This document shows positions 1-51,918 of a stretch of DNA of 51,918 nt, piece by piece. The translations under genes and the position numbers were made by a program. Each line of letters opens with the position of its first letter. Position 1 is the stretch's first letter. Location of the stretch: positions 1 to 51,918 of the forward strand of contig JAJRTL010000369.1 of NCBI GenBank assembly GCA_024278315.1, written 5' to 3'. The DNA is from Planctomycetota bacterium. Lineage in GTDB: Bacteria; Planctomycetota; UBA1135; GCA-002748355. The notes under the pieces are model-generated. The model did not search any database and had not been told where the DNA came from. It saw only the letters and a program-made list of their open reading frames with translations.

Positions 1-58
1 CACAGAGAAACAACAAGACGATCTCTGTGTTCCTCTGTGCTCTCCGTGAGGTTCCTCT
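1..58. repeat. Imperfect CTCTGTG-type repeat with hairpin
   Basis: CACAGAGA at 1-8 is the reverse complement of TCTCTGTG at 22-29, giving an 8-bp stem. It is followed by two more CTCTGTG-like steps (CTCTGTGTTC, CTCTGTGCTC). The element may continue left of the window. Similar CTCTGTG-rich intergenic runs are common in some bacterial groups, but no function can be assigned here. Confidence 0.45.
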
Positions 59-358
59 TGATCACCAAGTCTCCTCAGTCTCCCTGTATCTTGCGGAGAG
101 GAGCACCCTTCTTGACTCATTTGTCCACTGCTTGTCGGGTCAAGTGCTCTAGCTGCCTCCACCTTGGGTGCTAGATCAGAACGAGAGCCCTCAGGTCCTC
201 AGTTCTTCCGCAGGATGGGCAGTGCCATCTCGAAGCTTGGGGTAGTGAGCTCATGGGGTCTGCCGCGATATGCTGCTGACGTCGCGGTTGAGATGCCTTG
301 TGGGCGATGATGCTCTCTTCTGTCTGCATGTCAGGATCGGAGTCGTCAAGCATGATCG
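59..358. other. Non-coding stretch upstream of the dnaJ-like gene
   Basis: No convincing gene was seen. A 60-codon open frame on the minus strand (171-353) contains one CPSCG motif but has no second zinc-ligand pair and no strong ribosome-binding site. No heat-shock operator such as CIRCE or HAIR was recognised. Confidence 0.5.
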
Positions 359-387
359 TTGACCTCTCCGCCTGCTGCTTGTATCCC
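359..387 (+). promoter_or_regulatory. Candidate sigma70-type promoter for dnaJ-cbpM
   Basis: TTGACC (359-364) and TATCCC (382-387) are separated by 17 bases, with the likely transcript start near 394 and the TTG start codon at 416. This is a pattern match only. Confidence 0.4.
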
Positions 388-415
388 TGAGTGTTGGATT
401 CGTCAGGAGGATGCG

Positions 416-1441
416 TTGAAGTTTCGGGACTACTACAAGGTGTTGGGTGTCGAGCGCGGTGCCAGCGCCGAGGACATCAAGAAGTCCTATCGGAAGCTCG
501 CCATGAAGTGGCATCCGGATCGCCATCAGGGCGACGCGAAGGAGAAGGCGGAGGAGCAGTTCAAGGGCATCAGTGAGGCCTATGAGGTGCTCAAGGATCC
601 CCAGACGCGAGCCAAGTACGACAAGTTCGGTGAGCACTGGAAAGAGGGGCAGGACTTCAGGCCACCACCTGGCGAGCAGACCATGGGCAGGGAGGAGTTC
701 GAGCGGTCCTTCGGTGGGGGGTTCTCCGACTTCTTCTCGGAGATGTTCGGGCGGCAGTATGGTGAGCACTTCCAGGGCGGCAGTTCCCAGCATGCCCGGT
801 ACAGCTACCGTGGGGCCGATGTCCGTGCCGAGATGAGGCTCTCGCTTTCGGACGCTATCCGGGGCGGCAAGAGCAGCTTTACCCTCCCTGTGACCATCCC
901 CTGTCCCCGCTGTGGTGGCGTGGGCTACATCGGAGAGCATGTCTGTCCCGTTTGCGTGGGCGTCGGGTCGGTGCAGGAGCGAAAGACCATCGACCTCAAG
1001 ATCCCCGAAGACATCCACGAGGGGCAGACGCTGCGGCTGCGCGGCCTCGGACAACCCGGTGGCCAAGGCGGTGAGCCGGGTGACCTGCACCTGGTCCTTC
1101 ATCTCGAGGACGATGCGATCTTCCGTCGACGCGGTGATTCGATCGAGGGCGATCTGCCCATCGCGCCCTGGGAAGCAGTCGATGGGACCAAGGCTCTCGT
1201 GCGCACGGCCCGTGGTGAAGTCGAGGTCAAGATTCCAGCAGGCAGCCAGTCGGGCTCGCGTCTGCGGCTGCGCGCGCAAGGTCTCAGCGATGGCAAGGGC
1301 CGGTATGGGGACTTCTACGTCGTCGTCCGGATTGCGATGCCTGACTCCCTTACGGCGAGGCAGAAGGAGTTGATCCGGGAGGCGGGCAAGGCCGGGCCCG
1401 CATGCCCAAAGGGCGGTCTTCGCCAGGGGGGGGCTTCATGA
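416..1441 (+). CDS. dnaJ: DnaJ/CbpA-like Hsp40 co-chaperone with a half-size zinc domain
   Basis: Hsp40 proteins stimulate the ATPase of DnaK and deliver unfolded substrates. The J domain occupies residues 1-75 with the HPD triad at 33-35, followed by a Gly/Phe-rich linker (about 95-125) and two C-terminal beta-sandwich substrate domains (about 130-330). Only two CxxC pairs are present (C163/C166 and C177/C180) instead of the four of classical DnaJ, so at most one zinc centre is possible. The TTG start at 416 is chosen because AGGAGG at 405-410 precedes it by 5 bases and the protein then begins MKFRDYY, the family's usual start; a frame open further upstream lacks such support. The 3' end overlaps the next gene (ATGA), which is CbpM-like. 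The protein is therefore functionally closer to CbpA, whose partner is CbpM. 341 aa. Confidence 0.9.
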
Positions 1442-1710
1442 GCGCTGAACAAGGAAAGGCCCTCATCGAGGGGCAGCTCTACCTGACTCTCGAACTGGTA
1501 GCAGAGTGCTATGAGGTCCAGGTCAGCTGGTTGACGGAGGTCTATGAGCTGGGCCTTCTCGGCCATGGAGAGCGCATCGAGAGCCGGATCGCCATCCCGG
1601 TGATCCGACTCGATCGCGTGGCGCGCGTCATCCGCATGCACTTCCACTACGGCCAAGAACTGACCAGTCTGGAGCCGCTCCTCGAAGCGGAGGAGCGCGA
1701 CAGCCTTTGA
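1438..1710 (+). CDS. cbpM: CbpM-like chaperone modulator (MerR-type helical protein)
   Basis: In proteobacteria CbpM binds the J domain of CbpA and inhibits it. This 90-aa product has the expected small size, a MerR_2-like N-terminal helical part (residues about 12-40, ending in YELGLL) and the [16 protein letters not shown] helix resembling the CbpM core. The ATG at 1438 overlaps the TGA of the DnaJ-like gene, indicating translational coupling and matching the usual cbpA-cbpM order. A DNA-binding role like that of HspR is less likely, because the first helices lack the typical MerR recognition pattern. Confidence 0.75.
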
Positions 1711-1776
1711 CTTCGAGGTCTACGACGGATTGGTTCCGTCATCGTGTGTGCCATGCGCTGGTGCCGGAGGGTCTTC

Positions 1777-2166
1777 ATGGGAGCCATGTTCATTCTGTAT
1801 GTCGCCGATCAGGATCGAAGCGAGGCCTTCTATGCCAAGGCCTTGCAGCAAGGACCGAGCTTGAGCGTTCCTGGGATGACGGAGTTCGATCTGGGGGGTG
1901 GGGCGACACTTGGCCTCATGCCATCGAAGGGCATCAGACGTTTGTTGGGGGACGTGCTCCCTGACCCGGAGAAGGCCACCGGAATCCCTCGTGCCGAGTT
2001 GTACCTGCGCGTCGAGGATGCCGAACGACAACATCGATGGGCTTTGGATGCCGGTGCCGTGGAGTTGAGTCCGCTGGCCGATCGGGATTGGGGGGATCGG
2101 GCTGCCTACAGCATGGATCCTGATGGCCACGTCCTCGTCTTTGCGGAGCCTCTTCCGCGCACTTGA
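1777..2166 (+). CDS. VOC-fold (glyoxalase/bleomycin-resistance) protein
   Basis: The 129-aa protein has the paired beta-alpha-beta-beta-beta modules of the vicinal oxygen chelate fold: FILYVADQDRSEAFYAKAL opens the first module and AELYLRVEDAERQHRWALDAG the second. It ends with the typical YSMDPDGHVLVFAEP segment. Members include glyoxalase I, dioxygenases and drug-binding proteins; the substrate here is unknown. The ATG at 1777 is preferred over one at 1744 because GGAGGG lies 7 bases upstream and the fold begins directly after it. It stands 66 bp after the cbpM-like gene and converges with the M16 peptidase gene. Confidence 0.8.
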   Translation: MGAMFILYVADQDRSEAFYAKALQQGPSLSVPGMTEFDLGGGATLGLMPSKGIRRLLGDVLPDPEKATGIPRAELYLRVEDAERQHRWALDAGAVELSPLADRDWGDRAAYSMDPDGHVLVFAEPLPRT

Positions 2167-2214
2167 TCGGGTGTGGCCTCCAGCGCCCGGCTGCACTGGC
2201 ACCACCTGAGGTGC

Positions 2215-3741
2215 TCAATCCTGTTTTCTTTCGTCCTCTTCGCGGAACCAGTTCTCGAACTCGCGTTCGACCTCGTCGATGTCGCTGCTCTTGGGCATGG
2301 CCACACCCTGTGAGACGGGCTCCTGCCGGACTCGTTGTCGGGGGCGGCTTTGGCGGAGACGTCGGATGTGTCGCGGCAGCCACCAGATCAGGGCTGCCGC
2401 TGCGCCCAGGCTCGCGATGAAGATCCAGAAGAGGCGGTAGGAGGGGCGGATGAGGTCGATGGAGTCCGAGATCACGAACTGTCTCTCGGGAGGCAGAAGG
2501 GCTTTGACTCTCGCGGCGAACGCGTTCGGATCCAGCTCCGCGACGGTCCTGCGCAGGTCGGGTGCGCGGTCGGGGCCGAGAAGGGCCCAGGTGAGCTCGG
2601 TACAGCGCAGGAGGCTTTGTGCGCTCGAGACGCTGAGCGAACCCAGGACGGAGAGGCGCGCCCGCTTGTAGTTCTCCGCGCTGACGGAGGATAGATCCGC
2701 GAAGGCCAGCTCGGTTCCCTCCAGGACCGAGGGCAGGTTGTTCCGTTCGCCCACATCGATCCGGCAGTCGAACCGCCAGATGGCATCTCGGATCACGAGC
2801 CTGGCGGCGGGTGCGTAGGCCAGGCCGCGCTTGCTGCGGATTTCATCGAAGATGGCGTCATCGAGAAGCGTCTTGGCGACGAGGAGCGTCGCCAGGTCCT
2901 GGGGGCCTGTAGGTTCGATGAGGTATCCCGTGATGACGAACCCGCGTCGATCGCTCGCCGGCCTCATGCCGGTTTGCATGCGGCTGCGCCCGAAGCGCGG
3001 ATGCAAGGCTTGCAGGGTGCGTGTGCCGCTGCCTTGGCTCATGCCGGCAAGCTGCGTCTGGATGCGCGTCGTGCATTCCTGACTCGGGACCTGTCCCGAG
3101 AAGGCCACGACGAGGTTGTCGAGCTTGTAGTGGCGCTGATACCAGGCTTGGAGCTTGGGCAGATCGACGCTCCCGACGCTGCTCTCGGAGCCGGCGATGC
3201 TGCGGCCGAGTGGGTGGTCTCCGTACAGGAGCGCCTCGAAGGTCGGCGCCTTGCCATGCGCATGGCGGGTCTGGATCTCTTCGATGACGATGCCGCGTTC
3301 GCGGTCGACCTCCTTCGGGGCGAAGCCTGGCTGGGCGAGTTGCTCGGTCAGCCAGTCCACCGCATAGCGCCAGTCGCGGACCGGGACCGAGACCCAGTAG
3401 GCCGTCCAATCCTCCGTGGTCTGGCCGTTGGATTGACCACCACGCCTACGGAGACCCTGGATGAGTTCCTTCTCACTCCGCGTCTGCGTGCTGAGAAAGA
3501 GGCAATGCTCCAGGAAGTGGCTGATGCCCGCCTCGGTGCGATCCTCGTCGCGGGAGCCGACTCCGACCAGGACGAGCAGGTGAAAGCTGCCTTCCTCCGC
3601 GCTCGGAAAGTCCCAGACTCTCAGCCCGGTGTCTGAATCCCGTGTTTCTCCGGGCCACCCCGGCATGGCCTGGGCCAAGAGGGGGCAGGTGGAGAGGGTG
3701 AGGATCAGGATGAGGAGCCAGGGTCGCACAGTAATCTCCAA
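2215..3741 (-). CDS. Exported M16-family zinc peptidase with C-terminal membrane anchor
   Basis: M16 (pitrilysin/insulinase) peptidases bind zinc through an inverted HxxEH motif. Here HFLEH is at residues 75-79 and the third ligand region, ERGIVIEEI, lies about 75 residues later. Residues 1-25 form a signal peptide (hydrophobic LLILILTLSTCPLLAQA). The N-terminal catalytic and C-terminal M16_C domains fill residues about 38-420, so this is one half of a classical M16 clamp that would need a partner or dimer. A predicted membrane segment at 437-455, followed by an Arg-rich then acidic tail of about 53 residues, suggests the peptidase domain faces the periplasm and the tail the cytoplasm. No second M16 gene is adjacent. 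508 aa. Confidence 0.87.
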   Translation of the reverse strand: MEITVRPWLLILILTLSTCPLLAQAMPGWPGETRDSDTGLRVWDFPSAEEGSFHLLVLVGVGSRDEDRTEAGISHFLEHCLFLSTQTRSEKELIQGLRRRGGQSNGQTTEDWTAYWVSVPVRDWRYAVDWLTEQLAQPGFAPKEVDRERGIVIEEIQTRHAHGKAPTFEALLYGDHPLGRSIAGSESSVGSVDLPKLQAWYQRHYKLDNLVVAFSGQVPSQECTTRIQTQLAGMSQGSGTRTLQALHPRFGRSRMQTGMRPASDRRGFVITGYLIEPTGPQDLATLLVAKTLLDDAIFDEIRSKRGLAYAPAARLVIRDAIWRFDCRIDVGERNNLPSVLEGTELAFADLSSVSAENYKRARLSVLGSLSVSSAQSLLRCTELTWALLGPDRAPDLRRTVAELDPNAFAARVKALLPPERQFVISDSIDLIRPSYRLFWIFIASLGAAAALIWWLPRHIRRLRQSRPRQRVRQEPVSQGVAMPKSSDIDEVEREFENWFREEDERKQD

Positions 3742-3900
3742 TATCTCCAGCCGGGGCGAGGCGTCAATGGGAGGGCGTATCTTCCCACTACCTCCAGGTG
3801 GCGCCAGGCCCCGTCGCCAGTGCAGGTCCCCCGGCGCGGAGGGTCAGGGAGCCCACAGGGTTTACGCACAAGGGGTAGCCCTGGATTCCCTTCCCTTTCA

Positions 3901-3928
3901 TTGAACAGCGGCCCCTCCCTGCTAGATT
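3901..3928 (+). promoter_or_regulatory. Candidate promoter of the nuo operon
   Basis: TTGAAC (3901-3906) and TAGATT (3923-3928) are 16 bases apart and 55 bases upstream of the nuoA ATG, in the 242-bp gap between the divergent M16 and nuoA genes. It resembles a sigma70-type promoter; no transcript evidence exists. Confidence 0.4.
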
Positions 3929-3983
3929 GCTTGCCCTGGTCGACTCTCCGGGATTTCCGGAGCGCTTCCCAGCCTGAAAGCGG

Positions 3984-4490
3984 ATGTACTACGACTTCCT
4001 CAATGTCGCCGTGTTGGCTCTGGGGGGTCTCGGGTTCGTGTATGTGAACCTGCTGATCTTCTCCCTGATCCGGCCCAACAAGCCCTCGAAGCTCAAGCTC
4101 TCGACCTACGAATGTGGGATGGAGGCCTTTGGAAGCTCATGGGTGCGCTTCGACATGCGCTTCTACAGCGTGGCGCTGATCTTCTTGATCTTCGATCTCG
4201 AAATCGCCTTCCTCTTCCCCTGGTCCGTGGCCTTCCGGGACCTGGGGATGATCGCCCGGGTCGAGGGTCTGATTTTCATCCTAATCCTTTTTGTGGGCCT
4301 GATTTACGTCTGGGTGCGCGGGGATCTGGACTGGGTCAAGAGCTTCTCTCAGGGGCGCGCCATCCGCTTGGGGCCGACGGCAGAAGAGGAGGCCATGCTG
4401 CTGCGGATGCAGGTCGAGCAGGCCTTGTCCGAGGCTTCTGCCCTCAGGACGGTAGAAGAGGGTGAGAGCTCAACCGAAGCGACCGTGTAA
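3984..4490 (+). CDS. nuoA: NADH-quinone oxidoreductase subunit A
   Basis: NuoA is a small membrane subunit of complex I lying near the quinone site. Three membrane helices are visible (about residues 6-28, 62-84 and 90-112), as is the family motif STYECGMEAFG with the FDMRFY segment before helix 2. At 168 aa it is longer than most homologues because of a charged C-terminal tail after residue 115. It is the first gene of the nuo operon. The stop TAA at 4488 is followed in the same frame by 18 coding-like, acidic codons ending at TGA 4548. Confidence 0.95.
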   Translation: MYYDFLNVAVLALGGLGFVYVNLLIFSLIRPNKPSKLKLSTYECGMEAFGSSWVRFDMRFYSVALIFLIFDLEIAFLFPWSVAFRDLGMIARVEGLIFILILFVGLIYVWVRGDLDWVKSFSQGRAIRLGPTAEEEAMLLRMQVEQALSEASALRTVEEGESSTEATV

Positions 4491-4584
4491 GGCGGGGGAT
4501 CCGAAGACGCTGACGCCAAGAAGGCGGGTGAGACTGATGACGCCTGAATCCCTGTTCCATTTCAAAGCTGGAGCCTGATCCCAC

Positions 4585-5094
4585 ATGGGCATCCTCGAAA
4601 ACTCGCTGGAAGAGAACGTCCTGACGACTTCGGTCGACCGTCTCGCCAACTGGGCGCGCCGTTCCTCCGTGTGGCCCATGACCTTTGGTCTGGCCTGCTG
4701 CGCGATCGAGATGATGGCCGTGGGCTGCGCTCACCACGATCTGGACCGTTTCGGTGCAGGAGCCTTCCGGGCCACGCCAAGGCAGTGCGACCTGATGATC
4801 ATTGCGGGCACGGTGACCTACAAGATGGCCGAGTCCATCCAGCGACTCTGGGAACAGATGCCGGATCCCAAGTACGCCCTGGCCATGGGAGCCTGCGCGA
4901 CCGGTGGCGGCCCCTACTACAAGTACGGTTACCACGTCGTGAAGGGTGTGGACCGCATCATTCCCGTGGACATCTATCTCCCCGGATGCCCGCCACGGCC
5001 TGAGGCCCTGATGGACGCCATCATGGCTCTCCAGGCCAAGATCGATCGGGACAGGGTGATTCGCAAGCGGCCCGGTCAAGTGCTCGAGGCCTAG
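4585..5094 (+). CDS. nuoB: NADH-quinone oxidoreductase subunit B
   Basis: NuoB (PSST) carries the N2 [4Fe-4S] cluster, the last iron-sulfur centre before quinone. The four ligands are visible: the tandem C38-C39 in [12 protein letters not shown]104 in GACATGGG, and C135 in [11 protein letters not shown]. The length of 169 aa is normal for the soluble core subunit. It follows nuoA after a 94-bp gap and sits 3 bp before nuoC. Confidence 0.97.
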
Positions 5095-5097
5095 GAC

Positions 5098-5643
5098 ATG
5101 AACTTCGACGAGATCGCCGACCGCATCGAAGAACTCCACCAGGGTGCCGTGCAGGCCCGTGTCGGGGAGCCCGCCAAGGATCCCTACCTGCGCATCTCAT
5201 CGGAGTCCTTGGTCGAGGTGATGCGGACCCTGCACGCCGACCGCGATCTGGCCTTCGAGCTTCTGATCTCGGTCACCGGCATGGATTGGTCGACCTGGAC
5301 GCCCAAGATGCCACGCGTCAAGAAGGGCGATGAGCCTCTGCCCGAGCCGGAGTCGCCGGTTTCCCGCTATGAAGTGGTCTATCACCTCTTGAGCGTGAGC
5401 CAGAACCATCGCCTCGTGATCAAGGTGGCCTGCGCCGACGACGAGCGGCCGGCCCAGCCTACCCTCACCGGAATCTATCCAGCCGCCGATTGGCTCGAGC
5501 GGGAGACCTGGGATCTCATGGGCATCGATTTCCAGGGGCACCCCGACCTGCGGCGCATTCTTTGCGCCGAGGACTGGGTCGGCCATCCGCTGCGGAAAGA
5601 CTACGAGTTCCCCACGGAGTACCACGGCATCAGCGCCGAGTAA
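5098..5643 (+). CDS. nuoC: NADH-quinone oxidoreductase subunit C
   Basis: NuoC (30-kDa subunit) is a peripheral-arm protein of the hydrogenase-like module. The family signature appears near the C terminus: WLERETWDLMGIDFQGHPDLRR (from about residue 131), followed by LRKDYEFP. A short proline- and lysine-rich insertion lies near residues 75-88. It is separate from nuoD, unlike the fused nuoCD of enterobacteria. 181 aa, ATG 3 bp after the nuoB stop. Confidence 0.95.
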   Translation: MNFDEIADRIEELHQGAVQARVGEPAKDPYLRISSESLVEVMRTLHADRDLAFELLISVTGMDWSTWTPKMPRVKKGDEPLPEPESPVSRYEVVYHLLSVSQNHRLVIKVACADDERPAQPTLTGIYPAADWLERETWDLMGIDFQGHPDLRRILCAEDWVGHPLRKDYEFPTEYHGISAE

Positions 5644-5660
5644 GGAGACAGGACGATAGC

Positions 5661-6842
5661 ATGAGTCAGCTCCAGGAAATGGAGAAGCGCCTGGCAGACG
5701 GGCAGCGCGAATACGTGCTGGACGTCAAGACGCAGGACATGGAGATCAACATGGGGCCGCAGCATCCGGCGACCCATGGTGTGCTTCGCGTTGTCCTGAC
5801 GGCTGACGGCGAGGTCCTGACTTCGGCGACGCCCTATGTGGGCTACATTCATCGCTGCGCTGAGAAGATCGGTGAGTCGGTCGACTACAAGATGTTCTTG
5901 CCCTACACCGACCGCTACGACTACCTCGCGGCCATGAACAACAACGTCGGCTACTGCCTGGCCGTCGAGAAAGCCGGAGGGATCGAGGTCCCTCCGCGGG
6001 CCACCTGGCTGCGCATGATCATCTGCGAACTCAATCGCATCGGTTCGCACCTCATCGCCTTCGGCACCTACGGTCTCGATCTGGGCGCGTTCACGCCCTT
6101 CCTCTATGGCTTCCGTGAGCGCGAGTGGGTGATGTCACTCTTCGAGAAGCTCTGTGGCGCGAGGCTGACCTACAGCTATGCCTACCCGGGTGGAGTCATC
6201 AATGACGCGCCCGAAGGTTGGCTGGACGAGTTGCTGCGCTTTTGCGATGTCTTTGACAAGAAATACCAGGAATACGATGCCCTGCTGACGCGCAACAAGA
6301 TCTTCATCGAGCGCACCCGGAACGTCGGGATCGTCACCAAGGACCAGGCCTTGCGTTATGGCTGGACCGGCCCGAGCTTGCGGGCCTCAGGCGTGCGCTT
6401 CGACGTGCGCGAGTCGCAGCCCTACCTCTTCTACGACCAGATCTCCTTCGATGTGCCGATCGGTCGCGGCGAGATGGGGACCACCGGGGATTGTTGGGAT
6501 CGCTACTACGTGCGCATGCTGGAGATGCTGCAATGCACACGCATGCTGCGACAATGCGTCGAGCGCATCCAGGCCGACACGACTCCGGGCGAGTTCTTGA
6601 CCAAGCTCAAGAACTACAGAATCACGCCGGGCGAAGCCTACGTCGGTATCGACAACCCTCGCGGTGAACTCGGACACTACGTCGTCGCTGATGGCAAGGA
6701 CGTTGCATACCGCATCAAGATCCGCGGCCCCTCCTTCTGCAACCTCAGCATCCTTCCGGAGATCCTTCCGGGAGCCATGCTCGCCGATGCCGTGGCCATC
6801 ATCGGATCCATGGATATCGTTCTCGGGGAGGTGGATCGTTGA
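5661..6842 (+). CDS. nuoD: NADH-quinone oxidoreductase subunit D
   Basis: NuoD (49-kDa subunit) forms the quinone-binding cavity with NuoB. The signature MGPQHPATHGVLR lies at residues about 30-42, with its His contributing to the quinone site, and the C terminus ends DIVLGEVDR as expected. The ATG at 5661 is preceded by GGAGACAGGACG after the nuoC stop. The frame stays open further upstream inside nuoC, but that part is not NuoD-like. 393 aa. The TGA overlaps the nuoH ATG by one base. Confidence 0.97.
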   Translation: MSQLQEMEKRLADGQREYVLDVKTQDMEINMGPQHPATHGVLRVVLTADGEVLTSATPYVGYIHRCAEKIGESVDYKMFLPYTDRYDYLAAMNNNVGYCLAVEKAGGIEVPPRATWLRMIICELNRIGSHLIAFGTYGLDLGAFTPFLYGFREREWVMSLFEKLCGARLTYSYAYPGGVINDAPEGWLDELLRFCDVFDKKYQEYDALLTRNKIFIERTRNVGIVTKDQALRYGWTGPSLRASGVRFDVRESQPYLFYDQISFDVPIGRGEMGTTGDCWDRYYVRMLEMLQCTRMLRQCVERIQADTTPGEFLTKLKNYRITPGEAYVGIDNPRGELGHYVVADGKDVAYRIKIRGPSFCNLSILPEILPGAMLADAVAIIGSMDIVLGEVDR

Positions 6843-7978
6843 TGTTGTCTCTGCTCGTAACCCTTGGGGCGGCGCAACAGGTCGGCTCCACTGTCGAGAA
6901 TCCCGAGACGGGCATCCTCGAAGGAATCTTCGATGGTTGGTTCGGCGATACGTTTGGTCCCCTGGTGTCTGCGGTCTTGGGGCTCATCATCGTCCTGACT
7001 CTCTGTTCGCTCCTGCCGATGTTCTGGACATGGGCCGAGCGCAGGATCGCAGGCCGCATCCAGCAGCGCCCCGGCCCCAACCGGGTGGGTCCCTTCGGGC
7101 TGATCCAGGCCCTGGCGGACGGCATCAAGCTGATGTTCAAAGAGGACATCATCCCCACCCAGTCCAGTCGCTTCCTGTTCATGTTGGCGCCGGGCATCGT
7201 GCTGGCCGGGACCTTCGTCGCCTTCGGGATGTTGCCTCTCTCGCCGAGCGTCATCGTCGTCAACACTCATCTGGGCATCTACCTCATCACGGCCTTCCTC
7301 GCCTTGGATGCCATCGGCGTGATCATGGCTGGCTGGGCCTCCAACAACAAATGGTCGATCCTGGGCGCCATGCGCGAAGCCGCGCAGATGGTCAGTTATG
7401 AGATTCCGCTGGGCATCCTCTTCCTCATGGCCGGCGTGACCTACGGCAGCCTGAACCTCGTCGACATGGTCGCCGAGCAAGAAGGCGGGCTCTTCGGTAT
7501 TGGCCAATGGATGCTCTTCCGCTTCCCGCCCTTCGGATTCATCGGCTTCCTGGTCTTCTACGTGGCCATCCTTGCCGAGGCCAAGCGCGCTCCCTTCGAC
7601 CTGCCCGAGGCCGAGTCCGAACTCGTGAGCGGTTTCCATACCGAGTACTCCGGTATCCGCTTCTCGTTCTTCTTCCTGGCCGAGTATGCGGCCATGTTCC
7701 TGCTCTCGGGCGTCGCAGTCTGCATCTTCCTTGGCGGATGGAACCTCCCCTTCATCTCCGGGTCCTTCTGGCGTGATAACGGGATGTTCGGCGAGCTGCT
7801 TGCCGTCATCTCCATGCTTTTCAAGTCGTTCATCCTGGTCTTCGTCATGCTCTGGTTGCGTTGGACCCTTCCTCGCATCCGCGTCGACCAGGTCATGAGC
7901 TTCTGCTACAAGTACCTGACGCCTGCGGCTTTCGCTTGTCTTCTAGCCGCCGTGTTTTGGGCGGAGACCAAGGTGTAG
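6842..7978 (+). CDS. nuoH: NADH-quinone oxidoreductase subunit H
   Basis: NuoH (ND1) is the membrane subunit that joins the quinone cavity to the proton pumps. Diagnostic stretches are ERRIAGRIQQRPGPNRVGP, AQMVSYEIPLG and PFDLPEAESELVSGFHTEY. Eight or more hydrophobic segments are present. At 378 aa it is longer than the roughly 325 aa of enterobacterial NuoH, mainly through N-terminal and loop residues (an extra segment around SLNLVDMVAEQEG). The ATG at 6842 follows GGGGAGG; a TTG one codon earlier is possible. Confidence 0.96.
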   Translation: MLSLLVTLGAAQQVGSTVENPETGILEGIFDGWFGDTFGPLVSAVLGLIIVLTLCSLLPMFWTWAERRIAGRIQQRPGPNRVGPFGLIQALADGIKLMFKEDIIPTQSSRFLFMLAPGIVLAGTFVAFGMLPLSPSVIVVNTHLGIYLITAFLALDAIGVIMAGWASNNKWSILGAMREAAQMVSYEIPLGILFLMAGVTYGSLNLVDMVAEQEGGLFGIGQWMLFRFPPFGFIGFLVFYVAILAEAKRAPFDLPEAESELVSGFHTEYSGIRFSFFFLAEYAAMFLLSGVAVCIFLGGWNLPFISGSFWRDNGMFGELLAVISMLFKSFILVFVMLWLRWTLPRIRVDQVMSFCYKYLTPAAFACLLAAVFWAETKV

Positions 7979-7981
7979 ACG

Positions 7982-8917
7982 ATGGACGATCGCAATCGCC
8001 TCAAGACAAGCCCCTCGGTCGGCCGCTACATCCGGAACTTCTGGGACGGACTCAGCTCCACCCTGATCGGGATGAGCATCACCTTCCGGTATCTCTTCAC
8101 CAAGACGGTGACCTACGAGTATCCCGAAGCCAAGATGCCTGTAGCTCCCCGCTACCGCGGCATCCACTATCTGGAGCAGGATCTTTGCATCGCTTGCCGA
8201 GCATGCGAGCGCGCTTGTCCGATCGACTGCATCGAGATCCGATTCGAGCGACATCCGGGTAGCGTCAACGAGTGGTTCGAGTTCTCGCTGGACTACAACA
8301 AGTGCATGTTCTGCGAGCTCTGTTGTCATCCCTGCCCCACGACCTGCATCCACATGGGGCGTGAGTACAGCCTGGTCAAGTACGACCGCGGCGACCTCGT
8401 CCACGACCTCATGACCTACACGGGACTGCGCGAACTGGACCACGTGGCCATCACGGAGGCTGAGGAAGAGAAGAAGCGCAAGGCCGAGGCTGCCGCGGCC
8501 AAGAAGAAGGCGGCGGCAGAAGCCAAGGCGAAGGCCCTGGAGGAGGCGAAGGCCAAGGAAGAGGCCGAAGCCAAGGCGGCTGCGGAGGCTGAAGCCGAAG
8601 CCAAGAAAGAAGCAGAGGCCAAGAAGGCTGTCGAGGCTGCTGCCAAGGCGAAAGCCGATGCCGATGCGAAGGCCGATGCCGATGCGAAGGCCAAGGCCGA
8701 GGCGGAGCGCGTGGCACAAGAGGCTGCGGCAGCCAAGGCGGAAGCCAAAGCCAAGGCGGAAGCCACGACCGAGACCGAGCCACAGGCTGACGAGTCAGAC
8801 TCGAAGCCCGACAGGGATCCTGAGAGCAAGAACACCCAGAGCAAGAAATCCGAGAGCAAGAAATCCAGCAAGAAGAAGGGCGGCTCCTCCAAGAAGAAGG
8901 GTGGAGGCAAGAAGTAA
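7982..8917 (+). CDS. nuoI: NADH-quinone oxidoreductase subunit I with a long charged C-terminal tail
   Basis: NuoI (TYKY) carries the N6a and N6b [4Fe-4S] clusters. Two ferredoxin motifs are complete: C69-C72-C75-C79 and C108-C111-C114-C118, each with the trailing Cys-Pro. The ordinary protein would end near residue 155. Here it continues to 311 aa with an Ala/Lys/Glu-rich stretch (about 160-255, pseudo-repeats of KADADA and EAKAKA type), then a Ser/Asp/Glu part and a Lys/Ser/Gly-rich end. The tail should form a long charged helix or be disordered. It is encoded without interruption and nuoJ overlaps its stop by one base, so it is not an assembly join. Confidence 0.94.
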   Translation: MDDRNRLKTSPSVGRYIRNFWDGLSSTLIGMSITFRYLFTKTVTYEYPEAKMPVAPRYRGIHYLEQDLCIACRACERACPIDCIEIRFERHPGSVNEWFEFSLDYNKCMFCELCCHPCPTTCIHMGREYSLVKYDRGDLVHDLMTYTGLRELDHVAITEAEEEKKRKAEAAAAKKKAAAEAKAKALEEAKAKEEAEAKAAAEAEAEAKKEAEAKKAVEAAAKAKADADAKADADAKAKAEAERVAQEAAAAKAEAKAKAEATTETEPQADESDSKPDRDPESKNTQSKKSESKKSSKKKGGSSKKKGGGKK

Positions 8918-9435
8918 TGGACACCCTCACGCTCATGTTCCTCCTGATCGCCACCATCACGATCGCTGGCAGTCTGATCACGCTGTGGAGCAAGTACGTA
9001 GTCCACTCGGTCTTCGGACTCATGTTGGCACTCTTGGGCGTCGCGGGTTTCTACGTCCTCTTGGGAGCAGACTTCCTGGCGGTGACCCAGATCGTCGTCT
9101 ACGTCGGTGGCGTCTTGGTGCTCTATCTCTTCGGCATCATGCTGACGCCGCCCGACCGCGCTGAGCGCAACGTCAAGCTCATCGTCTTCTGCTCACTCCC
9201 CGCCGTTGCCGGTGCCATGTATCTCATCGGATCGGCTCGCGCCATGGAAGGCAAGTGGCTTCCCGGCAAGGAACTCCCGCCGCCACCGGGCAAGCACCTG
9301 ATCCACCAGGTAGGGCACAGCTTCCTCGACAAGGATCAGTATCTGCTGGCCTTCGAGTTGGCCTCCGTCCTCCTCTTGGTCGTTCTCGTCGGAGCGGTCT
9401 ATATCGCGCGCCGTCGATGGGAGGCCTCGGAATGA
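8917..9435 (+). CDS. nuoJ: NADH-quinone oxidoreductase subunit J
   Basis: NuoJ (ND6) is a membrane subunit with a helix that takes part in conformational coupling. Five hydrophobic segments are visible, including the conserved ADFLAVTQIVVYVGGVLVLYLF region (about residues 48-70). 172 aa, typical. Its ATG overlaps the last base of the nuoI stop and GGAGG lies 11 bases upstream, inside nuoI. The stop overlaps the nuoK start (ATGA). Confidence 0.93.
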   Translation: MDTLTLMFLLIATITIAGSLITLWSKYVVHSVFGLMLALLGVAGFYVLLGADFLAVTQIVVYVGGVLVLYLFGIMLTPPDRAERNVKLIVFCSLPAVAGAMYLIGSARAMEGKWLPGKELPPPPGKHLIHQVGHSFLDKDQYLLAFELASVLLLVVLVGAVYIARRRWEASE

Positions 9436-9824
9436 TCGCCCTCACGACACTTCTGGCCCCGTTCACGATGCCATTGACTCCAATCGCGACTCTCCAGGAG
9501 ATTCCGGGCACGACCCTCCCTCTGACCTGGTTCCTGATCATGTCCCTCGTCCTCTTCACGGTGGGCGTACTCACGGTCATCACGCGGAGGAACACCGTCT
9601 ACATCCTCATGGGCGTGGAACTCATGCTCAATGCCGCCAGCCTCAACTTCATCGCCTTCTCCCGGTATCGCGGCGAGGCGGCACTCCTGGATGGCACGGT
9701 GATCTCCACCTTCATCATCGTCCTGGCCGCCGCCGAGGCTGCCGTCGGACTCGCCATCATCCTCAACATCTTTGGACTCTTCGGTTCGATTCGACCCGAA
9801 GATCCCAACCTCATGCGGGAGTAG
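9432..9824 (+). CDS. nuoK: NADH-quinone oxidoreductase subunit K
   Basis: NuoK (ND4L) has three membrane helices; two glutamates important for proton transfer sit in helices 2 and 3. Here they are in LMGVELMLNAASLNF and VLAAAEAAVGLAI. The 130-aa length includes about 28 extra N-terminal residues before the usual PLTWFLIMSLVLF start. The ATG at 9432 overlaps the nuoJ TGA, which supports the longer form, although an internal start cannot be ruled out. Confidence 0.93.
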   Translation: MIALTTLLAPFTMPLTPIATLQEIPGTTLPLTWFLIMSLVLFTVGVLTVITRRNTVYILMGVELMLNAASLNFIAFSRYRGEAALLDGTVISTFIIVLAAAEAAVGLAIILNIFGLFGSIRPEDPNLMRE

Positions 9825-9837
9825 TCAGAAGATCTCG

Positions 9838-12075
9838 ATGCTCTCCTTGCTCGCACAATCCATCACGACCAGTTGGGGTCCCCTGACGCAGGTCCATGTC
9901 CAGATGATGCTCTGGATCATTGCCCTGCCTCTGGCGGCTTTCGGCATCCAGATCTTCTTCAATCGCAAGTTGCCCAGGCAAGGCGATTGGTTGCCCACCT
10001 TGGCCATGGGTGGCTCCCTGGCCCTTTCCCTGCTGCTCTTCCACAAGAGCATCGTCCTGGGGCATAGCCCAGATCTCATGCTGCATTCGGGCAGGGATAT
10101 TCCCCTCGGCCAGACGGGTTGGAGCTGGGACTTTCTCTTCGGGGGAACGGGCGGGTTCGCGACAGAGGGTGGGCGTCAGTCCGACTTCGTCTTCACCCTC
10201 CTCTTCGACAACCTCACCGCGGTCATGCTCTTTGTCGTGACCATGGTGAGTTTTCTCGTGCATGTCTTCAGCACGGGATACATGAAGGGGGAGGAGCGAT
10301 ACGGCCGGTTCTTCGCCTACCTGGCGCTCTTCTCCTTCTCGATGCTGGGGCTCGTACTCAGCGGCAGCCTGCTGATGCTGCTCGTGTTCTGGGAGATCAT
10401 GGGTCTGGCTTCCTATCTCCTGATCGGCTTCTACTTCCAGAAGCCCTCGGCGGCAGCCGCCTGCAAGAAGGCCTTCCTCACGACGCGCGTGGGGGACGTG
10501 GGCATGATCCTCGGGATCATGATCCTCTGGCAGCACTTCGGGACCTTCGACATCCTGCAGATCTTCGAGCTCGCCGCTGTCGAGGTGCAGAACAACGGTG
10601 GGGAGGCACCTGGCTGGATGCTGGCGACGGCGCTCCTGATCTTCCTGGGTCCGGTCGGCAAGTCGGCGCAGTTCCCCCTGCATATCTGGCTCCCCGATGC
10701 GATGGAAGGCCCAACTCCGGTCTCGGCCTTGATCCATGCCGCGACCATGGTTGCCGCCGGTGTCTATCTGATCGCGCGCTTGTTCCCCTTCTATCTCTTC
10801 GTTCCCGAGGCGCTCCTCGTCATCGCCGTGCTGGGCTCCTTCACGGCACTCTTCGCAGCGACCATCGGTTGCACGCAGTGGGACATCAAGAAGGTGCTGG
10901 CTTACTCCACGGTCTCCCAACTGGGATTCATGATGGCAGCCTTGGGCTGCGGCGCCTTGGCTGCCGGCACGATGCACCTCATGACGCACGCCTTCTTCAA
11001 GGGCTGCCTCTTCCTCGGATCGGGATCCGTGATCCTGGGCATGCACCATCGTCAGGACATGCGGGATATGGGAGGTCTGCGCAAGCGCATGCCGCTCACC
11101 TATCTCACGATGCTGATCTCGACCTTGGCGATCTCGGGTGTGCCGCTCTTGGCGGGGTTCTATAGCAAGGATGCGATCATCGCGGCCACTTTGCATCCAG
11201 AGCCGGCCTACGAGGCCATGGGCTACCACGCGGACAGCTTCCTCTGGAAGCTACCGAGCATCATGCTGCCGATCGCGGCACTGCTCACGGCCTTCTACAT
11301 GTTCCGCCTCATCATCCTGACCTTCCACGGCCAGCCCAAGACGGAGCATGCCGAGCATGCGCATGAGTCCCCCTTCAACGTGACCTTGCCGCTGCTGGTC
11401 CTGGCGGCTTTGGCCCTCTGGTCGGCATCACCGTGGATCTTGAATGGGGACTGGCTCGGCGAACACATCTGGTTCAACCAGCTTGTGGCTCCGATGGCGT
11501 ACGAGGGTGGCCGTCTGTCCTTGCAGAGCGACGTGCACCATGTCGACCACGGCTGGACGCCGATCCTCATCAGCCTCTTGGTGGCAGGTGGCGGAATCCT
11601 TCTGGCCTTCATGATCTATCAGTACAAGAAGGTCAAGGCGGAGCGCATCGCCCGTGCGTTCGGACCGGTCTACACGCTGGTCTACAACAAGTACTACATC
11701 GACGAGATCGTGGACCGGTTCCTGATCCGGCCCCTCGTCTATCACTGGAACCTCTGGCTCGCCGTCTTCGACCGCGTCGTCCTCGACGGCATCGTGGATG
11801 GCTCGGCACGCCTGGCCAAGTGGTTCGCTGGCGTCTGCGGCTGGACCGACAAGAACATCGTGGACGGCCTGGCCAACGGACTTGCCTTCTTCACGCAGAT
11901 CTTCGGAGCGGTGGCCCGGATCTTCCAGACCGGCTTCCTCACTCACTATCTCACCAGCATCGCGGTCGCAGCCGTGCTTGGACTGGCACTCTTTGGTGGA
12001 AACATGCAGTGGATCCTCTTGGGTCTGCTGCCCCTGACTTTCTTTGGCTTCGTTGTCCTCGCCCGTCGGGCTTGA
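9838..12075 (+). CDS. nuoL: NADH-quinone oxidoreductase subunit L
   Basis: NuoL (ND5) is the distal antiporter-like proton-pumping subunit and carries the lateral amphipathic helix at its C terminus. The diagnostic core FPLHIWLPDAMEGPTPVSA is followed by LIHAATMVAAGVYLIAR, with KVLAYSTVSQLGFMM further on. At 745 aa it is longer than the roughly 613 aa of E. coli; extra residues lie in the loop around residues 85-120 and in the C-terminal half. The ATG at 9838 is 13 bp after the nuoK stop. Confidence 0.96.
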   Translation: MLSLLAQSITTSWGPLTQVHVQMMLWIIALPLAAFGIQIFFNRKLPRQGDWLPTLAMGGSLALSLLLFHKSIVLGHSPDLMLHSGRDIPLGQTGWSWDFLFGGTGGFATEGGRQSDFVFTLLFDNLTAVMLFVVTMVSFLVHVFSTGYMKGEERYGRFFAYLALFSFSMLGLVLSGSLLMLLVFWEIMGLASYLLIGFYFQKPSAAAACKKAFLTTRVGDVGMILGIMILWQHFGTFDILQIFELAAVEVQNNGGEAPGWMLATALLIFLGPVGKSAQFPLHIWLPDAMEGPTPVSALIHAATMVAAGVYLIARLFPFYLFVPEALLVIAVLGSFTALFAATIGCTQWDIKKVLAYSTVSQLGFMMAALGCGALAAGTMHLMTHAFFKGCLFLGSGSVILGMHHRQDMRDMGGLRKRMPLTYLTMLISTLAISGVPLLAGFYSKDAIIAATLHPEPAYEAMGYHADSFLWKLPSIMLPIAALLTAFYMFRLIILTFHGQPKTEHAEHAHESPFNVTLPLLVLAALALWSASPWILNGDWLGEHIWFNQLVAPMAYEGGRLSLQSDVHHVDHGWTPILISLLVAGGGILLAFMIYQYKKVKAERIARAFGPVYTLVYNKYYIDEIVDRFLIRPLVYHWNLWLAVFDRVVLDGIVDGSARLAKWFAGVCGWTDKNIVDGLANGLAFFTQIFGAVARIFQTGFLTHYLTSIAVAAVLGLALFGGNMQWILLGLLPLTFFGFVVLARRA

Positions 12076-12096
12076 TCGCTCCGGGGAGACCTCTCA

Positions 12097-13692
12097 ATGC
12101 TCGCGAACATCCTACAAGCCGTTCAAGGATCCCTACCGGGTCCCTTGAGCCTCCTTACTTTCGCCCCGCTGCTCGGGATGCTTGTCATCCTGTTCCTGCC
12201 CAAGGCGAAGACCGAGGCCATCAAGACCGTGGCTGCCTGCGCGACTTTCATCCCGCTGGCAATCTCGATCTATCTCTACTGGGCCTACGATCGTGGTTCG
12301 ATCGGCATGACTGCCGGCAACATGATGTGGACCGAGCAGGTCAGTTGGATCAAAGCCTTCAACGTCGAGTACTTCGTCGGCGTGGACGGACTCTCGGTGC
12401 CGATCCTTCTGCTCTCGACCCTGCTCTTCTTCATCGCCGTCTTCTCCAGCTGGAACATCAACAAGGGTGTGAAGGGTTACTTCGCCTTGCTGATGCTGCT
12501 CGAGGTCGGAACCAACGGCTGCTTCGTGGCCCTGGACTTCTTCCTCTTCTATGTCTTCTGGGAAGTCATGCTCCTGCCGATGTATTTCCTCATCGGCATC
12601 TGGGGTGGTGCTCGACGCGAATACGCGGCCATCAAGTTCTTCCTCTACACTTTCTTTGGTGGTGTGCTGATGCTCATCGCCCTCGTCGCCATCTACATGG
12701 CCTCGGGATCCGGAGATGCCGAGCCGACCTTCAACCTGCTGAAGCTCGCCGAGATGGCCAAGGATCCCAACAGTCCATTGCTCTTGGGTGGTCTCGACCT
12801 CTTTGGCTGGAAGTTCCTCTCCTGGACCTTCTGGTTCCTCTTCATCGGATTCGCGGTCAAGGTGCCGATCGTCCCGCTGCACACCTGGTTGCCGGACGCG
12901 CACGTCGAGGCGCCTACGCCGATCTCGGTCATCTTGGCCGGCATCCTGCTGAAGCTCGGCGGCTACGGTATGTTGCGCGTCAACTTCCAGCTGGGTGGTT
13001 CGATGATGCAGGAGGAGACGACGATCATCATCATCGGTGGCATCGGTGTGGTGAGTATCCTCTACGGAGCCTTCGTCGCGATGGCCCAGACCGACTTCAA
13101 GAAGTTGGTGGCCTACAGCTCGGTCTCACACATGGGATTCGTGCTGCTCGGCGTTGCGGCCCTCAACAAGGAGGGCATGAATGGTGCTGCGGTGCAGATG
13201 TTCACGCACGGCTTGTCGAGCGCCCTGATGTTCCTCGTGGTCGGCGTGATCTACGACCGTGCCCATCACAGGGACATGAACCGCATGGGGGGGATTGGAC
13301 TCCTGATGCCACGCTATACCGGCTGGGCCATGATCGGAGTCTTTGCTTCCCTTGGGTTGCCGGGCCTCGCTGGGTTCATCGGCGAGATCCTGGTTCTGAT
13401 CGGCGCCTTCAACTCGACGGCCAGCACGTCCATGCAGATCTACGCGGTCCTCGCGGCCTGTGGTCTGGTGATCACGGCGGGCTACCTGCTATGGACCGTC
13501 CAGCGTGTCTTCATGGGGCCGGTCACGGACGAGAGCTTCAAGGAGTTCCCCGACCTCACCCCACGCGAGACCTTCACGCAGGTGCCTTTCGCCATCCTCT
13601 GCATCATCATCGGCGTGTTGCCCTTCCTGCTGCTGAACGTCTTCGACGGCTCGCTGGCGCATCTCCTCACGCTCATCAACCCTGCCAACTAG
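12097..13692 (+). CDS. nuoM: NADH-quinone oxidoreductase subunit M
   Basis: NuoM (ND4) is the middle antiporter-like proton-pumping subunit. The sequence VPLHTWLPDAHVEAPTPISV and the following LAGILLKLGGYGMLR are family hallmarks, as is FKKLVAYSSVSHMGFVLLG. 531 aa with about 14 membrane segments, close to the usual length. GGGGAG lies 12 bases before the ATG. The gene starts 21 bp after nuoL and ends 1 bp before nuoN. Confidence 0.97.
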   Translation: MLANILQAVQGSLPGPLSLLTFAPLLGMLVILFLPKAKTEAIKTVAACATFIPLAISIYLYWAYDRGSIGMTAGNMMWTEQVSWIKAFNVEYFVGVDGLSVPILLLSTLLFFIAVFSSWNINKGVKGYFALLMLLEVGTNGCFVALDFFLFYVFWEVMLLPMYFLIGIWGGARREYAAIKFFLYTFFGGVLMLIALVAIYMASGSGDAEPTFNLLKLAEMAKDPNSPLLLGGLDLFGWKFLSWTFWFLFIGFAVKVPIVPLHTWLPDAHVEAPTPISVILAGILLKLGGYGMLRVNFQLGGSMMQEETTIIIIGGIGVVSILYGAFVAMAQTDFKKLVAYSSVSHMGFVLLGVAALNKEGMNGAAVQMFTHGLSSALMFLVVGVIYDRAHHRDMNRMGGIGLLMPRYTGWAMIGVFASLGLPGLAGFIGEILVLIGAFNSTASTSMQIYAVLAACGLVITAGYLLWTVQRVFMGPVTDESFKEFPDLTPRETFTQVPFAILCIIIGVLPFLLLNVFDGSLAHLLTLINPAN

Positions 13693-13693
13693 A

Positions 13694-15439
13694 ATGGCCG
13701 ACTACTTCAGAGACCTGATTGCCATAGGACCGGAGCTAATCCTCTGTGGGACGCTCCTGGTCGTGCTCCTGGTGGATCTGTGGCGTGCGGGTCGTGACCG
13801 TGCGAGCGTCTGGTGGATCGCGCTGATCGTGACCTTCGTGTCCTGCCTGGCCATGGTCCAGATCGGGAGTCTCTACCATCAGGCCGAGGCCAAGGTCGAT
13901 GGCATGGCCTTGTTGCCCGAGTTCTTGGCGCTGGCGTCGGTCTACACCCTGGTCACGGTCTGCGAGAGTTACTACCGCGGGCGGGATGATTGGCTGCTCG
14001 GAACGATCGTGCTGATAGGCACGGCCCTGGCCGGTTATCGGCTCTGGGACCTGGGTGTGGATGTCTTCTCCGGGCTCGATCAGGAGACTGCCTACTGGGG
14101 AGCATTGATAGAGGGGGATGGGCTGGCCATCTTCCTGCGTGCCCTCGGACTCTTCACGCTCTTCTTCTGCGCTCTCTTCGCGATCTTCTACAAGCCCTTC
14201 CTGAAGGGTATCAATCGCAACGGCGTGATGGAGTGGCTGCTCTGCCTGATCGGCGCGACGCTGGGGGGCATGTTCCTCGTCCAGACGACGAATCTGCTCT
14301 TCCTGTTCCTGGCACTCGAGATGATGTCCCTCTGCTCCTACCTGCAAGCGGGCATGCTCAAGGGGGATCGTCGGTCGGCCGAGGCTGGCCTCAAGTACGT
14401 GCTCTACGGGTCGATGGCTTCGGCCTTCATGCTCTTTGGATTCTCCCTGCTCTATGCCTTCACCGGAGAACTCAACTTCCCCGCGATCCGTGAAATCCTC
14501 ATCGGCCTCTCTGCCGATGGCGCCATCGGTGATGCCGAAGGCCTCCTGCTCTGGGTCGCCATCCTCGGCAGCCTCACGGGTTTCGCCTACAAGATCTCGG
14601 CCGTCCCCTTCCACTTCTGGACGCCCGATGTCTACGAAGGCTCGCCGACGCCCACGACCGCCTTCCTGGCCGCTGGCAGCAAGGCATTCTCCTTCGGGAT
14701 CCTGATCCGCTTCGTCGTCCTCCTGGGTGATGTGGGCTATGGCGCACGCATCCTCGAGCTCCTGGCCTGGGTGGCAGCCCTGACCATGACCTACGGCAAC
14801 CTCGCGGCTCTGCGCCAGAGCAACCTCAAGCGGCTCTTCGCCTACTCCTCGATTGCTCATGCGGGCTACATGCTCATGGGCATCGTGGCGCTCTTCGTCA
14901 TCACCAAGGACACCACGAGTGGTCAGCTGACCGCTGGCTCTTTGAACGTCGATGGTGCCAAGGCCGTCCTCTTCTACCTGTTGGCCTACGCCATCATGAA
15001 TCTGGGGGCTTTCGGCGTCCTGATCTTCCTGGCCAACCGCACCGGGTCCGAGGAGATCGCGGACATCCACGGCATGGGTTGGAAGGCGCCGATGGTCGGT
15101 GGAACGATGATCGTCTTCCTGCTGTCCCTGACCGGAGTGCCTCCGACAGCCGGCTTCTTCGGCAAGTACTACCTCTTCGTCGCAGCGATCCAGAGTGGCT
15201 ATGGTTGGTTGGTCGTGGTCGCGGGACTCAACACCGTGATCTCGTTGGTCTACTACTTCCGCATCGCCAAGGCCCTGTTCCTGCGCGGAGAAGAAGAGGC
15301 CTTCGTGGAGATCCAGGGAGGCAAGGTCTTCTCCCTCGCGCTCCTCTTCCTGGCGCTGCTCACGATCTACTTCGGCATCTTCGCCGGCGGAGCCACCGAG
15401 CTCCTCCAAGAAGTTGGCACCTCCCTCCAGTCCCGCTAG
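13694..15439 (+). CDS. nuoN: NADH-quinone oxidoreductase subunit N
   Basis: NuoN (ND2) is the antiporter-like subunit nearest the quinone arm. SAVPFHFWTPDVYEGSPTPT followed by AFLAAGSKAFSFG, NLKRLFAYSSIAHAGYML and SLTGVPPTAGFFGKYYLF are diagnostic. At 581 aa it is longer than the usual 480-500 aa; part of the excess is in N-terminal loops and in the segment around ELNFPAIREILIGLSADG. It is the last gene of the operon. No nuoE, nuoF or nuoG occurs before or after it in the window. Confidence 0.96.
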   Translation: MADYFRDLIAIGPELILCGTLLVVLLVDLWRAGRDRASVWWIALIVTFVSCLAMVQIGSLYHQAEAKVDGMALLPEFLALASVYTLVTVCESYYRGRDDWLLGTIVLIGTALAGYRLWDLGVDVFSGLDQETAYWGALIEGDGLAIFLRALGLFTLFFCALFAIFYKPFLKGINRNGVMEWLLCLIGATLGGMFLVQTTNLLFLFLALEMMSLCSYLQAGMLKGDRRSAEAGLKYVLYGSMASAFMLFGFSLLYAFTGELNFPAIREILIGLSADGAIGDAEGLLLWVAILGSLTGFAYKISAVPFHFWTPDVYEGSPTPTTAFLAAGSKAFSFGILIRFVVLLGDVGYGARILELLAWVAALTMTYGNLAALRQSNLKRLFAYSSIAHAGYMLMGIVALFVITKDTTSGQLTAGSLNVDGAKAVLFYLLAYAIMNLGAFGVLIFLANRTGSEEIADIHGMGWKAPMVGGTMIVFLLSLTGVPPTAGFFGKYYLFVAAIQSGYGWLVVVAGLNTVISLVYYFRIAKALFLRGEEEAFVEIQGGKVFSLALLFLALLTIYFGIFAGGATELLQEVGTSLQSR

Positions 15440-15453
15440 CGGGGAGGGACGCA

Positions 15454-15496
15454 GGCAGAGGGGAGGAGGGCAGGTCACGGGGGCCAGACCTCTGCC
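15454..15496 (+). terminator. Possible hairpin after the nuo operon
   Basis: GGCAGAGG (15454-15461) pairs with CCTCTGCC (15489-15496), 15 bases after the nuoN stop. There is no T run, so intrinsic termination is uncertain. Confidence 0.3.
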
Positions 15497-15535
15497 GTCC
15501 GGAAGCCATGCGGGACCTGGCGGTTTCAGGCACGC

Positions 15536-16822
15536 ATGGGACCCTGTCGATATCGACAGAGCGATGACCCGTCCTCCCACATGGCTCCAGATCTCCTTGT
15601 TTCCGGCTCTAGCGCTGGTTCTCTGGGTGGGTGTGGTGCTGATGTCCTCCTGTTCTCGGTAGCGGGATTCGGCGAGTTCCCTGTCAGGCTCGACTCTCTC
15701 GAGTTCGACGAGGAGGGCCGTGTTCCGATCGCCTTGCCCACTCCGAGAGGCAAGGTCACTCTCTACCACCCCGAGCCCTGGTCGCAATCATACGAGCTCG
15801 AACTCGTTCGATTGGGGGATCAAGGCGTATCCACCGGTCATTGCCAGAAGAAGGAGGATCGGTGGATCTTCGATCAGGTGGCACCAGGCAGGTACTTCGT
15901 CCGTGGATATGCAGCGGGTGAACGCCAACAGGTGTTCGAATTGAGTGGGAGTCTGATCGTCTCATCTGCCGGAGTCGTCGAGCGCTATGTCGAGCTTCCC
16001 CGATTCGGGAGCTTCGACCTCGTGGTCCAGAGCTGGAACAAGATTCCAGCCTTCCTGCGGAAGGGGATGCATATTCGACGACAGATCTGGTGGGGCTCCT
16101 ACAAGGAGGCCTTTCTGGACTCCCGAGGGAGGGCGGCTCTTCGCCTGCCTGAGAGTTCGGTCACGGCAGTGGACCCCCTCTCTTTCTGGGTACCCCTTGT
16201 CTTCCCTCATGACATCCTAGCGCGAGTCCTGTCCGTGGATCTCGCAACCAGGAAGATCTTCTTGGCTTTCCCGGCCGGAGAGGTCAAGCCCCGCCTCAGG
16301 GTCAAGGCCCGACACGGCGGTGAGATCGTGCTCTACTATCACGTGGATCCAAAGGCAACGCTGAACTGGATGTCGCCGAGCATGCCTCAGTGGTGGTACC
16401 AGCACCGATCCGATCCGCAGGGGAGATTCTGGATCTGGGCAGGCTGGCCGTCAGCCTTCGAGGGAGTTGCCATCGAGCAAAAGACTGGCAGCCGCGAGAT
16501 CATGACAAGAGGTTGGTTCCAGTGGAGGGACCGACAAACCTTCACCGAATGGGATCCCGGCGGTCGCTGGATCGAGGTGAGGGCTCGAAACAGCGTGTCC
16601 TTCTATCCTCTCGGGCGAGTTGGCAAGACACCCGCGACGCTTTCGGTACAGTCTGGATGGGGGGGAGCTGATCAGCTCCGCTCCAAGCGATTTTGGCTCA
16701 GTGAAGACAGTGTTGCGGTGGGCGGCTATCGGTGGGACCCGCGAGTCGAAGAGCCTCACGAGGCCTCGACATTCCGAATCCCTGTGTCTCAAATCGGACA
16801 GCGCCTCGATCTCACCCGCTAA
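15536..16822 (+). CDS. Putative exported protein of unknown function, apparent frameshift at the signal peptide
   Basis: No family is recognised. The body (about 390 residues) looks like beta-sandwich extracellular protein; the segment VAPGRYFVRGYAAGERQQVF resembles carboxypeptidase-regulatory-like domains. In this frame the N terminus is Gly/Ser-rich and a poor signal. A different frame beginning ATG 15564 encodes a near-ideal lipoprotein signal peptide (ISLFPALALVLWVGVVLMSSC) and stops at TAG 15660. A single-base shift between about 15600 and 15660 would join the two into one lipoprotein. The stop TAA at 16820 lies at the edge of repeat copy 1. Confidence 0.65.
   Translation: MGPCRYRQSDDPSSHMAPDLLVSGSSAGSLGGCGADVLLFSVAGFGEFPVRLDSLEFDEEGRVPIALPTPRGKVTLYHPEPWSQSYELELVRLGDQGVSTGHCQKKEDRWIFDQVAPGRYFVRGYAAGERQQVFELSGSLIVSSAGVVERYVELPRFGSFDLVVQSWNKIPAFLRKGMHIRRQIWWGSYKEAFLDSRGRAALRLPESSVTAVDPLSFWVPLVFPHDILARVLSVDLATRKIFLAFPAGEVKPRLRVKARHGGEIVLYYHVDPKATLNWMSPSMPQWWYQHRSDPQGRFWIWAGWPSAFEGVAIEQKTGSREIMTRGWFQWRDRQTFTEWDPGGRWIEVRARNSVSFYPLGRVGKTPATLSVQSGWGGADQLRSKRFWLSEDSVAVGGYRWDPRVEEPHEASTFRIPVSQIGQRLDLTR
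15544..15559. promoter_or_regulatory. Perfect 16-bp palindrome CTGTCGATATCGACAG
   Basis: The sequence is its own reverse complement over 16 bases and ends 4 bases before the ATG at 15564. Its position suits an operator, but no cognate regulator can be named. Confidence 0.35.
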
Positions 16823-16967
16823 CCCGGATGATTCATGGGATCGTTGTGAGCAAACACGAGATCGGCGAAGCCGAGCTCGTGTTTGCGGTTTGACGAGCGA
16901 ACCGCCAGATTCGCGGTCCTGAACTGAAAGGCGCCGTCAGACGCATCGAGGTCATGAATCGTTCGGG
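16823..16967. repeat. Intergenic inverted-repeat element, copy 1 (145 bp, internal deletion)
   Basis: It begins CCCGGATGATTCATGGGATC and ends with GAGGTCATGAATCGTTCGGG, whose reverse complement matches the left end. Compared with the copy at 41103 it lacks about 75 internal bases, from just after the TTTGCGGTTTGACGAGCGA stretch to the GCGAACC hairpin. CTAA precedes it (16819-16822) and the near-match CCAA follows. It lies between convergent genes. Confidence 0.85.
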
Positions 16968-17080
16968 CCAACTATGTGAGTGGAGATGCAGGGCCGTATT
17001 CCTGCAAGATCCAGGTCGGGGAAGAGGCTTGGCGATTCAGCAGCCAGCCCTTGGCTGGTCTGCTGCATCGGTGGTTTCGC

Positions 17081-17959
17081 TCAATCCTGGAGATCGAGGG
17101 CCCAGAGGAGGCCTTGGACGAAGGCTCGGATCGTCAGGTCTTTGTGGTCGGCTACGGTGCCGAGGAGGTGGCGGGCCTGAGGCAGTGGGAGTTCCGCGAC
17201 TGCCTTGAGCACGCGGAAGCGCATCTCCAGGTTGAGCTCGGCGAAGAGTGCCGGGAAGGCCTGTGCAGGAGCATTCCGGTAGAGGGTCATCAGGGCCATT
17301 TTGGCTCGGGTGTCCTTGGAGGCACGCTTGGCGAGGCGACGTGCCTCGAGTTTCATCAGGCGGAAGCGACGCTTCTGGCCGTCGAGGTGGGCCTTGTTGC
17401 CTCGGGAGATCGCTCGCAGAAGCTCTTGTGCGTCCGCATCGCCGCTGTCATGCCAGGCGATGGAGCCATCCGGGTAGAGCAGGACCTGCTGGACCTGACG
17501 GATCTCGGAAGGTGCGCCGAAGAGGTTGTCGAAGACATCGAGCCCGACCTTGTAGGCGATCGAATCCGGGTCTGCGGACAAGCGTCCGTAGAGAGTCGGC
17601 ATCTTTCCAAGCTCTGCGCGGACCTTGGCATTGTTGAGAACCGCATCCAGCTTGTGTGTGCTGGCGGGGTCCATGCCCGGATCGAGGCTGACGTAGACGA
17701 GCTTCTCCTCGAGGATGGCTCGTGCACGCACGCGTTCGAGAGGGCTGAGCTTCTCTGCATCACCCTTGCCGACTCCGGCGCGGACAGTGCCTGCCAAGGC
17801 CAGAAGGGCGCAGATGGCGGTCATGCCGAATCGGCTGGCAAGGGAAGCAGGGTTCAGGGAAGCAGGTACTCGCGTGGGCTTCGGTATGGATTCAAGGGGC
17901 TGAGTCTCCGGGACCTTGGGGGCAAGGTCCTTGGACGTAGAGGCGTGTGGGGCTGTCAT
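17081..17959 (-). CDS. Putative exported helical-repeat protein
   Basis: The function is unknown. The ATG at 17959 has CGGAGA 7 bases upstream, giving a 45-residue Thr/Pro-rich leader before the hydrophobic segment FGMTAICALLALAGTVRAG (about 44-62). If translation began at the internal ATG (17824) that segment would be a normal signal peptide. The remainder is charged and mainly helical, with a C-terminal part (about 200-292) of short Leu/Ala-rich helices resembling HEAT-like repeats. A beta-like strand VLLYPDGSIAWHDSGD sits in the middle, somewhat like a thioredoxin-type C terminus, but no CxxC is present. 292 aa. Confidence 0.75.
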   Translation of the reverse strand: MTAPHASTSKDLAPKVPETQPLESIPKPTRVPASLNPASLASRFGMTAICALLALAGTVRAGVGKGDAEKLSPLERVRARAILEEKLVYVSLDPGMDPASTHKLDAVLNNAKVRAELGKMPTLYGRLSADPDSIAYKVGLDVFDNLFGAPSEIRQVQQVLLYPDGSIAWHDSGDADAQELLRAISRGNKAHLDGQKRRFRLMKLEARRLAKRASKDTRAKMALMTLYRNAPAQAFPALFAELNLEMRFRVLKAVAELPLPQARHLLGTVADHKDLTIRAFVQGLLWALDLQD

Positions 17960-18128
17960 TGTTTTCTCCGTTCTCCAGTAAGCGCCGGGTGGGCCCCGGC
18001 AAGTGCACCCTCCTACGCATGGGGGCGACCTTTCTTGCGGGCATTACCCGGCGCCGACCAGAAAACTCCGAAAAAGACCCGAGGCTTGACCTTCGCCTGA
18101 CAAGTTCCTGATTCCTGTCCCAGCCTTG

Positions 18129-18965
18129 TCAGAGACTCAATCCTCCGAAGCTCCAGTCTCCGATTTTCTGGAAGCTACGATCGAAACTCAGCACACGGAA
18201 TTTCTTCAGTCGGACCTTCTTGTAGGGCAAGCGGATCTCCGCAACCCCTGGTCCTGGCAGGAGAAAGACCATCCCCTCGATCACGACCAGTGCTCCGAGG
18301 AAGTCGGCCTTCTTTTCAACTCCCGGCGGGATCTTGCCCTCAGGGTAGATCGAACTCAGCAATGCGGATCGCGACGCGCGGACATCCCCGACACGGAGGA
18401 GGACCTGTCGCCCCGAGGCGATCTTCCCCATGGCGAGAAAGTGTGGCTTCTTCGTCCCGGTCAGGAGGGCGATGCCCTCTCCCGGAATATTCCTGGAAAG
18501 TGACATGGGGCTGAAGCCTGCTGTTGTCACTTCGAAGACCGACAACACCGGAGCGGGCCCCTTGCCTTTCTTGGTTCCGCATTCGCGTCCGCGCACGCGG
18601 AGGTAGCCACGGGTGACTCCACTGGGAACGGTCAAGGTCATGCTCTTGCGCTCGAGCTTGGTGAAGCTTCCTTTGGTGTAGAAGACCGTGCTGACCTGGT
18701 CTCCCTTGTCTCCGATGGTACCGTTGCCATTGCTGTCCATGATCTCCTCCACGGTGACATCGCAGAACTTGCGACCCCCCATGGCCTCGATCCGAAGGCT
18801 GTCCATCTCCACCTGGATGCCCTCCTTGCTCCTTTTGAAGATCAGATGCTTCGAACTGATCCGGAAGGGTTCCGACTCACTCACCAAAGACGTGGCCATA
18901 CAGGCCGCCATGCTGGCCAAGACTGCGATCGACAAGACGCCGATCATCCTGTTCTTCTCTCTCAT
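18129..18965 (-). CDS. Putative secreted protein or lipoprotein of unknown function
   Basis: The 278-aa product starts after a strong AAGGAGG ribosome-binding site 4 bases from the ATG. Its signal peptide ends LASMAACMATS, so C22 could be lipidated, although the -3 position is unusual. The mature part alternates short hydrophobic strands and basic loops and looks all-beta. VEEIMDSNGNGTIGDKGDQV (about 92-111) resembles an acidic metal-binding loop, DSNGNGTIGD being close to a dockerin/EF-hand-type calcium loop. It lies 175 bp downstream of tamA on the same strand. Confidence 0.75.
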   Translation of the reverse strand: MREKNRMIGVLSIAVLASMAACMATSLVSESEPFRISSKHLIFKRSKEGIQVEMDSLRIEAMGGRKFCDVTVEEIMDSNGNGTIGDKGDQVSTVFYTKGSFTKLERKSMTLTVPSGVTRGYLRVRGRECGTKKGKGPAPVLSVFEVTTAGFSPMSLSRNIPGEGIALLTGTKKPHFLAMGKIASGRQVLLRVGDVRASRSALLSSIYPEGKIPPGVEKKADFLGALVVIEGMVFLLPGPGVAEIRLPYKKVRLKKFRVLSFDRSFQKIGDWSFGGLSL

Positions 18966-19141
18966 GCTCCCTCCTTCGTTGGGGCTACTACAAGGAAGGG
19001 GAAGTCACGTCCTGCAAAACTGCCGAGGAGATCGTTCAGGTTCACCCAGAAAGGGGTATCGATCCCGCTTCCTGCACGAAGATCGGGAGGTTTGTCGTTC
19101 GCCTGATCGTTCGCCGCGATCTCGTCGCTCTTCCAGACAGG

Positions 19142-21211
19142 CTAGAAGGTCTGGCCGATGGTCAGATGGAAGACCCACGCATCTTCGCCGGGGAGACGAT
19201 CGGGGTTGAAGCCGGCGTCCAGGCGGATGGGCACACCAGGAAAGTTGATGATGAGCCCAGGGCCGATGCCATACCGCATCCGGCTGAGCCCGAAGTCGTT
19301 CACGTTCGTACCCACGTTGCCTGCGTCTGCGAACAAGGCGAGCTGGAATGGCTCGAGGAGGGCTACCTGCAACTCGGCCTTCCATACGGTGCGGTAGAGC
19401 CCACCAGTCGGGTTGCCCTCCGGGCCCTTGGGGCCCAGATCGTCCTGCGTGAAGGAGCGGACCGTGTTGGGTCCACCATTGAAGAAACGTTCCGAGATGG
19501 CAACGGTCGGTGCCCCGTTTCCTGGCCAGAGTGCTCCGATCTCGCTGGCCAGGATCAAGCGGGCCTGCCTGGAAAAGGGGATGTAGTAGCTACCGCTGAG
19601 GATGATGCGGTTGAAGTCCTGCGAGCCTCCCAGCGCTGTGCTAGAGAAGTCGCCACGCGCAAACGCCCTCCAACCATCCGTGGGAAAGAGCAGGTTGTTC
19701 CTCTCATCCCGAAGGAGCTCCAGGAAGACGGTGCCCTTGTTGGGTGTCAGGACCTCACCGGGGAGCGTCGCGCCTTGCTTGGTGACCAACTTGTTCTGAT
19801 GCTTGAACAGGTAGCCGAGACGCGACTTGTAGTCGGTGAAGATATACTTGGTTCCTGCGATGTCTGTCTCGAATGCTCGCTCGGTATACGATGGTCGATC
19901 GTTGAGGAAGTACCTCGCACTGACAACCATATCGATTCCAGTGGATGCGAAGTCCTTGTCGATCAGAGCCGTCGAGCCTTCATAGCCCTTTGTCGAGACC
20001 AGAGCGTGGGCATTGAATCCCAACCCTGTGCCGAAGAGGTTGCGTTCACGGAACTGGACCCCTCCCCTCAGCTTCTCCCAGGAGCCCCATCCGATCATGA
20101 AGTTGAGCGCGCGGTTGTTGAACTCCTTGACCTTGATCGTGATGCGGAGGGTCCTGTCGTCCAACTCCTCGTGGATGAACTCGACCTTCTCGAAGACTCC
20201 CGTGCGATAGAGCCGGTTGATGGCTGCGTCCTCGACCGATCCCTTGTAGAAGTCCCCGATCTTCGCTCGGTACTTGTTCAAGATCATCTGATCGCGGGTT
20301 ACTTCGTTGCCGCTCAGAAGGATCTCACCGATCCGGACTTTGTGCCCCGCCTTCACCAGAAGCTTGAACCAGGCCTGCCCGTTCTCCTTCTTGGTCAGGA
20401 GCGGGCGGGCCATTGCTGGCGCATGGTAACCGAGATCACGGAGGCGGTTTCGCAGGTCCAAGGTCCATTCCATGAAGAAGGTCGAGGTCGCGGGTTCTCC
20501 TGCAGGGACCTTCGGGAGGAAGCCAGCGAGGATCCTCCTGATCTCGGGCGGGATCTGGATCTCGGCGATCGTGTAGAGCTCTCCCTCCAGAACCTCGATC
20601 CTGATCTTGGCCTGCTTGTCGCCCTTGGCCCTCTCGATGTGCGTCTCGGGGAGGGTGACATCCAAGTAGCCCTTGGAGCGATAGAAGGCTCGAATATCCC
20701 TGTAGAAGGCCCGGATCTCACTTGCCACGAACCAGGGGTCGCCTGTGCCCAGGAAGCCGGCGTGGCTCCTGCGCCAGAGTTCGAGTAGCTCCTCCTGCTT
20801 GAAGCCTCTGTTGCCCGTGATCTGGACATCGGTCACCTGGACCCGAGGCCCCTCATGGATCAAGAACCGGACGAGGATGGGTTGCCTGTCATCCTCCGGG
20901 CGCTCGACCTTGAAGCCTACCTTGGCGTCCGGAAAACCCATGGACCAGTAGTAGTCCTCGAGTTCGGCCGCGGCATCCTGGATGGGCGTCTCCTTGCTGG
21001 GGTCCTTGGAGAAGTAGTCCTCGATCAGATACCGGATCTTGCGGTTGAGGATGTACGCCGAGGCCGAATCGTTTCCCTCGTGCTTCACCTGGATGATACG
21101 CGCAGGATTGCCATCATCGTCCTCGCCCTGGAACTCACCTGAGAAGGTGGCGCAGGAGGAGAATGCGCAGAGCATCAGGGTCAACCAGATCGAAGAGAGA
21201 TATCGGCTCAT
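19142..21211 (-). CDS. tamA: TamA-like Omp85 outer-membrane assembly protein
   Basis: Omp85 proteins insert outer-membrane proteins; TamA works with TamB in the translocation and assembly module. A signal sequence ends AFSSCATF, where C20 is a possible lipobox cysteine. POTRA-type repeats fill about residues 65-350, e.g. VTDVQITGNRGFKQEELLEL and IGEILLSGNEVTRDQMIL. The C-terminal 16-strand barrel (about 370-689) includes GGPNTVRSFTQDDLGP, corresponding to the conserved VRGF-type loop, with FVRS-like RSF instead of RGF. The last residue is Phe, the usual outer-membrane signal. It lies downstream of tamB on the same strand. 689 aa. Confidence 0.88.
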   Translation of the reverse strand: MSRYLSSIWLTLMLCAFSSCATFSGEFQGEDDDGNPARIIQVKHEGNDSASAYILNRKIRYLIEDYFSKDPSKETPIQDAAAELEDYYWSMGFPDAKVGFKVERPEDDRQPILVRFLIHEGPRVQVTDVQITGNRGFKQEELLELWRRSHAGFLGTGDPWFVASEIRAFYRDIRAFYRSKGYLDVTLPETHIERAKGDKQAKIRIEVLEGELYTIAEIQIPPEIRRILAGFLPKVPAGEPATSTFFMEWTLDLRNRLRDLGYHAPAMARPLLTKKENGQAWFKLLVKAGHKVRIGEILLSGNEVTRDQMILNKYRAKIGDFYKGSVEDAAINRLYRTGVFEKVEFIHEELDDRTLRITIKVKEFNNRALNFMIGWGSWEKLRGGVQFRERNLFGTGLGFNAHALVSTKGYEGSTALIDKDFASTGIDMVVSARYFLNDRPSYTERAFETDIAGTKYIFTDYKSRLGYLFKHQNKLVTKQGATLPGEVLTPNKGTVFLELLRDERNNLLFPTDGWRAFARGDFSSTALGGSQDFNRIILSGSYYIPFSRQARLILASEIGALWPGNGAPTVAISERFFNGGPNTVRSFTQDDLGPKGPEGNPTGGLYRTVWKAELQVALLEPFQLALFADAGNVGTNVNDFGLSRMRYGIGPGLIINFPGVPIRLDAGFNPDRLPGEDAWVFHLTIGQTF

Positions 21212-21300
21212 TCAGGAAAGACGCAAAGGCTGACAGCTGGTGATTCTGGATCGGGATCGTGGCACGGCAGCCGTCCTGGTGGAGAATCCGGTAGAGGACC

Positions 21301-21335
21301 TCACCAGGAACCGGGAAGCACCCGAGTTCCGGTGA
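21301..21335 (-). terminator. Candidate hairpin between tamB and tamA
   Basis: TCACC and GGAA (21301-21310, with one unpaired A) pair with TTCC and GGTGA (21327-21335). It lies 75 bases downstream of tamB within the 198-bp tamB-tamA gap. It may attenuate transcription into tamA; no T run is visible. Confidence 0.3.
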
Positions 21336-21409
21336 GCTGTGCGGTAATGTATTTTGCCTGACCCTCGCGGCAATTCAGTATCTCGTTCCACATTCTGATC
21401 TCTCTGCCT

Positions 21410-24400
21410 TCAGAAGTTGATGCGGAACACGAGGCCAAGATTGAAGAAGCCGTCGGCGTCCCTCTCGACCTGCACGAACCACTGCCGGTCGAGCTTGTAT
21501 TCGACGCGCATGCTCTCGATGCCACTGGTTCCGAAGTCCTGGCCGGACTCGACACTGAAGCGATCGAAGAAACTCTCCCCAGAGTCACTCGTGCTGCCGG
21601 TGTCGACGAGCCAGCTCCAAAGCTCGTTGGCGCCATAGGAGCCTGCGGCCAGCATCATGGATTCCATGGCGCGCCCCTCCAGGTCCCTGGGCAATTGACC
21701 GGTGCTCAAGAACACGAGGATCTGTTCGTATTCGAGATGAGGAGAGGAAGTCAGCAAGAGTGCGGGTTTGTCGTAGCTCCCCTGCACCCGCATGCGGATC
21801 TCATGCCCTTTGCGGCGGTAGACTGCATTGATGTCCAGTTCGGGGAAGAGCGGCCGGTCCTTCTTGAAGAAGATGAGCGCCTGCTCGAGCCTCAGTTTGG
21901 CGGAAGGCATGCGTATCCATCCGCGTAGTGCCGTTACGGCCCCGACCAGATAGGGATGAGAGCCTGGGCCCTGGAGGCGCAACTGGGCATTCACATCGGC
22001 ATCCACGAGGCCGGTTCGGATGAGGAAGGGGTTCACCGTCGTGAGTTTCACATCGAAGGTGACCCGCTTGCCGAGCTCTCCCTCGAGCTCGAAGGGAACG
22101 AAACCGGGGACCGAGGCTCCACCCTTGCGGGAAGGGTCGATCATCAAAAGGCTCTGCCTCTCGTTGTACTTGCCCGATTCGAATGCTACCTCGCCTCCAA
22201 CCTTGATCTTGCGTGGTGTGCCTGTCAGCAAGAGATGCGTGTTGCCCAGGAGGCGCAAGCCTCGTGAGCGCACCAGCATGAGATCCTTGCCTTGCAGCTC
22301 GAGACGAAGCTCTGCTTGATCGAAGTCCTCCCAGAGCAATCCCTGGGTTTCTAGCCCACCCTTGACCGTGAAGTCGCCGACGCCGATCTTCCCCTTCATC
22401 TGCTTGACCTGCACATGCTGTGGCAGGACTTCGATCTGCCCGTCCAGCGATTCGATGCGCGGAGCGCCACGGACCTTCAGGCCGACTTTCTCCAGTCGCA
22501 GATCCAGCCGGGGCTCCGGCTTTGCGAGGCTCCCTCCCAAGATCAGCTCACCGTCCAGGATTCCGGTCAGGTCCAGGTCCTTCATCCAGATGCGCGGGAG
22601 CTTTCCGATGTCGAGCCGGTTGAGAGTGAGTTTGCCCGCGAGCTTTACCTTGTCCTTCCCGATCCGTCCCCGGAGAAGATCTTGCACCGGGAAGTTGGCT
22701 CGCAGTTCTCCTTGGACCGACCCATCCGGTCCTTCGATCTCCAAGGGGCCGAGCGCGATACCTTTCGTATCCAGGTTGATGCTTCCCTTCATGCTCGCCG
22801 CTAGTGCGACATCGTGCTTCCACTGGAAGTCTGCTCGGAAGAGATCCACAGGGAGGTCCTTGGCCAAGCCCGCCGTGCCGAACGGAAGGCTGCCGCTTCC
22901 ATCGAGCCTGAGCATCTCCGACCCTTCTCCGCTCGTGAGATGCAGGCGTTCGACATGGATACGAAAGGGCGTCGCGTCGAGCTTGCATCGGAACTTGAGG
23001 GGTAGTTGTGGAAGATGTCGGATCTGCTCATCGCTCAACGCCAGCAGGAGGGTGGCCGAGTGTTGGAGGAGGTACCCTCCGGTGTCGATGCTGAAGCTCG
23101 GAGATTCGAAGGGGCCACGGATCTTCGCCGAGAGATCCAGACGACTCCGCGGAAGGGACAGGGAGAGGAAGGGGCCTACGAAATCGAGCGCGAGGTTCTC
23201 TGCTTCGACGCCGAGGTTCCAATCGGTACCCTTCCCCAGTGGGATGCTGCCGCTCGCCTTCAACCGGACGTTTCCTTGCTCCGTCGCGGGCTGACCCTCC
23301 TTGCGTGGCTCACTCTCCGGCTGGACCACGAACTCGCTGATGTGGAGTTCCTCTCCACCTCGCCATTCGATGCGGCTATCCAGCCGCCCGATGACCCTCC
23401 CATCGCTCGTAATTCCGGCCATGGAGAGCCTGCCATCCAATCCGGGCTTCTCTCCAATGATGAAGCGGGTTTCTGTGACCAGCTCCCTGCAGATCACATG
23501 CCTGGGCAGGATGGGCAGGAGTTTCAGTGCTTCCAGGGTCCGTGAATCGAGGGTGCCTTGGACCTTGAAGCTGCCTTGCTGACGAGCCGCGTCGAGTTCG
23601 AAGTTGCCTACGAGCTGCATCTCGGGCGCTTCGGTGACCTTGAGGGTCATCTCTTCCAGCGTGTGTTTGTTCGCGGCCGATCGTGCTCTGCCGGTCACAT
23701 GGACGAGCGCGCCGCTGGCCTGGGCACGTGCGTCGAGAAGCCCATCGAAGACCGGTTGCTCGATGCTGCCTGTCCATCGGCCTTCGAACTTGCCCAGCAG
23801 GCTCACTCGTCCCATGGGAGCGACATCGAGATCGAAGCCCTCTGTGACCTCGATGTGGCCTTGCAGCTCTCCATCCCGCCTTCGGTAGTCGCCCAGGACG
23901 GGGAGTTTGCCCTTGTCGACATGGACCGAAAAGCCTCTGCCTTTCAGATTCGCCTGGGACAGGAGGAGCTTGCCTTGCGCCAGTTCTCCTTCCAGCTCAC
24001 CTTGGATAGGGAGGCGTCTGCGGATGATCTCCGGGAGGAGCGAACGATACGGTTCGAGGTCCTGGATCTTGATGCCTAGGCTTCCTTGCCATCGACCTGG
24101 ATCGAGTGCGCTGTTCCAGTCGCGGTGCGGCAAGAGCAGATCCTTGGCCAGGATCTGGAGCCCGGGTAGCTCGACCTGTAGCTTGGGCACCCGCACCTGA
24201 TGGTCGCGGAGCTGGAAGCTCAGCACGGTGTTCTCGAGTTTGCTTCCTTCGTACCGCATGCCCTGGATGCGTAGGTTTCCATCGGCGAGGCCTGCGGTGT
24301 CGAACCCGGCGTGGAAGTCGACCTTGCCGCCGTCGATGGGCAGTTGGATTCCCAGGTCCCTCAGGAACTCACCGAAGCTGGCCAGCTTCCCTTCCGCCGT

Positions 24401-25057
24401 GAAGGCCCAAGAGTCCTGGGTGGTGTGTTGGATCTCCAGGGACAGGTCCATTTCTGGACCCTGGATCGTCACGGATCGTTGGCGGATGCTGGCTCCCTCC
24501 ACAGATTCCTGGCTGAGGGCTGCCACGTCCAGGCGGGTCTTGCCGCGGCGGCTCCCGAAGACCAGCTCCTCGATCTCGATCAGGACTCCATCGGGAAAGA
24601 GCGAGATGATCTGGGGCAGTATCTCGTTGGCCTCGATCTTCACATCGTTCTCTTTCTGCTGCCCGGCCCCGGTCGTCGCCGCCAGTTCCATGCCTTGGGC
24701 ACGGATCTCCAGGGATCGCAGCGCGCCGAGTGCTCCATGGGGCAGTTGCAGGGGTTCGAGCCAGAGAGTCACCGTGGCATCGGTGATGTTGCGGATGGGG
24801 CCTTCGGCGTTCGAGAAGGAGACTCCTCTGAGTTCGAACGTGGACCACCAGTCGCCTTCGATGGCCTCGGCTTCGACTGGCACTCCCAGTTGGTTCGACA
24901 TCTCTGAACGGACGAGAGAAAGAACCATGCCCGAGAAGAGAGGCTTGCGGAACAGGAAGGCCAGGGTCAGGAGGAAAACGAGGCCCAGTGCCAGGATCAG
25001 GACTCGGCGGACCCATCGCCGACGCGCTTTGGGGGGCGAGGATGGCCCACGCTTCAC
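21410..25057 (-). CDS. tamB: TamB-like (DUF490/AsmA-type) envelope bridging protein
   Basis: TamB-type proteins are anchored in the inner membrane and form a long hydrophobic beta groove across the periplasm, supporting outer-membrane protein insertion and lipid movement. A single N-terminal anchor lies at about residues 18-40, after Arg/Lys-rich residues. The long middle is repetitive beta structure with many short strands of the DLxLxxxxxxx type. The C-terminal TamB/DUF490 domain (about 880-1215) includes PHLEYEQILVFLSTGQLP and ends MRVEYKLDRQWFVQVERDADGFFNLGLVFRINF. The start is GTG at 25057, overlapping the TGA of the upstream cca-like gene. 1215 aa, normal for the family. Confidence 0.9.
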   Translation of the reverse strand: MKRGPSSPPKARRRWVRRVLILALGLVFLLTLAFLFRKPLFSGMVLSLVRSEMSNQLGVPVEAEAIEGDWWSTFELRGVSFSNAEGPIRNITDATVTLWLEPLQLPHGALGALRSLEIRAQGMELAATTGAGQQKENDVKIEANEILPQIISLFPDGVLIEIEELVFGSRRGKTRLDVAALSQESVEGASIRQRSVTIQGPEMDLSLEIQHTTQDSWAFTAEGKLASFGEFLRDLGIQLPIDGGKVDFHAGFDTAGLADGNLRIQGMRYEGSKLENTVLSFQLRDHQVRVPKLQVELPGLQILAKDLLLPHRDWNSALDPGRWQGSLGIKIQDLEPYRSLLPEIIRRRLPIQGELEGELAQGKLLLSQANLKGRGFSVHVDKGKLPVLGDYRRRDGELQGHIEVTEGFDLDVAPMGRVSLLGKFEGRWTGSIEQPVFDGLLDARAQASGALVHVTGRARSAANKHTLEEMTLKVTEAPEMQLVGNFELDAARQQGSFKVQGTLDSRTLEALKLLPILPRHVICRELVTETRFIIGEKPGLDGRLSMAGITSDGRVIGRLDSRIEWRGGEELHISEFVVQPESEPRKEGQPATEQGNVRLKASGSIPLGKGTDWNLGVEAENLALDFVGPFLSLSLPRSRLDLSAKIRGPFESPSFSIDTGGYLLQHSATLLLALSDEQIRHLPQLPLKFRCKLDATPFRIHVERLHLTSGEGSEMLRLDGSGSLPFGTAGLAKDLPVDLFRADFQWKHDVALAASMKGSINLDTKGIALGPLEIEGPDGSVQGELRANFPVQDLLRGRIGKDKVKLAGKLTLNRLDIGKLPRIWMKDLDLTGILDGELILGGSLAKPEPRLDLRLEKVGLKVRGAPRIESLDGQIEVLPQHVQVKQMKGKIGVGDFTVKGGLETQGLLWEDFDQAELRLELQGKDLMLVRSRGLRLLGNTHLLLTGTPRKIKVGGEVAFESGKYNERQSLLMIDPSRKGGASVPGFVPFELEGELGKRVTFDVKLTTVNPFLIRTGLVDADVNAQLRLQGPGSHPYLVGAVTALRGWIRMPSAKLRLEQALIFFKKDRPLFPELDINAVYRRKGHEIRMRVQGSYDKPALLLTSSPHLEYEQILVFLSTGQLPRDLEGRAMESMMLAAGSYGANELWSWLVDTGSTSDSGESFFDRFSVESGQDFGTSGIESMRVEYKLDRQWFVQVERDADGFFNLGLVFRINF

Positions 25058-26484
25058 GAACGACCCTCTTCCTTCCGGCCCTTGATGTCCAGGAAACCTG
25101 AATGAGCCAGTGCTTCGCAGCGTGCCGTGCGGAGGTGCTCTTTCAAGGCCTGCGGGTCCTTGGGGTGTAGGCGAGCAGAGGGCTCTCCAGAGACCGATCG
25201 GATGCAGGAGTCCAAGGCCAGGAGCTCGGAATGGATCTTGTCTTCCAGATCGGGCCCCGCATGCGAAGGGTGGATCTGCTCCGGGCAGGGGATGCCCAGG
25301 TCACCAGGCCTGAGTCGGCCGTCGCGATCACAGCGTACGACTCTTGCCAGATTGCGGAAATCGCGTTCGAGGCCTCGGAGGTCCTGGTCCCAGATGTCCA
25401 CCAGTGTCCCCGCACGCATCATCGGGAGTTTGTTCAGGATCAAGTGCGAACGAGCCGAGACCTTGCAGAACCTCTCCACGTACTTGTTCCCGAGTGCCGG
25501 AAGGCGTCGGAAGAGTGAATGGATGATCGCCACACCGCCGGCCTCGTGCCCGGGATGACTGGGCATGTCCTCGACTCTTGTCTTGCCTTTGCCCAGATCG
25601 TGACAGAGCACGGCCAGGAGCAGAAGGTGGCGCTCGCGGCTGTCGAGGGCCTGCTCCGTGGCCAGCGACGCTGCCGATCGAAGCGCCAGGACCATGTGCA
25701 GAGCCTGGGAGATCTCGGGGTGGAATAGGATGCGCCCCGCTGGTCTTCCATCGAAGAGCGGCGCAACTTCGGGCAGGATGCGTTCGAGCAGGCGTGCCTC
25801 CCAGCAAAGCTGGAAGAAGGCGCCGGGAGAGCTGCACCGAGCCAGGACCTTGCGGATCTCCTCGGCCAGGGCCTCGGGGAGGACGGCTTTGCCGACGAAG
25901 TCGGCGGTCGCCTCGATCCCCCGTCGGGTCGACGTGTCGAGGTGGAATCCAAGTTCGATGGTCTTGCGCAGATAGCGCAGCGAGCGAATGGGGTGCTCAT
26001 GGATCCTGTCCGCAGCCAGTCCGCAGGCCCGGATTCGTCCTAGCCCCCAGTCGGCAAGGCCACGGAGCGGGTCGGCGATCTGATCGTTCCAGAGTGTCCA
26101 GTAGACGGCTCCGATGGTCATATCGCGCAGGGCGCCGTCACGAGCCAGGCGATCCTCGGTGCTGTCTCCCCCTCCTCGGTAGCAGGTGATCTCCACGCGG
26201 GTTCCGGAGAGCTCTACTGCCAGGGTCCCCCGGTCCTCATTGCCTTGGGTAGCGGTGACTTCGAGGCCCAGGTCGGTCAGGAACTCCCTGCCCTTCCCGA
26301 GTTCCAGCCTCCAGCTGAGGTCGAGGTCGTCAGGCTCGGGTGGAATGGGAAGTTCTGCGCGACGGCAGCCTTCGAACAGCGCGCGGGAGCCGACGATGCA
26401 GACCTCGAGCCGCTCATCCAGGAGCCAATCATGGGACTTCAGGAAGTCAGGAAGGTTCTCGGGAAACACCGGGCTGGACTCCAA
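25054..26484 (-). CDS. cca: CCA-adding/poly(A) polymerase-type nucleotidyltransferase with HD domain
   Basis: Class II tRNA nucleotidyltransferases add or repair the 3' CCA of tRNAs. The palm motif is degenerate: VGSRALFEGCRR (about 31-42) replaces the usual GGxVRD, and DDLDLSW (about 52-58) gives the metal-binding DxD. DGALRDMTIGAVYW (about 115-128) matches the RRDFTxNAL region. The neck motif HPIRSLRYLRKTIELGF (about 164-180) matches RAxRFAxxLxF. A C-terminal HD domain contains CHDLGKGKTRVED plus a second histidine at SHPGHEAGG. Because the first motif is unusual, poly(A) polymerase or another nucleotidyl transfer is possible. It overlaps tamB by 4 bases. 476 aa. Confidence 0.8.
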   Translation of the reverse strand: MESSPVFPENLPDFLKSHDWLLDERLEVCIVGSRALFEGCRRAELPIPPEPDDLDLSWRLELGKGREFLTDLGLEVTATQGNEDRGTLAVELSGTRVEITCYRGGGDSTEDRLARDGALRDMTIGAVYWTLWNDQIADPLRGLADWGLGRIRACGLAADRIHEHPIRSLRYLRKTIELGFHLDTSTRRGIEATADFVGKAVLPEALAEEIRKVLARCSSPGAFFQLCWEARLLERILPEVAPLFDGRPAGRILFHPEISQALHMVLALRSAASLATEQALDSRERHLLLLAVLCHDLGKGKTRVEDMPSHPGHEAGGVAIIHSLFRRLPALGNKYVERFCKVSARSHLILNKLPMMRAGTLVDIWDQDLRGLERDFRNLARVVRCDRDGRLRPGDLGIPCPEQIHPSHAGPDLEDKIHSELLALDSCIRSVSGEPSARLHPKDPQALKEHLRTARCEALAHSGFLDIKGRKEEGRS

Positions 26485-26595
26485 GGTGGGCTCTACCTCC
26501 GGATCCGCTTGGAAATGCTCATAGGCGTCATCATGGGGATCTCTTCACGTCCTGTCGCGGGCGACCTCGTGGGAATCTCGGGGACCGATCTGGGA

Positions 26596-26610
26596 CCACA
26601 GATCCTGTGG
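26596..26610 (-). terminator. Hairpin downstream of the HEAT-like gene
   Basis: CCACAG (26596-26601) and CTGTGG (26605-26610) form a 6-bp stem with a 3-base loop. An alternative stem, GGCTGAGG/CCTCAGCC (26609-26636), overlaps the stop codon. Both follow the minus-strand gene ending at 26631. Confidence 0.35.
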
Positions 26611-26630
26611 CTGAGGCTCCTGGCCAGCCC

Positions 26631-27488
26631 TCAGCCATGCAGCTTCTTCTTGAGCTTCTTGATGCCGCCTTCCGACTTGATGTACTTCATGGCTTCGCGG
26701 GACTTCTCGAAGCTCTGCCCCAGGAGTACCTTGATTGCGCTCTGGAGCGAAGGTTTGAAGGCCTGCCAGGCCTTCCATCGGGCCTCCCAATAGCTGGCGG
26801 GTGGATTGCTGGGGTCATCGACGTTGGCGGGTGCCGGAGGGTCGAGGTTCTGCAGGAGCATCTTGAGCGCTTCGTAGTCCTTGCGCGTGGCCACGGCATT
26901 GCAGAGGGCGATCTGTGCATGGGGGCCCATGTCTCCAAAGCGACGGTAGAGCTTCCCCCATGTCTTCTGCCTGACTCCGTAGAACTGGATCAACTGGATC
27001 ATGGGAGCGGCCAGAGTGCCCTTCTTCAGGACATCCTTGTCGTCCAGCAACTTCTTGGCGGCCGGAAGGACCTGTTTCTTGGGCTGTGCCTGGATGGCCT
27101 TCGCTGCCTTGGTCTGGACTGCGGTCGACGGATCGTGCTCCAGGATCTCGAGCAGGGGTTTCACGAAGGTCCTGTGCTGGATCTCTTGAAGGGCTTCCAC
27201 CGCCTCGAGTCGTGTCACGAGGCCGGTGTCGGCTTGGGGCACCCTCCGGCCTTTCTTTCTTTTTCTCTTCTTGGCTTTCTTGTTCTTGTAGCTTGCGGGC
27301 AGGACGTGCTTCTTGAGGAGGGAGACCTGGATCTTGGCTTCCTCATCGGTTGCTACCCGGATGAGGCCGACGGGCGTCGTGACGTGACGGGTAGGTTCGG
27401 TCTTCTTCCTGCCCTGAGTGGATAGATCAGGCAAGAAGAGGAGAAGCGGCAGAAGGAGAGGCGAGGCGAGCGACATGGGATCTATCAT
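26631..27488 (-). CDS. Exported HEAT-repeat-like protein
   Basis: The product (285 aa) has a signal peptide in residues 1-26 (PLLLPLLLFLPDLSTQG), with a very basic stretch KKAKKRKRKKGRR near 70-80. From about 85 it has helical repeats typical of HEAT or PBS-lyase-like scaffolds, e.g. VTRLEAVEALQEIQHRTFVKP and AVQTKAAKAIQAQPKKQVLP. Such repeats bind proteins; the partner is unknown. Two starts are possible (27488 or 27476). The N-terminal GRKKTEPTRHVTTPVGLIRVATDEEA region suggests a processed exported protein. It is transcribed divergently from the HDAC-like gene, 47 bp away. Confidence 0.75.
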   Translation of the reverse strand: MIDPMSLASPLLLPLLLFLPDLSTQGRKKTEPTRHVTTPVGLIRVATDEEAKIQVSLLKKHVLPASYKNKKAKKRKRKKGRRVPQADTGLVTRLEAVEALQEIQHRTFVKPLLEILEHDPSTAVQTKAAKAIQAQPKKQVLPAAKKLLDDKDVLKKGTLAAPMIQLIQFYGVRQKTWGKLYRRFGDMGPHAQIALCNAVATRKDYEALKMLLQNLDPPAPANVDDPSNPPASYWEARWKAWQAFKPSLQSAIKVLLGQSFEKSREAMKYIKSEGGIKKLKKKLHG

Positions 27489-27535
27489 AACCTTCCCGCT
27501 CCCATGAGGGAGGTCTCTAGATCCAGGCTCCTGCC

Positions 27536-28456
27536 ATGAATGACAGTCTCCCGCGTCTTTGGTATTCCGAGGGGTTCCGGCTTTCCTGGGAGGGACACGT
27601 CTTCCCAGCGGGAAAATACAGGGCCCTGCATGACCGGCTCGTGGCCGATGGCCTGGCCGAGATCGAGGACTTCGGACGCCCGGATCCCCTGGGCAGGGAA
27701 GAACTCCTGCTCGGGCATCAGGCGGGGTATCTGGATCGCCTCGAGGTCATGACCGAGGACCCAGCCCAGGGTTGGCTGGAATTCGAGGCCCCTTGCAGCC
27801 GGGGGGTGCTCGACGCCTTCTTCCTCATGGCTGGCGGCACCCTGAGAGCGGCAGAATCCGCGGCGCGGCTGGGCGGGTTCAGTGCCAACCTGGGAGGAGG
27901 CTTCCACCATGCCTTCCCTCACAAGGGAGAGGGCTTCTGCGCCATCAATGACATCGTCATCGCCGTGCGTTGGCTCCAACGCGAGGGGTTTGCGCGGCGC
28001 ATTGCCATCGTGGATCTGGACGTCCATCAAGGCAACGGAACCGCTTGGGCACTGGATGGGGATCCAGGCTGCTTCACATTCTCTGTCCATCAACAGAACA
28101 ACTATCCGGTCAAGCAAGGTTCGACCCTGGACCTGGGACTTCCGGATCATTGTGGCGACGCCGCCTATCTCGAGGCCCTCGGTGGTGGTCTGGAGGAGGT
28201 GATTCGCTTCGACCCGGACTTCGTCATCTACGTCGCAGGGGCGGATCCTTTCGTCGGGGATCGGCTGGGAGGGTTGGACCTGACGATCGAGGGCCTCGAG
28301 GCACGGGATCAGGCCGTTTTAGGCGCCTCTCTGGCTCGTGGTGTGCCCACGATGGCATGTCTGGCGGGAGGCTACGCGGAGAGGGAAGAGGAAGTCGTGG
28401 AAATCCATTATCATATGATCTGCGCCGGTCTCAGGGCCCTTGGCAAGGGAGCCTGA
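27536..28456 (+). CDS. Histone-deacetylase-fold hydrolase (class IV/AcuC-like)
   Basis: Zinc-dependent deacetylases of this fold remove acetyl groups from acetyl-lysine, polyamines or other acetylamides. The catalytic His pair is in GGGFHHAFP (H124, H125) and the zinc ligands are D162 and H164 in VDLDVHQGNG plus D237 in VAGADPF. The transition-state Tyr is Y280 in LAGGYA. The length (306 aa), the FxxNDIVIAV segment and the absence of extra domains resemble class IV (HDAC11-like) bacterial members. The substrate cannot be told. It begins 47 bp from the divergent HEAT-like gene. Confidence 0.92.
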   Translation: MNDSLPRLWYSEGFRLSWEGHVFPAGKYRALHDRLVADGLAEIEDFGRPDPLGREELLLGHQAGYLDRLEVMTEDPAQGWLEFEAPCSRGVLDAFFLMAGGTLRAAESAARLGGFSANLGGGFHHAFPHKGEGFCAINDIVIAVRWLQREGFARRIAIVDLDVHQGNGTAWALDGDPGCFTFSVHQQNNYPVKQGSTLDLGLPDHCGDAAYLEALGGGLEEVIRFDPDFVIYVAGADPFVGDRLGGLDLTIEGLEARDQAVLGASLARGVPTMACLAGGYAEREEEVVEIHYHMICAGLRALGKGA

Positions 28457-28547
28457 GGCGTGGATCCCGGCTGAGCCGGAGAAAACGACAGAAACGCGCC
28501 TGATCAGCCGATAGGAGGGCTGGAACCACAACGGAGAGAAGGATCCG

Positions 28548-29456
28548 ATGAGACACATGATTTAGCTCACCCTCATGCTCGCCCTGGGACTCCCCCTGTC
28601 GGCCCAGGACAAGGATGCCCCCGGTAAAGGCGGGCCCAAGGGCTCTGATACACAGAAGGTCCAGACCCGACCCGACAAGAAGCAGGGCGAGGCGTACCGG
28701 AAGTTCAAGCGGGATCAGGTGAGGCGTGCCCAGGAGGAGGCCAAGCGAAAGGCGATCGAGGACAAGATCCGCAAGACGCGGGCCCGCCTCAAGAAGGAGG
28801 GTGTCCTGCAGAGCCACATCCAGGTGAAGGTCACGCTTCGCAACGGCGAGATCATGCGCGGTGTCGTCAAGGACGGGCTCTTCGTCGAAAAGCCAACGCG
28901 CCTGGAATTCGTCCGGGCGGAGATGAAGGTTCGCGGGGCGGGTATCCGTCTCTGGTACTACAACGGCACCAGTGGATTCATCTTCCTTCCCTACCGCACG
29001 ATCAAGACCTACAAGATCATGCGGCGCCTGACCGAGATCGAGGTCACGGCCATGCACGACAAGATGGTCGCCAAGAAGAAGGCGGCGAAAGCCGAAGGCA
29101 AGGAAGCTGGCAAGGCCGTCCAGAAGAAGGCCGAGGCCTTCCAAGCCAAGTTGGATGCGAAGAAGGCAAAGGCTGCCAAGAAGAAAGAGACTGCCAGTAT
29201 GCTCAAGGAGATGTCCGAAGAGACCAAACTCCGGGCCTTGCTCGGCGAGTTCTCGCCAAAGGATGGCTGGGGTCCGGAGAAGGCCACGGAGATCCGCATG
29301 CGGTTCATCAATGTGGGCGTGTCTCCCGATGCCAAGAGCCAGCGGTTCCTGGACAACCTCTCCGACTGGAAGAAGGCCTATGCCAAATACGGGCACGAGG
29401 ACAAGGAGAAGGCTGGTAGCAAGCCCAAGGCCAGCACGCCCTCGCCCCAGAAGTAG
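28548..29456 (+). CDS. Putative exported charged protein with an in-frame amber codon in the signal peptide
   Basis: From ATG 28575 the protein has 293 aa, but AAGG at the correct distance is found only before ATG 28548. The 28548 frame reads MRHMI, then TAG (28563-28565), then LTLMLALGLPLSAQ, so a complete signal peptide is broken by one stop codon. The mature region has a basic coiled-coil (about 25-80), a small beta domain (VKVTLRNGEIMRGVVKDGLF to FLPYRTIKTYKI, about 84-150) and a Lys/Ala/Glu-rich coiled coil (about 165-215). The family is unknown. Either this copy is a recent nonsense mutant, or translation reads through, or restarts at 28575 without a usable signal. Confidence 0.7.
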
Positions 29457-29492
29457 AACAGGGGCTTGGATTCACTGTGCATGCGCGTACGA

Positions 29493-29530
29493 AAAGAGGG
29501 CGCATGGCCTGTTGGCCATGCGCCCTCTTT
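29493..29530. terminator. Strong bidirectional intrinsic terminator
   Basis: AAAGAGGGCGCATGGCC (29493-29509) pairs perfectly with GGCCATGCGCCCTCTTT (29514-29530) around a TGTT loop. A/T runs at both feet allow termination in both directions between the convergent genes ending at 29456 and 29724. Confidence 0.85.
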
Positions 29531-29532
29531 AA

Positions 29533-29723
29533 CCCGAACGATTCATGACCTCGATGCGTCTGACGGCGTCTTTCGGTCCAGGACCGCGAACCTATCGGTT
29601 CGCTCGGCATTGCTTCGATTCGACGACCCTCTTGGGTCGCCTCACATCTCGCGCAGCCCCCCCCCCGAACTCGAAATGCGCTCGTCAGACCGCAATCACG
29701 AGATCAGCGCAGGCCTTTGCGAT
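29533..29723. repeat. Intergenic inverted-repeat element, copy 2 (191 bp, right end missing)
   Basis: It starts CCCGAACGATTCATGACCTC and is in reverse orientation relative to the 41103 copy. It contains the internal hairpin GCGAACC-TATC-GGTTCGC form and the CGCTCGTCAGACCGC subterminal repeat, plus a run of nine C. The right terminus CATGAATCATCCGGG is absent; the homology stops at GATCT, directly before CTAA. The next bases form the stop codon of the minus-strand gene. Confidence 0.85.
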
Positions 29724-30800
29724 CTAACGGACGTCGAATGCGATGGCCGTGTTGACCCAACCGTAGCGGGCGTCGTCCTTGTCGGGATTGAAGATCTGGG
29801 TCGTGCCGAAGCCGTAGGAGTACTTGTGGGAGATCGTCTTGGCGTAGTTCATCTTGTAGTCGCCGAAGGTGATCTCATTGCCACGCGAAAAGCGGATCTG
29901 CTTGAGCTTGGAATCGACGGCTGCGCACTGGGCCCAGACCTTCTTGCCCTTCATGACGGAGGGAACCTTGCCCCAGACGAACTTGGCATATCCGGTCGTT
30001 GAAGTCGTTGTGACGACGCTGGGGTGAATCATCGTGAAGGGAGCGTAGAGGCTGCATCCCGTGAGACCGGGAATGGCAGTGCCGATCTTCTTGGAGCCGA
30101 GCCAGCTCATGACGACATCGCCCGAACTGCGTGTGTAGCCGTAGTGGTAGAACTCTTCGCCAACGTTGTAGTTCCAGGAGTAGTTGTAGAAATTCGTTGG
30201 ATTGCAAGGCTTGCCATAGGTCGTGTTTTTGCCGCGTGTGCCACTCGGCGTGCCGCTGAACCTGGCCGCATCCAGGTAGAGGTTGCTGTTCTGCTTGCTG
30301 GTGTTCTTGCTGTCGGTGTAGGTGGCCCAGTCTACGACCAGGTTGCCGGTGGTGGCGACGAAGGCTGCATCACCCTTGAGTTGAATGCTCCACTTGTTGG
30401 GGAAGGTCGTCCCCTTCGTGAAAGGCACGAACTTATAGGTCTTCTTCTTCATGAAGACCTTGACGTCTGAACCGTGGTTCTTCTTGAAGACCATGGAACT
30501 GGTCGTGGGGTCGGCTCCCTTGCTGGAGAGGATGACCTGCATGTCGATGGAGAATCCCGTGGTCAGGTAGGCGTTCTTGTCGGCCCGGGCCCAGAGCTCC
30601 TTGATGACCTTCACTGTCCAGCCCGTGGACTTTGAGCCGTAACCATTCTGGATGCGGGCGGGAGTGTAGCGAAGGGGGATGTGACGGGAGTACGTGCCCT
30701 CGGCCTTGTCGAATCCGGTGGGAATCGTGGTCGAGGCCTGTGCCATCAGGCTCGTGGAGAGGGCTGTGACGGCGCAAATGGGGAGATAGCGGTACATCAT
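29724..30800 (-). CDS. Putative secreted protein of unknown family
   Basis: The 358-aa product begins MMYRYLPICAVTALSTSLMAQA, a signal peptide cleaved near residue 22. AGGAG lies 6 bases before the ATG at 30800; the frame is open further upstream but without signal-like sequence. The mature protein is rich in Thr, Ser, Lys, Tyr and Asn and looks beta-rich. Two Cys pairs (KPCNP with GCSLY, and QCAAV) could form disulfides. Recurrent segments such as IHPSVVTTTSTTGYAKFVWGKVP suggest a cell-surface or extracellular role. Lipids, enzymes or binding sites are not recognisable. The stop codon abuts repeat copy 2. Confidence 0.75.
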   Translation of the reverse strand: MMYRYLPICAVTALSTSLMAQASTTIPTGFDKAEGTYSRHIPLRYTPARIQNGYGSKSTGWTVKVIKELWARADKNAYLTTGFSIDMQVILSSKGADPTTSSMVFKKNHGSDVKVFMKKKTYKFVPFTKGTTFPNKWSIQLKGDAAFVATTGNLVVDWATYTDSKNTSKQNSNLYLDAARFSGTPSGTRGKNTTYGKPCNPTNFYNYSWNYNVGEEFYHYGYTRSSGDVVMSWLGSKKIGTAIPGLTGCSLYAPFTMIHPSVVTTTSTTGYAKFVWGKVPSVMKGKKVWAQCAAVDSKLKQIRFSRGNEITFGDYKMNYAKTISHKYSYGFGTTQIFNPDKDDARYGWVNTAIAFDVR

Positions 30801-31424
30801 CGGATGCTCCTGGGGGGAAGAATTAAGGGAAGGTCCGTGCACGTGGCTGAAGAAACAGGGAGGAATGTGCACGAATGGGAAGAGAGTCGTCGTCGTCGAA
30901 TCGCGTGATTGCGATGACAATGACCATGAAGAATTACATCGGAAATCATTAGGCTTGTCAAGCGATGTGCATGGACGAGAATGCCGTTCTGGGGACCGAC
31001 TGTGGTCTCAGGCGAATGGGGACGCTGCCCTGGGGAATGCTCCATGCTTCCCCCGGCTTTGCAGGGAGGTGGTGGTTGAGTCTGTGCCTCATGCAGTCCC
31101 TCCTCTATCAGTGGCGATCACCGAAGGGGATGACCATGGGTTGAGTGTCGCGACGGATTGCGCTCCTCTCGTTGACGAGATGAGCGCAATCCGTCGTTGC
31201 CAAGGCGCGAATGCAGACAGGTTCGCGAGTCATGTGGATGGAGTCGGGGGTCATGAGTTCGTCTCGAGAGGCCTGAATGAGGCCTCTGGAGATGGATGGG
31301 AGGGGCGGCTTGCCTTTTTTGCTGGCCGGGAAGGCGCAAGGGAAGCATCCGAAGACTACCACGATCATGCGAGCGTGCGCAGACTCCTGGTCCCCGGATG
31401 ATCCGAAGATCTCATGTCATCTGT
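30801..31424. other. Gene-poor divergent intergenic region
   Basis: No convincing gene is visible. Open frames on both strands across 30865-31401 have low-complexity translations and no ribosome-binding site. The region presumably carries the promoter of the minus-strand secreted gene (start 30800). Its main feature is the long hairpin at 31151-31196. Confidence 0.5.
31151..31196. other. Long near-perfect hairpin (20 bp paired)
   Basis: CGACGGATTGCGCTC (31151-31165) pairs perfectly with GAGCGCAATCCGTCG (31182-31196). After one C/T mismatch, TCTCG pairs with CGAGA around a TTGA loop. No T run follows, so it is not an obvious terminator and lies far from any gene end. Confidence 0.7.
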
Positions 31425-31428
31425 CTAA

Positions 31429-31649
31429 CCCGAACGATTCATGACCTCGATGCCTCTGACGGGGATCTTTCGATCCAGGACCGCAATCCTGATGGTTTGC
31501 TCGGCATTGCTTCGATTCAACGACCCTCCTGGGTCGCCTCATATCTCGCGCAGCCGTCCTGAAGCCGAAGTCTCCTCGTCAGACCGCAGATGCGCTATCG
31601 GCTTCGCCAGTAGTTCCTCTGCTCGCATCGATCTCATGAATAATCCGGG
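31429..31649. repeat. Intergenic inverted-repeat element, copy 3 (221 bp, full length)
   Basis: Starts CCCGAACGATTCATGACCTC and ends GATCTCATGAATAATCCGGG, whose reverse complement matches the start. CTAA directly flanks both ends (31425-31428 and 31650-31653), as a target-site duplication would. The internal hairpin is GCAATCC-TGAT-GGTTTGC. It lies in the region upstream of the methyltransferase gene, in the same orientation as copy 2. Confidence 0.9.
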
Positions 31650-31728
31650 CTAATGGCGATCCGGTTTTCTTGGCTTGGATGAGAAGGTCTGCGCGCTTGC
31701 GGACATGTGGCGCATAGAATCTTCCCTG

Positions 31729-32739
31729 ATGATCAAGTATCTAGGTTCCAAGCGACTCCTGATTCCGCAGATCCTGGAGGTCGTGAATGGCCTTACGGGC
31801 GTTACGAGGGTGGGCGATCTCTTCTCGGGGACGGCAAGGGTCGGTCACGCCTTGAAGGGGGCTGGATACGAGGTGGTGGCCAATGACCACAACACCTACT
31901 CGCACATGCTGGCGCGTTGCTATGTGGCCGCGGATGCGCGATCCCTGACCGAAGAAGCCAGTCGATGGATCTCGGAATTCAATACCATGGACCCTCGTGG
32001 CAAGGGTGGTTGGTTCACCGAAGTCTATTGTCGAGAGGCGAGGTACTTCCAACCGGACAACGGTGTACGCATCGAAGCCATCCGTCAGCGGATCGCCGAC
32101 GCCGACCTGGCTCCGGATCTCGAAGCGGTCCTCCTGGTTTCACTCATGGAGGCAGCCGATCGCGTGGACTCGACGACCGGTGTGCAGATGGCCTACCTCA
32201 AGTCCTGGGCTGCTCGAAGCGCCAATCGCTTGGAGCTTCGTCTGCCTCGCATCCTTCCTGGACAGGGCGAGGCCATGCAGATGGACGCCGAGGCTGCGGC
32301 TCGTCAGATGGATGTCGACCTGATCTATCTGGATCCGCCCTACAACCAACACAGCTATCTAGGCAACTACCATATCTGGGAGACCCTCGTTCTCTGGGAC
32401 GAGCCCGAGGTCTATGGGATTGCGCGCAAGCGCATCGACTGCAAGGAGCGCAAGAGCGCCTTCAACAGCAAGCCTGGTATCCGCCCGGCTTTCGAACGTC
32501 TCTTGGCCGCGATCGACACACCCTGGCTTCTCCTGTCCTTCAACAACGAAGGCTACCTGTCCCCCGAGGACCTGGGCCAACTGCTTTCTTCGCGAGGGGA
32601 AGTCCGAAACTTCGACTTCGACCACCCGCGGTACGTTGGCGCCCGCATTGGTATCCACAACCTGAAGGGCGAGAAGGTCGGCAAGGTCTCCCATCTCCGA
32701 AACCGCGAGCACCTCTTCCTCGTCGGTCCTCGCCGTTGA
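31729..32739 (+). CDS. Orphan adenine-specific DNA methyltransferase
   Basis: The enzyme transfers methyl from S-adenosylmethionine to adenine N6 in DNA. Motif I is GDLFSGTARVG (about residues 29-39), binding SAM, and the catalytic motif IV is DPPYNQHS (202-209). The start MIKYLGSKRLLIP is typical of the family related to Dam/D12-class enzymes, so ATG 31729 is chosen over frames open up to 54 bases upstream. The product has 336 aa. No endonuclease or specificity subunit adjoins it, so it is not visibly part of a restriction system; an epigenetic or phage-derived role is possible. It converges with the FHA-sigma54 activator gene. Confidence 0.85.
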   Translation: MIKYLGSKRLLIPQILEVVNGLTGVTRVGDLFSGTARVGHALKGAGYEVVANDHNTYSHMLARCYVAADARSLTEEASRWISEFNTMDPRGKGGWFTEVYCREARYFQPDNGVRIEAIRQRIADADLAPDLEAVLLVSLMEAADRVDSTTGVQMAYLKSWAARSANRLELRLPRILPGQGEAMQMDAEAAARQMDVDLIYLDPPYNQHSYLGNYHIWETLVLWDEPEVYGIARKRIDCKERKSAFNSKPGIRPAFERLLAAIDTPWLLLSFNNEGYLSPEDLGQLLSSRGEVRNFDFDHPRYVGARIGIHNLKGEKVGKVSHLRNREHLFLVGPRR

Positions 32740-32758
32740 CCCTCCCCAGGAAGGGGGG

Positions 32759-34747
32759 TCAGGGTTGGATCTGGTATTTGTCGAGCTTGCGTTGGAGGGC
32801 GAAGCGGGAGATGCCCAGTAGGTCCGAGGCCTTGGACTTGTTGCCGTGAGCGCGCACCAGGGCCCTGCGGATCTCGCTCTCCTCGAGTTGGGCGACGATG
32901 TCCGTCAGCGTTGTGCCGGACTCGGAGGGGAGGGGTGAGCTGGCGTCGCGGCTCAGGCTCGGGTTCTGGACCTGCTCGGAGAGGTGCTCGGGGAGGAGGA
33001 CTCCCTCCGAGAGGAGCAGGCCGCGTCGGATCTCGTTCTCCAGTTCGCGGATGTTGCCCGGCCAGTCGTAGCTGCTCAGGAAGTCCAGCGTCTTGGAGTC
33101 GATCTTGGACAAGGGCTTGCCGGCTTCGAGGCAGGCCTTGCCGAGGATGTGGGAAACCAGCAGTGGGATATCGCCCTTGCGGGCACGCAGGGGGGGGAGA
33201 TTGATCGGAAGGACGTGAAGTCTGTAGAAGAGGTCTTCGCGGAAGCTCTCCTCCTTGACCATCTTGCCCAGGTCCCGGTGTGTGGCCGTGACCAGCCTGA
33301 TCTCGATGGGAACGGTCCGGCTGGATCCCAATGGCCGCACCTCCTTTTCCTGGATGACGCGGAGGAGCTTGCTCTGGAGATCGGCCGACATCTCGCCGAT
33401 CTCATCCAAGAACATCGTTCCGCCCTTGGCCTGCTCGAAGAGTCCCTTGTGATTCTTGTTGGCGCCGGTGAAAGCACCGCGGTCGTATCCGAAGAGCTCG
33501 CTCTCCAAGAGGCTCTCGGGGATGGCGGCGCAGTTCTCGGAGATGAATGGGCCCTCTCGGCGTGGCCCTTGTTCGTGCAGGGCGCGTGCGATCAGCTCCT
33601 TGCCGGTGCCCGATTCGCCCAGGATCATGACGGGATCCGAGGCCTCGACGTAGCGGTCCAGGAGGCGGAAGACCTCCTGCATGGCCGGGCTCTCGCCGAC
33701 GATCTTGCGGTAGTCATGGCGCAGTCCCAAGGCCTTGCGCGACGCGGCCAGCTCCTCTTTGACCTCCTTGAGCTCCTCGACCTGTTTCTTGACCTTGCCT
33801 TCGAGGCGGGAGTTCAGCTCTGCTACACGGTCATGGGCTTCGAGCAGCGCCTCGTTCTTGGAAGTCAGATCGGCAACCAGTCGCGCATTGCGGATGGCGA
33901 CGCCCGAGATGTCGGCCAGCACATTGAGCAGCGACAGGTCCTTCTCGGTGAAGGCATGTTGCTGGAGGCGGTTGTCCAGGTAGAGGGCGCCCTCGATCGT
34001 GCCGCGCACGCGCAGCGGGGCGCAGAGCACCGAACGGAGGCGCAGGTCTTCGACGCTCTTCAGGGCTTTGAAACGCTCATCGGCCTGCGCGTTGACCGTG
34101 AGCCGGACTTCGCCCGATTCCAGGACCTCGTCCACGATGGTGCGGCTCAATGAGGTCTCGGGACTCTCGAGGCTCTCGCCCACGAAGTTGCGCGCCACCG
34201 GAATCGTCATCTCCTCTGCCTTGCCGAGCACGAGGAAGCCACGCTCGGCTTCGGTCGTGCGGATGGCGGCATCCACGATGAGGTTGAGCAAGCGCTCCTG
34301 GTCCAGCTCTTCGTTGAGCGCCTGGATCAGCCGCGCGAAGGTGCCCATCGAGAGCGGTCCTCCTTGGTGCGCCGTCTCCTCGGTGGCACGCGACTTCTCT
34401 TCACCCTCGGGGGCGATGGGCTCGACCGAGATCTCGCAGGGACCGATCTTGACGATCTCCCCGGGATGGATCTCGAAGAGCGACCCGCTTTCCACGCGGT
34501 TCCCACCGAGCAGCGTGCCGTTCTGGCTGCCCTCATCCCTGACCATGAAGCTCTGTCCCTTGCGCATGAAGGTCAGGTGGTGCCGCGAGATGGCCCGTTC
34601 GGAGAGGGGCACATCCCGGTCACGGCTCCGGCCGATCGTGATGGGACTCTTGCTGAAGCGATGCGTCGTCCGCTGCCCGTTCTGGAGAACGTGCAGATGG
34701 AAGGGGGCGCAGGACTCGGTGCGGTTCTTGGCCATGGTCTCGTTCAT
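32759..34747 (-). CDS. Sigma54-dependent enhancer-binding activator with FHA and GAF sensors
   Basis: These activators use ATP hydrolysis to open promoter complexes of sigma54 RNA polymerase. An FHA domain (about residues 25-100, with IGRSRDRDVPLSERAISRHH) reads phosphothreonine. A GAF domain (about 135-300, including VLCAPLRVRGTIEGALYLD) senses a ligand, followed by a coiled coil (about 300-335). The AAA+ core contains the Walker A GESGTGKE, GAFTGA for sigma54 contact, and the Walker B FLDEIGEM. A Fis-type HTH lies at the C terminus (about 615-662). The FHA input implies control by a Ser/Thr kinase. 662 aa. Its targets are unknown; an alternative start lies 12 bases downstream. Confidence 0.93.
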   Translation of the reverse strand: MNETMAKNRTESCAPFHLHVLQNGQRTTHRFSKSPITIGRSRDRDVPLSERAISRHHLTFMRKGQSFMVRDEGSQNGTLLGGNRVESGSLFEIHPGEIVKIGPCEISVEPIAPEGEEKSRATEETAHQGGPLSMGTFARLIQALNEELDQERLLNLIVDAAIRTTEAERGFLVLGKAEEMTIPVARNFVGESLESPETSLSRTIVDEVLESGEVRLTVNAQADERFKALKSVEDLRLRSVLCAPLRVRGTIEGALYLDNRLQQHAFTEKDLSLLNVLADISGVAIRNARLVADLTSKNEALLEAHDRVAELNSRLEGKVKKQVEELKEVKEELAASRKALGLRHDYRKIVGESPAMQEVFRLLDRYVEASDPVMILGESGTGKELIARALHEQGPRREGPFISENCAAIPESLLESELFGYDRGAFTGANKNHKGLFEQAKGGTMFLDEIGEMSADLQSKLLRVIQEKEVRPLGSSRTVPIEIRLVTATHRDLGKMVKEESFREDLFYRLHVLPINLPPLRARKGDIPLLVSHILGKACLEAGKPLSKIDSKTLDFLSSYDWPGNIRELENEIRRGLLLSEGVLLPEHLSEQVQNPSLSRDASSPLPSESGTTLTDIVAQLEESEIRRALVRAHGNKSKASDLLGISRFALQRKLDKYQIQP

Positions 34748-34848
34748 CGTCTCCCATAGCTCTTCAGGATCGAGCGGGAACGCTCATGTGGGATTCCTGA
34801 GGGGATTCCTGGAGGCGGAAGCCCTGATTGTCAGGCAAGATAGGCTGC

Positions 34849-36114
34849 ATGCAAGCCGGCGATCAGCCCAGTAGCTCGATGCCCGGGGCCTGGAAGCCTC
34901 GCATCCGCGTCCTGGAGACCCAGGTGGTCCAGGATCCAGGCTCTGAAGGGCTTCTCCTCCTGGATCCCGAGGGGCTTTTCGAGGATCCGGTCTTCGTGCC
35001 TCAGGGGCTCCTCCCTGTGGTCGCGAGCTTCACCGGAGAGCAGGACCTTGCCCAGATTTCCGTCCGGCTCGGGAAGCAATTCGGTCAGGAGGTCCCCTTG
35101 GACTTCCTCCAACAGGTCGCCACCGATCTCGAGGCGCGCCTCTGCATCGAAGGTGAGACCGTCGAAGCGGCGCGGAAGCAGAAGCTCGCGGAATTCGAGG
35201 CCCTCGAGGCCCGTCCGGCCATCCACTCCGGATCCAATGGCTATCCAGAAGAGCCCAAGGCCTGCCGTGAGGCCCTGGATGTCTTGCTCGGCGCGCCGAG
35301 ATCTCCCCGAAACGGCGTCCCACTGCTCGGCCTCGTGGCTCCACACATCGACATCGAGAGGGGGTGTGAGGGCTACCGCGAGGCCTACAGCAGCCTCCGT
35401 CAACATCCACCCTCCGACCTCTACGTCCTCTTTGGCACGAGCCACAATGGCGGACGCACCAGCCTGATCCCCTTTCGCAAGCCTTTCGAGACCCCGCTGG
35501 GGAGGGTCCCGACCGACCGTGGATTCCTCGAGGACTTCCTGCGCGAGCTGGGTCCCGAGGGCGGCCTGCAATCGAGTCTCGACGAGGAGATCCTGCATCT
35601 CCGGGAGCATTCCCTGGAGTTCCAGGTTCTGTTCCTCAAGAAGGTGCTCGGTGACCATCCCTTCCAGATCGTGCCCCTCTTGACCGGAGTGCTGCCGGAC
35701 GATCCGGCCAGCGATCCGGCCATCACGCGCCAACTCGAGGTCCTCGAGAAGCTCTCTCGCGCCTACGCGGGTCGCGTCAGCTTCGTGGCTGGTGCCGACA
35801 TGTCCCATCTGGGTCCCTGGTTCGGGGACCCAGACCCTGTGGACGCTGAGCTGCTCGGTAACCTCGAATCCTTGGATCGTGGCAGTCTTGACTTCCTTCT
35901 CCAGGGTCGCGCAGCAGAGTTCCATGTCCACGTGCAGGCAGAGGACAACCCGCGGCGGATCTGCGGTGCAGCACCGATGTTCTATGTTGCGGAACTCTCT
36001 CGACGCATGGACCCTGCTTGCCAAATCGAGCTGCTGCACTATGGCCAGGCGGTGGCCGAAGACGGAAGCCAGGTGGTAAGTCACGCGTCCTTGCTCCTGC
36101 ATGGCAGGGACTGA
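34849..36114 (+). CDS. MEMO-family protein (AmmeMemoRadiSam system protein B type)
   Basis: MEMO proteins have the fold of class III extradiol dioxygenases and bind iron or copper through conserved His residues. Segments visible are LVAPHIDIERG, FGTSHNGG, LREHSLEFQVLFLKKV and AGADMSHLGPWFGD, which carry the expected His/Asp/Cys-type metal-site positions. The MEMO core spans about residues 150-421. The first 140 residues are an extra domain with VFVPQGLLPVVASFTGEQDL and a helical part (winged-helix-like), not present in human MEMO1. The usual partners, AMMECR1 and a radical SAM enzyme, are absent nearby. The 3' end overlaps the GT4 gene by 14 bases. 421 aa. Confidence 0.85.
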   Translation: MQAGDQPSSSMPGAWKPRIRVLETQVVQDPGSEGLLLLDPEGLFEDPVFVPQGLLPVVASFTGEQDLAQISVRLGKQFGQEVPLDFLQQVATDLEARLCIEGETVEAARKQKLAEFEALEARPAIHSGSNGYPEEPKACREALDVLLGAPRSPRNGVPLLGLVAPHIDIERGCEGYREAYSSLRQHPPSDLYVLFGTSHNGGRTSLIPFRKPFETPLGRVPTDRGFLEDFLRELGPEGGLQSSLDEEILHLREHSLEFQVLFLKKVLGDHPFQIVPLLTGVLPDDPASDPAITRQLEVLEKLSRAYAGRVSFVAGADMSHLGPWFGDPDPVDAELLGNLESLDRGSLDFLLQGRAAEFHVHVQAEDNPRRICGAAPMFYVAELSRRMDPACQIELLHYGQAVAEDGSQVVSHASLLLHGRD

Positions 36115-37270
36115 AGTGGCTGGCCCTCTGATTCTCGCTCTGGATGTCTGGGATCCGAAGCGCGGCGGCCTTGAGGTCTATGCCGATCATCTCGCTCGCG
36201 GATTGGCTGCGCGCGGCTTTGAGCCCCGTCTTCTCCTGGGCGAGGCACGGGCTACGCCGGATCAGCCGCATGAGATTCTGGGTGGTCGTGGCCCTGATTT
36301 CTATCGGCGCTTGGACGACCGGGTGGACGAGCGGGGCCGTGACCCTTCGGATGGTGCCCCTCTGCTCTCCTTCCGGCATCCTGGCCGGCGCTGCCGTGTC
36401 TTCTTGCCGCTCGGGGGGCTCCTTGCCTCCTCCTTGGCCGCGCGCCGCGCCGCCGAGCCCGCTCCGCTGGCGCTGCCGCGCCGCCTGGTTCGCTCCCTGT
36501 CGCCCAAGACGCACTTCTATACCGCAAGAGAACGCGAGTTCTTTTGCGACGACGATCCCGAACGTCTCGTGTTGGTGGCCTCCCAGCTCATCCAGGAGGA
36601 TATTCGTGCGCGTTTTCGGGACTTCGCAGGCAAGATCCAGATCACGGGCCTTCCGATCCAGGAGGATCGCTTCCTGCCTGCCGGGCCCGATCTACGCATG
36701 CGTTTGCGCGAGGAGAAGCTCGGTAGTGCGCAGGCCGGTCCCGTGCTCCTGTGGATCGGCAACGACGCCAGGCGCAAGGGGCTGTCCATGGCGCGCAAGG
36801 TTCTCGCGCGTCTTCGTCTTCGCAGGCTCGACGCTCACCTCATCCTCGCTGGCCATCGCACGGAGGGCTGGGACGGCAAGGATATGGGTTTGCACGGATG
36901 GGGGCATGTCGATCCGGCCCCCCTCTACTCGATGGCCGATCTCCTTATCGCTCCGAGCCTCGAGGACGGCTTCCACCTTGCGATGGTCGAAGCCCTTGCT
37001 GCTGGCTTGCCCGTTGTCTGCTCGGGTCGCGTCGGGGCATCCATGCTGGTCCAGGATCGGGATCTCGCACGCGTCGTGCAGGACCCACGGGACCTGGACG
37101 GATTCGACCGAGATGTGCTCGCGCTCTGCGCCCGTGGCTCTCTCTCGTTCGAGAGGATGGAGGCTCGTCGCGCCATGGTCGAGACCAGTTTTCTCGATCG
37201 CCATCTCGATCACCTGGCGCATCTTCTTATCGATCACCTTCCCTCTCTCCAGAACGCGAGTCGCGGATGA
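36101..37270 (+). CDS. GT4-family glycosyltransferase
   Basis: Family 4 enzymes transfer sugars from nucleotide sugars with retention, using a GT-B fold. The N-terminal acceptor half starts LILALDVWDPKRGGLEVYADHLARGL, the typical GGxE-type start. The donor half includes LLWIGNDARRKGLSMA (about 208-223) and the PSLEDGFHLAMVEALAAGLPVV motif (about 285-306), where the E7E catalytic pattern appears as E-D-G-F-H-L-A-M-V-E. It resembles LPS-core WaaG-like enzymes, but sugar and acceptor are unknown. 389 aa. The ATG at 36101 lies inside the MEMO gene and the stop overlaps eboE (ATGA). Confidence 0.88.
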   Translation: MAGTEVAGPLILALDVWDPKRGGLEVYADHLARGLAARGFEPRLLLGEARATPDQPHEILGGRGPDFYRRLDDRVDERGRDPSDGAPLLSFRHPGRRCRVFLPLGGLLASSLAARRAAEPAPLALPRRLVRSLSPKTHFYTAREREFFCDDDPERLVLVASQLIQEDIRARFRDFAGKIQITGLPIQEDRFLPAGPDLRMRLREEKLGSAQAGPVLLWIGNDARRKGLSMARKVLARLRLRRLDAHLILAGHRTEGWDGKDMGLHGWGHVDPAPLYSMADLLIAPSLEDGFHLAMVEALAAGLPVVCSGRVGASMLVQDRDLARVVQDPRDLDGFDRDVLALCARGSLSFERMEARRAMVETSFLDRHLDHLAHLLIDHLPSLQNASRG

Positions 37271-38433
37271 AGCCGAGCGATCTCCAGGCCGAGGGCGTTG
37301 CCCCTCTGAGCTACTGCACCAACGTGCATCCTGCTCAGACCCTGACCGATGCGGAGCGGGTCTACCGCGAGATCAGTGCTCCCTTGTTGCGTCGCTGCCT
37401 GGGCTCGGGGGATCTCCTGCTGGGAGCCTGGTGGCCGCGGGACCTCGTCCGGGCTTTCATCGAAGATCCGGCGCGTCTGCAGAGGCACGGGGATTTGTGT
37501 GAAGAGCTCGCACTGCGTCCCTTCTCCCTCAACCTCTTTCCGATGGGGCGCTTTCACGGTGGTGATTCACAGGCGGCCGTCAAGGAGGCGGTCTACCAGC
37601 CCGACTGGTCCAGCGACGAGCGCCTCTCCTACACTCTGGATGCCGCGCGCAGCCTTGCCGAGCTCTGTTCTCGTTTCTCGACGCCTCTGGGCGTAATGAG
37701 CACCTTGCCACTCGGTTTCCGCGGAAGGGATCGTTCGCTCCGCACGGCACCCGTTCACACTCGCAATCTCTTCCGTGCCGCGCAGGTCCTGGCCCAGATC
37801 GAGGAAGACACCGGTGTGCGTCTGGAGCTGGCCTTGGAGCCCGAGCCTTGGTGTCTGCTCGAGAGCGTGGGGGAGAGCCTGACCTGGCTTGAGGATGAAC
37901 TGGCAGCACTCGCTGCGTCGCAGGGCTCTGAGGCTCTGGTCCGCCGACACATCGGGATCTGTCTGGATCTCTGCCATGCGGCCGTGATGGGGGAGGACGC
38001 GGTCGAGGCCCACAGGGCCATCGAGGGGCGAGGATGGCGCGTCAGCAAGGTCCAGCTGAGCTCCTGCCTCCGCGCTCGCGGACCGGATGGCCTGGCCAGG
38101 CTCCTCACACGGGACGAGCCCGTCTATCTGCACCAGTGCCGTCTGGCCGGTGCGTCTCCCCGGCACTTCGTCGACCTCTCGGATCCCGGTCTGGCCGCAC
38201 TCGACATGGAATCCGATGACCTCGTCTATTCGCACTTCCACGTGCCGCTCCACGATCCGGGCCAAGAGCCACTGACCACCACGCAGGATCTCCTCTGCGA
38301 CTACCTCGCTTTTCTGCGCGGCGGTGGCTTACGTCCCGGCACTCCGATCGAAGTTGAGACCTACACCAATCCCGCGATCGAAGAAGAGCTAGAGTTTGCT
38401 GTCAGCCAGATCTTGGCGAGTCCACCCCTATGA
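37267..38433 (+). CDS. eboE: EboE-like metabolite traffic TIM-barrel protein
   Basis: EboE belongs to the eboABCEF cluster, which is known to help move metabolites such as scytonemin precursors to the periplasm. The protein has the fold of xylose isomerase-like sugar-phosphate isomerases. Recognisable stretches: LSYCTNVHPAQT (about 13-24), KEAVYQPDWSSDERLSYT (about 105-122), MSTLPLGFR (about 145-153), LALEPEPWCLLE (about 198-209) and HIGICLDLCHAAV (about 237-249). The Cys, His, Glu and Asp residues there suit a metal site. The ATG overlaps the stop of the GT4 gene. No other ebo genes are in the window. 388 aa. Confidence 0.8.
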   Translation: MKPSDLQAEGVAPLSYCTNVHPAQTLTDAERVYREISAPLLRRCLGSGDLLLGAWWPRDLVRAFIEDPARLQRHGDLCEELALRPFSLNLFPMGRFHGGDSQAAVKEAVYQPDWSSDERLSYTLDAARSLAELCSRFSTPLGVMSTLPLGFRGRDRSLRTAPVHTRNLFRAAQVLAQIEEDTGVRLELALEPEPWCLLESVGESLTWLEDELAALAASQGSEALVRRHIGICLDLCHAAVMGEDAVEAHRAIEGRGWRVSKVQLSSCLRARGPDGLARLLTRDEPVYLHQCRLAGASPRHFVDLSDPGLAALDMESDDLVYSHFHVPLHDPGQEPLTTTQDLLCDYLAFLRGGGLRPGTPIEVETYTNPAIEEELEFAVSQILASPPL

Positions 38434-38616
38434 CCGTGGGAGGGATGAACGCAGAAGCGTCCAAGACAAGTCCGAAAGACGAGGGGCAAGGATTACCACG
38501 AAGCGCACGAAGGCCAGGAAGGAGGAAACAGGATCCGAAGGGCTGTGTTTTCCAAACGCTTGTGCCGGCTCCAGGCCTTGACTGAGGGATGGTGCCTGGA
38601 GTTCTGCTCCGCGTGC

Positions 38617-38656
38617 GCAACCTGTCTCGAGCGATTGGGTGCTCGAGGCAGGTTGC
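38617..38656. terminator. Convergent-gene hairpin terminator
   Basis: GCAACCTGTCTCGAGC (38617-38632) pairs with GCTCGAGGCAGGTTGC (38641-38656) with one T-G wobble, forming a 16-bp stem and an 8-base loop. It lies 10 bases beyond the 3' end of the minus-strand gene at 38667. It may serve both that gene and eboE. A smaller hairpin, CTCCAGGC/GCCTGGAG, precedes it. Confidence 0.65.
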
Positions 38657-38666
38657 GATCCGATGT

Positions 38667-40799
38667 TCAGCGAACGTACTGGATCTCGATGGACTGGACC
38701 GTGATGGGCAGTCCAAGGGCGAGGGAGCGATCGAAGATGAGCCGGAACCGATAGCCCTGGGAGACAAAGTCCGAGAGTCTCGAGACGTCCTCGGTGACCC
38801 AGGGTGTCTCGCTCCCGGCAATCGGTTGGCGCGCCGTTGTCGTCAGGCGGATGCCCTGCACCTGGAGGATCACGGGGCCTGTGTTGGCTTTCGAACCGAG
38901 TTTGGGATCATGACTGAGCGTGATCTTGGTGGCGCCGATTTGCGCGTGGATCACGTAGCCCTCGAAGGATGGTGAAGAGAGACTGCCGGTGTCGTTCCAG
39001 CGGCTCATGGCCACGCTCTTGGTGTCATGATCTGGTACTCTGAGACGCGCGATGTTGAAGGCTAGCGTCGCTGGCTGGAATGTCCCCTTGAGAGACACCT
39101 TGGACAGGAGGGGGGCTTCGATCCGATAGAAGCCTGGCCCTGCGGCGCCGCTCAAAGCATCCACGGCGGTGAAGCCACTGCCTGTCTTCCCGGAGTTGTC
39201 GGTCATGCCACTCTTGCCACCCAGGGTGCTGACGATTCCTAGGAGTGAGATGCTGTCCCCGGATTGGAAGAGGATGCTGCCTCCCGAGCCCGCTCCACCC
39301 GGGGAAGGAGCGAAGTCCTTGAGGTAGCTCGTGACGAGGCCAGAAGCACCGTCTGCCTGGACGGCGCCCCCCTTGGGGACGATGAGGGCCGATCCTGCCT
39401 TGAGGAGAAGGATGCCACCGCCCCCACTTCCTCCTGCACCGGGATGGCGGTAGCTGGTGCTACTCTTGATCGAGCCCACGGGGTGCGTCCCTGCACCGCC
39501 GCCCCCCGAACCTCCTATCAGGAACAGGTCTGCACTTGCCTGTGTCGTGCCGATCTTGAGTTTCTGCAGAGGGATGCCGATGCCTCCCTTCGAAGCTGCG
39601 CCGAAGTCGTAGGCCTTGGGTGGCGAAGACGAGGCATTGCTGTTCTTTGTGGACGAACCGCCCTTGCCACCCAGATTCTTGCCCGTGGGGTCGAAGTAGC
39701 CACCACCTCCGCCACCGGCTGAGGTTTGTTGGCAGATCACGTCGAAGAACGAGTACCGGATGCCCTTGACTGTCGCCGGATTGGCCTTGGATCCCGCTCC
39801 GCCCGTACCCTTGAACAGGGTCGAATAGGGGTGTCCCTTGGGATACACGAGGTCGCCTCCTGCGGATCCATCCACTTTGCCCGAGGTGACTGAGTACGTA
39901 TCGCCGCCCCTTCCTCCGGCTGCGCCGCCGGGGCCGCCCGCTTGACCCTTCTGGCCTTTCGTAGCCTTCCTTGCCAACGGGTCCGGAATGGCCATGGGAG
40001 CACTCACCGATAGAAGGCCTTCGATCCGGATGGCTCCCGTGGCGAAGATGTGGGGCACAGTCGTTCCCACGAACTGCAGGTGCTCGTTCTGGCGCAAGTG
40101 GAAGCTCATGAACTCGAAGCGTCCGTTGCTGACCGTGATCGCCTGCCCACTTGGAGTGCGGCCTGCAGGGATCGTCGTGTTGCCAGCATCCATCTCGTAG
40201 ATGGTTCTGCCTGCCGAGTCCTTCTTCCCTGTCTTCCTACCGAGGACGCGGACATCGAAGTCGCCGTGCATGCCGGATCCACCGAGGACGCCCGGCGAGA
40301 GCTTGCCCTTGGCCCAGAGGGCTCCGTCCCTGTCGGCGTCGCGATGGGCCAGGTTGCCGAAATCCTCCTTGGTGGATCGGAGCGTGCCCTGAGGGCCGAT
40401 CTTCATGCCTCGGGATGCGAGCCAGGTGATGGTGGGGCCAACTTGGACGAAGATTCCCTGTGCATAGACCGGCAGGATGATGGGAGGAATCGGCGGGAAG
40501 CCAGACTTCCACACACCAGAGGCATCGGTCTGGATCATGACCAGGAGGTCCGGCCGCACGAGCAGGCGGCAGCCCGGGGTTGCCAGTGGGACCGAGATCG
40601 CATTCAGCCCAAGCACGAGGACACCGGTTGTGGCCTTGGGCGCCTGACTGACCGTAAGTGCGAGCTTGCCCGGCTGGAAGATTCCGACCAGTTGTGGTCC
40701 ACAGCCCTGACCGTAGATGCGCAAAGGGGTTCTGGTCTGGCTCTGTGCGGGGAGACAGAACGGGAGCCCGGCCATCGCAAGAAGAAGGAGAGTTTTCAT
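38667..40799 (-). CDS. Secreted glycine-rich beta-repeat protein
   Basis: The product (710 aa) begins MKTLLLLAMAGLPFCLPAQSQ, a clear signal peptide; the ATG at 40799 has AAGG 9 bases upstream. The first mature domain (about 25-120) starts YGQGCGPQLVGIFQPGKLAL and contains GVLVLGLNAISVPLATPGCRLLV. Similar domains are frequent in secreted planctomycete proteins. The central part (about 290-550) is extremely Gly/Ser/Ala-rich with GGGGGG runs and segments like GSGGGGILLLKAGSALIVPKGG. The C-terminal third is beta-rich and lacks a sorting signal. Its role is unknown; a surface or matrix protein is plausible. Confidence 0.8.
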   Translation of the reverse strand: MKTLLLLAMAGLPFCLPAQSQTRTPLRIYGQGCGPQLVGIFQPGKLALTVSQAPKATTGVLVLGLNAISVPLATPGCRLLVRPDLLVMIQTDASGVWKSGFPPIPPIILPVYAQGIFVQVGPTITWLASRGMKIGPQGTLRSTKEDFGNLAHRDADRDGALWAKGKLSPGVLGGSGMHGDFDVRVLGRKTGKKDSAGRTIYEMDAGNTTIPAGRTPSGQAITVSNGRFEFMSFHLRQNEHLQFVGTTVPHIFATGAIRIEGLLSVSAPMAIPDPLARKATKGQKGQAGGPGGAAGGRGGDTYSVTSGKVDGSAGGDLVYPKGHPYSTLFKGTGGAGSKANPATVKGIRYSFFDVICQQTSAGGGGGGYFDPTGKNLGGKGGSSTKNSNASSSPPKAYDFGAASKGGIGIPLQKLKIGTTQASADLFLIGGSGGGGAGTHPVGSIKSSTSYRHPGAGGSGGGGILLLKAGSALIVPKGGAVQADGASGLVTSYLKDFAPSPGGAGSGGSILFQSGDSISLLGIVSTLGGKSGMTDNSGKTGSGFTAVDALSGAAGPGFYRIEAPLLSKVSLKGTFQPATLAFNIARLRVPDHDTKSVAMSRWNDTGSLSSPSFEGYVIHAQIGATKITLSHDPKLGSKANTGPVILQVQGIRLTTTARQPIAGSETPWVTEDVSRLSDFVSQGYRFRLIFDRSLALGLPITVQSIEIQYVR

Positions 40800-41098
40800 C
40801 TGGTTGCCTTGGAGTGGACTCCTCATCGAGGGAGTCGATGAGGAGCAGGAGTTGGCAGGGCTGTTCCCATCCGGCCCAGGCTCGGCGGGTAGGCGTCGAG
40901 AGGGACCGAGAGGTGCGGGTCCTGATTGTTGGCGAGGCCGGAATGGCTCGCGATCTTGGGAATCGAGCCGGCGAAGGAGTTCCTTGGAAGAGCCCGCCGG
41001 GACGAAGACAGGGAACGTGCTATGCCATGGGGGCTTGGGGGGCGTTCTTGGAGAATGAACTCCGGGCTTGCGAGAGTCAAGCCCCCCCGGATCCTCAC
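40800..41098. other. Intergenic region upstream of the glycine-rich protein gene
   Basis: No gene is evident. A hairpin GGGCTTG (41064-41070)/CAAGCCC (41078-41084) borders repeat copy 4; the rest has no recognised motif and must include the promoter of the gene starting at 40799. Confidence 0.45.
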
Positions 41099-41102
41099 CT
41101 AA

Positions 41103-41322
41103 CCCGGATGATTCATGAGATCGTTGTGAGCAAAGGCGAGATCGACATAGCCGAGCTTGTGTTTGCGGTCTGACGAGCGCATTTCGAGTTCAGGACGGCT
41201 GCGCGAGATATGAGGCGACCCAAGAGGGGCGTCGAATCGAAGCCATGCCGAGCGAACCGATAGGTTCGCGGTCCTGGACCGAAAGGCGCCGTCAGACGCA
41301 TCGAGGTCATGAATCGTTCGGT
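41103..41322. repeat. Intergenic inverted-repeat element, copy 4 (220 bp, full length)
   Basis: Starts CCCGGATGATTCATGAGATC and ends with GTCATGAATCGTTCGGT; direct CTAA repeats flank it (41099-41102 and 41323-41326). It carries a perfect internal stem GCGAACC-GATA-GGTTCGC and the subterminal pair GTCTGACGAG/GCCGTCAGACG. Orientation is opposite to copies 2 and 3. Confidence 0.9.
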
Positions 41323-41331
41323 CTAAGAAAA

Positions 41332-41388
41332 CGAGAGGCCTCGGAGATGATCGCGGTGGCTGCGCGCGATCGATTCCGACGCCTCTCG
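41332..41388. terminator. Long interrupted hairpin, probable terminator
   Basis: CGAGAGGC, TCGGA and GATCGCG on the left arm pair with CGCGATC, TCCGA and GCCTCTCG on the right, 20 pairs with two internal mismatched stretches. It sits 47 bases after the stop of the minus-strand lipoprotein gene, next to repeat copy 4. Confidence 0.55.
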
Positions 41389-41434
41389 ATAGGTGGGTGG
41401 GAGTGAGTGTGCCTCACAGCCCGGAAAACCTGTT

Positions 41435-41986
41435 TCAGTAATTCTTGTAGCGATTCATGAAGCCACGGTGGTAGTACGCAGGCAGTTCGACTTCATAGGT
41501 TCGACTCTTCGACCCGGGAGCCTTGCCCCGGAGAACAACCAGGTAGTCCTGGTTGTTGTTCTGCTGGATGTGTTTGGGGACCAGGACGATTTGGATGGTT
41601 TCGGTCCTCATGCGGATCTTCTCCAGGCTCTTGCTCAGGATGGCGAGCTTGTTGCCAGTGCTGTCTCGAGCCTCGTAGATGCCTGCCGCCTTCGGGCCCT
41701 TGATCTGGATCTCGAGCACGAGGTCCGGCGCAAAGGGGCGAGTGAAGGTCTTCCTTGCCCACAGCCTGTGTTTCATCCAGATCTTGCGATCCAGTTGCAT
41801 TTCGAGGAAGGGGGCCACGAGACGCTGTTTGTTTCCATTCTCGTCCTCGACGATCTTGGTCGACAGCTCCACTCCCTGCATCGTCTGTGATGGCTCGCGC
41901 GCCTTGTCCTCGAAGTCCACCGGGTCGATGGTGATCGTGCAGGCGGAGAAGGCCAGAAGGCAGAGCAGGAGAGTGGTTCGCATCAT
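41435..41986 (-). CDS. Small lipoprotein of unknown function
   Basis: The 183-aa product starts MMRTTLLLCLLAFSACTITI, with the lipobox FSAC and probable lipidated C16. GAGG lies 7 bases before the ATG at 41986. The mature region contains several short beta-prone stretches, such as PFAPDLVLEIQIKGPKAAGIYE and TIQIVLVPKHIQQNNNQDYLVVLRG, and ends with a basic/aromatic tail (YYHRGFMNRYKNY). No domain is recognised. Downstream is the large hairpin and repeat copy 4. Confidence 0.75.
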   Translation of the reverse strand: MMRTTLLLCLLAFSACTITIDPVDFEDKAREPSQTMQGVELSTKIVEDENGNKQRLVAPFLEMQLDRKIWMKHRLWARKTFTRPFAPDLVLEIQIKGPKAAGIYEARDSTGNKLAILSKSLEKIRMRTETIQIVLVPKHIQQNNNQDYLVVLRGKAPGSKSRTYEVELPAYYHRGFMNRYKNY

Positions 41987-42156
41987 GCAGGGTCCTCGGT
42001 CAGTCGAGAGGGGGGCGATCCCATGGCATCGACAGAGCAAAGGGCCCTGCTTGATCCAAAGATGCAGAAGCCATCCAGGCCCCATGAGATGCCGCATAGG
42101 AGCCTTGTCAGCGGAGGGACGGTGCCAAGGCCCGGTCGAGGTCGGGGCGCGATCAG

Positions 42157-42204
42157 CCCGGAGGATTCATGAGATCGACGCATCGAGGTCGTGAATCCTC
42201 CGGG
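42157..42204. repeat. Minimal inverted-repeat element, copy 5 (48 bp, termini only)
   Basis: The left terminus CCCGGAGGATTCATGAGATC and the right terminus, whose reverse complement begins CCCGGAGGATTCACGACC, are separated by only about 6 bases. Both arms have GGAGGATT instead of GGATGATT, so the variant base pairs match across the stem. Confidence 0.8.
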
Positions 42205-42279
42205 TGAGGGCCGCGGAGCGTAGGGCCCTTCGTGGCGAACCCTGGCTCTTCGTCTTTCGCACTTGTCTTGGATGGCTCT

Positions 42280-42329
42280 GGGACTGTCCCGATTCGTGAC
42301 GCGTGGGACCGTCCCGATTCGTGACGCGT
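42280..42329. repeat. Tandem duplication of a 25-bp unit
   Basis: Two adjacent units GGGAC[T/C]GTCCCGATTCGTG plus ACGCGT differ at one base. Each begins with the inverted repeat GGGAC/GTCCC. They lie 144 bp upstream of the VIT/VWA start codon. Confidence 0.85.
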
Positions 42330-42472
42330 CGGGTCTGGTGGATCGGTGGTGCAAGAGAATCTCCTGAGACCAGACCAAGGGGCTCTTGCCAGTCCCTCGA
42401 GGATCGGGGAACTCGGGTGAGGCCCTGCCGTTCTGGGGGGGCACCCCTCTCCACTCCACTGGAACTCGGATC

Positions 42473-45400
42473 ATGATGTATCGCCAGAATGGTATTGCGC
42501 CGGTCCTCGGCATCTCCCTCCTTCTTCTCTCTCTCGGCTGTCAGGGTGATGGCAAGAAGAGCCCCTTCAAGAACTTCGAGCCTGGTAGGGGTTCGAATTC
42601 GGAGCTGGCCAAGAGACTCGAAGGCGGGAGTCTCGTCGTCGACGATGCCGAGGGTGGAGTGCCGGAGATGGAGGAAGAGATAGGTGTGTCCTTTCGAGGT
42701 CTAGATGGAGCTCCCATGGAGGATTCGGCGGGGCCAGTCGTGGGGCGGGCGGAACTTCGACAGGTCGCGGGCACTCCCGGTACGCCGAACGCGCCCTCGA
42801 CGGGGACCTTCGGTTTCAGCTCGATGGGTCTCCAGAGGTTCCACGATCGAGACGGCAACGGGCTGCCGGATGGGCAGAACCTCCAGGGCAGATCAGGGCG
42901 CGGGCAGAATGGAAACGGCCAGACCGGCGGATCGCAGTTGCCACGTTCCGAGAAGAGTCTGCCAGAAGAGACCGTGACGGGGGGGGGAGACGAGGGCGAT
43001 GGCAAGTCCGGCAGCAAGAAGGCGAGCAAGCAGGCCTGGAAGAGGTCCAAGGGGCGGCCTAGCTTTGCGCGCGTCTACGTAGGGGGTGGCAACTCGCTCG
43101 AGCTCGAGCGCATGCGAATCACGATCTACCTGGATGGGCCCAGGGCTCGGACGGTCGTGGATCACATCTTCAAGAATCCACATGACAAGGCTCTGGAGGG
43201 GACCTTCGAGTACCCCCTGCCGGCAGGTGCCACGCCGAGCGCCTATGCGATGTTCGTTTCGGACCGGCAGGACAGGGCGCCTGACTTCTTCACGCGCATG
43301 CCCGGCAACGAGAAGGGCAGCGAATCGCCGCCGGCCTTCCTGGCGAACATGGCGTTCGAGGAGGGTGTGAAGCGAGTCAATGGAGAGGATTGGGGCAAGC
43401 TCCGTCAGGCGCGCGTCGTGCGCAAGAAGCGCGCGCGCCAAGTCTACGAGGAGATCACCCGTCGCCGCATCGATCCGGCGCTGCTGGAATACGCGGGTGG
43501 CAATACCTTCCGCGGGCGCGTCTTCCCTATCCCTGCGAAGGGCTATAACCGCGTCATCCTGGCCTACGAGGAAACGCTACCCCTTGGAGACGAGGGTCTG
43601 CGCTATCGCTTCGCTCTGCCCGACTGTGATCTGGGATTGCTGCACATCACCGTCAGCTCACCTGTGAAGGGCGTGCGCGAGATCGTCCTCGAGCCTGCTC
43701 CCGGAAACCAAGGCGAGGTCGTCGAGGGCCGTCGACTCCAACAGCTGGCCTGGGAGAAGGAGAAGGGGCCTGGTGGCGATCTCAGCATCCGCATCGTGCC
43801 CGAATCGAGCGAAGCACTCTGCCTCTCCGGTCCCGACCAGAGCCGGGCGCAAGGGCAAGCCTTCCTGGCGAGTCTGCATCCCAGGTTGCCCATGACGAAG
43901 ATCGGCAAGGGCACGCCGCGCGCCGTCTTCTTGTTGGACACCTCGCTCTCGGAGAGCCCCGATCGCTTCGCGGTCAACCGCAAGCTGATCCAGCGTATCC
44001 TCGAGCGCAACGACAGCATCAAGAGCTTCAACGTCCTGCTCTTCGACGTGACCGCGCGTTGGCTGCAGCCGGGCGGGTTCATCGACAACAACAAGAAGGC
44101 GCGCGGCGAAGCGCTCGCCGCGATTGACAAGGTCCTCTTGGAGGGCGCCACCGATCTCTCGGCCGCGCTCCGCAAGCTGGCAGTGATCCCCTGGATCCCC
44201 GATGCAGGCATCCTCGGCAAGATGCCTCTCGATGTCTTCCTGCTGACCGATGGGCAGATCAGCTGGGGCGAGCGCAAGCTCACACAGATCCTGGCGCCGG
44301 TCGGCAAGAACAACGGCAAGTTCCGCGCGCGCTTCTTCTGCTATCGCAATGGTCTCTCCGCCGAGAATCTAACGCTCTTCGATCAGCTGACGCGCAACGG
44401 CGGCGCGGTCTTCAATGTGTTCAGCGAGAAGGAAATCGATGCGGCAGCCTTGGCTCACCGGCGTCCGGCCTTCCTGATCGACGGCCTGCAGATCGAGGGC
44501 GTGTCGGTCCAGGACCTCCTCGTGGCCGGTCGGCGCGCAGCGCTCTACCCGGGCGGGAGCCTGCAGATCGCGGGTCGCTATGCCAAGGAAGGCAAGGCGC
44601 GCGTGAAGCTCAGCGGGACCTTAGATGGCAAGCCCTATGTCTTCGAGGCCGACTTGGGGCTGGACGGCAGCAGCGAACTGGCAGGCCGGGCCTGGGCCGA
44701 GATCGCGGTGCAGCAGATGTTGGCCCTGCAGGATCCCGAGGTGGACGACCTGGCCGTGGCCTATGCGCAGCACTTCAACATCGCCACACGAGAGACGAGC
44801 TTCCTCGTCCTGGAGACGGATGCCGACTACGAGCGGTTCGAGATTGGCAAGGAAGCCACACAGGCGCAAATCGAGGATATCGCACGCTATCTGCACGAGG
44901 CGTATCGCAAGCAGGCGCAGAAAGAGCCGAGTCGCCGGAGGGACTATGCTCGTCTCTTGGATCGTATCTCGGGTGAGACGGGACTCTTCGATGGGGGCGA
45001 GGCTCCACACGTGAAGAGGCTCTTCGAGACCTTGCAGGAGAAGGACTTCGTCCTTTCCGATGCGAAGCAGGCGGGCAGTGCCAGGCTGGATGTCCTGCCC
45101 GAGCGAGATCAAGTGCCCGAAGCCTATGCAGGTGGTTTGCGGAAGAACCGTCGGGAGCCTGCGCTGCATCTGGTTGAGGCCGAGCGTCGCGCCAAGGACG
45201 GCCAGGCCCTGGCCGCGCTGCGCGCACTCAGCAACCTCGTCGAGATCTACCCGAGCCGCAGTGACGCGTTGCGCCTGGTCGGCTATCGACTCCTCTCGAT
45301 GTCCTACCCGGGCTTTGCTGCAGCGCTCTTCGATCAGGTGCGCGAGCAGCGCCCCTTCGAGCCCCAGAGCTATCGCGACCTGGGCCGGGCGCTGGACGAG

Positions 45401-45970
45401 GCCGGTAGCTATGGCCTGGCGGCAATCCAGTACGAGATTCTGCTCGCCGGCACGTGGCATGCACGTTTCCATGCTTCGCTGCAGCTCATCGCTCGCGAGG
45501 AATACATCTCACTCATGCGTCGCACGCTGCGCGAGAAGAAGGTCAGCGGTGAGCTGCTGCAGCTCTTTGGCGAGCGCCTCGAGGCCCTGGGCACCAGCGA
45601 CGACCAGGCCGATCTGCGCGTCACGATCAGCTGGAACACCGACAACACCGACATAGACCTCTGGGTCAAGGAGCCCGGCGGCGAGGCCTGTGGCTACAGC
45701 CACAAGGAGACCAAGAACGGCGGTAAGCTGCTCGATGACCTCACGCAAGGCTATGGCCCTGAGCGCTACGTCATGAAGAAGGCTCGCAGAGGCGTCTACA
45801 CGATCCTTGTGCAGTACTACAGCCCCAACCCCAATCTGCTCGCTGGCGAGACCCACGTCGAGGTCCTCGTGACCCGCAAGGCCGGCACGCCCGAGGAGGA
45901 GACCGTGCGTTATCCCGTCATCCTGCGCAAAGCCAAGGAAGGCTACGAGGTCTGCAAGGTCCGCCTCTGA
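42473..45970 (+). CDS. Large lipoprotein with VIT, VWA and DUF2135-type domains
   Basis: Residues 1-23 form a lipoprotein signal (SLLLLSLGC, Cys 23). A Gly/Ser/Gln-rich linker reaches about 195. A VIT domain follows (about 200-400; RMRITIYLDGPRARTVVDHIFK, FEYPLPAGATPSAYAMFV). The VWA domain (about 480-660) has the MIDAS motif DTSLS and LLTDG, so it likely binds a divalent metal and a ligand. Helical TPR-like repeats appear around 900-1010. The C terminus (about 1045-1165) matches DUF2135, with DNTDIDLWVKEP. VIT-VWA proteins serve in envelope or adhesion roles; the partner here is unknown. The ATG 42473 is used because it starts the lipoprotein signal. 1165 aa. Confidence 0.88.
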   Translation: MMYRQNGIAPVLGISLLLLSLGCQGDGKKSPFKNFEPGRGSNSELAKRLEGGSLVVDDAEGGVPEMEEEIGVSFRGLDGAPMEDSAGPVVGRAELRQVAGTPGTPNAPSTGTFGFSSMGLQRFHDRDGNGLPDGQNLQGRSGRGQNGNGQTGGSQLPRSEKSLPEETVTGGGDEGDGKSGSKKASKQAWKRSKGRPSFARVYVGGGNSLELERMRITIYLDGPRARTVVDHIFKNPHDKALEGTFEYPLPAGATPSAYAMFVSDRQDRAPDFFTRMPGNEKGSESPPAFLANMAFEEGVKRVNGEDWGKLRQARVVRKKRARQVYEEITRRRIDPALLEYAGGNTFRGRVFPIPAKGYNRVILAYEETLPLGDEGLRYRFALPDCDLGLLHITVSSPVKGVREIVLEPAPGNQGEVVEGRRLQQLAWEKEKGPGGDLSIRIVPESSEALCLSGPDQSRAQGQAFLASLHPRLPMTKIGKGTPRAVFLLDTSLSESPDRFAVNRKLIQRILERNDSIKSFNVLLFDVTARWLQPGGFIDNNKKARGEALAAIDKVLLEGATDLSAALRKLAVIPWIPDAGILGKMPLDVFLLTDGQISWGERKLTQILAPVGKNNGKFRARFFCYRNGLSAENLTLFDQLTRNGGAVFNVFSEKEIDAAALAHRRPAFLIDGLQIEGVSVQDLLVAGRRAALYPGGSLQIAGRYAKEGKARVKLSGTLDGKPYVFEADLGLDGSSELAGRAWAEIAVQQMLALQDPEVDDLAVAYAQHFNIATRETSFLVLETDADYERFEIGKEATQAQIEDIARYLHEAYRKQAQKEPSRRRDYARLLDRISGETGLFDGGEAPHVKRLFETLQEKDFVLSDAKQAGSARLDVLPERDQVPEAYAGGLRKNRREPALHLVEAERRAKDGQALAALRALSNLVEIYPSRSDALRLVGYRLLSMSYPGFAAALFDQVREQRPFEPQSYRDLGRALDEAGSYGLAAIQYEILLAGTWHARFHASLQLIAREEYISLMRRTLREKKVSGELLQLFGERLEALGTSDDQADLRVTISWNTDNTDIDLWVKEPGGEACGYSHKETKNGGKLLDDLTQGYGPERYVMKKARRGVYTILVQYYSPNPNLLAGETHVEVLVTRKAGTPEEETVRYPVILRKAKEGYEVCKVRL

Positions 45971-45972
45971 CC

Positions 45973-45992
45973 CACCCGCTCGGTATCGGGTG
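45973..45992. terminator. Weak hairpin between convergent genes
   Basis: CACCCG (45973-45978) pairs with CGGGTG (45987-45992), directly after the VIT/VWA stop and 34 bases before the 3' end of the minus-strand gene. No T run. Confidence 0.3.
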
Positions 45993-46025
45993 CTCGCAAG
46001 GGGGGCAGGTCTTGTTTCACGCAGG

Positions 46026-46949
46026 TCAGGCGCCGGGGACGGCGGCGATCTTGCAGCCTGCGAGCGCGAAGAGGTAGAGGATGCGGGCGCCCTGCTTGGG
46101 GGGTGAGCCCAGCCGGACGCGGGCGGGGATCTTCCACCAGTGCTCATCCACCTTTTCGAACCGGCCGCCCAGCTCCAATGCGTATCGCTTGAGGTAGGGG
46201 CGGAGCAGGTCGGGCTTGTTGGCCTGCAGCCAGATGTGCCCTGCGAAGCCGATCTCGGTCGCTTTCCCGGTGAAGCAGTAGGACTCAATTGTGGGCGTGT
46301 GTTGATCGGGCCGGCGTTCCTGGCCCGGCTCCGCGCCGCTGTCCAGCCGCCGCATCACGATCACCGGTGCATTGGCATCGAAACCCACCGGTAGCTGGAC
46401 CGGAAGGTAAGGCTTACGCCCGGTCGATTGTTGGATGGCTGCCTCGAGGATCCCCTTCTTTCCCGATTGCATCAGGTATCGGTCTCCATGGATGGCCATC
46501 CATGGTTGGGCCAAGGGGCTGTTGTCCGGAGAAGGTGGATCCCGTCGCCAGAGGACCGAACCTCGTGAGGGGACGATTTCCTTGATGCCTGCCTTGCCGA
46601 TCTTTGGATAGGAACCCGTGGCGAGTCCGCGCGAGCCCGGGTCGTAGATCACGATTTGTTCAGCATCACCAAATCCTGGCCTCTGTGGAAAGTCCTGGTC
46701 ACTCGCCGCATAGAGGAAGAGCAGGTGCCCACCTGGGTCCATGCTGCTTGGCATGACCGTGCGCAGCATCGTGTACGCCTCGTTGATGTCCCCTAGGATC
46801 ACGCTCTCCGTGCCTTCCGGGATGTAGGTGCGTAGGACCCCGTATCGATCGGAGGGGTCGTAGTCCTGTCCTTTCGAGCCGGGGTCTGTGGCACAGGAGC
46901 CGAGCAGGGTCAGGGAGAGGATCAGAGGGCGGAGAGAATGTCTGGGCAT
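46026..46949 (-). CDS. Putative lipoprotein of unknown function
   Basis: The 307-aa product starts MPRHSLRPLILSLTLLGSCATD; LLGSC is a lipobox with Cys 19. The frame is open 48 bases further upstream but without signal features. The mature region has no recognised domain; it contains FLYAASDQDFPQRPGFGDAEQ and a WWKIPARVRLGS stretch near the C terminus, and looks globular with mixed alpha/beta. It converges with the VIT/VWA gene and faces repeat copy 6 upstream. Confidence 0.75.
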   Translation of the reverse strand: MPRHSLRPLILSLTLLGSCATDPGSKGQDYDPSDRYGVLRTYIPEGTESVILGDINEAYTMLRTVMPSSMDPGGHLLFLYAASDQDFPQRPGFGDAEQIVIYDPGSRGLATGSYPKIGKAGIKEIVPSRGSVLWRRDPPSPDNSPLAQPWMAIHGDRYLMQSGKKGILEAAIQQSTGRKPYLPVQLPVGFDANAPVIVMRRLDSGAEPGQERRPDQHTPTIESYCFTGKATEIGFAGHIWLQANKPDLLRPYLKRYALELGGRFEKVDEHWWKIPARVRLGSPPKQGARILYLFALAGCKIAAVPGA

Positions 46950-47259
46950 GCCTTGGAATCGTTGAGGGGTCGAGTGCCCAGATCCTAGCTGCCTCATCCA
47001 GGATGTCCGTCCTCAAGCAGGGTTTCTCACCGTCGCCTGGCTTGTTCTCTGGCCAAGACCCGCGAGGGGAGTGGCTCTGGCCCTGTCATGGGGCTTGCGA
47101 TAGCCCGGGTGACTCATGAGATCGTGGCATCGAGGTCATGAACCGTTCGGGAGAGATCAGGGAGAGGCCCATGGTCGTGCCATTCAGAAGGTCCTGCGCT
47201 TGCCTCTATCCAGGGCCCTCCAGTGCCTGGCAGCTCTGCGGTCGCTATGCTGATCGCAC
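46950..47259. other. Divergent intergenic region upstream of the sulfatase
   Basis: No gene is evident. It holds repeat copy 6 at 47104-47151; no clear promoter was identified for either neighbour. Confidence 0.45.
47104..47151. repeat. Minimal inverted-repeat element, copy 6 (48 bp, termini only)
   Basis: Left terminus CCCGGGTGACTCATGAGATC; right terminus, read on the reverse strand, CCCGAACGGTTCATGACC. About 6 bases separate the arms. It has exactly the same length as copy 5 but a different base variation. It lies 108 bases upstream of the sulfatase ATG. Confidence 0.75.
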
Positions 47260-48642
47260 ATGAGAAAACCACCAAGAGCCCTCGGGCTGGTCCTGGCCTC
47301 GACTCTGGCATTTTCGCTCCTCTTCGTCGACGCAGCGATGGCCCAAGGGCCGCAGGCCTCGATCGCCAAATCTCGGGGACCCAACATCGTGGTCCTCTTC
47401 ATGGACGACGGGGGTTATGGCGATCTGGGATGCTACGGCCATCCTACGATCCGAACGCCGAACCTGGATCGCATGGCAGCAGAAGGTATGCGATTCACGC
47501 AGTTCTATTCGGCATCGGGCGCCTGCACGGCGAGTCGGTATGCCTTGCTGACCGGTCGACTCCCGGTGCGCAGCGGATTCGCCTGGGTGCTCAACCCTCG
47601 CTCCAAGCGTGGCCTGCATCCCAAGGAAGTGACCATCGCCGAAGGTCTCAAGAGCAAGGGCTATGCGACGGCCGTCTTCGGCAAATGGCACCTTGGGCAC
47701 CAACGGAAATACCTGCCCTTGCAGCATGGCTTCGATGAATACTACGGTCTTCCCTACAGCAACGACATGCTGCCGCCCAGATCGCCGCCAATGCCACTCA
47801 TCGAGAACAACGAGGTCGTCAAGACCAACCCGGACCAGACCCTGTTGACACAGGCGTACACCGAGCATGCGATCGACTTCATCACGCGTCACAAGGAGGG
47901 ACCCTTCTTCCTCTATCTCCCCTATGCCATGCCGCACATCCCACTGCATCCTGGCAAGGCCTTCGCGGGCAGGTCTACCCGCGGCACCTACGGCGACGTC
48001 ATCGAGGAGATCGACTGGAGCGTGGGGCTGATCCTGGATACCTTGCGCAAGCAGGGGCTCTCCCAAAAGACGCTGGTGCTGTTCACGAGCGACAACGGTC
48101 CGTGGATCATCAAGGGAAAGCGGGGTGGCTCCTCGGGTCTGCTCCGCGACGGCAAGGGCAGCACCTGGGAAGGTGGCATGCGCGAACCCGCCATCGCCTG
48201 GTGGCCTGGGACCGTGCCTGCGGGCCAGGTCGAGCAGCGCGTGGCCTGCACGATCGATGTGCTCCCCACGGCTTTCGAGCTGGCCGGCGTTGATCTACCG
48301 ACCGACCGCAGTCTGGATGGAGAGAGCCTTGTGTCCGTGCTCCGCGGCAACCGACCGGGGGCGGCGCATCGCCCCTTCTTCTACTATGGGCCTGGCAACC
48401 GCCTGCATGCTGTGCGCAAGGGTCCATGGAAACTGCATATCAAGACCTCGAGCCAGACGCGAAAGAAGTACTTCGATGGCAAGCTCCCCCTCCTCTTCCA
48501 GCTGGATGAGGATCCCTCGGAGAAGTACGACCTCGCGGACAAGGAGCCCGAGGTCGTCCAGGAGCTCACCGAGTTATTGGAACAGCATCGGAAGCAGGTC
48601 GTAGCCGAGGGCAACTACTTCAAGCCCGGTACGATCAAATGA
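47260..48642 (+). CDS. Type I sulfatase (formylglycine-dependent)
   Basis: Sulfatases hydrolyse sulfate esters using a formylglycine made from Cys or Ser. The signature CTASRYALLTGR starts at C89 (Cys-type; Ala replaces the usual Pro, which is tolerated in many members). D49-D50 in FMDDGGYGDLG are calcium ligands; GKWHLGH (about 144-150) and DNGPW (about 281-285) are the other conserved motifs. A signal peptide ends about residue 28 (AMAQG). The product has 460 aa, a typical length for arylsulfatases acting on carbohydrate sulfates; its substrate is unknown. It needs a formylglycine-generating enzyme encoded elsewhere. It converges with the di-heme peroxidase gene. Confidence 0.94.
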   Translation: MRKPPRALGLVLASTLAFSLLFVDAAMAQGPQASIAKSRGPNIVVLFMDDGGYGDLGCYGHPTIRTPNLDRMAAEGMRFTQFYSASGACTASRYALLTGRLPVRSGFAWVLNPRSKRGLHPKEVTIAEGLKSKGYATAVFGKWHLGHQRKYLPLQHGFDEYYGLPYSNDMLPPRSPPMPLIENNEVVKTNPDQTLLTQAYTEHAIDFITRHKEGPFFLYLPYAMPHIPLHPGKAFAGRSTRGTYGDVIEEIDWSVGLILDTLRKQGLSQKTLVLFTSDNGPWIIKGKRGGSSGLLRDGKGSTWEGGMREPAIAWWPGTVPAGQVEQRVACTIDVLPTAFELAGVDLPTDRSLDGESLVSVLRGNRPGAAHRPFFYYGPGNRLHAVRKGPWKLHIKTSSQTRKKYFDGKLPLLFQLDEDPSEKYDLADKEPEVVQELTELLEQHRKQVVAEGNYFKPGTIK

Positions 48643-48671
48643 CCCGGTCCGCCATTGGCGGGACCAGGTCA
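48640..48671. terminator. Hairpin terminator after the sulfatase
   Basis: TGACC, GGTCC and GCC pair with GGC, GGACC and GGTCA around ATT, with small bulges. A second GC-rich hairpin (GGCTCCCCCC with GGGGGGCC) follows, near the 3' end of the minus-strand peroxidase. Confidence 0.55.
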
Positions 48672-48723
48672 TGGGCTCCCCCCGGCCCCCGGCCTCGGGA
48701 GTGGGGGGCCTTGCGAGCGAGAT

Positions 48724-49701
48724 CTACTGCGGGGACGAACGCAGCTCGCCAGTCAGGCTCTTCAAGAAGGCCACGATGCTCTTGAGCTTCTTGGGGCTCA
48801 GTCCCTTGCCGAGCTGATTCCAGGCCATCATCTTGGTGACCTCCTCCAGCGTCGCTATGGATCCGTCATGGAGGTAGGGAGCCGTCTTCTCGACGTTCAG
48901 CAGGCTGGATGCCTTGAAGATGAACTTGTCCGATTCCTGCTTGGTCTCCTGGTAGCGCCCCAGATCCTTGCTGTCGTACGCATAGACCAGACCCAGTTTC
49001 ATGAGCATCTGGCCCCCGACCATGCGGCTCGAGTGGCAGGTCGTGCAACCCACGTCGACGAACTCGATCAGGCCCTGCTTCTCCTCGTTGGTCAGGGCGT
49101 TCTTGTCTCCGTCCAGGAAGCGGTCGAAGCGCGACTTCGTCACCAGCGTGCGCTCGAAGGCGCCGATCGCGTGACCGATGTTCTCGAAGGTCAGCGCGTT
49201 CTTCTCCTTGGGGAAGGCCTTGGCGAAAGCCGCGACGGTGGCGGGGTCCTTCTTCAGGATGGCCACTGCGTCGGCCTCCGTCTTGATGCCGTGCTCGATG
49301 GGGTTGAGCAGTGGGCCGAGGGCCTGCGTTTCGACTGTGGCCGCGCGTCCGTCCCAGAACTGGCTCACCTGGCGGAAGGCGTTGAGCGAACTCGGCGAGT
49401 TGCGGGTGCCCATCTGTCCGCCCACACCGGGCGACGTAGGCTTGTTGTCGACGCCGTAGGTGTCGAGGCTGTGGCAGCTGGCACAGGAGATCGAGCCGTC
49501 GCTGGAGAGGCGCTTGTCGTGGTAGAGCGCTTCTCCCAGCGTCACCATCTCTGGCGTGTTGGCCTTGACGGCCGGGGGGGTGATCGGGGCGGCCTTGAAG
49601 AAGGCGAGCTTCTCGGCGGGAACATGGACTTCGGTGGGGCCTCCGCAGGCGGCGAGGGTGGTGCCGAGGGTCAGGACGAGGGTGAGGGACTTGCGATTCA
49701 C
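48724..49701 (-). CDS. Di-heme cytochrome c peroxidase-type lipoprotein
   Basis: Bacterial di-heme peroxidases (CcpA/MauG family) use two c-type hemes to reduce hydrogen peroxide or oxidise a partner. Two heme motifs are visible: CASCH (C73, C76, H77) and CTTCH (C219, C222, H223). The intervening segments RNSPSSLNAFRQVSQFWDGRA (part of about 100-120) and PLLNPIEHG are family hallmarks. The signal ends TTLAACGG, so C19 is probably lipidated, which would place it on a membrane facing the periplasm. The GTG start at 49701 is chosen because AAGG lies about 9 bases upstream and the signal begins there; the frame is open far upstream. 325 aa. Confidence 0.93.
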   Translation of the reverse strand: MNRKSLTLVLTLGTTLAACGGPTEVHVPAEKLAFFKAAPITPPAVKANTPEMVTLGEALYHDKRLSSDGSISCASCHSLDTYGVDNKPTSPGVGGQMGTRNSPSSLNAFRQVSQFWDGRAATVETQALGPLLNPIEHGIKTEADAVAILKKDPATVAAFAKAFPKEKNALTFENIGHAIGAFERTLVTKSRFDRFLDGDKNALTNEEKQGLIEFVDVGCTTCHSSRMVGGQMLMKLGLVYAYDSKDLGRYQETKQESDKFIFKASSLLNVEKTAPYLHDGSIATLEEVTKMMAWNQLGKGLSPKKLKSIVAFLKSLTGELRSSPQ

Positions 49702-49793
49702 AGGTGGACCTTTCTTGATTCTGGGGGATTGGCGCGTGGTTCGAATCCCTTGGAGCCACGATTGGCATCTGCGGTTCCGCAATTGTGAGTAGG

Positions 49794-51392
<1,599 letters not shown>

Positions 51393-51464
51393 ATCCAGCA
51401 GGATAAAGTTATATCTTAATGGCGCAATCAGAAGGTTTTCACTGGAGAGTCAGCCTGTTAATGG

Positions 51465-51478
51465 ATGACGTAAGTCAT
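51465..51478. promoter_or_regulatory. Inverted repeat upstream of the rtcB promoter
   Basis: ATGAC-GTAA-GTCAT lies 46 bases upstream of the -24 element. TTAATGG occurs at its left side (51459) and again at 51416. It may be part of the RtcR binding region; this is inference. Confidence 0.4.
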
Positions 51479-51521
51479 GGAATGCCTGTTGGATACGGGT
51501 TTTCTTCGGAAATGTCCATCA

Positions 51522-51538
51522 GCGGCACAGCTTCTGCT
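51522..51538 (+). promoter_or_regulatory. Sigma54 (-24/-12) promoter of rtcB
   Basis: GCGGCACAGCTTCTGCT contains GG (51524-51525) and GC (51536-51537) with exactly 10 bases between, and matches GGCAC and TGCT of the sigma54 consensus. The likely transcript start is near 51549, 41 bases before the rtcB ATG. The neighbouring activator RtcR has the GAFTGA loop required for this polymerase form. Confidence 0.8.
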
Positions 51539-51589
51539 TTCTTCCCCGCACAAGCTCCGGGACGATGAGCCCGGGCGGAGCGGACGCAC

Positions 51590-51918
51590 ATGACGAACTA
51601 CCAACTCCTGAAGACCGACAGCTCGACTCCAATCAAGGCCTGGGTGAGAGGTGTGAGCCTCGACGAGGGCGCACGGCGCCAGCTCGAGAACGTGGCCCTG
51701 CTCCCGATCATCCACAAGTGGGTGGCCGCGATGCCCGACGTGCATTGGGGCATCGGCGCGACCGTGGGCTCGGTGATCCCGACGCTGGGCGCGATCATCC
51801 CGGCGGCGGTCGGCGTGGACATCGGCTGCGGCATGATGGCCGTGCAGACGAGCCTCGATGCCAAGGATCTGCCCGACGATCTCAAGAAGATCCGCGCGGC
51901 GATCGAGAAGGCCGTGCC
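51590..51918 (+). CDS. rtcB: RtcB, RNA 3'-phosphate ligase (5' part, cut by window end)
   Basis: RtcB joins 2',3'-cyclic phosphate or 3'-phosphate RNA ends to 5'-OH ends with GTP and manganese. The 109 visible codons include IHKWVAAMPDVHWGIGATVG (about 41-60) and GVDIGCGMMAV (about 75-85); the metal-binding D and C of the latter are the family's catalytic hallmark. The remainder, about 280-300 residues, lies beyond the window. It is transcribed away from rtcR under the sigma54 promoter. Confidence 0.95.
   Translation, partial: MTNYQLLKTDSSTPIKAWVRGVSLDEGARRQLENVALLPIIHKWVAAMPDVHWGIGATVGSVIPTLGAIIPAAVGVDIGCGMMAVQTSLDAKDLPDDLKKIRAAIEKAV

Follow-up and report, generated by a model that had tools for sequence, protein, structure and literature searches.

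A gene for a MEMO-family metalloprotein and a gene for a GT4 glycosyltransferase form a conserved, translationally coupled pair specific to one family of uncultured Planctomycetota. Sequence comparison shows the pair to be a genuine unit, and its substrate is wholly inferred. The anatomy is reasonably likely to be that of a two-gene operon facing a sigma54-type activator, with the EboE gene that follows it being incidental. The MEMO family is conserved all the way from bacteria to humans, and a MEMO protein locked to one glycosyltransferase offers a concrete partner and a testable type of reaction. The window (the whole stretch of DNA analysed, 51,918 nucleotides) comes from a draft genome that is 85% complete (G000); among named relatives, MAGs of Planctomycetota come nearest to it. 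Comparisons were made with a family sample of eight genomes (G000-G007) and an order sample of up to 151 genomes.

The sequence-only reading had described three genes overlapping by 14 and 4 bases; their positions and overlaps were confirmed, and all three are on the plus strand (see table). Since orthologs of MEMO, GT4 and EboE are present in every genome of the family (n=8), the three are not chance open reading frames. The MEMO protein matches PF01875 with 107 bits against a cut-off of 27 (aa 126-415). The GT4 protein matches Glyco_trans_1_4 with 64 bits against a cut-off of 27, with further matches to GT4-conflict and Glycos_transf_1, and EboE matches TIM_EboE/NF035939 with 266.5 bits against a cut-off of 250. 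Most relatives of the MEMO gene use a start that corresponds to an ATG at 34879, and this later codon may be its true start. Elsewhere in the window are a D12-class adenine DNA methyltransferase (PF02086; 31675-32739, plus strand) near the activator, genes for Complex I subunits (49 kDa, NADHdh and two antiporter-like subunits; 5490-15439, plus strand), and an Omp85/POTRA protein beside a TamB-like protein (19142-25057, minus strand), an envelope-assembly pair.

Table. Features of the MEMO-GT4 locus and the adjoining EboE gene (positions in the window).
Feature	Position	Strand	Length or extent	Remarks
Sigma54-type activator, FHA-GAF-AAA-Fis	32759-34747	-		GAFTGA motif present; divergent from MEMO
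MEMO-family metalloprotein	34849-36114	+	421 aa	PF01875
N-terminal PqqD-like domain of MEMO	34897-35148	+	~aa 17-100	Three strands followed by three helices
MEMO domain	35224-36093	+		H166, H199 and C372 aligned with MEMO1 ligands
GT4 glycosyltransferase, WaaG-like	36101-37270	+	389 aa	14-base overlap with MEMO
EboE, xylose-isomerase-like TIM barrel	37267-38433	+	388 aa	4-base overlap with GT4 (ATGA)

MEMO and GT4 are adjacent on one strand in all eight family genomes, and the order of activator, MEMO and GT4 is the same in each. The two reading frames overlap in seven of the eight, mostly by ATGA or GTGA: six times by 4 bp (the G004 overlap was read from the sequence by eye) and by 14 bp in the window, while a 17-bp gap separates them in G002. 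A GT4 profile scores the family orthologs at 527-560 bits, and no match in the 143 remaining genomes of the order exceeds 171 bits; by this measure no other family of the order has the GT4 ortholog. A literature search found no paper joining MEMO to a glycosyltransferase. The claim that the three genes have no established common pathway thus stands for MEMO and GT4, but not its counting of EboE as a third member.

The activator faces MEMO across about 100 bases and is divergent from it in 8/8 family genomes, at about 67-71% identity. MEMO-facing activators also occur in other planctomycete families (f2, f6, f7 and f8), where no GT4 adjoins MEMO, and in those families the activator often has a serine/threonine kinase behind it (confirmed by Pfam at one locus, read by eye at the rest). 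No convincing -24/-12 sigma54 promoter was found upstream of MEMO in 13 genomes. A further ORF in the window (49794-51392, minus strand) matches the relatives' MEMO-facing activator genes at 30-38% identity and is probably a second sigma54-type activator.

The structure model of the MEMO protein (mean pLDDT 95) has iron-bound human MEMO1 (7kq8) as its best PDB match, and in that alignment H166, H199 and C372 fall on the MEMO1 iron ligands H49, H81 and C244 (PMC11081632). The two histidines are kept in all 71 aligned relatives and the cysteine in 69. The metal site, with all three MEMO1 ligands, is kept, and metal binding is predicted. Ahead of this site lies an N-terminal domain which the structure model folds as three strands followed by three helices. 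The sequence-only reading called this domain unusual; instead it is the rule for a long class of MEMO, being present in 71/71 relatives. The domain is termed PqqD-like here. Pfam PqqD matches eight of the 71 (best E 4e-6), and the window protein itself falls below the threshold.

At E 1e-25, long MEMO proteins turn up in 27 of the 151 genomes searched from the order. An alignment query retrieved 416 relatives from a public genome collection, where a single-sequence query gave none, and the best 80 of the 416 include Myxococcales, Rokubacteria, Omnitrophota and Acidobacteria. The gene contexts in other phyla are varied and lack GT4; recurrent neighbours there, noted by eye at loci L144-L204, are a YkgJ-like cysteine-cluster protein and an M20-like peptidase. 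Among 80 loci compared, a GT4 adjoins long MEMO in this family only, and the idea that long MEMO generally goes with glycosyltransferases was therefore rejected. A GT9 heptosyltransferase stands beside long MEMO at a few planctomycete loci only.

The best solved relative of the GT4 protein is WaaG/RfaG (E 2.4e-22, profile positions 19-344 on chain positions 15-343), the alpha-1,3-glucosyltransferase of the LPS core. The GT4 catalytic motifs are kept, except that D289 replaces the first Glu of the EX7E motif; E288 lies just before it and E297 is kept. Genes for PMT-type membrane glycosyltransferases are found near MEMO-GT4 in G002 and G004, with a similar protein seen by eye in G006; they agree with an envelope role and prove nothing. 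The GPMC system (NF038229/NF038230) was considered and rejected, as GT4 scores 14.9 bits against 400 and the regulator 135 against 1200, far below the cut-offs. Three genomes from a different phylum have high-scoring GPMC GT4 loci, and near these tblastn found homologs of none of the four window genes (MEMO, GT4, EboE and activator).

A function combining redox chemistry with envelope glycosylation is the best, though tentative, suggestion for the MEMO-GT4 pair, and we regard it as rather doubtful. The FHA-GAF activator would respond to a signal, and MEMO and GT4 would be made together. The PqqD-like domain might then dock a peptide or a partner protein, the metal site would carry out a redox step on the substrate held by that domain, and GT4 would transfer a hexose onto an envelope acceptor, LPS-core-like or of another kind. 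In its specific form, with the PqqD-domain MEMO oxidising a peptide- or lipid-bound substrate, the WaaG-like GT4 glycosylating the product and the sigma54-type activator as the switch, the scheme would be a family-specific system and is unlikely. If true, it would give a MEMO protein its first defined biochemical partner and pathway outside AmmeMemoRadiSam.

Alternatively, the pair could be an ordinary glycan-synthesis operon, and MEMO, itself non-catalytic, would regulate the transferase merely as a sensor or buffer of iron, copper or redox state. MEMO1 binds Fe and Cu, has no known dioxygenase activity and is stated to be of unknown primary molecular function (PMC11081632), and the GT4-free contexts of long MEMO in other phyla also favour a sensor. 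However, many active-site residues are strictly conserved among the 71 aligned relatives, which fits catalysis equally well, and we think a sensory role improbable. It is far less probable still that the window MEMO is an AmmeMemoRadiSam component with its partners encoded elsewhere, even though it scores 85 bits with TIGR04336 against a cut-off of 26. AMMECR1 is found in exactly five of 13 genomes, the same five in which there is a short MEMO lacking the N-terminal domain, and is absent from G000 and the seven others with only long MEMO. Because AMMECR1 tracks the short form, long MEMO belongs to a different class. Open frames of short MEMO span 292-374 aa, except in G010, where MEMO and AMMECR1 matches lie within one 516-aa open frame (C385, L101), which suggests a fusion. 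The partners reported missing from the window MEMO were indeed not found: AMMECR1 (PF01871) was not detected in the 85%-complete genome, and no radical SAM gene adjoins MEMO, the scanned neighbours being the activator, the D12 methylase, GT4, EboE and proteins with no Pfam match. The absence of AMMECR1 is explained by its association with the different, short MEMO.

The sequence-only reading proposed that MEMO, GT4 and EboE jointly make or export a glycosylated metabolite. EboE does lie behind MEMO-GT4 on the same strand and within 5 kb in six of the eight family genomes, spanning several genera, so that a functional link is conceivable and speaks against a strictly two-gene reading; the direct overlap with GT4 in the window and the role of ebo genes in export of scytonemin intermediates, perhaps with handling of sugars (PMC6282210), point the same way. 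But in four of those six genomes (G001, G002, G005 and G007) GT4 and EboE are separated by an opposite-strand gene whose product looks secreted and is about 750-790 aa long, and in G004 and G006 EboE is on a different contig while MEMO-GT4 is intact. Moreover, EboE is present in 61/61 genomes of the order examined, nearly all of which lack the GT4 ortholog, and its neighbours differ by family. The three-gene system is therefore poorly supported and seems quite improbable. The triple does recur within 5 kb in relatives, though not as one transcription unit; the conserved, translationally coupled unit is MEMO and GT4.

GT4 is directly next to EboE only in G000 and G003. These are also the only family genomes missing the EboE-side copy of the secreted-protein gene, both keeping just a distant paralog, and the gene is still beside EboE in G004 and G006. 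For this reason the coupling of GT4 to EboE in the window is probably derived, EboE having presumably become translationally coupled after loss of the intervening gene, with the polarity of the change inferred; strictly, it is still conceivable that some lineage never had that gene. An AU test did not reject G000 and G003 as sisters (p 0.315), so one loss and two losses are indistinguishable. The secreted-looking family is divergent from EboE in six of eight family genomes and reaches three copies per genome (for example L032:10372-12729 and L033:7109-9406, and paralogs); the one member scanned has no Pfam match. An apparent operon seen in one genome can thus include a gene brought in by the loss of an intervening one.

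The structure model of EboE is a xylose-isomerase-like barrel resembling sugar epimerases and isomerases such as IolI, and it has acidic and histidine residues that are invariant in an alignment of relatives. EboE is probably a gene apart, a sugar-isomerase-like orphan found throughout the order that has long been a neighbour by position and is incidental here. In this order it may have a core role independent of the ebo pathway. The lack of other ebo genes noted at first was borne out, as none of EboA-D or EboF is among the EboE neighbours scanned in the window. It is explained by the ebo genes being unclustered in the three Planctomycetes examined by Yurchenko and colleagues (PMC5133447). 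EboA was not found in the 85%-complete G000, and an EboC search there gave only UbiA-type matches below the cut-off. Six of 14 tested genomes of the order have EboA. In G001, G003 and G005 its contig is not that of EboE, and in G024, a genome of two contigs, about 98 kb separate the two genes.

Parts of the locus resemble known systems. The window MEMO shares its fold and His/His/Cys metal site with human MEMO1 (PF01875), but carries the extra PqqD-like domain and sits in a bacterial operon with GT4. That domain has the strand and helix order of PqqD and the RiPP recognition element, and some of its relatives match the Pfam family, but here it is fused to MEMO and falls below the profile threshold. 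The protein scores above the family cut-off for AmmeMemoRadiSam, whereas the window genome yielded no AMMECR1, no radical SAM gene is adjacent, and AMMECR1 in relatives goes with short MEMO. EboE is by score a true member of the ebo cluster families (EboA-F), yet stands without the other ebo genes, as is known for Planctomycetes. The GT4 protein aligns nearly end to end with WaaG/RfaG, but is paired with MEMO outside any LPS operon and has Asp at the first Glu of EX7E.
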